Shown: positions 1-64,000 of the stretch, one piece after another
How the letters are laid out: the number at the start of each line of letters is the position of its first letter
Position numbering within the stretch: position 1 is the stretch's first letter
Source of the DNA: Buxus sempervirens
Taxonomy: Eukaryota > Streptophyta > Magnoliopsida > Buxales > Buxaceae
DNA: 64,000 nt
Assembly: GCA_947561395.2 (NCBI GenBank)
Contig: OX387189.1
Coordinates: forward strand, 25,668,329-25,732,328
Reading direction: 5' to 3'
Made by a program: the position numbers and the translations under genes
The notes under the pieces: model-generated
The model's input: the letters and a program-made list of their open reading frames with translations, nothing else
Told to the model about the DNA's origin: nothing
The model's database searches: none

Positions 1-1390
1 CCAAAAAGGTTGTGTCTAAAATTCAGAGGCTTTTAGATGGCCCAAAGGATATGTGTCTATAATTCAGAGGCTTATAGACGGCCCAAAGAGATTGATGTTT
101 GAAATTCAGAGGCTTTCAAATGGCCCACAAAATTCAATTGATTGGTACGAAAAAGACCAACCAAAGGTTTTTTGGAATATTCTATGACTTCCAAGTGTCC
201 CACAAATTTTTGATTTGATTGGAAAAAATAACCAACCAAAGTTTTTTTCTTTGTTTTTTTTTTTTTTGGAATATTCTAGGGCTTCGAAGTGTCCCACAAA
301 TTTTTGATTTGATTGGAAAAAATAACCAACCAAAGGTTTTTTGTTTTTGGAATATTTTAGGGCTTCCAAGTGTCCCACAAATGTTTGGTTTTGATTGGTT
401 CTCGTGACCAAACAAAGGTTTTTGCAATATTTTAGGGCTTCCAGAGGTCCCACTTTTTTTTTTGACTTGATTGGTACGAAAAGGACCAACCAAGGTTTTT
501 TTTTTTTGAATATTTTAGGGCTTCCAAAGGTCCCACAATTTTTTGATTTGGTTGGTAAAAAGAAGACCAACCAAAGGTTCATGGAATATTTTAGGGCTTC
601 CAAAGGTCCCACAATTTTTTGATTTGATTGGTAAAAAGAAGACCAACCAAGGGTTTTTATGGAATATTTTATGGCTTCCAAAGGTCCTACAATTTTTTGA
701 TTTGATGGGTAAAAAGAAGACCAACCAAGGGTTTTTATGGAATATTTTAGGGCTTCCAAAGGTCCCACAATTTTTGATTTGATTGGTAAAAAGAAGACCA
801 ATCAGGGTTCATGGAATATTTTAGGGCTTCCAGAGGTCCCATTTTTTTTGACTTGATTGGTAAAAAGAAGACCAACCAAGGGTTCATGGAATATTTTAGG
901 GCTTCCAAAGGTCCCACAATTTTTTGATTTGATTGGTAAAAAGAAGACCAACCAAGGGTTCATGAAATATTTTAGGGCTTCCAGAGGTCCCACAATTTTT
1001 TGATTTGATTGGTAAAAAGAAGACCAACCAAGGGATTTTGGAATATTTTAGGGCTTCTAGAGGTCCCATTTTTTTTTGACTTGATTGGTAAAAAGAAGAC
1101 CAACCAAGGGTTCATGGAATATTTTAGGGCTTCCAAAGGTCCAACAATGTTTTGATTTGATTGGTAAAAAGAAGACCAACCAAGGGTTCATGGAATATTT
1201 TAGGGCCTCCAGAGGTCCCACTTTTTTGATTTGATTGGTAAAAAGAAGACCAACCAAGGGTTCATGGAATATTTTAGGGCTTCCAGATGTCCCACAATTT
1301 TTTGATTTGATTGGTAAAAAGAAGACCGACCAAGGTTTCATGGAATATTTTAGGGCTTCCAAAGGTCCCACAATTTTTTGATTTGATTGT
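1..1390. repeat. ~75-bp minisatellite
   Basis: About 17 head-to-tail copies of a 62-107 bp (mostly 73-78 bp) unit. Each unit has a GATTGGT segment, an AAGACCAACC segment, a GGAATATTTTAGGGCTTCC segment and a GTCCCACAA segment. GATTGGT and ACCAACC can pair across a short A/G spacer, so every unit can form a small stem. Right-hand units (800-1380) are more uniform than left-hand ones, which differ in poly-T length. Several units are multiples of 3, which produces long periodic frames on the minus strand; I treat these as non-coding. The array may belong to the minus-strand Tat element whose 5' end is at 5416. Confidence 0.9.
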
Positions 1391-2619
1391 GTACTTTTAG
1401 CTGAAAACGTGTTTCTCCACCTTCAAGCGCATGGTTTTTGGTTTTGGCTTAATTGGCAACTTAGAACTCAAGTCTAGTGATGCCCGGAATCGAATCACAG
1501 ATCCCATTGTCATCACATCATCGATTCAAATTCTAAGGTGAATGTTTTCACTTTCTCTTTCCGAAGTCACGACCTCGGTGTGCCAAGCTACACACATTCA
1601 TGGTTCAACTTCCTATAGGTAATGGATAGGCTGCGCAAATAGTTTAAAGTGCTCAAGTGCAATTTAAAATTGAGGTAACATTCACAACGTCCCAGCCCCT
1701 TGCCACTCTTTTTCATAGCCATGCATTCAATTTCAAGCCAAGGCACATATGACAATATAATGAAGCTAAATACAAGCAAGTAAGATAACCAAAGCAACCA
1801 AATATGCACAAAAATATTACATGCCCAAAAAGTGGTATACAAACATGTTATTTGGTGCAAACAACAATTAAACTATGGAAGCATGCTTGAAACCCAAAAG
1901 CATTCCCTAAAATTCCAGATTTTCATGCTCTTTTTCATGCTCAAAGTGTACCATTTCTACCCAAGTTGAAGCCTAAAAATTTTAGCAACTACTTGACATG
2001 GTCCAAAAGTGTTTCAACTAGGTAAAACATGCTTGAAATCTCCCCCGAAATACACTCAAATTTCCAGATTTTTCATGCTTAAAAGTGCATCACTCATACC
2101 CCAAATTAATGCCTAAAAATTTAGCAACTACTTGACATGGTATAAGGAGAGTTTTGATGGTAAAAACATGCTTGAAAACCTCCAAATTAACTACTGAATT
2201 GCAGATTTCATGCTCATGGTTTTCATGCTCAAATCATGTCATCCTATACCCCCAAATCCAAAGCATGGCATAAAACAAACATTAAGTACAAAAAAAGCTT
2301 TATTCATGGGAAACATGCTTGAATACCCAAAATAAACACAAAATTTCCAGATTTCAAATATTGTATTTTTTTTTAGCTCACGGCATTGAAACCCCAAAAT
2401 AACATATGCTAACACATAATATAGCAAAGTCATATAGCAATATGGGTTTTTCCTTTAAACAAAAATCAAGCAACATGCCCATGCCTTTATCCATGTGAAT
2501 TTTCTAATCATACAAATTAGATTTGAGATTCAACATACACAAGCAAAATACACAAAATAGCAAGCCTTCAAAAGTAATGAAAAAGCATGAATATACACAA
2601 AATGGCTTAAATCCACAAG
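1391..2619 (-). other. Leader of minus-strand Tat-type element
   Basis: Non-coding DNA downstream (in minus orientation) of the primer binding site and LTR. It contains four diverged ~140-bp direct repeats, each beginning ACATGCTTGAA and containing a TTCCAGATTT-like core, near 1882, 2028, 2167 and 2310. A related stretch lies inverted at 5430-5570 on the other side of the LTR. No convincing gene was found. Confidence 0.6.
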
Positions 2620-2637
2620 TCCCCAGCAGAGTCGCCA
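2620..2637 (-). promoter_or_regulatory. Primer binding site of minus-strand Tat element
   Basis: On the minus strand, TGGCGACTCTGCTGGGGA follows the LTR end after 2 nt. It closely matches the site at 62705-62722. It would pair with a tRNA 3' end terminating in CGCCA; from memory, Ogre/Tat elements use tRNA-Arg. It orients the neighbouring LTR as a 5' LTR on the minus strand. Confidence 0.85.
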
Positions 2638-4429
2638 GTTGTGAGACACGGGAAAAATCACCGAGATGATCTCCCCTCCGTCCGCACACGGGCTCGACGT
2701 AAAATTGGGAGAGTCGCCACCATTCAGAATTTTGAGGTGAGAATGGACACCAAAATCATCAAAAATAAGCAAAAAGGGTTAAAAAGCAAATTCTAGAGTA
2801 AAAATAACTCTACTTGAAAATCAAATCCAGAGATAGGTAAGGGGATTAGATTATGAACGGGGGAAGGTGTTAGGCACCCCATTCACCCACACAAGGTGGT
2901 TGCCAAGTGTTTGTTCATGCAAAAAAGATAAGAAAGCTTGCTAAAAATCATTAAAAACATTGGAAAAGAATTAAGCCAATGTGTGATATTTTCACATGAG
3001 GAATCCAAAGGGATTCTAGATCCTCTTTTATGTCAATATCACTTCTGGAATATCACAAAAAGATGGAAGTCAAAGCACAAGTTGCACAAAACCAAGTTGA
3101 GGCAAATCCGGGAAATTTGGTAAAAAGTAATGCCATTTGTCTTGAAATCATTCAAATCCAATTTTAAATTGAAACAAACCAAATCTATTTGAAAGATTAT
3201 GGTAAATAATAGCCTCATGCAAAATTTCAATTAATTCCGGTTGAAATCCTAAGAGTTATGGCTCTTTTGAAGTTGCTGCCGGAGAAAATCAAAAGTAGCA
3301 AGTAGGCAACTTTGGAAAATCACCTAGCAAAGTCTACATCATAGAAATCCGTGAAATTTGGTGTCAATGAAGTCTGTATGGCCATCTTTCAAAAGAAACT
3401 AGTCTCATACAAAAACTCATTCGGATGTGCCTTGGGTGACTTCCCGAACAGGCCCCAAGGATCACAGATTGACCCAGAAAAGTGTTGTTGAGCCGTTCTG
3501 AGTAAATCTGCTCTCCACTACACAATTTAAATCAAAAAATTATGAAATTAATTGGATTTAAAAATAGACTCATAAAGGAGTGCCCAAAAACAAAAATCAC
3601 TCGAATCGGATTTAAAACAAACACATGGCGCTCCGTCGAAGTGACAAGTTCTGTATTTGAACCTGAACTGTCCAATCAACTTCGACAGAGAGGTGTCAAA
3701 AATCCGCTTGATAGAAATTAATGAACTTTGGTGGACATAAACTAGACAGACTCACCTTTCCCATGGTTCTAGAATATCTCCAAAATTCATCCAGACGATG
3801 AAGTTATGAGTGTCCGAAGTTGGGGTACAGTTGCTGTCAAGTAAAGCCCTTTTTGAACAAAACCAACTCAAAACTGTGATAAAGTATGTGTGATTCGTGC
3901 AAAATGAATACAAATCCTTTAAAAACATTCCAGAATTGATTGAGGCCATTTATTTCAGATTTATCACAAAAAATGCAATAAACCCAACATATGAGCCTAT
4001 CCCGCCAAAATCATGTGCTATGCATGTGTAAGTGTGAAAACCATTCCAATAGCATAGCAAAGATATCAAGCATGTATATCAATAAAAATGGGGTTCTAAA
4101 AACAACCCAGGGTTCCGTTCTATTATCGTTTCCCTTTGTTCTCTCTCCCCGTTAAACACGGTTCTTCAAGATAATCATGGGGTACTTTGAATATGAAACG
4201 GTTTTCAAACATTCAAAAGGCTTTATGCTACATAGGTTCTAGCACTAGGGTCAATCCCCAGTCTCGTTTCTCCTAGATCCCGCCTTCACGTTTTACGGCT
4301 AGGGGGAGTCTCGAGATACTTTGAGCCGGGGAAGGATTTTCACACACATAGAAGGCCTTATTCTACAGAAAGGTAGAAGAAGAGATCTAGATCTAGGAAG
4401 GTAAATACAGAAAAATAAAGGAGGGTTGA

Positions 4430-4442
4430 GGCTTACCTGGGG
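4430..4442 (-). promoter_or_regulatory. Conserved 5' splice donor in LTR
   Basis: On the minus strand CCCCAG|GTAAGCC, with the intron starting at 4436, about 70 nt after the expected start site. The same donor occurs at 49304 and 19434. It implies that transcripts from this LTR family are spliced early in the leader; the acceptor is not identified. Confidence 0.65.
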
Positions 4443-4530
4443 TTCTGGAAGCAATCCGGCAGCGGTTCCCTTCTTCACTCGGAGCTCTTGGATCTCCAAA
4501 TTCTTGGCCAATTGCTTGAGGAGGAGCCTC

Positions 4531-4540
4531 CTATTTATAG
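4531..4540 (-). promoter_or_regulatory. LTR A TATA box
   Basis: CTATAAATAG on the minus strand, conserved at 49399-49408 in the solo LTR and as a weaker AATAAATA version near 19300 in the 3' LTR. Transcription would start near 4505. Confidence 0.75.
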
Positions 4541-4693
4541 GCAAAGGCTAGGGTTGTTGGTAGACACAACTTAATGTCTAGAACCCACCAACCTTAACCC
4601 TAAGGCTGTTTTCGAGATTTCCCCTCATTTAATGAGGGACATGATGGTAAAAAGTGAAAACTCTCGGAAAACCCTAATTTTGAGCAAAATTAA

Positions 4694-4838
4694 TGTATCC
4701 GGCATATCAGGCTGGATACACAAGGGCCTTAATGTATCCGGCATATAATGCCGGATACACTAAAGCTTCCTTGTATCCGGCATTTTCCATCGGATACAAA
4801 GAAGGGTACTTGTATCCGGCCTGAGTTGCCGGATACAA
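4694..4838 (-). promoter_or_regulatory. Four-palindrome array in LTR A
   Basis: Four imperfect palindromes at 4694-4720, 4733-4759, 4771-4799 and 4810-4838 have centres at 4707, 4746, 4785 and 4824, exactly 39 bp apart. Core arms are GTATCCGGC and GCCGGATAC. The second has perfect 12-bp arms around ATA; the fourth has perfect 11-bp arms. The array lies about 154 bp upstream of the LTR TATA box. Even phasing and conservation in three LTRs suggest protein-binding sites (inference). Confidence 0.85.
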
Positions 4839-5416
4839 GGAAAAAAGCCTTTTTTCTGCATTTTAACACAGACAATACTTATTTACATGTAATATCATTT
4901 AAGTAAATGTCCTCGTATTTTTTAATCTCCATTTACTTAAGATATTACATGTAAATAAGCAAACACCCCCCCCTCCCCCATTTGAATCCATTAAAAATAG
5001 TTCCAGACCCAAATTCCAAGTGAATAAAAAGTCAACTTTCCAGTTCTAGGCAAAATTCCGATTTTTCAGGTCTGGAAAAAAGGTTCAATATGTTAAAACC
5101 AAGGTATTCGTCAAGATTTAAAATCTCAAAAAATTCTTTTATGCAATAACATGGCTAAAAACCTGATTACCGGGAAAAATTATCTTGAAATCTGGTTTTA
5201 AAAAAAATATTTCATTTTCCGGGGTCAAAAGTCAACAAAATTTAACCGGAAAAAGTTTGACTTTGCACAAAAGATTGAATTCGGGCCTTTTCCTTTTCCA
5301 TTTTGGATTCAAATGGGTTAAGTATTTCAAACCCAATGCAAAGAATTGAAAATTCCAATAAAATATTTCTGTCCTTCAAGATTTATCAAAAATCGTGCAA
5401 TTTTGGGGTGTCTACA

Positions 5417-5713
5417 GTGAGAGCATGTGTTCTTTTTGGTTTCAATACCTTGAGGTGAACATGAAAAAATTTAAAAACTTGAAATCTGGAAATTTAGTGT
5501 TAATTTTGGGTATTCAAGCATGTTTCCCATGAATAATTTTTTTTGTGCTTAATGCTTGTTTTATGTCATGCTTAGAATCTCAAAGCCGCAGACCCAAAGC
5601 CCTAAATAGACAAGATTAGGCACCCAGGTGTCCGCCTGCACCCCATCAGGTGGTGGCGACTCCGAATTACCCTGTGCCGCGTTTTCCACGCGCACACAGA
5701 CATCAGTTCCTCT
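5417..5713 (+). other. Leader / LTR-end-like remnant
   Basis: 5430-5570 is an inverted copy of 2260-2400 from the leader of the opposite element. 5600-5700 matches the 3' ends of LTRs D and E (CCTGCACCCCATCAGG, then GTGGCGACTCCGAA, ending GCGCACACA). No primer binding site follows, so most of the leader and the gag N-terminus appear deleted. Confidence 0.55.
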
Positions 5714-6262
5714 TTGAACCGGGTCTCCTCCCTCATGGCCCAAATAAACACTGCAAGGCCTCCATTGGTTTTTAATTGCAGTCCACCCACTTGTTCACCA
5801 TCCAAGCCATCAAAGGCTCCACTGGTCATCAACCTTGACCCCACCACTGCTTCCATCACCTCCTCTGCTCCCACAAAATCCAAACTCCAACCCTTGGTTG
5901 TAAACATTTAGCCATCCTACAGCGTCCCTAGACCGGCCCATACATCCCGGCCCAAACTCCAACAGTTGGTGGTCAATGTCCCCAAATTAGCCTATTCTAA
6001 GGCCGTTGTACCATTGAATTACAGCGAAGGGGTCACGGCTACGGTTCCAGTGGTCAGGAACCATAACCAGGAAGAAGTGAACCTCATGACGAGGTCGGGG
6101 AAATGTGTGGAAGGAGTAGAAAAAGAAAAAGAAACAGAGGCGGAGAAAGAGAAAAAAGAAACAGAAGAAAAAAGAAAACAAAAAGGAAAAACAAAAGTAG
6201 GAGAAGACACCCCCCAGGGTGCAAAAAATGAGATTAGACCTCATAAAAATAATAAAAAAATG
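5714..6262 (+). pseudogene. Tat gag C-terminal remnant
   Basis: Two open stretches (5714-5908 and 5966-6262) separated by a stop. The first is Pro/Ser/Thr-rich. The second contains a VVPLNY segment, then LMTRSGKC, then a strongly charged Lys/Glu tail. The xTRSGxC motif near the end of Gag is a recurrent feature of Tat elements as I know them. Matrix/capsid parts are absent. The Lys/Glu tail is compositionally simple (purine-rich DNA). Confidence 0.6.
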
Positions 6263-6269
6263 TGAATTC

Positions 6270-7030
6270 AATCTTGTGGATTAGCTGAACAAGGTCCCGG
6301 CCCAGATTTCAATACTGGGCCTTTTGCTGAATTCGGAAAAGCATAGGGACGCATTGTTAAGGGTGCTACAGAGTGCACATGTATCCCAGACCATTGATCC
6401 GGACCAACTTGGCAAAATGGTTGGTCAAATTTTGTCACATAATGTGATAAGTTTCTCAGAGGGTGAGAACAGCCCAGGTGGGTGTTATCATGTTGACCCT
6501 TTGCACATCACAGTGCTCTGCAAGGGCAGTATGATCGCACGGGTTTTAATTGACAACGGGTCGGCGTTAAATGTCTGTCCGTTAATCACTTTTACCAAGT
6601 TTGGTCTAGATCAATCAAAGATCAAACAAAATGGGAGGATAGTGAGGGCTTTTGATAGCTCCAAGACCCACTCCCTAGGGGAGATTGAACTACCGGTCAC
6701 AATTGGACTGAATATCTTCAACATCACATTTGAGGTGATGGATATACCCGCAGCATTCAACCTACTCCTAGGGAGGCCGTGGATACATCGGCTAGGGCAA
6801 TACCATCCACGCTCCACCAAAGAGTAAAATACATAAGAGGAAAAATGGTGATAACAATCCTAGCCAAGAATTTGGTGCCTCCCATTGTGTCACTTGATGT
6901 ACCCTTGATAAATGTGGACTTAACTGTTGACAAGATTGCGTTTCATTCATTTCAATTTGAAACGGTCAATTATATACCTGGGGGTGTGAGAAAGGAGAAA
7001 GAAAAGGGACCACTACTACTGAGAAAATGA
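6270..7030 (+). pseudogene. Tat aspartic protease region
   Basis: The frame opens after a TAG near 6282 with a Tat-type linker (LNKVPAQISILGLLL). It runs through the protease domain with active-site motif VLIDNGSALNVCP; DNGS replaces the usual DTG/DSG, a variant common in plant Tat proteases. The flap/substrate region continues to LLGRPWIH, a conserved Tat motif. After about 6790 the downstream sequence continues in another frame (6779-7030), indicating a frameshift. In an intact element it would cut the Gag-Pol polyprotein. Confidence 0.75.
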
Positions 7031-7171
7031 TAAAGAAAGTGATGGAGAAATACCACTTTCACCCGGGGAAAGGCTTGGGAATCAATTTGCAGGGAATAGT
7101 GGAGCCAATCATGGCCAAGAAACTGATCCCTAAAGTAGGGTTGGGCTTCAAGCCCAGAGGATGGAGAAGGT
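7027..7171 (+). pseudogene. G-patch-like segment of Pol
   Basis: A short frame with glycine signature GKGLGINLQGI then GLGFKPRGW, resembling the G-patch found between protease and RT in several Tat/Ogre polyproteins. It ends in a stop and is out of frame with both neighbours. G-patch modules usually bind RNA or RNA helicases; any function here is inferred. Confidence 0.55.
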
Positions 7172-7849
7172 AGAAACACGAAGAAGGAGAGAAAAGAAGT
7201 AAAGGAAAATTCCCTCATTTAAGGGAAAGTTTCCCAAAACCGTCTTGTATAATCCAACTATCTCCTCCCATGGACCAATCCAAGCCCCCATACTGCAACA
7301 TCAATCCTTATCAAAGGCCTTCTATTCCAACCTTGCAACCTTATAACCCATCTCCTATGCTTGGAAATTTGGGCGTGCCTGGGCCACAGCCCGAGCAGCA
7401 AGTGAACTACTCTGAGGATTTTGGGGCTTTCTTCGCCATGACTAAAGGTGAAAAAACTGGTGGTGACAACGAACTACCATTCATTGACTGGGCCGCAGTA
7501 AAGATTCCGGAGGAGGTCATTTCTGGATTGGGCCCCGTGGCAGAAAAGGGCAGTACCCACCCGGTGATGATGGCATCGGATTCTGGGCATGAGGAGCAGG
7601 CTTTCCCTATTTCCCCTGCTCCCCAAAATTTTGTACTGAACAATTAGGAAGAAACTCCCCTTACCTTTGAAGCAGCGTCTATGTGGCAATCTAACGCGGC
7701 TTCCAAAAAAAAACTCCAATAGTGGAATGCCATTTCCCTGAAGGTCCTAATGAGCCTTCGTCTTCAGGGGAATTATATTTAGAAGGCTCACAAAAAACCC
7801 AAAAAGATTTTTCTATTTTTCTAAAAAATTTAAAATTTTCAAAAAGGTC
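7172..7849 (+). pseudogene. Protease-RT linker remnant
   Basis: A 125-codon open frame at 7270-7647 (Pro-rich start, no recognisable domain), followed by disrupted sequence with an A/T-rich stretch at 7796-7835. It occupies the linker position of Tat polyproteins. I see no catalytic motif. Confidence 0.4.
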
Positions 7850-9545
7850 CCAACCACTTATGAACCATATAATAAAACCGAATTGGACCAAGTTGAATAT
7901 GACTTCAACCTTGAGCTCGACTTTGACCTCATGGGGATCGAAGAAGAGACCGAGGTCGAGGAAGAAGACGTTCCAAAAGAAATTGAATATCAATTGGAAC
8001 GTCATGAAAAGGGGGTCCAACCTAATATTGAGGAGACCATATCAATAAATCTTGGGACCAAAGATGACCCAAAAATAGTAAAAATCGGGGCATGCGTATC
8101 TGATGTGCAACAAAATGAAATGACACGATTTCTGGCAGATTACAAGGATATGTTCGCTTGGTCATATCGGGACATACCAGGGTTGGACACTGACATGGTG
8201 GTACACAAATTGCCAATTTTGTCAGGGGTTAAGCCAATCAAGCAGAAGCAGAGAAGATTGAAACCTGAATGGACTATGAAGGTCAAGGACGAAGTGGTCA
8301 AACAATTCCAAGCAGGATTTCTGGCAATCTCTATGTATCCGGAGGGGCTTGCAAACATAGTGCCGGTACCAAAGAAGGATGGGAAAGTCAGAATGTGCGT
8401 AGACTACAGAGATCTAAATAAGGCAAGCCCAAAGGATGATTTTCCGCTTCCACACATCAACATTCTGGTCGATAATACTGCGGTACATAGCCTATTCTCG
8501 TTCATGGATGGTTTCTCGGGATATAATCAGATCAAGATGGCTAAGGAAGATCAAGAGAAAACAACATTCATCACACCTTGGGGCACGTTCCATTATACGG
8601 TCATGCCGTTTGGGCTTAAAAACGCTGGGGCAACATACCAGCGGGCCATGACCGCACTATTCCATGACATGATCCATAAGGAGATGGAAGTCTACGTGGA
8701 TGATATGATTGCCAAATCGTGCAAAGAAGAGGACCATTTGATTAATCTAAAGAAGGTATTTGATCGTCTCAGGAAGTACAGTCTACGGCTTAACCCAACT
8801 AAATGTGTCTTTGAGGCTACATCAGGGAAGTTGCTGGGATTTATTGTGAGCCGAAGAGGAATTGAAATTGACTCGGCTAAAGCCAAGGCCATAATTGAAA
8901 TGCCAGCACCCAAAACAGAGAAGGAGGTCAGGGGCTTTCTTGGAAGAATCCAATATATAAGCCGGTTCATAGCACAGCTCACTGCTATCTGTGAACCAAT
9001 TTTCAAACTTCTGAGAAAGGATAACCCAACGGTCTGGAATGAGGACTGCCAGCAGGCATTTGACACAATAAAGAGGTATTTGCTGAACCCACCCGTGCTA
9101 GTGCCACCAACTCCCGGAAGACCACTGATCATGTACTTGTCAGTGTTGGAAACGTCGATGGGATGTGTCTTGGGGCAGCATTATGAGACTGGTAGAAAGG
9201 AAAGGGCAATTTACTATCTGAGTAAAAAATTTACAGAATATGAGGCCAAGTACTCACCATTGGAAAAGACTTGTTGTGCTCTAGTTTGGGCAACTCAGAG
9301 GCTAAGGCATTTTTTCCTTAGTCACTACACATTATTGATATCCCGGATGGACCCTCTGAAGTATTTATTTGAGAAGCCGGCATTGACGGGCAGAACTGCA
9401 AAGTGGCAACTACTACTGTCCGAGTTTGACCTCACGTACATCACTCAGAAGGCGATTAAGGGGCAAGCCATTGCTGATCACCTGGCTGCACATCCTTTGC
9501 CAGAATACCAACCTCTAAAGACCAACTTTCCGGATGAGGCAATTC
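7850..9545 (+). pseudogene. Reverse transcriptase and first RNase H of Tat element
   Basis: A long open frame whose conserved part starts near 8100. RT motifs in order: VPVPKKDGKVRMCVDYRDLN, FMDGFSGYNQI, TPWGTFHYTVMPFGLKNAG and catalytic YVDDM, then the thumb (LGFIVSRRGIEI). The first RNase H follows: CVLGQHYE, AIYYLSKKFTEYEAKYSPLEK, WATQRLRHFFL and the ADHLA motif. The usual catalytic Asp at the start of this RNase H is not evident, consistent with the degenerate first RNase H known in Tat elements. The frame is lost near 9548, before the second RNase H. Within this segment the catalytic motifs look intact. Confidence 0.9.
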
Positions 9546-9549
9546 TGCA

Positions 9550-10452
9550 ATTCTGTTTACTGAAGAGGAGGAAAGCGCGAGTTCTTGGCAGATGTTCTTC
9601 GATGGGGCCACCAATATGAATGGAAACGGAATAGGGGCAGTTTTGGTCAAACCGGATGGTTCACACATCCCGATTGCAGTGAAGCTAAGATTCCAGTGCA
9701 CCAATAATATTGCAGAGTATGAAGGATGTATAATTGGGTTGCAAGCCGCCATAGATCACGAAGTGGAGGAACTTGATGTATACGGAGATTCGAGTCTTAT
9801 CATCTTCCAAACAACTGGTGAATGGAAAACCAAGGATCACAAATTGATCCCCTATCACCAGTATTTGGAAGAAATAAGCACAAATTTTACTCGAATTTCC
9901 TTTAACTATATGCCAAGGGCCAAGAATCAGTTCGCAGATGCTCTAGCAACATTGGTTTCCATGGTCAGCATGCCAGAAGGGGTAGACATCAAACCGCTGG
10001 AAATTGAGGTCAGAGATGAGCCGGCTTATTGTCTCGTTCTGGAGGGAGCACCTGAAGAAGAAGCACCATGGTTTCAAGATATCAAAAATTTCTTGAGCAA
10101 TCGGAGTTTGCTAGAAAATGCCACGTTTACTGAGAAAATGACAATACAGAGATTAGCCGGTCAATTCTTGCTAAGTGGTGGACATTTGTACAAGAGATCA
10201 CATAATGACATTCTGCTCAGGTGTGTTGCTAAGGCTGAATCAGAAAGGTTAATCGAGACCGTACATGAAGGAGTTTGTGGACCCCATATGAACGGACACA
10301 TGCTGGCAAAGAAGATCCTACGGTTGGGATACTACTGGTCGACCATGGAGCATGATTGCTGTATACACGTCAGGAGGTGTCACCAATGTCAGATATATGC
10401 AGATAATAAGCATGCACCCCCAAGTGAGTTGCACAACATGACATCCCCATGA
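9550..10452 (+). pseudogene. Second (archaeal-type) RNase H and integrase zinc finger
   Basis: Starts around MFFDGATNMNGNGIGAVL, the first catalytic Asp of the second RNase H. Next come NNIAEYEG (Glu), VYGDSSLI (Asp) and NQFADALATL (Asp), so all four acidic residues are present. This domain is the diagnostic dual-RNase-H feature of Tat elements. The integrase HHCC zinc finger follows near the end: HEGVCGPHMNGH then CIHVRRCHQC. The frame stops at 10452 just before the integrase core, so this is a break in a once continuous Pol. Confidence 0.85.
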
Positions 10453-10867
10453 TCCTTTTCCATGTGGGGGCATAGACGTCATTGGCATGATTTCCCCTAA
10501 GGCATCGAACGGGCACAGATTCATCTTGGTAGCAATCGACTATTTCACTAAGTGGGTAGAAGCAGCCTCATATGCAAATATCACAAGGATTAAATTTTTG
10601 AAGCACAATATTATTTGTCGCTATGGACTGCCAAGTGCCATAGTATCAGACAACGCTTCAAATATTAAGAACAAGGACATAAAGAAAATGTGTTAGCAGT
10701 TTCAAATCACCCACCACAAGTCAGCTCCATGCAGGCCAAAGATGAATGGGGCAGTAGAAGCAGCAAATAAGAATATAAAGAAAATCATTCAGAAGATGGT
10801 AGTGAGCTACAAGGATTGGCATGAAATGCTGCCACTTGCCCTACATGCCTACAGTTCTGCCAGTTGA
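10453..10867 (+). pseudogene. Integrase catalytic core, broken
   Basis: Core motifs lie in successive frames. The first Asp is in AIDYFTKWVEA (~10530). The second Asp is in IVSDNASN (~10650), where Ala replaces the usual Gly. An in-frame stop follows at ~10694. The Glu is in MNGAVEAANKN (~10745). All three DDE acidic residues can be found, but the reading frame is interrupted at least twice. Confidence 0.8.
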
Positions 10868-11372
10868 AGCAGTTCTGCCAGTTGAAGTAGAAATCCCATA
10901 TTCATTGGTCTATGGGATTGAAGCAGTCCGGACTTCAATGGGGGCAACCCCGTATTCATTGGTCTATGGGATGGAAGCAGTTCTACCAGTTGAAGTAGAA
11001 ATCCCATCACTCAGAGTTCTCATGGAAGTTGAATTGGAAGAAGCTGAATGGATACGGTCAAGAAGTGATCAGCTCAACCTGATAGAAGAAGAGCGGTTAA
11101 AGGCGCTATGTCATGGCCAATTGTACCAGAAGAGAATGGCCCGGGCCTACAATAAGAAAGTGAGGCCCAGAACTTTCCAAGAAGGAAACTTGGTGCTAAA
11201 GAAAATCTTACCATTTTTGGAGGATCCTCGTGGTAAGTTCAAGCCGAATTGGGAAGGGTCGTATGTTGTCAAGAAGGTCCTGTCAGGGGGTGCACTCATC
11301 TTGACAGAAATGGATGGGACAAATTTTCCTGAGCCAATTAACTCTGATGCAGTAAAAAGGTATTTTCCTTGA
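10821..11372 (+). pseudogene. Integrase C-terminus with internal duplication
   Basis: A 183-codon open frame covering the conserved TPYSLVYGMEAVLPVEVEIP segment and a C-terminal part (LVLKKILPF, GKFKPNWEGSYVV, near-terminal NSDAVKRYFP) typical of Tat integrases. The segment around PYSLVYG is present twice (10890-11010) through an imperfect ~90-bp tandem duplication. The natural Pol stop is at 11370-11372. Confidence 0.8.
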
Positions 11373-12344
11373 TTGAACATTACTAAGAAATGATCCGAGG
11401 CCATCCTTCTTTATTTCCTTCAAAATTTTTAATCCCTAGTCTAGCCAAGTTAAACCGGTTCGTTTCTTTGATAAACCTAAACCGGGCTTACAGTCTTATA
11501 CTGGGGCAAAAAAAATTGGGGCAAGGCCAATTAAGGCAAAAATAAAGAAAGAAAGAGCAAAGAACAATGGCAAATGAAAGCCAAGTGTGAAAAGGATGCG
11601 AAGGATGCAATTTGGGAAAAAAGGGTTGAATTCATCATGACTGTAAGTCCGGTTGACCTATTTCAACATGTGAAAAATTTTGAGCCTTTAATACCTTTTC
11701 TTTCATAAACCGAGCCTAGCCTTTGTTTCGTCCTATTTCTAAGTCCTCGGTGATCTTAGTATGTTCGTTCAAATTTTAGAATGAAATTGGTGATGACGGA
11801 ATGCAGAAGCCGGCCCTAGTGAAAACCGTAACTGGCGCTAGGGGCAATATTGGCAAGAAGAAAAAAAAGAAAAAAGAAAGAAAAAACCAAAGGTTAAGTT
11901 GATCATGTGATCCGAGCTTGAAGAAAAATCAGTACAAGTATTGAGACTGAGCAGAGTAGGTAATACGGTCAATTCTGAAAAAAGGCAGTTGGAGATGACT
12001 CTAAAGGTCCTAAGATGGACGATTTTGATCCCTCATTATTAATTGGACTACCTTCTTCATTACTTAACCTGGTTTTAATTCATATAATTATGGGTGATTA
12101 AGTATATGGATCAAATTTCAAAAAATAAAAAAAATAAAAAAAAGGAAAAACTATACTTTGGCCAGTGATGATAAATCAAATACTTTTCATAAAACCTTTG
12201 TTTTTACAAGCATCTGAGCATTCTGAGGCCAATAATATAAAAAATTTATTTTTGAATTAAATCCTGTCTTTCCAATATTGGAGTTTGCTTTCGTACAAAG
12301 GTATGAAAAAACAAAGAAAGAAAAAAAATGTGCAGGAAATAAAG
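11373..12344. other. Spacer between pol and antisense genes
   Basis: A/T-rich, with A/G-rich patches at 11855-11885 and 12115-12150. No open frame of interest on either strand; it probably contains the 3' UTR of the antisense gene ending at 12345. Confidence 0.5.
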
Positions 12345-13960
12345 CTAGTCTCTGTCTCCAAGCCACTCCTCAAGCTCCCGAATCCGAGCTGCCTGAGCTG
12401 CAATTACTCCAGAAGCCCCCTCTGCAGCGGGATCACTCAAGAAGGAAATGACCTCATCTGAAAGAGTCTGCCTAATCCTCATGCTCCTAAGGCTGGCTAA
12501 AGCATCCTGGTGCTTCTGCCTCAAGGCTCGTACTTCAAGACAGTGAGCCTGCCTATGCTCCTCAAGTTGCTTCTCCATAGCCAGACGGCGAGATACCTGC
12601 TCTGCAAGTTGCCTCTCATGTCAAGGCCCCGTATCCTAAGCTCCTGGGCCTCTCGTACCCATATCTGCTGAAGTCGCTTGTGAGAAGCTCTCTCAGACTC
12701 CAGAATGTCCTCATAAGTAGGAGCCAAGACTGCTGGAGGATCTTCAGGTACGGAAGCCTAACTCTGTATCTGCTCCCTAATCCAAAAGAGATAGTCCTTC
12801 ACATGGGACTCTAAGAAGACGGGGCCCCGCATAAAGCGAACATAAGACCACTCCCTCATCAACCAGGCATTCAACTTCATGGTAGCTGGAAAAAGTGGCC
12901 CAAGACGATCTTCATACCCACTTGGGATTATAATCCCCTGGGTCGCTCTGAACTGACGAAGGACCCTCAAAGGAAGGTAAAGCACCGCATGTCTCAGGCC
13001 AGCCAGAACCAGAAAGTTGCGGTCTCGGAAGCTAATCACAGTCTCTGTATTGGGCTAATAAGTACCAGGCCACCTCACCTGAACATCCTAGAGTGTAGCC
13101 AAGAAAGTAAACAAGCCCTGTTTACCCCCTGGAATGTCGGGACACCCCCGGTTGCTCATCAAGATAGGAACTTTCAAGCTTGGGAAGAAGTGCCTATTGA
13201 TTTCCTCAATCTGACTCAGGTGGTCAAGTAGCCAAAGCTGCAAGGGAGGAGACATATTTCAGTGTATTGCATAAGAAAAAAAAAGCAAAAAGCAAAAAAG
13301 AAAAAAATAGCAAAAAAGAAAAAAAATGCAAAAAAGAAAATTTTTTACCTGCAGGATGGGGGCGCATGATAGGAAGCGCTTCGACTTCCTATGATAGCAG
13401 TCAGTCAAAGCCTGATACATCTCTGCCAAAATCATAGGGGCCAGTTCTCCGGCTCCCTAACCTGGCATACAACTGAGATTATGGCCAAGTCCACCTCATC
13501 ATCATTCCATGGGAAAAGTAGTTGGTTGACCACTATCAGGGTCAAGGCATTGAACCTAGCTTCTTTATTCTCCCCTCTCAAAAGCTTCTCAGTTAGAAAA
13601 GACTTGGACAAAGTCAATAGGGTATCAGAATCCCCTAAATCCTTCTTCCCTATGCCTAGGAAAGTAGAAGCCTCCTTCTTGTAGCTGGGCCTAAGGGGCG
13701 GATTCACTACCTTCTCATCAAACCTCAAGCCTAGAATGGTTTCCACCTCTTCAATGGTCAGGGTCATCTCATGGTTTCCAAAACGGAAAAGGTTGAGGTC
13801 GGGTACCCAATGGCCAGTCATGGCTTCAATAATCTCCCATTTGAAGGAAACCTTCGGGATAAGCATAATGTGGCCTAGATGGTTTTGATCTAAAAGGCTG
13901 TTTTGCAGGGGAGGCTGTGTGGACAGACAATGGCAAGGCAGAAGATGATCTGGATTCCAT
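12345..13960 (-). pseudogene. Antisense gene 2: plant-mobile-domain-like protein
   Basis: Read on the minus strand. ATG at 13960 lies about 110 bp below a TATA box (14078-14071). Exon 1 runs to 13349 and contains LNLFRFGNHEMTLTIEEVETILGL, then LLFPWNDDEVDLAIISVV, resembling plant-mobile-domain / DUF7745-type proteins (family call from memory). A 111-bp intron (13348-13238; CAG|GTAAAA, TTGCAG) joins in phase to exon 2 (LWLLDHLSQIEE). Exon 2 is interrupted by stops at ~13085-13050 and at 12758. The last part is a coiled coil ending ARIRELEEWLGDRD. Frameshifts lie between 13900 and 13866 and at ~13434. Role unknown; it lies antisense between pol and the 3' LTR, the aORF position of Tat elements. 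Confidence 0.65.
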
Positions 13961-14070
13961 TGGAGATGATGGGAGCAAGCTAGAACTCAAGGGGAGGAAG
14001 AAAAAGGCGAAAAAGGGGTTTTCTAAACTCAAAAACTCGTAAAAAATGCTCAAATCCCGAGGCTGGTTGC

Positions 14071-14078
14071 ATTTATAG
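14071..14078 (-). promoter_or_regulatory. TATA box of antisense gene 2
   Basis: CTATAAAT on the minus strand, 11 bp below the palindrome array at 14089-14232 and about 110 bp above the ATG at 13960. Confidence 0.65.
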
Positions 14079-14088
14079 CATGTTTTAA

Positions 14089-14232
14089 TGTATCCGGCAT
14101 ATCAGATCGGATACAAGGAAATTTATTCATATCCGGTAAACAGTGCCGGATACAAAGAGTTTTAAGCGTATCCGGCATATTAGGCCGAATACAAAGAAAA
14201 CTCAATGTATCCGGTCTGATATGCCGGATACA
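14089..14232 (-). promoter_or_regulatory. Four-palindrome array upstream of antisense gene 2
   Basis: Four imperfect palindromes at 14089-14115, 14128-14154, 14167-14193 and 14206-14232 have centres at 14102, 14141, 14180 and 14219, exactly 39 bp apart. The arms (TGTATCCGG / CCGGATACA) are those of the LTR arrays. Here they abut the TATA box instead of lying ~155 bp away. Confidence 0.85.
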
Positions 14233-14503
14233 AAGAAAAAATGCAAAAAAAAGAGAAAATGGAGGAAAATCCGAATTTTTTACCTGTTTCACGTGTGTAC
14301 AAGTTATAATTGCATAAAATTGAAAAGAAAAGAAGTGCAAGACAAGAGAGAATGAATAAAAAGTTTCTTTCATATATAAATGCAAGTTTCTCTGTACAAA
14401 GTATGATGAAAAATACATAAAAATCCTAATCTCCCACTACTGTGCAGGATCACCCCCCACGTCATTTGCCTCAGGCCCCTCTGCGACCTCTACCTCGAGG
14501 TGA

Positions 14504-17116
14504 TCAACGCCTAGAGTATGCCAGAATACGCTCGGCAGCATGGTGAGGAAGCCGACCCACAACCGACTGGATCTGATACTCCAAGCAATACTCCGAAAGG
14601 TCTGGAAGCGGATCAGGAGCAGAATCTGGGGAAGAAGCCTCGGGCTCAGCACGTACAGGCTCGACTGGACCCTCAGCCACAGCGGCCTCCGCTCCCGCAG
14701 ATCCAGAAGGCCCAACAACAGTAGAAGAGGAACCGGGAATAGAAGTATCTTGGTCAACAGAAAGGGTCAGAAGCAGAAATATCAAGATAAACCAAAAAGG
14801 GAAAATTAAAGAAAACTTACTTGGAATATCTACAATGGGAACTGGGGGATCCAGCTCAATTGGATCAACAGCAGGGAGGTCCTTCGGCTCAGGAGCCGCC
14901 ACTGGAGATGAAGGACCCACAAGATCCTTAGGAGCCGCCACTAGAGATGGATCGGGAACAGTGGATGGAGCATCCTCAGCAGCCCGAACCGGAGATAGAT
15001 CAGGAGCCGGAGGAGCTGGCTCGTAGGCAGCATCCTGATCTGGGACTGGGCCCTGCAAAAGTCAAACAGGCATATCAGAATATCAGAAATGAAAAAAATG
15101 AAATTACAAGAGAACCAGATACCTGTCTAGTCTAAAGCTCAGCAACCAGAGCCTCCAACTCTCTGATCCTAGCATCCCGCTGGGCCACGACCGCATCATG
15201 CTCTGCGATCATATCCTCGATCGCGGCCCGCTGGGTCTGGAACCGGTCCCGAATGAAGATCATGAAACTCACAGTGTCATCATGGACCTGAATGAAGATC
15301 CCGCCAATCTCGGTCACCCCGGCGCGAGTCGGTCGATCCATCAAGCACCCAATGGATACGCTCTGGATCCACTCGTCGTAATCCCCAGCTACTGTGAGCC
15401 CCTTCGCATCCTGGAAATGATCAAACTGATCAACATCAAAGCTTGGCAGGAGCGTGTCGGGACCCACACGAGGAGGGGGAACGGGGATACGAAGTGTGCC
15501 TGTGTGCTGATAGTACAGGCGCTCTCCCAAGTACATCACCCTACCAAGCCTCCCAAGGAAGCACTGGTAGGGCTGACATCGCCGATCTCTATCAAAGGCG
15601 TCCTGCACTACCATCTCACGAGCAACTCCAACATCCACATCGTCAAAGCGGGACAGGATGAGCTGCAAAGAAGAGATATGGTCAGATACAGTCAAGATGC
15701 AGAAAAAGAAATAAAAGGAAAAAGGACAAAGGATTTACATCGAATCGGCGGGCACGGTCCAAGTGCACCCGAGCAGTGCAAGGCTGACTCCTATCAGCAT
15801 CTCGGACCTGGGCCGACCAGCGTAAAGCAACAGGGAAATCCGCAACCTCAGGCACCGGGGATGGGTGGAAGAAAGTCATATAGGTGTACATAAACACCTA
15901 GCAAAAGAAAAATCAGTCAGAAATAAAGGAAGATAAAGCCCAAGGAATGGGACAGGACAACTTAATACCTGCAGGATCTGCCAGAAGAACCGGCAGCTGA
16001 CCCCATCACCTCTCGAGGCTGCCAGGCCTCGAACCACTCGGCACAGCCCAGCCAAGATGGTCCCATAGATGAGTCGACCCCATGCTAGCTGGCGGGTCTG
16101 ATGAAAATCTCGCAGAGCATCTAAGAAAAGAGGACTGACACTAGTCGTATCCTCCGGGAAGAAGCAGCTCCTGAGCATCAGCAGAAAAACGTGCCGGAAG
16201 ATAGGAACAAAGGCCGCATCCTCCACAGCAACGGTCGCATGTCTCCCCTCATAATGACGAGCCAAGCTCTTCCGCAACCAACTAATGGAGAGACGACCAC
16301 TCCGCCCATCCCAAGCAGCAGGAGGCAGGTCCTGATATCCCAGAAGAAGGCCGATATCCTCCGTGGAAGGCCGATCCAAGACGATGGTCCGCCCCATCAA
16401 AGGAATACCAGTAATCATCACAAAGTCGGAAGGGCGGATCCCCAGCTCCACGTCCGGCAGATGGAATGATTGAATGTCCGGAAAATATCTCTCCATCATG
16501 GCGAAGATAAGTAGACGATCGGCTCGGAATGAGGGAATGCTGAGGAAATAATCCAAGTGGCACCTCCCAAACTCACGCCTGAGTGCCGCAGAAAGCGACT
16601 GAGCTAACTCGCTAAATCTCCCCCAACTGCCTTGCAGATGGGAAGAATGATATGGAAGAGGCACATCGGCCTGGATGCACATGGAGGGGTGACTATCCAA
16701 GCCACTGAGGAGCTCTGTATCATGAACAGATGCTCTCAGCTCCGCAGAAACCCCTGACAAAGCTACAGCAGCACCATCTTGAGCCGCACCTCTGGCTCTA
16801 CCTCGGCCTCGGCCTCTGCCACGGCCTCCCTCACCCTCAGGGGCCTGATCCTGAACTTGGCCTCGGCCTCTGCCCCGACCTCGAGCCGGAGCAACAACGG
16901 GCTAAAATTCAAAGGAAAAGTGTGAAGATTGGCATAGGAAGAGAATAGAAGGAGGAAAAGAAGAATTGGGAAGCCTACCTCAGCAGAGCTCTCTCTTAAA
17001 TCATCTAATGGCTCAGACAAAGTGGCGCTAGAACTCGCCTCTGTCCGAGCCCACGAGGTGGAAGGCCGATCAGCTGGGTCAACCTCCTCTCGCACATGGG
17101 AGCGACTCCTAGCCAT
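14504..17116 (-). CDS. Antisense gene 1: spliced plant-mobile-domain-like protein
   Basis: Model on the minus strand. Exon 2 is 17116-16979 (46 codons; the ATG directly follows splice acceptor TGTAG). Exon 3 is 16901-15969 (311 codons: RG-rich start, then a domain with SIPSFRADRLLIFAMMERY, DFVMITGIPLMGR and LLMLRSCFFP). Exon 4 is 15897-15739 (53 codons). Exon 5 is 15662-15123 (coiled coil ending RDARIRELEALVAEL). Exon 6 is 15052-14821 (Pro/Ala-rich). Exon 7 is 14748-14504. Every junction has GT and AG and phases agree throughout, giving ~748 codons, but a TAG at 15134-15132, four codons before the exon 5 donor, would end the protein at 586 residues. The domain resembles aminotransferase-like/plant mobile domain proteins (from memory); molecular function is unknown. 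It lies antisense to the host retroelement with its own promoter at 18300. Confidence 0.7.
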
Positions 17117-18270
17117 CTACACAGGGAAGTGTTTTATGAATTTATCAGAAATTGTACCTTGCTTTTGGTCTAGGTTCACGGGATTATTTTTCAAAATTAT
17201 CGTGAATTATGTCTCGAAGGAATTTTATCTCATTTGTGTTATCTACAAAGTTTTGGGGAGTGAGAGATATTTTCTGTTTCTAATTCTAAAATATTTTTCC
17301 TAACCCTAAAAGATTCTTACAATGCTTAACATTTCCTAATCTGTTGTGATTTCAGGATATACTCATGGAGGCAGAATAAAAAGCAAAGGTGAGGATCGAA
17401 AAAACAGAATTGGCAAGCCAGGTCGGAAAGTCAAGGTATGGGGATGGGCAATCCACCATCAATAATTGGCAAAATCTAAAAGTCATGACCAAAGGTTATA
17501 ATCAGCAATATCAGCAGTAAACCATCCGATGGTATCAGATAATGCCATTCAAAAGTGAAGCCACTATTAAGTGATCAATCTTGTGGAATAATTGATCATG
17601 GATAGAAATATATATATATATATATCTCCAGCAGGACAATCTTAAAGAATCACAGCAAATTGGAGACCAAAGCTTGTTCTAACATGCAACCAGGAAATCT
17701 AGCATGCAATCAGGAAATCAGTAGTCCAAGGAATCAAAGCATGCAATCAGAAAATCAACCATCAAGACTCAAGCAAACCAAGCATCTACAAGAAAGGCTG
17801 CCCAGCATAATCAATCTCAATCCATACAACAATTCAGTTCATACACAAACCAAAAATCAGTCGGAAATTACCAATGGTGGGTAATTCAAAGTTACTGTCA
17901 ATTTGAGGACAGAAATATGCAAAATTTGTCAAAGCCATAATCTAAGTTTGCTGCAAATGTGCAATCGGCCAAGAGAAAAATATATTTTTTGCTTACCAAT
18001 AGTGCCGAACAATGGATTGAAAGGTTGGAAGCAGGAAGGATGCCGAAAATTGAAGAAGGTCACCGAAGCCTGGGTAATGGCGACTAAACAGTCACTTGGG
18101 AGCAAGAACGAAAACTCCACAACGATTCTAGGGCTCGGTCGCAGCAGTAAATGAGTATCGCCGGAAGCAGCGAGAGTCACCGGGAGCCGTCGGAGAAGAA
18201 AGGGGAGCCGTCGGGGACGAAGGAAAAGAGAGGTGTGTCCGGTTTGAGTAATTGGAGAAGGAAGAAAAGA
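17117..18270 (-). other. 5' UTR exon and intron of antisense gene 1
   Basis: On the minus strand a first non-coding exon (~18270-17997) ends at ATTG|GTAAGC. An 880-bp intron (17996-17117) ends TGTGTAG immediately before the ATG. The intron contains an (AT)n run at 17609-17624 and no gene on either strand. The start-site position is inferred from the TATA box. Confidence 0.55.
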
Positions 18271-18296
18271 ATGGGGAAAGTTGCGGTCGCGCGCGA

Positions 18297-18305
18297 CTTA
18301 TAAAA
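18297..18305 (-). promoter_or_regulatory. TATA-like box of antisense gene 1
   Basis: Minus-strand TTTTATAAG, 6 bp below the two palindromes at 18311-18376 and followed by a GC-rich start region. The arrangement matches the promoter of antisense gene 2. Confidence 0.55.
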
Positions 18306-18310
18306 CCATG

Positions 18311-18376
18311 AGTATCCGGTGAATCAAGCCGGATACAAACAAGGCCATTCGTATCCGGCATGCTATACCGGATACA
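18311..18376 (-). promoter_or_regulatory. Two-palindrome array upstream of antisense gene 1
   Basis: Palindromes at 18311-18337 and 18350-18376 have centres at 18324 and 18363, again 39 bp apart, with arms GTATCCGG / CCGGATAC shared with the LTR arrays. Confidence 0.8.
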
Positions 18377-18892
18377 AAAGAAAAAAACAAAAAAAAAGAG
18401 AGAGAAAAAAAAAGGAAAAAAGAGAAAAATAAATGAAAAAAGGAAAAAAGGGAAAAAAGGAGAAAAGAAAAAAAAAGAAGAAAAAAAAAAGAAAGAGAGC
18501 AAAAATGCGCTGCAAAGTTAGCTATTTTCTCACAAAATCCTATTGTCGCCTTAAAATCCACCTCACAGCCAAGAGAGCTCAGTGGAATTTGGGACAACTT
18601 TGGGAAATGTGTTGGTCAAAAAGGAAGATATCCACTCAATTTTTAACTTGGTGATAAAAAAAATCAGTTTTCACAAAATCCTATTTTTGGGCTTAAAATC
18701 CACTTCATAGCCACGAGAGCTCAGTGGAATTTAAGAATTCTTGGAGAAATGCCCCCTTAAAGTTAAGGCTTTTTGGCAAATATTCACCTAAAAATTATTT
18801 TGAACCAAGCAAATCAAAGTTAAGGGAGTGCAATTTGGGCTTGTCTAATCTTTGCAGCTCATTGCTTCGCAACTCCCGCAAAGAGGGGTAGT
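18377..18892 (+). other. Purine-rich tract, duplication and polypurine tract
   Basis: 18379-18500 is almost pure A/G on the plus strand. A ~60-bp segment (TCACAAAATCCTAT to GAGAGCTCAGTGGAATTT) occurs at 18531-18590 and again at 18672-18732. AAAGAGGGGTAGT at 18880-18892 lies directly before the LTR start and is the likely polypurine tract, which fixes the element orientation as plus. Confidence 0.65.
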
Positions 18893-18992
18893 TGTAGACA
18901 CCCCAAATTGCACTGTCAAAATGATCAATAATCACCAAAAATCATTATCTCCTTGAAGGCCAACACAGAATTTGAGAAAATGAGTTTTTGCC

Positions 18993-19137
18993 TTGTATCC
19001 GGTAATTCAGGCAGGATACAAGTGTCCTTCTTTGTATCCGATGGAACATGCCGGATACAAGCAGACCTCAGTGTATCCGGCATCATAGGCCGGATACATT
19101 AAGGCACTTGTGTATCTGGCCTGATATGTCAGATACA
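18993..19137 (+). promoter_or_regulatory. Four-palindrome array in LTR C
   Basis: Palindromes at 18993-19021, 19032-19060, 19072-19098 and 19111-19137 have centres at 19007, 19046, 19085 and 19124, exactly 39 bp apart: the mirror image of LTRs A and B. Some arms have single mismatches (for example CAGGATACA, TGTATCTGG). Confidence 0.85.
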
Positions 19138-19752
19138 CAAGTTTTGCTCAAAATTAGGGTCTTCCGAGAGCTTTTCACTTTTACCATCATATCCCTCATT
19201 AAATGAGTGGAAATCTCGGAAATAGCCTTAAGGTTAAGGTTGGTGGGCTATAGACATTATGTTGTGTCTACCATTCTCACCAACCCTAACCCTAGACTTT
19301 GCCAATAAATAGGAGCCTCCCCCTTAAGCAAATGGCCATTAATTCTCTTGCAAACAATTCTTGTCAAGAATCTCTGCCAAGAAGAGCTCCGAGTGAACAG
19401 GGAAACCGCTGCGGAAGTGCTTCCAGAACCCAGGTAAGCCTCAAACCTCTTTTTAATTTTTGTCCTTACATTTCTAGATTTAGATCTCTTCTTCTACCTT
19501 TCTGTAGAATAAGGCCTTCTATGTGTGTGAAAACCCTTCCCCGGCTCAAAGTATCTCAAGACTCCCCCTGGCCGTAAAACGTGAAGGCGGGATCTAGGAG
19601 AAACGAGACTGGGGATTGATCCTAGTGATAGAACCTATTTGAATAAGCCTTTTGCATCTATGTAAACCGATCCATATTCAAAGTACCCCAAGATTATCTT
19701 GAAGAACCGTGTTTAACGGGGAGAGAGAACTAAGGGAAACGATAATGGAACG

Positions 19753-21763
19753 TGTAACGCCCCGGAACCGGGTTACGTGAAATAAACCGTAACTCGTTCC
19801 CAAGGAGTTAACTTTTCACACAGGATCGCTATCAGAGTGAAGGAAAACATGAAATAACCATTTTTATAATCATAGTCAACTAAAATTTTCCCCAACTCAC
19901 CTGAGCCAAGCATATACCCACTTGTAACGTCCTCACCAGGATCTGAAAACAAAACAAAACAGTGAGATACGACTATCTCAGCAAGTAGCAATGCATGCAT
20001 GAAATACAGATATAACCTTTTTCCAAAACGTGCATAAATTATGAACGGTAAAGTATACGATTAACCTCGGTTAATCCGTCTAATCTCGGAAAACATCGTC
20101 ATTCAAATTCAAAAAAAAAAAAAACATTATATATTGGGACTCGTGAAGTTTGTCTATTTTGTGTGGCTAAGCACTAGAGTTCCAGACAATCCAGTCTAAC
20201 ACTGCAACAGCTCGAACATCCAATATCGTCGCCCTCATGGCGGAAAACTCAAGTGACCTCACCATCATGGTGGAAACGGAGTTGCTGCAGCACTTCCCTC
20301 ATGGAAGGCCTCTCCATCATGGAGGAAACGCATGAAGGAACCCCAGACTTAAATCCAAACAAAATATACAAATTCACTACAACTAGACTGTGGATCCACA
20401 CTAAGTCTCACCCTTAGTACTAGGTAAAAGATATCGTATATCGAGTAAATTTATCTTAATAACCATGCTTATAATAAAAGAAGACATTTTGTAGTGGACA
20501 ATATCAATTTCGTTTTCGTGTACTCATTAAAACCATCCAATAAAAATATTTCAGCATTTACTACTACTTTAGAAATACTCTTAATATCATTCCCCCGGAA
20601 TAAATGAACACGTGAAGAATTCATAAGTAAAACATTTCAGGTAACAATAAAATTCAGCAATATTAATGTAAGATTAAAACAGTCCCATAATTCCTACAAC
20701 TTAGTCCTCCTATCTTAAGGTGCAGAATTTGATATTTCTTTACTAATTGAGTGTTAAACCACTCATGCTCAAAAACTTCTGCAGATCACCAACAGCAATG
20801 AAGTCTCATCGAACCAATATATATAAAAAGAAAATCTGATATGATAATTTGCCCTTTTAATTTATTGTCAAATAATTTTCCATAGATCACCACAGCTCAT
20901 TGAATCCCAAATAACATTTGAATAAAATAGATGGAGTGATACTATAGGCTAGAACATGTAAATCTGCTCCAAATATGCACAATTCCATCTTGCAGAAATT
21001 TCAACTTACACTTAGATGGACTTAACATACCACAACTCTTTAATCCAATTTTTGATACTAGGTATTTGTAAAAATTAGAATTCAATATACTAATCAAGTT
21101 AGAGAAAAGAATCAATAGTTTGAAATTAATGTAAGAACCAACTCTAAAGTACTCTAAGAATTTCCAAACATTAACTTGCATTTTAGTACTAATAACTCAA
21201 GAAGTTCTCAAAATTTCTTTTAAATCTTTTAATGATAATTTATAAGAAGCTAAAATGTAAATGATCTTAAAAACCCAACTAATTGGTTCTAATACTGATT
21301 ACTACTAATTCCTATAGTTTACTGAAATTTTTGGACCTTTATTGACACATGAACAATTTTGGTGGATTAATAATAATATGTTAGTACTTAAGATGTATTC
21401 AAGAAACCCAATTTTAAATTTGCAGAAAATCATTCTTTGTCTTTAAAAGTGCATCACATAACTCATGTACTTTATGCTATTGATTTCATTTCCATAAAAT
21501 AGAACATGAATCTAAATTTTTGCTACAAATTTGAAAATATAGAATATGGTAGAGCAGGGGTCATTGTGTAATTTTGTTTTTTTAAAACTTCCTTTAACTT
21601 AAAGGTTTCTAAATTGCAAGAGTGCCTCAAAACAATTTCAAATTTGCAATTTTTGGACACTAAATTCAACGAACCCAGATTTTCTCTCTCTACCGTAGAA
21701 AACAACCCAATTCCCCACTATTCTACCCAGCCCCTCTTACTACCACATCTCAAATAATTTTTA

Positions 21764-21809
<46 letters not shown>

Positions 21810-23081
21810 TTGTTTTTTTTTTTTATTTCTCTTCTCCCCTTTTGATTTCCATTGTTTCTGCAACTTTTTTTTTTTTTTTTTTTTACCGTGGCTGTATCGC
21901 CCATTAGCAGCCCCCTTTTTCTACTGGTTTATGCTCAATGGTTCCCTCTCTCTCTCATACGAACAACCCCAGAATTATTCTTGTTCTATAGCACTTCTTA
22001 CTCTGAATCAAATCTACAACATGCTGATTATCTCTCATCCAGAATTTAAACTCAGAATTTTTCTTCTTGCCAACGATCATACTAGCAGCTCCTATCCATA
22101 ACTTTTCTATCATGAAAACGTGGGGAGATGATGCATTGGTAAGTTAGATTAATAAGCAATTATCTAATGCATTCATTCATTCCTAGAGCATGCGAAATCA
22201 GTCCATAAATTTTGCTGCAAATCAGAACAAAAACCATGGCTATGTGTCACGTTTAAACCACCCATTCCAAATGTCAAGAAGGTGCTAACTTACATTGTTT
22301 GATGCTGGAAACTTCACTCTGAAACAACAACAGCAGATTTGGTATTTCTCCACGCCAATTCAAGTCGAAGAAACTGCTCACTGTTCTACAATTTTTGGAC
22401 GTTTTTCTGCTCCAGCAACTTAGCACGAATCCCCCTTAGAACAAGGCTTCTCCCTTCTTAGGATTTCTCAATTCCAATTCTCCATCTCACTTCCCAGATC
22501 TACAATTCATAAACCATTTTAATTCGAGGGTTACAATTTACTTATTGCACTTACGGTTACCTGTTGCAACTCCATACGTTTAGCAACTCTTCAAATCCAA
22601 CATGATCCCATGCATCGATACCCCACTAAACTCCTACACCACACCATTTAAATTTTTTTTTTATATATATTTTTATTTTAACTCCCAAACCATTCCAACA
22701 TCACCACATGAATTATTTAATTCTAATTAAAATTTCTAAATAATATTTTCTATTGAACTTATAATAAAATTTACTTACCTTTATTTTATTAAATTCGACT
22801 GTTGCTAAATTTCCATTTGCTCTTGCGTATCGCACACCTGAAAATCCACCAATATTAAGTTTTAATTTATTAATTATTTCCTTCAATTATAAATACTAAA
22901 AATCTGGGGTTACGGTGTATTTAAAATCCTTCGTATCTTTATAATTAGATTTTCCACCCAGATTCACCCGAGAATTCCGGTTTGACTGCTTAATCTCCTT
23001 TTTCTGAACTTTCATCAATTAAATAAATTACTAAACCCCAAAATCCAATTTTTAATATTATTAAAAATTCGGGGTTTTACA
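19753..23081. mobile_element. Nested solo LTR or LARD-like element, TSD GAACG
   Basis: Begins TGTAACGCCCCG, ends CGGGGTTTTACA, and is flanked by GAACG at 19748-19752 and 23082-23086: a clean insertion into LTR C. No protein-coding frame. It holds four CATGG-centred palindromes (20231-20330), a (CT)n run (about 21766-21808) and poly-T runs. Length is 3329 bp, long for a solo LTR, so a non-autonomous large retrotransposon derivative is also possible. A related LTR remnant lies at 24906-26230. Confidence 0.8.
21766..21808. repeat. (CT)n microsatellite
   Basis: About 20 CT units, followed by T-runs at ~21815 and ~21867, inside the nested LTR. Confidence 0.9.
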
Positions 23082-24712
23082 GAACGGAACCCTAGGTTGT
23101 TCTAGAACCTTTTTTGTATTTGATCTAAATGCATGCTATAAGCCTTGTGATTCTATGAAACCCCTTTCCTATTCAAAGTACCCCAAGATTATCTTGAAGA
23201 ACTGTGTTTAATGGGGAGAGAGAACTAAGGGAAACGATAATGGAATGGAACCCTAGGTTGCTTTTAGAACCTTATTTTGATGAATATGAATGCATGCTAT
23301 GTTCTGGAATGGTTTCTACACTTACACATACATAGCACATGTTTTGGCGGGATGGGCTCACATTCCGGGTTTATTGCATTTATTGTGATAAATCTGAAAT
23401 AAATAGCCCCAATCAATTCTGGAATGTATTTAAATGATTTTTAAAGGATTTGTATTCATCTTGCACGAATTGCACACACTTTGTCACAGTTTTGAATTGT
23501 TTTTCTCCAAAGAAGGCCTAACTTGACAACAACTGTACCCCTACTTCGAACACTCATAACTTCATCGTCCGGATGAATTTTGGAGTGATTCTAGAACCAT
23601 GAGAAAGGTGAGGCTGTCTAGTTTATGCCTACCAAATTTCATTAATTTCTATGAAGCAGATTCTTGACATTTCTCTGTCGAAGTTGATAGGTAAGTTCTG
23701 ATATGAATACAGAACCTATCACTTCGATCGAGCGCCATGTGTTTGTCTTCAATCCGATTCGAGTGATTTTTATTTCTGGGCACTCCTTTATGAGTCTAGT
23801 TTTAAATCCAGTTGGTTTCATAGTTTTTTGACTCCATTTGTGTTGTGAACAACAGATTTACTCAGAGCTGTTCAACAGCACTTTTCTGGGTAAATCTGTG
23901 ATCTTTGAGGCCTGTTCGGGGGACCACCCAAGGCACATCCGAATGAATTTTTGTATGAGGCTAGTTTCATTTGAAATATGGCCATACAGACTTCAATCAC
24001 ACCAAATTTCATAAATTTCTATGGAGCTGATTTGTCTAGGTGAGTTTCCAAACTTGCCTACTTGCCACTTTTAATCATCTCCAGCAGCAACTTTAAAGGA
24101 GCATAACTCCTAGGATTTCAACCGGAATTACTTGAAATTTTGCATGAGTCTATTATTTACCATAATCTTTCACATGTATTTGGTTTGGTTCATTTTAAAA
24201 TTGGATTTGAATGACCTCAAGACAAATGGCATTACTTTTCACCGAATTTTCCGGATTTAACTCAACTTGGTTTTATGCAACTTTCGCTATGATTTCCATC
24301 TTTTGGTGATATTCCAGAAGTGATATTGACATAAGAGAGGATCTGGAATCCATTTGGATCTTCATGTGAAGATATCATACATTTGTCATTTTTCAAGGTT
24401 TTTAATGATTTAGCAAGCTTTCTTACTTTTTTGCATGAACAAACACTTGGCAACCACCTTGTGTGGGTGAACGGGGGTGCCTAACACCTTCCCCTGTTCA
24501 TAATCTAATCCCCTTACCCATCTCTGGATTTGATTTTTAAGTAGAGTTATCTTTACTCTAGAATTTGCCTTTTAGCTATTTTTGTTTATCTTTAATCTTT
24601 TGGTGTCCATTCACACCCAAAATTTTGAATGGTGGCGACTCTCCCATTTTTACGTTGAGCCCGTGTGCTGACAGAGAGGAAAGCATCCCGGTGATTTTTC
24701 CCATGTCTCACA

Positions 24713-24905
24713 CCGAGTTCTCGCTCATCTTGCGCCAAGGGTTTTAGTTAGCGCGAGATATTGTTTTGTTATCGCCAAGTTCGCGCTTATCTCACGCTAA
24801 TTACTTTTAGTTAGTGCGAAGTGTGTTTTGTTGGTATTGCCGAGTTCACGCCGACCTAGCGCCAATTGCCCCGAAGTCAGCGCACCCACTAATTTACACA
24901 GTGAG
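24713..24905. repeat. Three-copy ~63-bp tandem repeat after LTR C
   Basis: Three diverged units, each starting GCC(A/G)AGTTC(T/G/A)CGC and including a TTTTAGTTAG-like stretch in the first two. It abuts the LTR end. Origin unknown. Confidence 0.55.
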
Positions 24906-26230
24906 TTGCGGTTGATCAGACTGAGTCTATTTTTGATACTTTAGGGATTAAATCTTTTTGCCAAAACCTAGATTAGGATACTAGAGGTATCTTAAGTTAA
25001 CCAAAAACTTTCGTAGAAATAAGCACATGAATTGTGGGTTTTACATGGCAACTTTGGGAAAATTGTTGGGGTAAATTTCTGTTCTAAATGCCATGAGTTA
25101 AGGACTTAGTTTTTAATTGTGTTTTATGTTTGTTCCGGTTGATGAACTCGTTCTAATCGAGATTTGTGTGCTTTACAACTGTTGAGCCGTATGTGCCACA
25201 ATATCTTTGTGAAAATAGAAAATGGGTTTTATTACCAATGGTCTTGTGTTTTGGGATTTGAGTAATTACTGAAAGTACATGAGGTACTGTTCTGGTCCGG
25301 AGTGACCTGTGTTTAGTTGTGTTGTGTTATACATGATGATGGATATGTTTGGTTTTAATGTGATGTCAAAGTTGAGTTTATACGATGGTTTTTCTGTTTT
25401 GGTTTAGCTTGTCCTGGATCCATGCTTAAGCTTAGTAATGTGATGGTATTGTTGGTTGGTGTAATTGCATGGCCTTGTGTGTTGCCACGACTGGTGTAGA
25501 GCAGTCAGAAACCCTGAGTAGGCCTGGTTGTCAATGCTGAAACCCAGGGAGTAGGCCGGCATTGGATGACGAAACCCTGAGTAGGCCGTCATTTCAGAGT
25601 TCTGAAACCCTAAGTAGGCCGGAACTGTGTATATGGAGGTGTGGATGTCTCCTTGGCATGTCAATTAATCAATTTAACAATAGTCATGACATTGACCATT
25701 CGATGTGTTGTCGGTATTGTTATTGAAACATGATTGGAAACTAATATTGGTTTTGGATTTAAACTTGGAAATATTCTTGGTTGCTTTAATCATACTGGCT
25801 ATTTATCGGTGCATAATTTGAACTGTTGTTAACTATTTCTGCATGCATATGCTACTCGCTGAGATATTCGTATCTCGCTCTTTTGTTTTTGTTTTTTATT
25901 TTCATATACTTGTGGTGAGGCGACTACTGGGGTAGATCCGACTGAGGGGTATAGGGAGGAAGATTACTATTATATTCCATGGACTTGTAGGTTATTTTGG
26001 ATTGGACTTTTAATTTATTTAATGTTGAAAGTGAAATAAATTAGTTCGAGGTTGAACCATTTGATTTTAATAAAGCTGAATTTTGAATTCTTAGATAATA
26101 AATGTTTGTGCACTCTGATATGGTTTAGTTTAGGTGATTATCCAACAATCACAATTATTTTAGATCCTTACCTAACACTCTATGAGACGTGTTATACCTT
26201 TATTGAACAACACGGATCTGGGGTGTTACA
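24906..26230 (-). mobile_element. LTR remnant related to the nested solo LTR
   Basis: On the minus strand it begins TGTAACACCCCAGATCC at 26230. It shares a stretch near 25850-25890 (GCTACTCGCTGAGATA then GTATCTCGCTC) with the inverted sequence at 19940-19995, and repeated GAAACCCTGAGTAGGCC blocks at 25508-25620. The left boundary is unclear. It interrupts a Tat LTR fragment that resumes at 26231. Confidence 0.55.
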
Positions 26231-26435
26231 TAAGGAGATAGGGTAAGGGGGTTAGGTTATGAGTAAAGGAAGGTGTTAGGCCACTCATTCATATAAGATG
26301 GTTTTCATATGCTTATTTATGCTACATACTTGCTTACATACAAAAATACCCAAAATAGGTAACGGTAAGCAAACACATGTGTGATTCTTCACATAAGTTG
26401 TCGAATTGATTTTGGACTCTTTCTGTGGATGTATC
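26231..26435 (-). mobile_element. Fragment of Tat LTR family A
   Basis: Resembles 2831-2940 of LTR A (GGGTAAGGGG, then GGAAGGTGTTAGG, then ATTCA). Truncated on both sides by other insertions. Confidence 0.5.
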
Positions 26436-28380
26436 TGTAAAACCCCGACCCGGATTATACCTTAATTATTAAGTTAAATTATCTAATGTAGGATTATTAG
26501 ACTAATTAAGTATTTGTGTTATGAAGGTGAGGTGGATGTGGATCATGCCTGACGATTTAAGGAAATCAAATTGAATTTTATTGAAGGTTATTAAGGTAAG
26601 CTTAGTTAATGTTATGTCTCAATTTCAATTGGCCAAAATACCCTCCAATTAGTTCTAGTGAATTAGAAATCAAAATTTGAAAAATTAGAGTTAAATGTGA
26701 AAAAGTTAGCCTTGACATGCAAACCTTGAATCGTGCGTTGAACTAAATCCTGTAGAAACCTTTTGATAAAAGCTCAACGCCCAAACGTCCAACTTTAACG
26801 TTCGCGCGTCCAATACAAAATTTCCAGATTTCTTATTTTGAGGCCAAGATTCAAATTTCAACACTTCTAGATTAATCTTGAACCCTCATTAACACCAATT
26901 TGGGCCAAGTATACTTAGAGCACACCCTCCCAAGTAAACCTAATGTACACCCTTTCATGTATACCACAAAGTACCTCCCAAGTACACTTAAAGTACCTTC
27001 CAAGTGTACCCAAATTACTATTCAAGAATACCCAAAGTACCTTTCAAGAGTACCTAAAGTATCTCCTAAGAATACTCAAAGAACCTCTCAAGTATACTCA
27101 AGATACCGTCCAAATAACACTAGAGTACCTCCTTGTATTACCCAAGGTACCCCACTTCTATGCCCAAAGTACACCGAAGTATTACCCAAGGTACCACCCA
27201 AGTATTACTTAAAGTACCACCCAATTATACTTAAGGTACCCCACATGTATACCTAAAGTACCCCCCTTGTATTGATTAAGGTACCCCACATATATACCTA
27301 AAGTACCCCCCTTGTATTGCCTAAGGTACCCCATATGTATACCTAAAGTACCCCCCTTGTATTGCCTAAGGTACCCTCTTGTTTTACCTAAGGTATATCT
27401 CTTTATATAACTAAGGTACCCCCTTGTATAACTAAAATACCCCTCATTTATATAACTAAGGTAGCCCCTTGTATAACTAAGGTACCTTCTCTTTTATAAC
27501 TAAGGTACCCCCCAAGCATCCCTAAAGTATACCCCTTGAAATAGCTAAGGTAAATCCCTTGAAACACCAAGGTACCCCCCCTCAGATAACACTAAGGTAC
27601 CCCCCACTTAACACTAAGGTACTCCCCTAGTATGCCTTAGGTACATCCTAGGGTTTTAGTTGAATAAAAGCTTTGTTTAGGGGCAGATTTGAATGACCAA
27701 AAGTTGGGCATATAAAAGGATGCCCTAGCTAATATTTTAAGTGTTTTGAGAACCCTTTCTCTTGTATTGGACGTATAGAACATGGAGATGAGCGAGAGCT
27801 TGCTAAAAAGCTTAAATAAGAAGGAGAAGAAGGAGAAGAAGAAGAGAGATTGAAGAGAACTGAGCTTCTCCATTAAACAAATAGCAAACCCTTCAAAACA
27901 AAATGTATTACCAAAATTCGTATTCACTCTCTAGGGTTTGATTTATTTTGAAGAAATGATCTTGCATGTTGGTATTTTCTTCTAAAACTCGTAAGTTTTG
28001 GTTGTATAACACTCTTGTTTAATTTTCTATTGATTTACTATGGGTTTGCAACCTAGATTGATCATATTTCAGATTTGGGTTTGAGTTTTGTGTTTTGAAT
28101 GAGGTTTCATGTGTTAGATTTGTGTTCATATGGATTTGGGATGAGTCTTTGTTTTGGAAGGTGTTTTTAAGTATGTTGGGATGATTTATGATTATCACAT
28201 TTGGTGTTGGAAAGGTTAAGAATGATTTGTATGAGTTTTATCTTGAAAATAGCCAAAAATACTTCAAAACTCGACTTGGCAATTAATCCTGAGCCAAAAC
28301 CCCCAAAAATAGTCTCTGTTATCCTAATCGCGAATCTAGTCGCCCGAATGTCCATTAGGATTAGGTTGAACGCCCGAATG
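26436..28380 (+). mobile_element. LTR (family G) with GGTACC minisatellite and TATA box
   Basis: Begins TGTAAAACCCCGACCCGG, the same start as the copy at 59346; the first ~200 bp of the two copies align. A TATA box (ATATAAAAG) lies at 27710-27718, directly after the minisatellite, so this is the promoter half of an LTR on the plus strand. The 3' boundary is uncertain; repeated AACGCCCGAATGTC occurs at 28339-28385. No coding region. Confidence 0.6.
26890..27650. repeat. GGTACC minisatellite, copy 1
   Basis: More than 30 degenerate units of about 18-26 bp built on CCTAAGGTACCCC or CCAAAGTACCTCC; many contain the palindrome GGTACC. The left part favours CAAAGTACC and the right part TAAGGTACC, showing progressive unit change. 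Short open frames here are artefacts of the repeat. Confidence 0.85.
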
Positions 28381-28388
28381 TCAGCCCT

Positions 28389-28560
28389 GTAAGTAAATGT
28401 CATGTGTATTTTATGTTTCCATTTACTTAAGTCTTTACATGTAAATAAGGTTTTACCCCCCATTTGAAACTATTAAAAATACTCCCAAGATCCAATTCCA
28501 AACCAATAAAAAGTCAACTTTCCAATTCATGCATAAATTTCCAGTTTTGCCCGATTTTCA
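28389..28560 (-). mobile_element. Second fragment of Tat LTR family A
   Basis: Matches 4890-5050 of LTR A (GTAAATGTC, CCATTTACTTAAG, TTACATGTAAATAAG, AAAAAGTCAACTTTCC). It shows this family is abundant locally. Confidence 0.6.
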
Positions 28561-29340
28561 TCAAAAACCACTTTTTGAGTTCCATACCCAAATGAGTGAT
28601 TCAGAAGCCCATAAGGGTGGGCTTCAAACCCTATCTTGCCCCTATCAAGGTGGTAACAGGGCGAAGTGGGTATGCCCCTGGTTGGTGTATAAAATACAAA
28701 AAAAGACCATTTTTTTAAATAGAATATAAACATTAATAATATATTTATTAACAAAATATGTTTTTTTATATATATTATGCATAGAAATAATATTTAAAAC
28801 ATATTAAAAATAATATTTTATTTTAATATATAAAGGTTGGGTTCAGGGTAGGGTCGCTGCGGGTTAGGATAAACCCCGAACTTGCCTTAACCCGATTATA
28901 GATATACCAAACCCTAACTGTTAGGGGTGGGGCAGGTTACGCATTTAACCTGCACCGTTGCCATCCCTACGTGTAAGAAACCATAGGACTAGTGATCCAT
29001 TTTTGTAGTTACTGGTTTTTTGCCTGCCAATATAGGATATATGATGGCGAGAGAAATAAGAAGGCCCAAACCTTGTCGGGTTTGCCCACAGCAACACAGC
29101 CAGGTAAGGCCCATCTTAAGAATAAACAATTTGTTGTTGATATAAGAGATAAACAACACAAAATATGACGGTCGTGCCTCGTGCCTCAACTCCAAATTTG
29201 TCCTCTATTTGGTTAAACTTTCCTCAACCCGACATAGGATCTAGCTTCATCTATTCAACATTACTGTAGGGAAGATCATGATATTCTTTATCCAAATTAA
29301 TAATCCCCAATTAACTAGCATTTACATCGGCCGGAGTCTC
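28561..29340. other. Intergenic, no gene seen
   Basis: A/T-rich. 28600-28980 contains GGGTGGG- and GGTTAGG-rich segments ending TTGCCATCCCTA, which resembles a hAT-type MITE terminus, but I could not find a matching second end or target duplication. Confidence 0.4.
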
Positions 29341-29346
29341 TTGCAT

Positions 29347-29665
29347 GGAAGATCGGCTGGAGCATCCATTGATCTTCACCACGTGTCCTACTCATTTATC
29401 ATACCAACCTATCATGATAAAATGGGTTGTACCAAACAATAAGTTGGGTTGTACTCCATGATGAATGGGATTGTACCCATGATAAGTTGAATTGTACCCT
29501 ATGATATGTACCTTGGGTTGTACCCACGAAGAGTTGAGTTGTATCCTATGCTAAACTATGTTGCACCCTTGATAAGTGAGTTGTACCCAGTGATTAACTT
29601 GGTTGTAGCCAATAATAAATTATGGACACATGGCAAAGATCTATGGAGGCTCCAGCCGATCTTCC
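29347..29665. mobile_element. Fold-back element with internal repeats
   Basis: Arms of about 43 bp at 29347-29389 and 29624-29665 are inverted copies: GGAAGATCGGCTGGAGC, then TCCAT, GATCTT and GTGTCC. The ~235-bp loop consists of about eight degenerate units of GGGTTGTACCCATGATAAGTT. No obvious target-site duplication, so class is uncertain (MITE or fold-back). Confidence 0.6.
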
Positions 29666-29689
29666 AGCATTAGGCTCTAGCAGTTACGG

Positions 29690-30490
29690 GGCCTAATTAA
29701 CTACTCTTGATTTTTGGGCACAAAAATCAACAATTAAGTCCCTTTTTGTAGTGGCAGAGCATGCCCAAGTCCACCCCATTGAAAGGAAATTTTATTTATT
29801 ATTTTTTCCAATAATTAAATAAATTATTTTAAAGTAAGAAAAATATATAAATAACAGAGACCAACTACAAAAAGAAATTAAATATGCAATAATACCAAAA
29901 CATTATTAGGATTAAAAATTCTAATTCAAGTACTTTACAAATATATATTATATATAAAATTATATTTATCTATTACTATTATAAAAAGGATACCCTATTT
30001 TCTGGTTGACATTTGATACCAAAAACACCCTCCACATTTTTATCAAATTAACTCTTGCACCCATTTGTTAATGCATACCACATGTATCAATAATTGCCTA
30101 ACATTTTAATACCCAAAACGCCCTCAATTCTCTTTCAAATTTGCTACGCGCATTAGCGCATAATGCGTGCATTCCCCTAATAATATATAATATGAACATA
30201 GGGAATGGCCAAGACGACCTAAGAATTCCTAGGTGTGATAAATCCTACCCAAAATTTTTTGAAGCTTTTAAAAATCTTGTCTAGCCGGGTCCTATGGACA
30301 ACCAATGAGTGACCAAGCCCACCCATAAACAGGTAGGTCATCTAGATCAACCGGGTCCATGAACTCCCTTTTCAAAAGCAACCACATATGCAGTCAAAAC
30401 CCAAAACCTCTTTAGATACTACCCATCAATCGTAATTTGCAACCATCAGGATTCAAATCCTATAGAATCGATTCCGTCTGTATGTACCAA
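29690..30490. other. A/T-rich intergenic DNA
   Basis: No open frame or repeat structure of note beyond simple A/T-rich stretches (29800-30000). Confidence 0.5.
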
Positions 30491-30887
30491 GTAAGGCCTC
30501 GTTTGGCTTTCATTCCGGATTAGGAACTCATTCCAAGAATGAGTTCTTAAAACTCATTTTGCGAATCAATTTTGAAGTCTTTCTAATTGCGTTTGGTTAG
30601 CACGTAGTAGAATGAATTTTCACCTAGAAAACTGTTTGGTTAACAAGTAATAAAATGAGTTCCATAAAATTTGTTTTTCCCTTTTTTTTTCTTTTTCCAT
30701 GAATAATTATAAGAAATTGGTTGATCCTTGAAAGATAAAACTTGAAACACCTAAGAAATGAAAAAGAAAGACAAAATAAATGACGGGTTTGCTGATTATG
30801 TCTATTAATTTAAAACACATAATGATAGCAACTATCAGTAAAGTCACAAAGTCCTATCACATCCATAATTTGTAGCATAGTTCATTA

Positions 30888-31069
30888 CATTAACACAAAT
30901 AATACTTTCAAGGGCATTCACTATTGCAAGATGCGATATAACTTCAGCAATTGATTGTCTAAATGCATCCATCCTCCTTATTCCTTGTTCTTGTACTACT
31001 TCATCTGGATCTGGTTCATCATTAATGTGCTCTTCTTCAATAATTAAATCTTCTTACTGTACTCTGTTG
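30888..31069 (-). pseudogene. Possible PIF transposase C-terminal remnant
   Basis: The minus strand reads an acidic stretch (EEEHINDEPDPDE) followed by RRMDAFRQSIAEVI, resembling the end of PIF/Harbinger transposases as I remember them, where an acidic region precedes an R-x-x-I-A helix. No catalytic DDE motif is visible nearby. Tentative. Confidence 0.3.
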
Positions 31070-32817
31070 AATTGACGAAATAAAAGATTATAGCTATGAG
31101 TGTGATATTGGTCCAAACACCAAGTGGCAATAAGTGAAAAAAAGTAATAAAAAAAATGGCGAGGCAACCTATATCCCTAAGGGGTAAACAACTCGATAAT
31201 GGCAAAACTTGCAATCGCCATAGCTTAGCAACAAGCCACTAAAAAGGCAGCCATGACTAAGGAGATGTTGGATGGCAACAGCCCCATGGGCAGCAACGAC
31301 CAAATAACAATGATATGTTTATGGCAAGAGTCTCCAAGCAACTAAGGACTTAAATATTACTCTTAACAACAAAAGCTTGCAAAGTGATAATTCTGTAAGA
31401 CACATTTCAAATGAGTTGATCTTAAAAGCCATCTGTTATGGCAAAGAAGGACTCAAATCAGTTGCATTCTGAATGAAGATTACATTCATGTCAATCCGCA
31501 CACTACAATGACAAATATTTTAGTCCTTACATGTTCCTTGAGAGCAACCCAGATGTTATCAATGGCAGCTGAAAAAGTTATCTGGAAACATGGATTTACA
31601 ATACTTAACTATCTAATGGTCATTTGGTATAATATCATGTCTAGAAATAGAGGATTCAGGTCAGAAAGAGAGGCCTTATCGGACAAGAGAAATTGCTGTT
31701 ATCCTCTCTCATGGGCTTGCTTATTCAGACCTCTTTAAGCATCCATCAAGCAATAAATAGTATTATAAAGCACTAAATGGATGGCTGTATCTATTGGGAT
31801 TAGCACTACATCGCCTCATTGCTATATTCTATGTGTCTTTGTAATTAGAAAAGGAAGCCAATACATCTAACAACCCAATGGGGAGATTATTCATCCATTA
31901 CTAAAAATCATAAAGGAAACAATAGATGAGACCAGCACGGAGCCAATGTGTGAGAAACAGAGACGAATAATCTGATGCAGAGGTTGAAAGAATTCAACTT
32001 AGAAAATCAACTTGATTATCATGAAGAACAGCTCAAACCATTCACACTGGAATGTAAAGAAAATGAAAGAGTTCCAATGATAGAATTATGAAAAATAAGT
32101 TGAGGTAGAGGATTCATTGAAATAATTCAACTTAGAAAATAAGCTAGATTATCATGAAGAGCAGCTCAAACTATTCACTCAAATGTAAAGAAAGTGAAAA
32201 AGTTCCAATGACAGAATGATGAAATTAAAGCAGCCAACAGACATAAATAAGTAATACAAGGCATAAGTAAAACATGATTCATCTTTAGGGCATGCACATA
32301 ATTTTAAATAACAATCCAATCCCCCTTCGCCTTCACCACCATGATTTGGTTCCAAACTGCTCTGCCTAATTTCTAGCATGAGTCCAAACAAACAGCCATG
32401 GAAAATACACATTTTTTCAACTTTTTAATGAGACAATCAAGAAGAGCTCAAAAGACAAATTTTCCATAAATTATGATTCAATACAAACATTTTTACATTG
32501 TAATTAATTCTAACAAAAAATGAATGGATCCTCTGCTATAGCCTATGGGGTTGTTCCCCAGATCAGCTTTTCTTGTGAGTAAAATATTCAAATTTGTTTC
32601 ACCAGTTTTTATAGTAGAAAATTGACCCTAGCAAGGTGGACTGTCTCTTTCAGATCCAAGTATCTCCCCTTGAAACAGGCCTTTAAAAGTCACTCCATTG
32701 CTTCTGATCTTCCAATTGAGTTAATAATCCATCCAATTTCCCTCTTCTAGCTCCACAACCTTCATATCCTTGACATTCTATTCCAGTTTAAAACTCACTT
32801 GCTGATACTTCTGGCTT

Positions 32818-33536
32818 CTAGATTTTTTCTGGCAAATGAGCAGTGCCTAGGTTCTGGGTTTTAAGATCTGAGTTCTGGGTCATCACTGTAGCTGAACCAG
32901 ATTCCATCATATTTGCCATTTCTGAATGGGGTTTCACAGACCCTTCTGAGAAATGATGTCTCCCGTCATGATGAGTTTCCACTGTCCACAACATAACCAG
33001 TGCCACCATGACTATTGCTAGAGCAATCAATGCTGCCCACACCATCTGAGCATAGTCCTTCATTGGTTTGCAGTGTTTGGAAAGGATCTCACTGAAAGCA
33101 TCTGTTACTATCTTGCAATCTACCAGATTTTGCATACCAGGATAGGCATTTAGTAAATTCTGAATAGAACTTGTGTAGGCTTCCACTGTTCTAAAATCAC
33201 TAGCAGAGATCAATTCTCCTCCTCTGCAGGTTCCACCACCCCCATTGGTACAAGTAAGTACTCTCAGGACCTTCAAAACAAGATAAAAAACCATAAATAG
33301 CTGCTTTTGATTGCTGAGATCTTTGACTTCCTGATCATTTTTTGGGGCATACCTGGGGAATGTCTCCTATCCGGATTGAATTCGTCGGACAATTGTTTGG
33401 CTGGTACTCTATATTCTGGTGGTTCAGAGAAAGGATTGCAGATTTGGAGAAGATTTGGGTTTGAAGGTCCTTGCAGGACTGATATATTTGCATTCACCTG
33501 TTGTTTTATGTTTGCATTCACCTGTTGCTTTTACAG
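32818..33536 (-). pseudogene. Captured fragment of a tweety-like plant membrane protein gene
   Basis: Two exons on the minus strand. Exon a (~33536-33353) reads VNANISVLQGPSNPNLLQIC then NPFSEPPEY, followed by a one-base shift after which Cys- and Pro-containing sequence continues to the donor CCCCAG|GTATGC. An 82-bp intron (33352-33271) ends TTTTGAAG. Exon b (33270-32818) has TCRGGELISASDFRTVEAY, a conserved Cys (LVDCKIV), a transmembrane helix (MVWAALIALAIVMVALVMLW) and a polar tail. It resembles the C-terminus of a plant family annotated as transmembrane/plasma membrane fusion or tweety-like proteins (from memory). Intron retention shows DNA-level capture. It cannot make the full protein. 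Confidence 0.6.
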
Positions 33537-33704
33537 TGTAAGGAAAATCAAAATCAGTAAACGACCCTTCTCTCAATAAAAGGAAGGGGAGAAAAAGAAA
33601 AAAAAAGGAAATAAATTGTTTCTCCTTTCTCCTTACCACACGAAGCTTGGAGTACTGAAGCCTACGAAGCAGAGTCTCTGCTCCCGATTGAAAGAACAAG
33701 TTTT

Positions 33705-33859
33705 GGTTCTCGTCTTCGTCCAAGAGAACAGATTCATCCAGAAGAAACCCTCGAACGACACCCATCTTGTGTAAACAATCTCGGTTCTCGTCTTCGTCCA
33801 AGAGAATAGATTCATCTAGAAGAAACCCTCGAACGACACCCATCTTGTGTAAACAATCT
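33705..33859. repeat. 78-bp tandem duplication
   Basis: Two copies starting GGTTCTCGTCTTCGTCCAAG at 33705 and 33783, differing at only a few bases, inside the PIF-type element upstream of the captured exons. Recent, judging by similarity. Confidence 0.85.
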
Positions 33860-34320
33860 CTAATCTTCGATTTCTGACAAACCCTTGAACAACATTTTTT
33901 TTTGTGAGAACCCTTGAACAACGTCAGGAGCAGAACAGGATTGACTATTGCAAAAGGAAAAGGAAAAATGGACAACTCACCTCGTACCCAAGACCAAGAA
34001 CAATTAAACACGAAAGTCTTGCTTAGAAGAAGAAGAAGAAGGAAAGTCTCAATTGGCATATTTACAATTTTTGCCACTAGTAAAATGTTATGTTATTTAC
34101 AAGTTTGCCACCGCAAAAACGGCAAAACTCATTCCTAAATCCTAAAAACGGGGTCTAACCCGTTTCAAAAAATCAATGTTTTTCTCATTCTCATTTTAGG
34201 AGAATGAGTTTTGGCACACTTAACCGAACACCTTTATGTCTCTCAAAATTAATTTTAGGCTTTGGAACTCATTCTAAGGCTTGGAATGAGTTCCCAAAAT
34301 GAAAGCCAAACGAGGCCTAA

Positions 34321-36982
34321 ATGGTTGCCTCGTTAATAACAAGCTGCTTGAGAAAAAAAATTAAAGAAAGAAAATATCTTTTCATATTTGAATGAGATAA
34401 AAAGAAGGCAACATTTTGTTGCTGACGTGGCAACCCACTGTTCCCTGTGGATGAGCACCTTTTAAGGGCTCATTCTTAGAGGATTTGATTCTTAAGTCAT
34501 AACCATGTGAGAAATAATTATTTAAATAAATCATATTACTTGGAAAACAAGAAATCGACAAATATTTTCAAGTTCAATGATGAAAAGGTGAAATATTGGT
34601 TGAGGATCTTCGTGGAACGAGTCATGGTCTTTTCAATTCTTTTCCTTTTGAATTGACAACCCAAAACATAAATTAATCCTATTAGTTGGGAAAAAAAAGT
34701 AATCATGCCACAAATGTTTTTAAGTTTATATTAAAAAAGAAAACGGGTGAAAATATTGGCTTCAAATTAATTTTCTATTCGTTTATTTTTTTAATTGACA
34801 GCCCAACTAACTTCCTACCTACTACGCTCGTAGTCATAATTCATCCTTATTTCGCCTCATTTTTATATCCCATATTTTCGACTAACACTTTGCAAGTCTC
34901 TTTCTACTATTTTAAATGAAGGAAGTTGGAAATTATTTGTGTTAAAGCTTCTTTTGTTGCAATATCATTCTTAGTTGGATATTTTCTAGGTTATATTGCT
35001 TTTAAATGAATTTCTTCGAAGGGGTGGTTTGGGGTTCTTTCAATGTTCTTGTTAGAAAAAGGTAAAATTAATTTTTAGCAATGCTTTATCAAAATATTTA
35101 AGATTTAGTCAGCAAAGTTTTGAATTATAACTTTTACTGCACTTTCATCAAAATAATTAGTTTTTAGTGTTATTTCACTATTGAATTCTTCCAAAAATAC
35201 CCTTATACAACTTACTTCCATGACTTGTATAAACAATAAATTGATTTGTACAAATCTTTTTTTTTTTTATATCAACATAAAAAAATTACAACACAGAGGC
35301 TACAAATTACCTTGGAACCATTCTGACATGAGAATGGCCAACATAGTCATCCTGGGCGAGAAAGCTAGTAGTTGGGGGCAAATGGGAACGCTAGAAACAT
35401 GTGAACTCATCTATAGCAAACTTTGCCAAGTAATAAAATGACTTGTACAAGTCAATAAATTAGCTTGTACAAGTCAATAAAATGACTTGTACCTTGAATG
35501 AGTGACTTGTATAAGCCATTTGGATGAGTGATGTAAGGGTATTCTTGGAATAGTTGGTTTGTAATAATGAAATGGCACTAAAAATTAATTATTTTGATAA
35601 ATTACTACTAAAAATTAATTTTCCCGAAAAAAGGAAAAAAGAGGCTTGCATACATGTGGAGAGAGGTTGTGCATAAGTGACAAATCTCGGACGTCTCATT
35701 GTAACTATCTCAAAAAGAATTAGCAAAGAAAGAGAAAAAGACATCAACCTCCCTTCTCTCCTAACATTTTTCTCTCTACCTCTCTGTCTCTCTCCTCCTC
35801 TCCTTCTCCTCTTTCTCCTTTTGTTCTATTTTCTAATAACAATTAAGGTGAAATTTTATAAACAAAAACTAACAGCGAAAGGAAGAAAAATAAGAAGAGA
35901 AAGGGACTTGCATGTCCCTTTAGCCTTTTATTATTATTTTTCCTTCTCTCTCTTAGATGCTAGGTCCTTTTCCCCAAAAAAAAATTTTTTGAGAAAGAAA
36001 AAACGAAAGAATTAAAAAGGACGATAGTGTATCATCTTCATCCAATTTGTAATGCAACCTTGCACCCACTCGTGATTGGTGCACGTTTCAAAGAATCATT
36101 TCATGAGAGATTATTTTTTAAATAACATATACTAATCACAATTGGCTGGTGCAAGGGTGCATGAGAAATTGGGATGCAAAGACGCAAACAACTAGCTTGT
36201 GGTTGTTTTTTTGTATTTTAAATATAACTTTTGTCATAAAAATAAAAAAAAAAAAACTATTAATTTTTTTCTTTTTTAAAAACTCAAAGAGCCAATCACA
36301 ATCCCGATTGAAGAGGATTTCTCTCCACTCCAACAGCTAAGTTACTTGGGGCCATCCTATTTGACTCGATCTCATTTGCTAACGCGAGCTGTTCATACAG
36401 AACGAAAGTCAATACAACTGTAAGTGCAAGTTTGTCAATACACGATGCAATCTTTTGATAATTACAGAGTAATGTTGACCAATATGCTTTTCTCTTTTAA
36501 ATTTTAACAGGTTTGATGACTCGCAAGCTCCGCATTTATTAACAGGTTCTCGTGGCGGACTCTTAAGGTGAAGCCACAAATGGACGGTGGAAATTTTTTA
36601 TTTTTTTTGGGAAAGTAAGCTGTAGGTAAGAATGTACAAGATTTACTTCCAACCGAGCACCAAGGGAAACAAAAAAAAAAAGGCATACAAAAGTGAAATG
36701 AAAAAAAGGTCAAAAAGTGAAATTGACGATCAGCTCCCAATTTTCAATGATAGCTCTATTTCTGTGGTTATCTTTCAATCTAAGGTAAAAACGGTGGAAA
36801 TATTGGAAAAGACGGAATATGAAAAGTCTCCAATCTAAGGAAAAATTAATCTTCAAACCCTTAAAACCCCCGGCTAAATTGCAATTCTAGATCATGAAAC
36901 TCCAATCGTGGTGTACCCTTTGCCGTCGTCACTAAGAAACCATATTTTGCTTGGTCAATCTTCTATCGAAACTCTCTCAGCC
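34321..36982. other. Intergenic region upstream of lectin kinase
   Basis: A/T-rich. 35440-35515 has repeated ACTTGTACAAGTC palindromes with CAATAAA between. 35755-35825 is CT-rich. No credible gene. 36840-36982 is the probable proximal promoter/5' UTR of the receptor kinase, but I see no clear TATA box. Confidence 0.5.
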
Positions 36983-39341
36983 ATGGCTGTTTGTGGCTAT
37001 TCTCATCTGCAGTCTTTCATTCTCATGTTCATGGTTTTTATTAACTTTTTGTTGCTGATACGCTTTGCGCATCCATTATCTTTTAGATTTTCCCATTTTG
37101 ATCCGAATAATGATCATGACATAGAGTACCAGGGAGATGCTTTTCCTCTCAACTCCACCATCAAACTCACCATGGATCAAAACGGTAGCTATATTAACTG
37201 GAGTTCTGGTAGAGTAACGTACAGCAAACTGGTGCAGCTGGGGAACAAAACTACAGGAACTCTCATCGATTTCATCACTGATTTCTCCTTCTTCGTAACA
37301 CCGAAGGATAAGAACAGTTCAGGAGAAGGGCTTGTATTCTTCCTGGCGGCCAACCGTTCCTTGCCTTCAAATACCTCCGGTGAGTGCCTTGGTATTGTAA
37401 ACTGTAACAACAAATTCAACTCATCTGAGAACCCATTTGTTGCTATTGAGTTCGATAACTATAAAAATAGCTGGGACCCCAATTACGACCACTTTGGTAT
37501 CAACATCAATTCCATCTCATCTGTTGTAACTGGTACATGGCTGTCTGAATCGAGGCAGGCGAATGCCCGGGTTAAGTACGACTCAGATTCAAAAACTCTT
37601 ACAGTCTTCGTGACTTATGATGACATGCCGAACTCCATTTACAACATCTTTCATGTTGTAGATCTGAGGGAATACTTACCGGAATGGGTTACTGTCGGCT
37701 TCTCGGCAGCTGTTGGAAGTTCGCTTCAAATACATACTCTTATGTCTTGGGACTTCAATTCGAGTTTAGCAACTGTAGATGCTAAGACAAATGTAACAGA
37801 ATCAGTCGGGCCTCCCAGAAACAATGGTAACCGTCTAATAGCAAAGACAAAAAGATCCTGACAATTGTTATTCTAATTGTTGTATTTGTTTTGGTTTTTG
37901 TATCATGCTTGATCTGGTTTCTCTGCAAAAAGGACCATAGAATTGGTGTTGAGATGCCCATGAATGGAACGGTGAACGCGGAGGAGCAAGCACATGGTAC
38001 AGTGAATTATGATGATGCCGCCGGGAATGATATGTTTGGAAAGAATAAATATGGACCTAAGAGGTACTCCTTTGATGAATTGGCTGAAGCAACAGGTAAC
38101 TTTGCAAAGGAGAGGATTATTGGGAAAGGAGGATTTGGTATAGTTTACAAAGGCTTTCTAAGAGAACTGAATATGGATGTGGCAATCAAGAGGTTCAGTG
38201 AGAGCTCTGGTCAAGGCATAAAAGAGTACAAAACAGAAGTGAATATCATTAGTCGATTGAAACATAGGAACTTGGTAGAACTTTTCGGCTGTTACCATGA
38301 TGAAGAACGGACTGACTTAATTCTTGTCTACGAATTCATGCCGAATGGAAGCCTCCATGACCATCTCTTCAACGAAAAAACCAGCTTGTTGACATGGGAG
38401 AGGAGGTATAATATAGCACTTGACTTGGCAAGTGGCTTGAATTATCTTCATGAAGGAGGCGAGCAATACGTGGTGCACAGGGATATCAAATCAGCCAATG
38501 TTTTGTTGGGTTTGAGTTTCAAAGCTAAGCTTGGGGATTTTGGATTGGCAAGGCTGGTGGAGCAAGGAAATGACCCATTGACCACCTACGAAGCTGGGAC
38601 TAAAGGATACTTGGCTCCTGAATGCGCCATTTATGGTCAAAAGCCTAGCAAGGAATCAGACGTTTATAGTTTTGGGATTGTTCTTTTGGAGATTGGGTGT
38701 GGGAAAAAGGCACTTGAGCACATCGAAGGAAGAATCCAAGAGTTGGTTGAGTGGGTCTGGAAGCTCTATGGCAAAGGAAATATGCTTGAAGCAGCAGATA
38801 TAAGATTGTCAGAATTTAACCAGAACCAGATGGAGCAGTTGTTGCTTGTAGGTTTATGCTGTGCTCACCCACAGAAAATGAGTCGACCTTCTATACAAAG
38901 AGCCCTTCTTATGCTCTGTTTGAGGAGGCCACAGCCACACTGCCTTATGTGCCACCTGAGATGCCTGAACGCTCATACTATGCCCCTTCTGAATCATCCT
39001 CTTCAGAAAATTTTGTGACACCTCCTACCAGCAGATTCACAAACAGTGCTTTAAATATTCCAGAGACTCAACTCACAGCCGCAGGTATTAATTGTATATC
39101 CTATATTCTTTTAGAGCATCATGTCTTTGACACTCCAAATAATGTTGGTAGTGTGTGTTGTCTCCACTCTGAAACCAAACATAAAAATTTCTTGCGGTCA
39201 CTTGTTAGCAAGGGTATAAATTTTAGTAATTTTGTTTATGTCTTCCCCGTTGTTGGGCCATTACTCTCACCTATCAGAAACAAATCAGCTTGTAGTCTAG
39301 CCTGTGAAAATTGTTTATCTTCCGGTCAACTTGTAGTCTAG
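36983..39341 (+). pseudogene. L-type lectin-domain receptor kinase with two frameshifts
   Basis: ATG at 36983 in context CCATGG, chosen over the upstream non-ATG extension because a signal peptide follows directly (SFILMFMVFINFLLLI). Legume-lectin domain: FRFSHFDP start, GEGLVFFLA, then FVAIEFDNYKNSWDPNYDHF with the usual metal-binding Asp/Asn/Asp/His pattern. The frame ends at a TGA (37859-37861). One frame over it continues as a transmembrane helix (TIVILIVVFVLVFVSCLIWF) and kinase: IGKGGFGIVYKG, VAIK, VHRDIKSANVLL, DFGLA, APE. A second shift near 38910 moves the C-terminal tail (EEATATLPYVPPEMPE) to a third frame. Catalytic residues look intact. Otherwise colinear with clade IX LecRKs, plasma-membrane receptors of immune or stress signalling. 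Either a young pseudogene or a gene with assembly errors. Confidence 0.85.
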
Positions 39342-40351
39342 CGACTCTAGCCTACTGACCGCATGTGAGTTGTAATTCATGTCCACATGAATTTGGAGTA
39401 GAGACTCTTTATAATGGAATCTGAGAATCTTGGTTGTCATAGTACGTTTTTAAATGGACTAAAATCTTGAAACTGCCCCGTATATGCTTTCTATCCATAG
39501 GTAAGTGGGAGGTTTGTTTGGTAATGTTTTTTTATAAAAACAATTTTAAAACCAAAAACGTTTCAAATTGTTCGTGTTTTGGGAAGCAAGTCAACAAAAA
39601 ACTCGTTTAGTAAACATTTAATGAAAAATATATCGTTATTATATTAATATAAAAATATACATATAATAAATAAGTGATAAATTATATGGAAAGCTAGCAC
39701 TAATAATAGTAGTAATAGTAATAGAATAGCTTTGCTTACCTTAGACCCTAAAATAAATAGACAAAGTAATAGAAATAAATAAAATATATTTTTAAGATGT
39801 ATATAGTTTAGGGTGGGTTCCCAATCGCTTATAGTTGCTAAATAACTGTTATTAGTTGGTCATATAATAAAATATTAAATAAAAAATAATTAAATATGTA
39901 TTATTATTAAATATAATAATAAATGACTAAATCACGCCTGATGTGGAACCCGCTTGTATTAAATATGTGTTACTATTATTGAAATGTTTGTGTAATATAA
40001 TAATAAATAATTAAATATGTATAATTATTATTGTAAACCATATTCATATTGAGTTGCAATATAATACCATTTTAAATTCATATTTTCTTGGTATGTGGTG
40101 CATGGTTGTGACGTTAACTATGTGAAAATTAAGATTAAATGCTTTTATATGCATTACTTGTGTTTCTACCATTGTAATTGTGATATTATTATCTTTCATG
40201 CTTTCTTTTATATTTTTGATGGATGAATGAGGAAAATTAGTGAAGATTATTGGCATTGAAACTTATCACTTGTTGGTTATTATTTTCCTCCGTGAGGGAG
40301 TGAGTTCTACCATGATGGCAATGGCATAAATTTTCCTCCATGAGGGAGTGA
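39342..40351. other. A/T-rich intergenic DNA with CCATGAGGG repeats
   Basis: No gene. 40288-40351 has two copies of CTCC(G/A)TGAGGGAGTGA and an ACCATGATGGCA segment, motifs also found at 42984 and 43150-43230 and related to those at 20231-20330, suggesting decayed LTR sequence into which the CACTA element inserted. Confidence 0.45.
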
Positions 40352-40904
40352 CACTACAAAAAAGGACACTTTTACCGGCGGTAGCTTACCACCGGTAAAA
40401 CAACAATTACCGCCGCTAAAAACATTTCTGGCGGTAACTCCTCTTGCCATAAAAGATGCCGTCACTAACGCTTATAGCAGCGGTAAAAAACTTACCGCCG
40501 CTATTGCTGACTCATTACCGGCGGTAAGTTACCGCCGCTATTGCCCATTCATTACCGGCGATAGATTACCGCCGCTATTGTGATCACTCATTACCGGCGG
40601 TAAGGTACCACCACTATTGCCCATTCATTACCGGCGGTAGATTACCGCCGCTATTATATCACTCATTACCGGCGGGAATCACCGCCTCTAAAAATGGTAT
40701 TTTAAAAAATAAAAAATGCCATCATGACGTTTAGCGGCGGTATTTCCCGCCGCTAAAACTCATTTTAAAAAATAAAAAAAAATGACATCATGATTTTTAG
40801 CGGCGGGAAATACCGCCGCTAAAAATCATATTAAAAAATAAAAAAAAAATTTGCTGCTGTCCTGCAGCAGCATACCGAGAGGGGAGAGAGAGAGAGAGAT
40901 AGAG

Positions 40905-40937
<33 letters not shown>

Positions 40938-42980
40938 TGGAGAGAGAGATAGAGAGAGAGATGGAGAGGAAGAGAAAGAGAGATAGAGAGAGAGAAGTAG
41001 AGATGGAGAGAAAGAGAGGTAGAGAGAGAGATGGAGAGGGAGAGAAAGAGAGATAGAGAGAGAGAAGTAGAGATGGAGAGAAAGAGAGATAGAGAGAGAG
41101 AAGTAGAGATGGAGAGAAAGAGAGAGAGAGATATAAAAGAGAAAGAGAGAAACATAAATATAAAGAGAAGAAGAGGGATTGAGACATACCTTGAAGAAAA
41201 GAAGAGACTCGGCGGGTATTTATAGACTCAAGTTTTAGCGGCGGCACATAGATTACCGCCCCTAAACCTTACATCTTACGCGCCCGCAAACTGAATTAAA
41301 TTTGAAAATAGCGCTTAAACTTTTAGCGGCGGTAATTACCGCCTCTAAAAGTACAGTCAAAATTGAAATGCGGGGAAACTTCCCGCTTGTACTTTTAGAA
41401 ATGGTCTTTTAGAGGCAGTAACTGGCTTACAGCCGCTAAAAGTAATTTTTGGTTTTTTAATAAATGGCTTTTAGGGGTGGTAATCTGGTTATGGCCCCTA
41501 AAAAGTGACTTTTAGGGGCGGTAATTGGCTTACCACCCTTAAAAGTAATTTTTGTTTTTTAATTAATGTCTTTTAGGGGCGGTAATGCGGTTACAGCCCC
41601 TAAAAGGAGACTTTTAGGGGTGGTAGTTCCCGCCCCTAAAAGTCTAACAAAATTGATTTGGAATGTGCGAGAAGTCCCGCTTTTGCTTTTACCGGCGGTA
41701 GATTCCCGCCCCTAAAAGTCGATTTCTCTCTCCAACTTTAGTAGCAGTTGAGTTTTTTTTAAAAAAATCAAAAAGTGCTTTACCGGCGGTTTAACCGCCG
41801 CTCAAGAACGTGTTATCGGGTTATTACCGGTGGTTTTAAAACCGCCGGTAAAAATTTCACATTATTTCACCGAGACAAATTTTTTTAGGGCGGTAATCGC
41901 CTTACAGCCCCTAAAAGGGCCTTTTAGGGGCGGTAAAGACTTACCGCCGCTAAAAGTCATCTTTTGTTTTTTAATAAATGTCTTTTATGGGCGGTAATAG
42001 GCTTACAGCCCCTAAAAGGGACTTTTAGGGGCGGTAATTTGTTTGCCGCCGCTAAAAGTAATTTTTCGTTTTTAAATAAATGGCTTTTAGGGGGCGATAA
42101 GAAGCTTACGGCCTCTAATAAGAGACATTTAGGGGCGGTAATAAATGTACCACCACTAAAAGTAATTTTTTGTTTTTTTAATATATGGTTTTTTGGGGCA
42201 GTACTGGGTTTACGGCCCCGAAAAGGGATGTTTAGGGGCACCAATGCATATACCGCCGCTAATATATGGCTTTTAGGGGCGGGAAAGATCTCACCGCCTC
42301 TGAAAACTAGCTTTTCGGTGCGGTAATTGGCGTACCGCCTCTAAAAGGGTCTTTTAAGGGCGGTAAAAACCTTACCGCCGCTAAAAGTGATTTTTTGGTT
42401 TTTTTAATATATGTTTTTTAGGGGCGATAAGAAGCTTACGGCCTCTAAAAAGTGACATTTAGGGGCGGTAAGGAATGTACCGCCGCTAAAAGTAATTTTT
42501 GGTTTTTTAATATATGGTTTTTAGGGGCGATAATGGGTTTATGGCCCCTAAAAGGGACTTTTAGGGGCGGTAATGAACCTACCGCCGCTAATATATGGCT
42601 TTTAGGGGCGGGAAGAATCTCACCGCCTCTGAAAACCATCTTTTAGGGGCGGTAATAGGCTTACCGCCGCTAAAAGTGTCATTACCGACGGACTGATACC
42701 ACCGAGAATAAGGCTTTTTTTGGCGGGACCTTCCCGCCAACTTGTTGCCAACGGTAGATATGTTACCGCCGGTAAAACTTACTATAGCGGCGGTACCTGC
42801 CGCCGCTAAAGGCTATTTCGCGCTGAAAAAATGCGCGCCATAGAATTTTCGCGCGAAAAAAATGGTAGATTAATTTTTAGGGGCGGGAAGTGCTTTTACT
42901 GCCGGTAATAGTGCTTTTAGAGGCGGGAATTAGGTTACCGCCGCTAAAAGGCGCCGCTAATTCTGCTTGTTTTTGTAGTG
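40352..42980. mobile_element. Non-autonomous CACTA transposon, TSD TGA
   Basis: Termini CACTACAAAAA and TTTTTGTAGTG (11-bp inverted repeats), flanked by TGA at 40349-40351 and 42981-42983, as expected for CACTA (En/Spm) elements. Most of the 2629 bp is subterminal-type repeats: GGCGGTAA alternating with TTACCGCCGCTAAAAG in both orientations, many arranged as inverted pairs. No transposase frame. A GA-rich microsatellite occupies ~40879-41160. Confidence 0.9.
40879..41160. repeat. (GA)n-rich microsatellite
   Basis: GAGAGA runs interspersed with ATAGAGA and GATGGAGA, with a higher-order period of about 52-60 bp at 40960-41120. Open frames across it (Arg/Glu- or Ser/Leu-rich) are artefacts. Confidence 0.9.
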
Positions 42981-43437
42981 TGAGTTCTGCCATGATGGCA
43001 AGTACGATATGGTTCTCGTTTATTTCATTATTGATATTGGTAGAGTTTGTTTTGTGTCTAGTGAGCATATATAGCTAGGTATGGATCCATACATTAGCTA
43101 GTATGAAAATGAGGCTAGTCTTTGTTTGGTTAGAACATGGGTACTATTTATGCGTTCCTCCATGATGTAGAGGCTGTTCTATAAGGGAATAAGTTGCAGT
43201 AATCTGTTCCACCATGAGGGTGAGGTCTTTTAGGATATGTTGCAGTTTCGTTTTTTGACTGAATTATATTTGCCAACTCAATACCTGTATCAGGTTTGTG
43301 TGATCCACTGTGAAAACAAATGTCTGAAACCCTGAGTAGGCCAATTTTGCATATAAGATGTCAGGTATCAATTGGAACAGGTAATTTAACTTTACAAAGA
43401 AGTCTTGATTTTCATAGTCCCATGAGTGTGTGCTTGC

Positions 43438-43600
43438 ACTACAAAATAGGACATTTTTACCTGCGGTAGACTATTGTCGGTAAATGCCACTTAACCGCTG
43501 CTAAATGAAATAGCGGCGGTACTATTGACGGCCAGTGAAAGGGTCGACAGTGAAGGAATTACCGACGCAAATAGCAGCAGTAGGGTTACCGCCTCTAAAT
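43438..43600 (+). mobile_element. Truncated CACTA end
   Basis: Starts CACTACAAAATAGGACA with TACCGCC/GGCGGTA-type subterminal motifs as in the larger element, then stops without a second terminus. Confidence 0.65.
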
Positions 43601-44387
43601 TTTTAATGATGTTGATTGTTTGGAAAATGTTGAACTTTGATATTTGTGTGTTTTATTGATTATTACTTGATTACTTCTATGCCTTATTTTCTCTTAAGTT
43701 ATTCGATCCTAATATCCATATTTGATTATATAAACTACCATGTTATTAAAGAGTTGGAAACTTCGAATGTATCGTTATACTTTTATTACTGTTGGGTATT
43801 TATTTATTTCTTTTATCTACTTATGAAATATTGTATTACTATTATTATCATTTCTGTGAGGGTGTTATTATATAATCTGATGTTCTTTTTGGGACTTGGG
43901 CTGTAGGACGAAACCTATCGAGCATTGCTTATCCCTACTATTTTTCAAGTATTGAGGTTTATGTGGACCAGGAGCAGGACATGAAGAATTGGACTCTTTC
44001 CTTGATCGACCCCTCTTGATGTCGGTTTGGTCTACCTAGCGTAAGAGAGTAGATAGGTTTTATTATTGAAATGTTATAATAGATTGTGTAAAATAATTAT
44101 GCTATTTAATGTGTTATATATTTCCAAATTTATTTAATTGGATTTTGGTCTCATGTAGTAAGATTTGGGATTGTATTTAAATGTTTTCTTTAACATTCAC
44201 TCACATGTATTTTGCACATAAATATGTGTAGGTTTCCATTTTGAGGTGAATGAAAACTGCAATGACGTCCTTATGTCTTTCATGGCCTCAACATAATAGT
44301 ATTATATTATTGCAAGAAAAAAAAATGTTTTTCCAGATATTTGGGACGTGGCCTGTTGTCATAGTGGTGGTTTTTATACGTGATATA
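43601..44387. other. A/T-rich intergenic DNA
   Basis: No gene or clear repeat. The 89-codon hydrophobic frame at 43637-43906 is Tyr/Phe/Ile-rich, as expected from A/T bias, and has no domain I recognise. Confidence 0.4.
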
Positions 44388-44760
44388 TGTTAGGAATCCG
44401 ACATGATTCTTAGAGATCGTGAGAAACAAATAGAACAATAGAAAGAATCAAACAAGAAATTAGACACAGAGATTTTACGTAGTTCACCCCAGAATAGGGC
44501 TATGTCCACGGCCACTGGTGCTGTTTCACTATAATCTCAGAATGGTCGAAACTTACAGAAGATGAAATAATACAAAGGGAAATATAACCCTAATACAATG
44601 GAAATACCTGAAATACCCTTTTGCGAATTTTCTCCTCGGGGGCGGAACCTTATGGGCAGGGGGCCCTGCCCCCCTGCAACCCCCCGCGAGCTCACAGTAG
44701 AGCTCGACCCGGCAATTGTGGCTGGGTATCCAATATGATCAAGCTCTACACAACTCAACA
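44388..44760. mobile_element. Short solo LTR, copia-like
   Basis: Starts TGTTAGGAATCCG, ends CTCAACA. Flanks ATATA (44383-44387) and ATAGA (44761-44765) match at 4 of 5 positions. Contains GAGATTTTACGTAGTTCACCC, common in plant copia-type LTRs. It lies just upstream of the decayed kinase. Confidence 0.6.
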
Positions 44761-44867
44761 ATAGAGGTGGTGGTGGTTGTGCTCAGGGTTTTCATTTTGG
44801 AGTTGGTGGTGGTAGTGGCTGTTGTGGTGGAGTTTATGATGGTGGTGTGGTGGGGGTGAATTGGTGG

Positions 44868-46109
44868 CAATTGTTGTTCCTTGTGCTGTAGGTGTTCTGC
44901 TTGGTGGGTTTGGTTTGATTTGGTTTCTTTGCTGGAAGAATAAATAAAAAAAAGGAATGAGGGCACATCCAGTAAGGAACAGATAACCAATCAAGGAGAT
45001 GATGGTGCGCTCATCAATGGGAGAGAAAACATGGGTGGTGAAGAAACCCATGATTTCATCATTAACCATACGTCCATGGGACATGACAATAAGAAATGTG
45101 AAGTATGGCCTAAAGAGTTGTCTTTTGAAGAATTGGCCGTTGCAGCAAAAAATTTTACAAACAGCATGATTGGTAAGGGAGGTTTCGGTGGAGTTTACAA
45201 AGGTTTCCTCATAGCCTATAATCTGGATGTTGCTATCAAGAGGTACTTAAGGGGGTATTCTAGACACGGACTCAAAGAGTATGAATCAGAAGTGAAGACA
45301 ATTAGTCGACTGAAGCATGATAACTTGGTTCAACTCTATGGCTGGTGCAATGAACAAGACGAACTCCTCCTTGTTTACGAATTCATGCCCAATGGGAGCC
45401 TCATTGATCATCTCTTCCGAGAGAAAAGCTTGTTGAAATGGAAGCACAGGTACAAAATAGTTCTAGACTTGGCCCGTGGGGTGCTCCATCTACATGAAGA
45501 GAGCGAACAGTACTCCTACATAGGGATATCAAATCAAACAACGTTTTGTTGGATATGAATTTCAAAGCGAAACTTGGGGACTTTGGGTTGGCAAGGCTTG
45601 TAGACCAAGGAAAGGAGCCATTAACCACATACATAGCCGGGACCAGAGGCTACTTAGCTCCTGAGTGTTCTACAAGCCGTCGTTAGAAGCCTAGAAAAGA
45701 ATCAGATGTATACAATTTTGGGATTGTCGCTTTGGAAATTGGTTGTGGGAGAAAACCAATTGAGCTTGTCAAAGGAACCGAGCAACAATTGGTAAACTGT
45801 GTATGGAAGCTGTATGGTGAAGGAAATATTCTTGAAGCAGCTGACCAGAGGCACTGCAAGGAATTTGATGAGAAAGGGATGAAGCGCTTGCTAGTTCTGG
45901 GGTTATGGTGCGCCCACCATGAACGAAATGTCCGACCTTCCATTCAAGAGGCAATCAATGTGCTTCTTGAGAAGACACCATTGCCTGAGCTCCCACACGA
46001 GATGCCTAGTGTCTTACAATCTATCTCTTCATCAGGAAGAGCTGACAAGATCTTTTCTAGCGAAGCATCTTTCAAGATGACACCATCTGGGGATCCCAAC
46101 AACTGCTGA
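44868..46109 (+). pseudogene. Decayed lectin-receptor-kinase relative lacking the lectin domain
   Basis: A transmembrane stretch (VLLGGFGLIWFLCW, ~44890-44940) ends in a TAA. The kinase restarts at ~45030: MIGKGGFGGVYKG, VAIKRY, ISRLKHDNLVQL. A frameshift near 45510 precedes the HRDIKS loop, then DFGLA and GYLAPE. A TAG near 45685 interrupts before KESDVYNFGIV. The C-terminal lobe to 46109 is intact. About 70% similar by eye to the kinase at 37891-39018, so the two are probably tandem relatives. No lectin domain is found upstream; the solo LTR and other insertions occupy that position. Confidence 0.85.
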
Positions 46110-46475
46110 TATATGGTGTGTTGGCTTCCGATTATAAAGGTTCGATTAATTTTTACTGTCTCTGGTTTTGTACCTTTTTTTTTTTTTTTTTTTGTCTTTT
46201 TTGTCTTGAGGGAAGGGGGACTGGGGGCTGAAGGAAGGACTCAATCCTAGACCTTGGTACAAGCACCTTGAGGGTTTACTGCCTAAGTTGGCAGCTTCTT
46301 CTTCTTCTCTCTCCTTTTTTTTTTTGGTTGTGTGTGTGTCTATTTTGCATAATTTCTCTAGTCTTTGGTACCAATATAAATGAGCGTCCTTTGTATCCGG
46401 TGTGAGATGTCATGCGGATAATTATTTTATGTTGTTGGTTTGCTTTGCACTTCAAAGAGTCCTACTTCTCTGTAT
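46110..46475. other. Spacer with poly-T and CT-rich tracts
   Basis: Poly-T at 46176-46193 and CT-rich tract at 46296-46325. Probable 3' flank of the kinase pseudogene; nothing coding. Confidence 0.5.
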
Positions 46476-47173
46476 TGTTAGGAGAGCGGCCAACAGCGGA
46501 AATCAAACAAGAAGCTCTCCCCAAAACAGTTCAATGCAAATCATAAAGCAACTGAACAATAAGAAGAAACCCCGCAACACAACAATTTTAATGTGGGGAA
46601 AACCTCTTCAAAGTGAAGAGTAAAAACCCCACGAGACAACACGCCCAAATCACTTCCACTATTCAAAATAATGGGTACAATCAAAGAGTTCTCTCTAGAT
46701 ACATCTAAAGGTATGCATCATCAACATTTTAACAAATATCTTCAAGAGCAAGGTCTTGGCAACAAAAAAGAGAGAAACAAGTGAAGAAAAACTCACTGAA
46801 CAAAACCTGCAGATTCAGATTTTATCAAATCGGACCAAGCTAGAAGCATTTGTTTCCGATCTCCACCGTTCAGAGTATAGAACAATGAGTTTTGAAACAC
46901 ATATCAAAAAGCCAGCTCGATCCAACTATTCAAACTCTGTAGATCTCAATTTGATGAAGACTGATCTGTGACAGAAAAAACCTGACGAATTTCCTCTTTC
47001 TTTTTCTCTTTTTTTTGGTTTCTTGTCTTCTAACCTTAACTCTACGTAACAGCAACATAACCCCTGTTATTGTTCAACCTGGTAACAATTAGGGCAGCAA
47101 TAGTATTGGGCTCTAACTTGGGCCAAACTAGCCCACAAAGGTTGGGCCACTCCAATAGGAGGGATACCCAACA
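46476..47173 (-). repeat. Copia 3' LTR
   Basis: Minus strand begins TGTTGGGTATCCC and ends CGCTCTCCTAACA. Near-identical to 53553-54248. Confidence 0.9.
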
Positions 47174-47187
47174 AACTCCCCGACCAA

Positions 47188-47511
47188 CTAGTTGGAGGGC
47201 ATTGCCAATCCGGCAACCATCCGGCAAAACTTGAACTTTCCTCTTGGCAACACCTTTGTCAACATATCTGAACCATTATCATTGGTGTGAATGTTCTCAA
47301 GTTCCAACAACTTAGCATCCAACACATCACGAATCCAATGATAGCGAACATCACTATGTTTCGACCTCGAGTGAAAAGAAGAATTTTTTGCAAGATGAAT
47401 GGCGCTTTGATTATCACAAAATAAAACATACCTTGCTTGTTTCAACCCAAGCTCCATTGTGAAATTTTGCAACCACAAAAAATCTTTTGTTGCTTCTACG
47501 GTGTGAGACAT
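47188..47511 (-). pseudogene. Copia RNase H C-terminal part, split by insertion
   Basis: From 47501 down the minus strand the RNase H continues: DFLWLQNFTMEL, then FCDNQSAIHLAKN with its catalytic Asp, then KHSDVRYHWIRD and a terminal NDNGSDMLTKVLPRGKF, all typical of copia RNase H. The first residues of the open frame come from the inserted LTR. The other half is at 49795-50901. Confidence 0.9.
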
Positions 47512-49794
47512 GGGAAAAAATCACCCGGAGATGATCATCCCTCCGTCAACACACGGGCTCGACATAAAGAAGTGGGAGTCGCCACCATTCAAGATTTAAA
47601 GGTGTGAATGGACACCAAAGGATTAAAATAAACAAAAATAGATAAGAGACAAATTCTAGGGTAAAAATAACCCTACTTGAAAATCAAATCCAGAGATGGG
47701 TAAGGGGATTAGATTATGAACGGGGGAAGGTGTTAGGCGCCCCCATTCACCCACACAAGGTGGTTGCCAAGTGTTATTCATGGTAAGAAATAAGAAAGCT
47801 TGCTAAAAATCATTAAAACTTGGAAAAAGGACACATGTATGATATCTTCACATGAAAATCCAAATGAATTCCAGATCCTCTTTTTATGTCAATATCATTT
47901 CTGGAATATCACAAAAAGATGGAAATCAAAGCAAAAGTTGCACAAAACCAAGTTGAGGCAAATCCGGGAAATTTGGTAAAAAGCAATGCCATTTGTCTTG
48001 AAATCAATCAAATCCAATTTTAAATTAAATCAAACCAAATCCATTTGAAAGATTAGGGTAAACAATAGTCTCATGCAAAATTTCAATTAAATCCGGGTGA
48101 AATTCTAAGAGTTATGGCTCTTTTAAAGTTTCTGCCGGAGAAAATTAAAAGTAACAAGTAGGCAAGTTTGGAAAATCACCTAGAACAATCTACTCCATAG
48201 AAATCCATGAAATTTGGTATCAATGAAGTCTGTATGGCCATCTTTCAAGAGAAACTAGACTCATACAAAAACTCAGTCGGATGCGCCTTGGGTGACTTCC
48301 CGAACAGGCCCCGAGGATCACAAATTGACCCAGAAAAGTGCTGTTGAGCAGTTCTGAGTAAATCTGATCTCCACGACACAATTTAGATCAAAAAATTATG
48401 AAACTAATTGGAGTTAAAAATAGACTCATAAAGGAGTTCCTAGAAACAAAAATCACTTGAATCGGATTTAAAACAAGCAGATGGCGCCCATTCGAAGTGA
48501 TAGGTTCAACAGTTTGACCTGAAATGACCTCTCAAATTCGGCAGAATGGTGTCAAAAATCTGCTTCGTAGAAATTAATGAAATTTGGTAGGCATAAACTA
48601 GACAGCCTCACCTTTCCCATGGTTCTAGAATCACTCCAAACTTCATCCGGATGATGAAGTTATGAGTGTCCGAAGTCAGGGTACAGTTGCTGTCAAGTTA
48701 AGCCTTTCTTGAGTAAAACCAATGCAAAACTGTGACAAAGTGTGTGCAATTCGTGCAAGATGAACACAAATACTTTAAAAATCATCCAAAGACATTCCAG
48801 AATTGATTGAGGCCATTTATTTGAGATTTATCACAACGAATGTAATAAATCCCCAAATGTGAGCCTATCCCGCCAAAATAGTGCTATATATGTGCAAGTG
48901 TTAAAAACCATACAAGAACAATATAACAACATAGCATGCATACATATTCATCAAAATAAGGTTCTAAAACAACCTAGGGTTCTGTTCCATTATCGTTTCC
49001 CTTTGTTCTCTCTCCCCGTTAAACACGGTTCTTCAAGATAATCATGGGGTACTTTGAATATAGAACGGTTTACATAGATTCAGAAGGCTTATGTAAGATA
49101 GGGTTCTAGTACTAGGGTCAATCCCCAGTCTCGTTTCTCCTAGATCCGGCCTTCACGTTTTACGGCTAGGGGGAGTCTTGAGATACTTTGAGCGGGAGAA
49201 GGGTTTTCACACACATAGAAGGCCTTATTCTACAGAAAGGTAGAAGAAGAGATCTAGGTCTAGAAATGTAAAATACAGAAAATAAAGAAGAGGTTGAGGC
49301 TTACCTGGGGTTCTGGAAGCAATCCGGCAACGGTTCCCTTCTTCACTCGGAGCTCTGGGATCTCCAACTTATTGGCCATTTGCTTAAGGAGGAGCCTCCT
49401 ATTTATAGGCGAAGGCTAGGGTTGTTGGTAGACACAACTTAGTGTCTAGAACCCACCAACCTTAACCCTAAGGCTGTTTCTGAGATTTCCCCTCATTTAA
49501 TGAGGGATATGATGGTAAAAAGTGATTCCTCTCGGAAAACCCTAATTTTTGAGCAAAACTCATGTATCCGGTATATCAGGCCGGATACACAATGGCTTTA
49601 ATGTATCCAGCATATGATGCCGGATACACTAAAGCTTCCTTGTATCCGGCATTTTCCACCGGATACAAAGAGGAGTACTTGTATCCGGCCTGAGTTGCCG
49701 GATACAAGTAAAAACTTATTTTCTTCAAATTTTGTGCTGGCTTTCAAGGAGATAATGTTTTTTGATGATTATTGTGCAATTTGGGGTGTCTACA
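47502..49794 (-). mobile_element. Solo Tat-family LTR (copy B), TSD TACGG
   Basis: 2293 bp. Minus strand starts TGTAGACACCCC and ends TGTCTCACA. Perfect 5-bp duplication TACGG at 47497-47501 and 49795-49799. Same orientation as LTR A and similar to it throughout. Palindrome array at 49563-49707, TATA box CTATAAATAG at 49408-49399, splice donor at 49304, and an ATG near 49379 with an open frame into the donor. It is inserted within copia RNase H, so its arrival post-dates the copia insertion. Confidence 0.92.
49563..49707 (-). promoter_or_regulatory. Four-palindrome array in LTR B
   Basis: Palindromes at 49563-49589, 49602-49628, 49640-49668 and 49679-49707 have centres at 49576, 49615, 49654 and 49693: exactly 39 bp apart, as in LTRs A and C. 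The nearest unit is 155 bp above the TATA box (49408-49399). Confidence 0.85.
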
Positions 49795-50913
49795 TACGGC
49801 AGCTATAAACTCAGCCTCTGTAGTAGAAAGTGCAACACACTTTTGCAATTTAGATTGCCAAGCCACGGCTCCCTCGGCAAAAGTAACCATATGCCCTGAA
49901 GTAGATTTTCGACCATCCAAACTCCCAGCCGAATCTGAATCCATATATCCAACCAACATAGGCTTTTCAAATCCCAAAGTCAGTCTAGGATTCGATGTTC
50001 CCTGGAGATATCTCATCACCCACTTCATGGCCTCCCAATGATGTTTTCCTAGATTTGAAAGATAACGACTCACCATACCAACTGCATGTGCAATGTCAGG
50101 CCTAGTACAAACCGTGGCATACATCAAGCTACCAACTGCGGATGAGTATAGAACATTCTTTATACTCAACTTTTCGTCATCTGTAGATGGGCATTGCTCA
50201 TAATTAAGCTTAAAGTGGGAAGCAAGAGGAACGCTTACCACTTTAGCTTTATCCATACAAAATCGACGAAGAACTTTTTTAATGTACTTTTCTTGTGATA
50301 AATGCAATTTCTTAATACTTCGATTACGAATGATTTGAATGCCAAGGATTTGTCGTGCCGGTCCCAAATCCTTCATAGCAAAAGACTTGCTCAAAGTCTC
50401 TTTCAACTCTTTAATTCTTGAAATGTTCTTCCCAACAATTAGCATGTCATCAACATAAAGTAAAAGAATAATAAAATCATCATTGGAGAATTCTTGCACA
50501 AAAACACAATGATCAGCCTTGGTCACCTTGTACCCATGTTTAATCATCACCGAATTGAACTTCCGATACCATTGTCGTGGCGCTTGTTTCAAACCGTAAA
50601 GACTCTTTACCAATTTGCAAACATAGCCTTCTTTTCCCTTTTCTTGAAAACTCTCCGGTTGTTCCATGTAAATATCTTCTTGTAGATCCCCATGAAGGAA
50701 AGCCGTTTTCACATCCATTTGTTCAACCTCTAGATCAAGACTAGCGGCTAATCCGAGCACAACTCGTATGGATTGCATCTTCACAATGGAAGCAAAAATT
50801 TCTCCAAAGTCAATTCCTTTTCTTTGAGTAAAGCCTTTTACTACCAGCCGAGCCTTAAATCGAGGTTGTGAAGTATGTTCATCTTGTTTCATACGGTACA
50901 CCCATCGATTTTT
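49795..50913 (-). pseudogene. Copia reverse transcriptase and RNase H N-terminal part
   Basis: Minus-strand frame with QMDVKTAFLHGDL, KSLYGLKQAPRQWY and catalytic YVDDMLI, then RNase H start GYMDSDSAG and LSTTEAEFIAA, where the Tat solo LTR interrupts. Upstream, a TAG at 50916-50914 separates it from the preceding frame. RT catalytic residues look intact. Confidence 0.9.
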
Positions 50914-51966
50914 CTACACTTTCTTACCCTTAGGCAACTTCACTAGCTCGTAGGTATTGTTCTTACGAAGGGATTGCATTTCATCCTCCATGGCATCCAT
51001 CCATTCTTTTTTGTTTCCATCTTCCATTTCTTCTTTAAAACTTTCGAGTTCTCCCTCGTCGGTGAGAAACACATACTCATTCGGTGGATATCGAACCGAA
51101 GGATGTCTATCACGAGTACACCGTCTTGGCTCATTGGAAACAATGGGTTCTTCAACATTTCCATTCTCATGCTCAATATTATTTTCAACACTAGAGTCAA
51201 CATCAATGAAATCATTAGAACTCAAAGGATTATGAACATGTAAATCCATACCTTGATTTTCAATTGGAACATCATTGGCAACCATTGGTGTAGGAACAAT
51301 TGAAACAGGATCCACATCAACCATCTCTTCATTTCCAGAAGTGGGAACACCATTCTCCGCCTTGTCAATATCCTCAATGGTATGATCCTCCATGAATATG
51401 GCATCTCGACTACGGATAAGCTTCCTATTAACGGGATCAAAAAATCGGTATCCAAACTCATCAAGCCCATATCCAACAAATACACACTTCTTGGTCTTGT
51501 CATCCAATTTTGACCTCTCGTCTTTAGGAATATGCACATAAGCCATACATCCAAATACCCAAAGATGGTCATAAGAGATATCATTACCACTCCAAACATG
51601 GTTTGGCACATCAAAATTCAAAGGCATACATGGTGTAAGATTTAGCACATGTACAACTATACTCAATGCTTCACTCCAAAAGTATCTTGGTAACTTTGCT
51701 TGTGAAAGTAAGCACCTCACCCTTTCCACCAAAGTCCTATTCATTCTTTTAGCCAACCCATTCAATTGCGGTGTTTCTGGAGGCGATTTTTGGTGACGAA
51801 TACCTTGCTCTCGGCAATACTCATCGAAAGGCTCAATGTATTCTCCCCCGTTATCTGTTCAGATACACTTTAACTTTTTCCCGGTTTCCCTCTAAACAGA
51901 TGCTTGAAACAACTTGAAGGTATCCAACACTTGATCTTTCATCTTCAAGGTATAAGCCCAAATCTT
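50914..51966 (-). pseudogene. Copia integrase C-terminal half and linker
   Basis: Continues the integrase core after the stop at 51969-51967. Further stops lie at 51894-51892 and 51861-51859 (next to TDNGGEY, the second catalytic Asp). The third catalytic position, in NGLAKRMNRT, is Lys (51750-51748) instead of the family's Glu. The copia GKGK-type C-terminal region (VFVGYGLDEFGYRFFDP) and an acidic linker precede RT. Two of the stops are TGA where the family has Arg, as expected from CGA decay. Confidence 0.85.
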
Positions 51967-53508
51967 TCAAGAATGATCATCAATAAAAGTCACAAAATAA
52001 TATGCACCACCAAGTGACCTTGTCTTCATCGGCCCACATACATCAGAATGTATTAAGTCTAACATTTGTGGCTTCCTTGTTGGTGCAGATGATCTAAATG
52101 ATACTCGCCTTTGTTTTCCAACCAAACAATGTGGACACTTCTTCAATTGTGCATTTGAAATCCCAGACAGAACATTCTTCTTAGCTAAGATAGCCAAACC
52201 CTTCTCACTCATGTGACCCAAACGCTTGTGCCACAACTCGGACGAACTATCATTTTCACAAGTATTGATGTAACACTTAGAAATGCCGGTTCGAACAATA
52301 TACAAGTTTGAATGTCTTTTTCCCTTTGCAATGACCATTGTTCCCTTTTTGAGCTTCCACTCATCACATAAGAAAGAATTGCAATAGCCTTCATCATCTA
52401 ACTTCTCAATCGATAAAAGATTAAAGCGAAGATCTAGAATGTGTTTAACATCTTTAAGAACTAGTGTAGTGCCGTTACTAGTCTCAACACAAACATTTCC
52501 CATTCCGACAACTCTTACTTGATCACTATTGCCCATACGAACAATACCAAAATCAGCGGCCTCATAAGTAGAAAAAAGATCTCGTCGTGATGTAGCATGT
52601 GTAGAAGCACCACTATCCACAACCCAATCCATCTCATCACAAGATAAATTAACATTTTCAACAACACTATCACAAACAACAAGGAAATCATCAACAATAG
52701 TAACATTGTCATTATTGTTACCTTCTTTCTTGTCATTGTTGTTGTTGTTCTTGTACTTCTTCTTATTCTCCTTTTTCAGCTTTTGACAATACTTCTTGAT
52801 ATGGCCCTTTAACCCACAATGGTGACACTCGATATTTGCCCACTTATTTGAAGCCCCACGTGACGTACCACGATTACCTAGACTGCGGCTTTGACTTCTT
52901 CCTCTTGATTCAGTAACCAATACCTCGGAATGTGAAGAACCTTGTGACTTTCGCCTCATCTCTTCATTCAATACACTACTTTTGACCAAATCCATCGAGA
53001 TAACACCATTTGGAGCAGAGTTAGATAATGATGTTCTAAACGTCTCCCATGTGTTTGGCAAAGTATCAAGAAGCCACAACCCCTGTATCTCGTCATCAAA
53101 GCTAAGGTTCATTATGGCCAACTGATTAATGATTCCTTGAAAAGTATTCAAGTGGTCGGTCATCGGCACACCACCTTGATATCTCAAAGACATCATTTGC
53201 TTGATTAGAAACAACTTATTGTTTCCCGTTTTCCTTGCATACAATTCTTCAAGTTTGGACCAAAGGGTTCGAGCATGAATCTCCGAGCTCACATTATTCA
53301 AAACATTGTCATCCATCCATTGATGAATGTAACCACATACTTGCCTATGCAAAAAAGTCCATTCTTCATCACTTTTGCCCTCGGGTTTTTCGGCAGAGAA
53401 CACCGGCAAATGAAAACCTTTGACATAAAGAAAGTCCTCCATCTTATCCCTCCAAACTTGATAATTCGAACCATTCAAGTTCACCATTCTAGCTGTGTTA
53501 GTCTCCAT
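51967..53508 (-). pseudogene. Copia gag, protease and integrase N-terminal part
   Basis: ATG at 53508 (METNTARM), 45 nt below the LTR end, chosen over the upstream LTR-derived extension. Gag (UBN2-type: NYQVWRDKMEDFL, then WETFRTSL) is followed by zinc knuckle CHHCGLKGHIKKYC, an Asn/Lys run, protease motif DWVVDSGASTHAT, and integrase HHCC finger LWHKRLGHMSEKGL and CPHCLVGKQ. The core begins HSDVCGPM. The frame is terminated by TGA after FIDDHS. Confidence 0.9.
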
Positions 53509-53538
53509 GTTTGCACCCAAATAAAAAAAAAACCAATT

Positions 53539-53550
53539 GCTTTGATACCA
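53539..53550 (-). promoter_or_regulatory. Copia primer binding site
   Basis: Minus-strand TGGTATCAAAGC, 2 nt from the LTR, complementary to the initiator tRNA-Met 3' end as in most copia elements, with one change from the common TGGTATCAGAGC. Confidence 0.85.
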
Positions 53551-53552
53551 CT

Positions 53553-54248
53553 TTTTAGGAGAGCAGCCAGCAGCGGAAATCAAACAAGAAGCTCTCCCCA
53601 AAACAGTCCAATGCAAATCATAAAGCAACTGAACAATAAGAAGAAACCCTACAACACAACAATTTTAACGTGGGGAAGACCTCTTCAAAGTGAAGAGTAA
53701 AAACCCCACGAGGCAACACGCCCAAATCAATTCCACTATTCAAAATAATGGGTACAATCAAATAGTTCTCTCTAGATACATCTAGAGGTATGCATCATCA
53801 ACATTTTAACAAACATCTTCAAGAGCAAGGTCTTGGCAACAAAAAAGAGAGAAACAAGTGAAGAAAAACTCACTCAACAAAACCTGCAGATTCAGATTTG
53901 ATCAAATCGAACCAAGCTAGAAACATTTATTTCCGATCTCCACCATTCAGATTATAGAACAATGAGTTTTGAAACACATATCCAAAAACTAGCTCGATCC
54001 AACCATTCAAACTCTGTATATCTCAATTTGATGAAGACTGATCTGTGACAGAAAAAACCTGCCGAATTTCCTTTCTTTTTCTCTTTTTTTTGGCTTCTTG
54101 TCTTCTATCCTTAACTCTACGTAACAGCAGCATAACCCCTGTTATTGATCAACCTGGTAACAATTAGGGCAGCAATAGTATTGGGCTCTAACTTGGGCCA
54201 AACCAGCCCACAAAGGTTGGGCCACTCCAATAGGAGGGATACCCAACA
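53553..54248 (-). repeat. Copia 5' LTR
   Basis: Minus strand begins TGTTGGGTATCCC. It ends CTCTCCTAAAA; the last bases differ from the CTAACA of the 3' LTR. Confidence 0.9.
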
Positions 54249-56329
54249 TGTCTATGTAAATAACATGCAGCATTGTGGACCTTGGATTCTGGAATTCAGA
54301 AACCAAAAACCCCCCAACCACCCTTATAAGTATGTTTTGAGTGTATTTTTATGTTTGATGTTATAATATTATGGCCATGCTTATGTTGTCCTTTTTGAAC
54401 TTTTTCTCTAAGCCATGCTCACAAAATATATTATTGTATTTCTCAGTATAATGTTTTCTTATTCTTTATTTTTTTTCTGATTTATAATCATTGCATCATG
54501 TGACTCTCTGATGATAAAAAACTTTAGAACCGAAGATAATTTCATTTTGATTCAATCCATTATACTTTGTACCTTCTTCTAATGTGGTTTGAAAGTCTAT
54601 AAATCAACTATTGCAAGCCTTTAAATGAGGTTTAATTACAAGTCATGAGATGGTGATTGCAAGTCTTTTAACAAGGTTGGCAAGTCTTTGAATGAGGTTT
54701 ACAAATCTATAAATTAACTATTGCAAGTCTTTGAATGAATTTACAAGTTGTTAATGAATTGATTCTTATAAGTCCTTGAACAAGCTAGGTTTACAAACAT
54801 TAGCTATGGGCTTTACAAGTTAATAAATTATTTGTTACAAGCAGTTTGGAACAAATAATTAAGCTATTGTTACAAATATTTTGATAAGGTTTACAAGTCA
54901 GTAGATGGATGTTACAAGCCGTTTAACGAGATTTTCAAGTCATTGGATGATGATTTTTTCACCAATGATTTTAGTCTTTTAGAGGCTATCTAAAAACCCT
55001 GGTAAATTTTGTTTTCAAAATATAAAACAAGGGATATCATCAGTTTGGTAAACCACTGCCAGTAAAGTTTTTACCGGGGTTTAAAACTACCAATAATTAT
55101 TCTAAAGAAAAGGCATTTTTTGAAGAATTTGTAAATTACACTTATTTTCTTTCAAAATATAAAACAAGGGATATCATCAGCAAACTAGGGTTTAATTGCG
55201 CTTAGGCTGATTGGATTTTCTCCTTGGATATTTATTAAGGTCCTAGCAGCCCATTTGTCGAGTGGGCTCAAGCTACCTAAAGGACATGAATAGTGCCTCA
55301 AAATTAATGGCGAAGCTTCCGAAGGTAAATGAGTTCCATGGTCTCAATTTTGCTTGTTTCATCACATATGTTGAAACAACCTTTGCACCTAAAGCTTTTA
55401 GGTCTTAAGCTTTGAGGTTCAATGGTTGTTTAATATGGTATGGTCTTGTGTTCAACTCCCAATGATGAGTTGCGTTGACATTTATTTATTTCTAGGATAG
55501 AATATTTACACCATGTGTTTGTCCTTCCTAGGTATATTATTGAAACTCTTATTAGACTCTCTTATATACATATATAGTTACACTTTCACCTATCAACTTA
55601 AGCTTTTAAGTGCAATAGTTGTTTAATATGGTATCAGCATTTTTCCTCCTCATGTATGTTCCAGTGCAAAGTCTCATGTCATGTATGTTCCAATGCAAAG
55701 TCTCATGTGCAGGTTACACATTCTTAGGGGTGTCAACCTGCCTAGTGTGAGATGATCAACCCGCTCTTGGACTAGCTTAGCCATGAATTTTTTGGACATA
55801 TGGTTGGACCGGGCTTCATTATGAAAAGCCCAATTATTTTTTGACAGGCTTGGTCATATATAAATAATTTCAGGCCAGCCCATGTTCTATACTATAATGA
55901 TGACGGCCTACATGTTATTACTTGCTTAGTTTCAGGATTTTTGGTAATCTTAGACAAACGACTTCATGATTTCGCATGACTCTTCCACTGTTAGATTTTG
56001 GAGGGTACCCAATGACTTTTTGGTGTTAATGTTTACACGAAAGAATAATGGGGGTTGATGTGTACATTTTAAAGGTTTGTAATAATTATGGGTTCCGAAA
56101 CTTTTTTGTCGTGCTGTTTTGAGGGGTTATAATAAATTCTTGAATTTGGAGCCCAAAGTGAATGTGGAGTACTAAAGTGACAAATTTGATGTGTAAATGA
56201 TTATAGCTGGATGGGCTTGGTCGGGCTTGGACTCTAGGTGTTTCTCATTGGGTGGGCTTGGTCATAAAGTTACAGGCCAGATCTTTTAGTTGTTGGGCTT
56301 GAACAAAGACCATATAGCTTACATATTAG
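54249..56329. other. Intergenic DNA with degenerate ACAAGTC repeats
   Basis: 54590-54960 has about a dozen degenerate ~30-bp units built on TACAAGTC(T)TTGAATGAGG. A 31-bp segment (TTTCAAAATATAAAACAAGG onward) occurs at 55012 and 55154. 55700-56300 has GGGCTTGG-rich decayed LTR-like text. No gene. Confidence 0.5.
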
Positions 56330-59300
56330 CTATGTGTGCGCATGGTCGCACGCGAGGCGCACGTGGCTCGTGCGTGCCTCGGGAGATTTCGGAAGTCGCC
56401 ACTGCCTGATGGGGTGCAGGCAGACACCTGGGTTCCAAGATTTGCCTATTGGTCTACGGTTCGAGATTCCGACTAAGTTCTCGGTTACGGTCCGGGAAAG
56501 TCCGAAAACACCCCAGTCCACCCCGTTGGTCTGACGGGTCCCTTGGATTTTCCTGGTTCGAGTCAACTCAGTCGGACTCTAATCCTAACCCAGCATGTAT
56601 CAGGTTAAGTCTGGTAGGGACCTCTGCCGGTGTAAGTCCCTTTTATTCATTTTTATCTTTTTAGCCATTTAAATTAAGTGGGTAGGATGTGGGCCTCGTT
56701 GGAAGGCCCGTTGGTTGCCAAGTTGGGCTTTAAGTCAAGCCCATGGCCCATTAGGGTTATTGGGTAACCCTTATTGGATTAGGTTATTGGATTTTGGATT
56801 TACATTTATTTACAAGAATTAATGGATTCAAGCTTTTAAAGGCCCAATGGGCTTGGAGTTGGCCCACAGGCAATTAACCAAACAGCCTTAAACCCGTTTA
56901 TAGAAATGGGATTTGTTTTGAGCCGGATTGAATGCGGGCCCCATTGGAAGGCCCACAATGCATCAAATCGGGCTTGGAAAGCCCAAGGCATATTTTAGGG
57001 TTTCCGGTTGACCCGAGAACCCTGCTAGTTCATCCGATTCATTAAATCAAACCAATATGTTGATTTTTGAGAAAATTGATTTTTGAAAATTGATTTTTGA
57101 AAATTTTTACATGTAGCCGAAATTATATGTTGGCTAAACTGAAATATAGTATGATTGAAAATTAATTTCGGTCATACTATAATTCAAGTTTAGCCGAAAT
57201 AAAATTTTGGTTACTAATGAAAACACTGTTTGCCGACCTGAGTTTTCGGTAAAGCATAAAAAAAACAACATTTACAAGTTTTCACAGCAAACAAATTCCA
57301 TGGGCTTTCAAGCTTATCCAGGGTTTGTATGGGCCCCTGTGTGAGCCCACAGTGGTTCAAACAAAGGCAAAATGGGCTTATTTTGTGGGTTTGCAATCAA
57401 GAAAATGGGAGAGAGCTAGGGATTGCCTCCTCCTTCTGAACCAAAATCAGCAAAGGGACAGGGACTAAGTGTCCTTGTTTTAGGTTTCCTTAGCTGCAAA
57501 GTTCATTAACTAACACATATACAAATAGGAATTGATCAAAAGAAACTAATAAATAAATTTCACCTCAAAGTGTATGCATGTTCCCTACATTTAAGTGCTG
57601 AAAAATATTTTTATGAACACAAAAATTTTGATATATAAGATGAGTAAAACATGACCTAACTGTACTTCTAATGATCAAGCATGTGAGCATATATATGAAA
57701 TTCATAAGGAAAGGTGATGTAGCTGATCTCATATGGACAAAATAGTAACTAATATGAGATAAAGTCATGGTATGAATGTACAAAACAGCAACAAGAAAGT
57801 CATGATTTCGTTCATATACAAAATAGTAAGAAAAACATGATTTTCTTCATAAGCATGCTTCAAGTGACTAGTGAAGATATTACATACATACTCAAAGGAA
57901 AAACAATAGCTAAGCCATGTATTAAATAAACAAAATTAGTCCTAACTTATAACATCCATGATTCACAAAACAAGATAAGGAAGTATAAACCATTCATAAA
58001 AAAACAACTAGAGAAAGGATAAGGGGGGTTGTTCAAAGGGTACAAGAGATAAAAATAAAGGGGAACACCCTCCCCTATCAAATGAAAGAAGAATAACAAT
58101 AATATTAGAAATAAACAGTAGCTTTAGGATGCTCAAAGTCAACCAATAAACCTCTCATCATCTCTTTGGGTTCATCCGTACCCTTCCATTTACCTTTAAA
58201 ACATGATAACCCTAATATAGCCATGAAAGAAGGATGAGAAGAAGAGAATAATACTAAGAGCAAACTAAACAGAAATAATACATCATGTATATCATATTAA
58301 ATATCCCTAAATCCACTCATATTTACATATGTGAAATAAAAAGGCAAGAGCCTCACCTTGGGCCTGAACACTTGTTTGAACTATTCTAAACTTTCCTTTA
58401 GGCCAAGACAGCAACTAGACAAGGCCTTCCTCCCTTCTAGAGCTCCTCCAAGACTTCTTTTGGTGTTGAAAATGGAGAAAACAAGGTAAAGGAGAAATTG
58501 AATAAGGTTTGATGGGGTTTGGAGGCCTTAAAGTAAAGTTGGAATAGGGAGAGGTAGTGGTCGAATGGAGTGGGAAATGGAGGAATTAAAAGGGTGTAGT
58601 CCGCTGGAGAAGATGGAGAGAGTGAGAGAATGGAGAGGTGAGAAAGATGGAGGAGAAATGAGCCGACCCCCTATTTATTGTAAAAGAATTGAACCAAAAT
58701 GTAAATATATGTTATATCATGTTTTTTTTAAAGAAAGCAATGATGACCTTTTTTTCTTATCCTCCAAGTAAGTGTTGGACGATTCGTCCATTCTTATCTC
58801 CTTTATTTCTTTTTTTTTTTTTGGTTTATTTTAATTATTATATTTTTTTTAGATTTTTTTATTATTTTATTCACTTGATTTTTTTTATTTAGATGCACAT
58901 GCGTCTTTAATTTTATTTTTAATTTTGTATTTAATTTAATTACTTAGATATTTATATTATATTATTATTTTATCATTATATTTTTATTCTTTTGTATTTT
59001 CTTTAATTCTTGCCACATGTGCATATTTATGGAAATTTTGACTGCTCACAACTCTTTCATTTGATATCCGACTTCAACAAACTTAGTGGCGTTAGAATCA
59101 GGTTGACATTCTTTATCCACTGAGCCAGAGTTTGGCAGCAAATTCGGGTTTTTTAGCAGAAGTGCAAAGTCGCGTCCCGGAACCAGTTTTGCTCATATCT
59201 CTCTATCCGGGACCCCGATTCCAGTAAACTCAGTTGCGTTGGAATCGTGTCGATGTATTCTTTTTGCTGATATCCAATTGAGCAGCTAATTCGAGATTTA

Positions 59301-59345
59301 GCAGAAAGCCAATTTCTGCAATTTTCAGATTTGACCAGCCCATAA
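56330..59345 (-). mobile_element. Decayed LTR (family E, related to LTR D), minus orientation
   Basis: The left end is an inverted match to the LTR D 3' region (CGCCACTGCCTGATGGGGTG, GTTCTCGGTTACGGT, CTGACGGGTCCC). The right end (59040-59340) resembles 60390-60620 inverted (GTAAACTCAGTTGCGTTGGA). An AATAAATAGGGGG TATA-like site lies at ~58668-58680 on the minus strand. No palindrome array was found upstream of it. Short frames inside are not convincing. Confidence 0.5.
57132..57195. repeat. Short hairpin in LTR E
   Basis: Arms 57132-57154 and 57172-57195 (GGCTAAACT…TATAGTATGA and its inverse) around a 17-nt loop; flanking AGCCGAAAT copies extend the symmetry. Confidence 0.6.
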
Positions 59346-60270
59346 TGTAAAACCCCGACCCGGATTATACTTTAATTATTAAGTTTAATTACTTAAAGTG
59401 TGATTATTAGGCTAATTAAGTACTTGTGTTATGAAGGTGAGGTGGATGTGGATCAAGCTTAAGGAATTAGGGGAAATCAAATTGATCTTTATTGAAGGTT
59501 ATTAAGGTAGGCTTAGATAATGTTATTTCTCAATTTCAATTGGCTAAGGTACCCTCCAATTAGTCTAAGCGTACCTAAAGTACCTTCAAAATATACACAA
59601 AGTACCTCCCAAGTGTACCCAAATTATCCCTTAAGAGTACCTAAAGTAACTCTTAAAAATGCCCAAGGTACCTTTCAAGTGTACCCTAAGTGTCTCCCAA
59701 GAATACCCAAATAACCTTTTAAGTATACCCAAGATACCTCATTTCTATACTTAAGGTACCCCCAAGTATTACCCAAAGTACCCCAAAGTATTACCCAAAG
59801 TACACCCAAGTATTACCCAAGGTACCCCACTGTTTCACCTAAGGTATCCTACTTTAATTGCCTAAGGTACCCCTGTGTTTGCCTAAGGTATCCTCTTGTG
59901 TTTACCTAAGGTACCCCTGTGTTCATCTAAGGTATCCCCTTGTGTTTGCCTATAGGTACCCCTGTGTTTACCTAAGGTATCCCCTTGCATTGCCTAAGGT
60001 ACCTCACATGTATACCTAAAGTACCCCCTTATATTACCTAAGGCACCTCACTCATATTGGCTAAGGTACCCCACTATTTTGCCTAAGGTACCCAATTCGA
60101 ATACCTAAAGTACCTCCTAATTATACCTAAGGTACCTCACTTATATTGCCTAAGGCATCCCTTTATTTTAACTAAAGTACCCCAAGCACCCTTAGAGTAT
60201 GCCTTTTGAAATGGCTAAGGAAAAACCCCTTAAAACATCTGGGTACCCCTGCAAATAACACTAAGGTACC
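59346..60270 (+). mobile_element. LTR family G, second copy, cut by LTR D
   Basis: Same start as 26436 (TGTAAAACCCCGACCCGG). The minisatellite then runs into LTR D at 60271, so the TATA part of this copy has been displaced out of the window. Confidence 0.65.
59545..60270. repeat. GGTACC minisatellite, copy 2
   Basis: Degenerate units CCTAAGGTACCCC / ACCCAAAGTACC as at 26890-27650, with a sub-family TTGCCTAAGGTATCCCC at 59840-60000 that is not prominent in copy 1. Confidence 0.85.
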
Positions 60271-60849
60271 TGTTAGCACCTGATTTTTGCACCCCCAAAA
60301 TGAAGAAAACTGAAAAGTCAAACCCTAAGGGGGTCAAAAAATTGACTTTCCCAATTAAGTAAATTTGGCAATCAAAATTTATATCGTTGAAAAGAGCACT
60401 TCGACATGGTTCTAACGCAACTGAGTTTGCTGGAATCGGAGTCCAGGTGAGAAAAATATGGCCCGGTCAAACTTCCAGAGAGCAAAAAGTTGACTTTTTG
60501 CTCGGCCCCAATCCAACTACCAAAATTGATCTCAATAGATAACTGGTTCCGAGCTGATTCCAACGACATTAAGTTTGCTCAAATCGGACACTAGACGAAG
60601 AAATTATGAGCAGTTGAAATTTCAAGAAAACAGCCCATGTGGCAAAAACAGCAGAATAAAGCAAAATAAATGGACAAATAAATAAAATAATCATATATTA
60701 ATGTTTTAGTAATATAATTTTAGATATTTTGAATATTTTAAATAAAGAATCTCGAATTTTATAATAAAATAATAATAAAATCGAATAAAATCTTTACTAA
60801 AAATCAAATTTCATAAACTGTTTGAAATCCGGCATTTAAAAAACGTGCT

Positions 60850-61074
60850 GAACCGCACTTGAAGTACGGTTTGGTCTGAACCGCACTTCAGATACGGTTT
60901 GCTCTTCTAGAAGGTGGCCGCGTGTCCTGTACGACGACAGCTGGCAGATTCGCGCAGATTTGCACGTGTTGAATGCCAACCGCGCTTAAAGCACAGTTTT
61001 TGATTTTTTGGTGTAATCTTGTCACAACCGCACTTTAAGTACGGTTGTGACCAAACCGCACTTTAAGTACGGTT
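60850..61074 (+). promoter_or_regulatory. Palindrome array upstream of LTR D TATA box
   Basis: 21-bp palindromes with arms AACCGCACTT / AAGTACGGTT at 60850-60870, 60878-60898, 60978-60998, 61026-61046 and 61054-61074. Centres of neighbouring pairs are 28 bp apart (60860/60888; 61036/61064). The last ends 16 bp before the TATA box. Confidence 0.85.
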
Positions 61075-61090
61075 CCGGCCAATTTTTGCC

Positions 61091-61098
61091 TATAAAAG
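61091..61098 (+). promoter_or_regulatory. LTR D TATA box
   Basis: TATAAAAG in CCTATAAAAGGGGG; transcription would start near 61125. Confidence 0.8.
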
Positions 61099-61877
61099 GG
61101 GGACCACCCCCCAATTTGGAGTAAGCTGGTCCCCCTCGGTCCCCACACCCTCTCCCTGTTCTTTGCCCATCCGAAACTCTGCCCACACCCTGTCTCTCTC
61201 AATACCTAACCTCAAATCCCCAAAATACCCCTTACCTTGCCAAAACCATGCCTAAACCCATTCTTCTCACTTAGTTAATAAAGGAGCCCAGCCAAACCCC
61301 TTTTAAAACCACATTTGGAAACTCAAGGAGACGCGGAAGCGCTGCCTAATTCGCTCGGACTTGGAGTAATCATCAAAATCAAATTAGACGTTGCATTTGT
61401 TAGTATTCTTACTAAATTAAGCAAATTTTTAATCACCTTTTCTTCCTTCTTCACTTACTTTTCTTTTGTTACTTTCGTTATGTCATTCCTAACAAATTTT
61501 GGCTGTTGTATGTGAGGAGCACTTGATCCAAAATGATCGTCCCTACGAAAAAGAGGAGTAAATACCCAAGGTTGTCAAAAGAATGATACTCAACCTAATT
61601 TGATTATAATTTTTGAACTTCTTTGAATCCCTTATATTCCCTGTAATCTCCCCTTTTCCCCTACTGGATAATGATTGTGTTTGAGTGAACAAAAAGAAGA
61701 AGGGAAGCCCATGACTCCAAAGAAAGTGAAAAGAGAAGAGATGGCTTTATAAGCCAAATGAAGAAAATGTAAAGCCTGGAAGGAAAGCAGAAGCCCGGCG
61801 GAGGTTGCCAGAAGTCCCAGAAAAGTCACCAAAGTGATCCAGATTGAAATCGACGCAAACAAGTGAAACTGAGCAGA

Positions 61878-61954
61878 AACCGCACACACAGAGCGGTTTG
61901 GGCAGAACCGCAGTATATCTACGGTTCTGGCCAAACCGCACTGAGAATGCGGTC
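61878..61954 (+). promoter_or_regulatory. Second palindrome cluster in LTR D
   Basis: Three units at 61878-61898, 61906-61926 and 61934-61954 have centres at 61888, 61916 and 61944, exactly 28 bp apart. Arms AACCGCA / TGCGGTT-like, more diverged in the middle than the upstream set. They lie ~780 bp downstream of the TATA box. Confidence 0.75.
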
Positions 61955-62704
61955 AAATTGGAAAAGTGACTTAGAAAACTAATGTATTTGATCCGGTTGA
62001 ACCTAATTTGACCTAAATCGGTCTGAACCAGTCTCTTAAATAATTTGGGCTATCTTAAGCCCATTTTTGGACTATAGGCCCAAATGGGCCCACCAAGATT
62101 ACCATTGGCCCACTTATGGGGCCCATCTCAGACCGGCCCAAACCAGGCCCGTTTTCCTTAAAAAGGGCCCAAGGCCACTTGACCCGGCTAATGGGCCCAT
62201 TCCAAGCCCACTAAGACCAAATTGAATTGTAAATAAGTAAAACTTAATAAAATAATCAAATGGGTTACGCAATAACCCAATTGGGCCCAAGACCCAACCA
62301 TGGCAGCCCACGAGTCCTCCAACGGGACTCGGGTCCGACCCACTTCATCTAAATAAATAAGAAAGATAAAATCAAAATAAAAGGGACACACACCTTCAGA
62401 GGGCCCCGCCAGACCTAATAAGGCAGCATGCTGGTCTAGGAAGGGTGAGATTGACTCAAAAACCAGGGAGACCCGAGGGACCCGTCAGACCGACGGGGCG
62501 GACCGGGGTGTCTTTAAGACTTCCCCGAACCGTAACCGAGGACTTAGCTAGATCTCTAAAAAGCCGCAGACCAGACTTAAACCCGGTTAGGGCAAAACCG
62601 TGTCTGCCTGCACTCTCAGGCAGTGGCGACTCCGAATGTCCCGAGGCACGCACGAAAAGTGCGCCCGGTGTGCGATCTAGGCTAGGTTTTAGGTGCGCAC
62701 AGCT

Positions 62705-62722
62705 TGGCGACTCCGCTGGGGA
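62705..62722 (+). promoter_or_regulatory. Primer binding site of LTR D element
   Basis: TGGCGACTCCGCTGGGGA, three nt after the LTR end. Differs at one position from the site at 2620-2637. Tat/Ogre type. Confidence 0.88.
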
Positions 62723-64000
62723 CCCTTCGACCCAGCTAGACCCTGGTTAACAAATGAGTCAACTAGGTGGATATAGGCTTACTTAGGAAGTACTTTTTGT
62801 CCAACCTTAGTGAAGTACTGAACACTTGTAATTGCATAATATGGGGGTCCTGACAAACGGACGGGAAAATTGCCTAAGGTAAGCCGGAGTTTTGAGTGGG
62901 ATCCCTGAGTCCTCTCAACTTACCTGGGGATCCTCCCATATATTGCATTGCCAGTTGTTCTATACTTTACTATAAAAGTGGCATTAAGGAACCCTTTGTT
63001 GGTCTTTATCCGAGAATCACCCGAACAGACACAGCACCTGACCCCACTGCACACACAAGCACTTCACTACACCGTGAATGAATTTAACTGCGTGGGGTGA
63101 CATGCACGAGGGAGTCTGCATGAATGATCCGAACTGAATGAGGTCAGCATATGCTCCTCTTTACCAAGACCTATATCTCTCTAGCAGCCACCCTTCTTTA
63201 ATCGAGAAACTTACTTTTGGGATGGTATTAGCCCTACGCTCCCGTGGCTTGCCGGGGAAAGCAGGGTAAACCCATCTCCCCAGGTTTTTGGACTCTTTAA
63301 GCGCCATTGGTTTCTTACCATGGTACGCGAGGGGTCTAGTACTTGACTCAGACCCTTGAAGGCAGGTGCCTTGGGCTGGGTATCCTTCCCCACCTATTAC
63401 TTCTGATAAACCCCAATTTGAGCATGAATGAACAAATATGGGTAAAATTCAACAAGGGCATTAACCCCCGCCATTGTTTGTCTTAACCTCAATTAACCCG
63501 ATTTAATCCGAACATCCAAGTCGGTATTGGTTCAGATGAAAGCCGGTCAGATCAGACAGAAAAGGGGCAGAAAGACCCTAGAGATAGAATTTCAGCCCAC
63601 CTGTTGAGTAATGAATTTGTACCCTCCTTTTGGGTTCTCAACAACCCTAAAGGTGATTCTCTTTGCAGATTTACTTTTGTAAAATTTCGCCCTCGATGGC
63701 ATGTTGTAAATATTGTTTCTAGTCCAACACTAGGGGCAGATGAAAGAGCAGATCAGATGAAAGAACAGATGAAAGAAAAGGCCGGCTAAGACCTGAATGT
63801 GCATTTAAAGGACATAACCCTTAAAATCACATAACTTGAATGCTTAATTCTCGTGATTGCATAAATTGCTTAGGCATTGATTTAATTTTTGCATATCTTG
63901 TTGCATGCCTTAGACTAATTTAGAGTTTTTGGTGGAAAACCCTAAATTGACTTGGAATTTAAATCGGATAGTCGGCATGGCATCTTCATCCTCGACTGAG
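62723..64000 (+). other. Leader of Tat/Ogre element, runs off the window
   Basis: No convincing open frame; Tat/Ogre leaders are usually long before gag. The short Lys/Glu-rich frame at 63604-63789 has no recognisable domain. The coding part would lie beyond 64000. Confidence 0.5.

Follow-up and report, generated by a model that had tools for sequence, protein, structure and literature searches.

Phased palindrome arrays shared by the LTRs and antisense-gene promoters of a putative Ogre-type retrotransposon of Buxus sempervirens

Why should one palindrome be repeated at a fixed distance both in the LTRs of a retrotransposon and at the promoters of genes lying antisense to it? The question is raised by a stretch of 64,000 nucleotides of the Buxus sempervirens genome (assembly GCA_947561395.2, contig OX387189.1, forward strand 25,668,329-25,732,328), referred to here as the window. 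An earlier note on this DNA had claimed that five such arrays, at LTRs and at antisense-gene promoters, share an exact 39-bp phase, and that every array lies upstream of a TATA box; it proposed that one factor, possibly an antisense-gene product, controls both sense and antisense transcription of the element.

Palindrome arrays and the element that carries them

The window was scanned for palindromes with arms of 10+10 nucleotides and no more than five mismatches in total. Eighteen palindromes with a 7-bp spacer were retrieved, forming the five arrays that had been claimed (4+4+2+4+4 units, Table 1), and all the within-array intervals (13/13) measure 39 bp, in agreement with the claim of an exact phase. 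Besides these, the scan listed an overlapping frame at 4694 and two weak lone matches, at 13680 and at 46392. Arms with at most one mismatch occur 33 times in the window versus 1.6 +/- 1.5 expected; 30 of them belong to the five arrays and three fall elsewhere. A generic search for spaced palindromes (10-bp arms, at most one mismatch, at least three in constant phase) retrieved 39-bp arrays in LTRs A, B and C only, both gene arrays falling below this stringency. It also disclosed one array with a 20-bp phase at 42536.

Table 1. Position of the palindrome arrays, LTRs and coding regions in the window.
Feature	Position	Strand	Description
Array, LTR A	4694..4837	-	4 palindromes, 39-bp phase; TATAAA 155 bp downstream, LTR sense
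Array, LTR B	49563..49706	-	4 palindromes, 39-bp phase; TATAAA 156 bp downstream, LTR sense
Array, LTR C	18994..19137	+	4 palindromes, 39-bp phase; AATAAATA 167 bp downstream
Array, gene-2 promoter	14089..14232	-	4 palindromes; TATAAA 12 bp downstream (about 14072-14077)
Array, gene-1 promoter	18311..18376	-	2 palindromes; TATAAG 9 bp downstream (about 18297-18302)
LTR A	2640..5416	-	5' LTR; element body left of window; BLAST to B and C
LTR B	47502..49794	-	Solo LTR, TSD CCGTA, nested in copia element
LTR C	18893..24712	+	3' LTR of plus-strand element; BLAST halves 18893-19752, 23140-24712
gag/pol remains	5606..11372	+	RT, RNase H, RVT_3, integrase zinc finger at 7754-10452
Antisense gene 1	15132..17116	-	Plant mobile domain (PMD, PF10536) protein
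Antisense gene 2	12345..13986	-	DUF7745 (PF24924, PMD-like) protein

The three LTRs represent separate insertions, of which only C lies on the plus strand, A and B being on the minus strand. LTR A starts with TGTAGACA and ends with TCTCACA, followed by the PBS TGGCGACTCTGCTGGGGA, and an extra segment of about 0.5 kb (about 4865-5390) separates its array from the LTR start. LTR C, marked by a purine-rich tract and TGTAGACA, is split in two by an insertion (about 19752-23139). On the basis of shared spacers, the 3' LTR partner of A and the 5' LTR partner of C were assigned to two other loci (L050 and L051, respectively).

Concerning the coding part, RVT_1 and RT_RNaseH were recognised in 7754-9619, followed by RVT_3 and integrase H2C2 in 9538-10452, the rest of the gag/pol region consisting of open frames without Pfam recognition. 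Both the second RNase H, situated between RT-RNase H and integrase, and the PMD-type extra ORF (PF10536 and DUF7745 matches) are traits of the Ogre/Tat elements, and they point to an Ogre-type retrotransposon (Ty3/gypsy, Tat clade) as the host of the arrays. In this group the PBS is complementary to tRNA-Arg; the PBS-like TGGCGACTCTGCTGGGGA, which follows LTR A and the LTR of all five full elements described below, may be such a site. Transposase_28 (PF04195), a trait of Retand, was absent at E<=0.1 from the Pfam matches of seven antisense-strand pieces, which gave only PMD, DUF7745 or weak unrelated models. A VANDAL (MULE) DNA transposon as the carrier is ruled out by the LTRs, the PBS, the RT and the TSD.

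Other copies and the conservation of the core

The arrays are not confined to this locus. The 676.5 Mb genome contains 28,399 exact TATCCGG-N9-CCGGATA sites (5 in the control); junctions in 39-bp phase number 17,900, against none in the control. The check on whether other copies carry the arrays gave a positive answer for five further full elements, for a deleted derivative and for a second LTR family. The five full elements were inserted recently (comparing the two LTRs of each element at 623-624 sites gave 0-4 differences) and share a common layout, i.e., LTR, 5' leader, gene-2 promoter, gene-1 promoter and LTR. All of them harbor an extra array in the 5' leader, and the gene-2 and gene-1 promoter arrays occupy the equivalent position in 5/5; the gene-1 array does so also in the deleted element E1, which lacks pol and most of gene 1 and still carries its LTR, leader and gene-1 arrays. 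In the loci read, 102 of the 108 intervals measure 39 bp. The second LTR family, largely dissimilar in sequence, carries the same module of phased palindromes; the 2.1 kb preceding its 3' LTR array showed neither significant PMD homology nor a third array. Among genome contigs outside the source, 12 bacterial loci contain one palindrome each, which we take as chance matches, and viral contigs gave no match to two palindrome patterns, the PMD ORF or the RT ORF.

The possibility that all PMD genes are accompanied by arrays was not borne out at four loci picked at PMD matches, each covering 3.0-5.4 kb at the match or upstream of it, all devoid of TATCCGG. The array finder used there recovers the known LTR, leader and gene-2 arrays and missed the two-unit gene-1 control, so that two-unit arrays with other arms may have escaped at these loci. 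One of the four (L055) has two single CCGGATA.

The statement that every array is upstream of a TATA box holds in the window, where the TATA-like box is found at 155-167 bp from the LTR arrays versus 9-12 bp from the antisense-gene arrays; it fails in the relatives, for the leader arrays and for some gene-1 promoters. The leader array lacks an adjacent TATA in 5/5 elements (between -800 and +900 of it, TATAWA occurs in two elements inside the array only, and in a third element 217 bp on), and in 3/5 gene-1 promoters of relatives TTTACTTAAG replaces TTTTATAAG.

The part conserved across copies is TATCCGG-N9-CCGGATA, a 7+7 bp core; variation is seen at the outer TG/CA and at the 10th base. Since in most comparisons these outer bases change at about the rate of the linkers, the 7-bp core was adopted in place of the 10-bp arm. 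Between lineages, the divergence of core, spacer and linker is 3.9%, 49% and 35% in the LTR arrays (15.6% in the rest of the LTR), 4.8%, 61% and 58% at the gene-1 promoter (flank, 32%), and 4.3%, 52% and 42% at the gene-2 promoter (flank, 10.5%); in the leader array the core is only modestly slower than the linkers (4.5% vs 7.1%). The expectation that arms evolve more slowly than linkers is thus satisfied by the 7-bp core at the LTR, gene-1 and gene-2 arrays, modestly so in the leader, and more weakly by the 10-bp arms, whose comparison with spacer plus linker gives p 0.51, 0.07 and 0.04 for LTRs A, B and C. With respect to the rest of the LTR, the contrast of the 10-bp arms is weak and in some comparisons absent: 5.0-10.0% vs 11.5-13.7% for LTRs A, B and C and 6.4% vs 13.8% among window-type copies, 6.0% vs 4.2% within E2-E6, and 18.1% vs 15.6% between E and window-type copies.

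A different picture emerges within single elements, whose two LTRs show 7/448 core changes. In a McDonald-Kreitman-style test, 7 core changes and 3 spacer-plus-linker changes within elements are to be compared with 0-2 and 24-34, respectively, between lineages (eight pairs listed); Fisher p ranges from 2e-6 to 6e-4 in 24/24 pairs, which are non-independent. When the core is compared with the rest of the LTR, p varies from 0.0016 to 0.058, being significant in most pairs, not all. The core decays freely within single elements, and therefore selection acted on active elements: core and phase are conserved in active lineages, and the constraint is lost after insertion.

These data bear on the idea that the arrays are a functionless, plain tandem duplication of a 39-bp unit. 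Linkers within arrays retain some similarity (44/108, 41%, vs 27% in shuffles, p 0.0008), as such a duplication would leave, which suggests that the arrays may have originated by an old duplication event. However, between lineages the core is kept and the phase unchanged while linkers and spacers have diverged by 35-61%, so that the spacing is not that of plain duplication, and the core is no longer conserved after insertion; the idea is already contradicted and retains hardly any probability.

The palindromes might also work as hairpins of the genomic RNA (in packaging, in stability or as dicer substrate) rather than as DNA sites. Every unit could form a stem, the 3' LTR U3, leader and antisense-promoter arrays would all be comprised in the genomic RNA, and eight of nine both-sided changes match, versus 0.9 expected if independent (the nine trace to few inherited events, six being one leader unit). 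On the other hand, one-sided departures are 33 against these 9, the arms keep their base identity across arrays beyond what pairing alone demands, and neither the exact phase nor the short distance from the TATA boxes of the antisense genes would be expected, making hairpins improbable. Symmetric double changes such as TAACCGG/CCGGTTA and GATCCGG/CCGGATC are, in turn, what a homodimer site would allow.

Antisense genes and the candidate factor

Gene 1 is predicted from splice signals to have four exons (17116-16979, 16901-15969, 15897-15739 and 15662-15132). Its protein matches PF10536 (E=4.2e-11; 43.1 bits, cut-off 34.9) and has an RG-rich N-terminus and a C-terminus that, judged by eye, is coiled-coil-like. 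The C-terminus of the gene 2 protein has the same appearance by eye, and its DUF7745 match reaches 37.7 bits (cut-off 26); the window copy of this gene contains stops and a frameshift. The dN/dS values, 0.04-0.23 for gene 1 (exons 2 and 4) and 0.03-0.21 for gene 2, are close to that of RT, and both proteins are under purifying selection. No DNA-binding domain or fold was recognised in them: AlphaFold2 models were uninformative (mean pLDDT 37.5 with one sequence and 35.6 with seven), and a search of PDB sequences gave a single irrelevant match (E 4.3). Three query forms of the gene 1 protein retrieved no homologues outside the genome.

We propose that the arrays are multi-site operators or enhancers of the Ogre-type retrotransposon, the unit being a 23-bp symmetric site, TATCCGG-N9-CCGGATA, that would be bound by a symmetric, probably dimeric, factor. 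The 39-bp repeat of the units might reflect a need for adjacent dimers to make contact with one another or with a partner. Since the sites are shared, one factor would act on the LTR, the 5' leader and both antisense promoters; the earlier suggestion that sense and antisense transcription obey one factor is a well-supported inference, and a single symmetric factor very probably reads all arrays. Under its action the LTR promoter would yield the sense gag-pol RNA, and the core-proximal promoters of the two antisense genes would be controlled likewise. The factor could be the element's own PMD/DUF7745 protein, closing a self-regulating circuit, likely as an activator or anti-silencer. We infer protein binding, dimer state and this identity from the DNA; the element's own PMD protein is a plausible candidate, an element-encoded origin of the factor has about an even chance, and its action is somewhat more probably positive than negative. 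To the whole explanation, element-encoded factor included, we assign a probability of roughly 0.5.

As for an element-encoded trans-regulator, a cis array under selection is present both at the LTR and at the promoters of the regulator-like genes. The PMD loci without arrays, the 2.1 kb of the second family without significant PMD homology and the TATA-less leader array are counted against it. A host transcription factor might bind the arrays instead, the element having multiplied a host site at its promoters, as Tnt1 or ONSEN do, and the antisense proteins doing something else. The site is indeed common to two families with largely dissimilar LTRs and missing at four other PMD loci, and its half-site GGATA resembles, we assume, the cores of MYB-related/GARP factors. 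However, host sites are usually shorter and less strict than a palindrome with 14 specified bases kept in a rigid 39-bp phase, the arrays adjoin the element's own regulator-like genes, and 148 of the 157 near-matches found in 270,711 bases are inside clusters, though this sample was chosen around elements. A host factor is the somewhat less probable explanation.

The self-regulating circuit can tentatively be extended to a retrotransposon regulon, in which antisense, intron-bearing PMD/DUF7745 proteins would bind the palindromes at the LTR, at the leader and at their own promoters and, acting in trans, would keep all these places active or free of methylation; deleted copies and the second family would exploit the same protein. 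In such a regulon, spacers and linkers would drift because silencing small RNAs target them, and the bound core would have to stay.

Comparison with known systems

No earlier description of such phased palindromes at LTR and antisense promoters was found in the literature searched. Repeated U3 motifs controlling the LTR, such as the Tnt1 BII box and the ONSEN heat elements, are read by host stress factors; we know of no case in which they are common to antisense genes of those elements. The Tax-responsive elements repeated in the LTR of HTLV-1 are read by host CREB-type factors. As in our proposal, they govern sense transcription, and an antisense-encoded protein (HBZ) suppresses Tax-driven transcription; unlike here, the HBZ promoter is TATA-less, its spliced form being Sp1-regulated (PMC9822710), and there is no homology.

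VANC-type anti-silencing relies on a protein that binds the repeated motif and removes DNA methylation. In the VANC/VANDAL system of Arabidopsis, the repeats diverge rapidly (PMC5735166, PMC10398659). VANDALs are DNA transposons, whereas the B. sempervirens element is an LTR retrotransposon; the VANC21 motif has 9 bases, and the word "palindrome" is absent from that paper (PMC5735166). The 39-bp phase and the sites at both sense and antisense promoters are further differences from VANC.

In Retand, Ogre and Grande, a regulatory role has been suggested for antisense ORFs, and Grande gene23 is driven from a promoter of its own and yields a nuclear product (PMC11963269, PMC7264820, PMC6317226); PMD occurs in 57% of Ogre elements (PMC6317226). 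The sections consulted describe no cis-array common to LTR and antisense promoters, and the element studied here differs also in its pair of antisense genes, one for a PMD and one for a DUF7745 protein. Among PMD proteins there are PMD-A clades encoded by Gypsy elements (PMC5418596). The PMD relatives MAIN and MAIL1 are nuclear or regulatory proteins that gene expression and TE silencing require (PMC5418596, PMC7156037). Similarly to our proposal, PMD proteins are required for the expression of genes with a promoter motif; the DOWN motif of the MORC1 promoter, CATGCAGTTT, is unlike TATCCGG (PMC7156037, PMC9899485), and the contact of MAIN/MAIL1 with chromatin is left undecided (PMC9899485).

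The antisense accessory genes of plant retrotransposons have been familiar for a long time, with no function assigned to them (PMC7264820), and PMD proteins act in Arabidopsis transposon silencing by a route described there as not yet understood (PMC7156037, PMC9899485). The palindrome offers a precise candidate DNA target, with tens of thousands of sites, selected at sense and accessory-gene promoters, which makes both the function of the accessory genes and the silencing route of PMD proteins directly testable. If the explanation is true, a plant retrotransposon would encode a transcriptional circuit of its own, for which Tax of retroviruses and VANC of DNA transposons offer parallels, and the regulon, if real, would provide the first function and DNA target for Gypsy-encoded PMD proteins.

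Phased palindromes in the window and in related elements

The scan of the window disclosed 18 palindromes (10+7+10 bp) grouped in five arrays, and the 39-bp spacing claimed in the earlier note was recovered in all 13 within-array intervals; 30 of the 33 arm matches lie in arrays, the expected number of matches being 1.6 ± 1.5. Three LTR insertions (A, B and C) are present. The two antisense genes of element C are located between its LTR and its pol remains (RT, RNase H, a second RNase H and an integrase zinc finger). On the basis of common spacers, the 5' LTR of element C was assigned to locus L051, left of the window, and the 3' LTR of element A to locus L050. Element A appears to be nested within the leader of element C, and no leader array of element A was found in the window scan at up to five mismatches.

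LTR insertions carried by the window
Feature	Position	Strand	Description
LTR A	2640-5416	minus	5' LTR; element body left of window
LTR B	47502-49794	minus	solo LTR, target-site duplication CCGTA, within copia element
LTR C	18893-24712	plus	3' LTR of plus-strand element; carries an insertion

The copia element containing solo LTR B (gag and RVT_2, minus strand) is flanked by a second LTR-like pair, 95% identical (46475-54248). Legume-lectin and protein-kinase frames resembling an L-type lectin receptor kinase, with a diverged kinase copy (36908-39018 and 45031-45918), are apparently host genes between the elements. Tandem repeats of 76 bp lie left of LTR A (267-1389) and resemble by eye those that follow the leader array in locus L045.

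Five more full elements, E2-E6, were examined in pieces on contig C1, and all of them keep the arrays, with four units in the LTR, three in the leader, four at the gene-2 promoter, two at the gene-1 promoter and four in the other LTR, and with gene-1, gene-2 and pol homology in the expected positions in each of the five. Since their 5' and 3' LTRs differ at only 0-4 of the 623-624 sites compared, their insertion is recent. The 9.5-kb deleted element E1, without pol, retains the LTR, leader and gene-1 arrays. In three of the five gene-1 promoters of E2-E6, TTTTATAAG is replaced by TTTACTTAAG, and the symmetric variant TAACCGG-N9-CCGGTTA is located 39 bp before the leader units of all five, one side being further altered in E4. 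At the first unit of the LTR, E5 (L042/L044) has a 9-bp spacer that is the exact reverse complement of the one in E2 (L033) (ATTGAGTAT vs. ATACTCAAT), a flip between the arms that arose perhaps via template switching or gene conversion.

The proposal that every array lies upstream of a TATA box holds within the window, at 9-12 bp for the antisense genes and, for TATA-like motifs, at 155-167 bp for the LTRs, but does not extend to the leader arrays, which lie roughly 1.4-1.6 kb beyond the PBS on its 3' side and have no adjacent TATA (L033:6055, L036:6316, L039:6502, L042:5690 and L045:6251).

Across 676.5 Mb, there are 28,399 exact matches to the core palindrome, TATCCGG-N9-CCGGATA (reversed pattern, 5), and 17,900 to the junction CCGGATA-N16-TATCCGG, corresponding to the 39-bp phase and counted for this gap alone (control, 0). 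Among the matches listed for the exact core, which comprise 90 distinct C1 sites, 53 of the 58 neighbours within 160 bp are spaced by a multiple of 39, with four more at 38 or 77 and one at 103, and eight of the 90 sites are isolated at exact stringency. In a sample of 270,711 bases (the loci and the window, chosen around elements, both LTRs per element counted), 148 of 157 near-matches fall into 40 clusters, with intervals of 39 (102), 38 (4) and 103 bp (2).

Conservation of core, spacers and linkers

Mean information content in the window arrays is 1.71 bits for arms, 0.58 for spacers and 0.59 for linkers. Within arrays A, C, gene 1 and gene 2, agreement reaches 329/380 positions in arms, 47/133 in spacers (shuffles 29%) and 44/108 in linkers (shuffles 27%, p 0.0008). 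Since linkers still agree above shuffles, an old tandem origin is likely, yet the linkers have diverged far beyond the arms.

Across 12 of the 18 aligned LTR segments (one LTR per E element, both of A and C, B and one further copy), variable columns number 9/56 in the core, 25/36 in linkers, 27/36 in the 9-bp spacers and 153/451 in the rest; of 236 mutually overlapping masks with the same geometry placed over the remaining LTR sequence, not one reaches the core's conservation. Between the E and window-type lineages (36 LTR pairs), divergence is 78/2016 (3.9%) in the core, 15.6% in the rest, 35% in linkers and 49% in spacers. At the gene-1 promoter the corresponding values are 8/168 (core), 66/108 (spacer), 42/72 (linker) and 31.8% (flank), and at the gene-2 promoter 12/280, 93/180, 76/180 and 10.5%. 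In the leader, compared among E elements, the contrast is small (core 4.5%, linkers 7.1%, spacers 11.9%, flank 8.9%). The idea that arms evolve more slowly than linkers is therefore borne out for the 7-bp core at the LTR, gene-1 and gene-2 arrays, and weakly so in the leader; for the 10-bp arms originally proposed, some comparisons show a smaller difference from the remaining LTR sequence or none at all, because the outer arm bases vary.

Synonymous divergence (dS) between window and E copies is 0.37-0.47 for RT, 0.51-0.71 for gene 1 and 0.85-1.28 for gene 2. Spacers and linkers look neutral, because their divergence is close to that of synonymous sites; the surrounding LTR is slower. Once an element has inserted, the core is without protection: changes in eight 5'/3' LTR pairs number 7/448 in the core, 33/3839 at other LTR sites and 3/575 in spacers and linkers. 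Comparing within-element with between-lineage changes, Fisher p ranges from 2e-6 to 6e-4 for core against spacer/linker in 24/24 pairs, which share a common history and thus amount effectively to one lineage split, and from 0.0016 to 0.058 for core against the rest of the LTR.

That the palindromes act as RNA hairpins would fit the both-sided changes, matching in 8/9 cases (0.9 expected under independence); this explanation is weakened by the 33 one-sided changes, against nine both-sided, and by the placement of the arrays at promoters.

Antisense genes and a second LTR family

The product of gene 1, read from splice signals as four exons, carries a plant mobile domain (PMD; PF10536, 4.2e-11), and that of gene 2, whose window copy is interrupted by stops, matches DUF7745 (1.6e-9) and, below the cut-off, PMD too. 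Between copies, dN/dS is 0.04-0.13 for gene-1 exon 2, 0.07-0.23 for gene-1 exon 4 and 0.03-0.21 for the gene-2 domain, compared with 0.03-0.08 for RT and 0.03-0.11 for the second RNase H (stop codons omitted, one each in RT of E2, gene-1 exon 2 of E6 and gene 2 of E5). Judging from these sequences, both antisense genes are real genes under selection. By eye, the C-terminal ends of their proteins look like coiled coils (RIRELEALVAEL, RIRELEEWLGDRD).

A second-family element has array-bearing ends at C1:5919600-5921700 and C1:5932500-5935499 (L057, L060). PF03732 gives a weak gag match that stays below the cut-off, and downstream of the first end there are TGGCGACTC sites. Its LTR arrays, 14.6 kb apart, comprise 2+3 units spaced by 39 bp except for a single step of 103 bp; at the 5' end, TATATAAA follows about 12 bp after the array. 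Another four-unit array, which includes the symmetric variant GATCCGG/CCGGATC, is found some 0.9 kb downstream of that 5' array. In BLAST against LTR, promoter and leader pieces, matches were confined to its arrays; against the whole window and E6 pieces they extend outside them (e.g., 89.9% over 129 bp within the leader of element C, at window 5571-5699; 68-76% elsewhere), so the element is a relative rather than an unrelated one.

A host factor, rather than an element-encoded protein, may bind the arrays, given this second family, in which neither significant PMD homology nor a third array was seen over the 2.1 kb preceding the 3' LTR array, and given the four loci of other PMD families examined, which lack a TATCCGG-type phased array. 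In those families, represented by 117 scored matches among 8447 candidates, open frames are mostly about 400-600 aa, and PMD genes are often paired about 3.4 kb apart on the same strand (e.g., C4:42315242 and C4:42318696).

A putative common factor

The phased arrays are most plausibly sets of binding sites for a single dimeric factor, which would occupy the symmetric sites at all promoters of the element, since the site is symmetric, the phase is rigid, every promoter carries it, and core and phase are kept while the rest diverges. The element's own antisense proteins would be natural candidates, given selection on them, their coiled-coil-like ends, the prospect that they would regulate their own promoters plus the LTR, and the nuclear and regulatory members of the PMD family (PMC5418596, PMC7156037). 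Earlier publications describe antisense ORFs as well as the presence of PMD in Ogre elements, and have proposed regulatory roles (PMC11963269, PMC7264820, PMC6317226); a cis-array common to LTR and antisense promoters was not found in the published work covered, in which subscription literature is thinly represented. The closest working analogy is VANC (PMC5735166, PMC10398659). A factor beside the TATA box could activate or repress; since recently inserted elements retain the arrays, a positive or anti-silencing role is weakly favoured.
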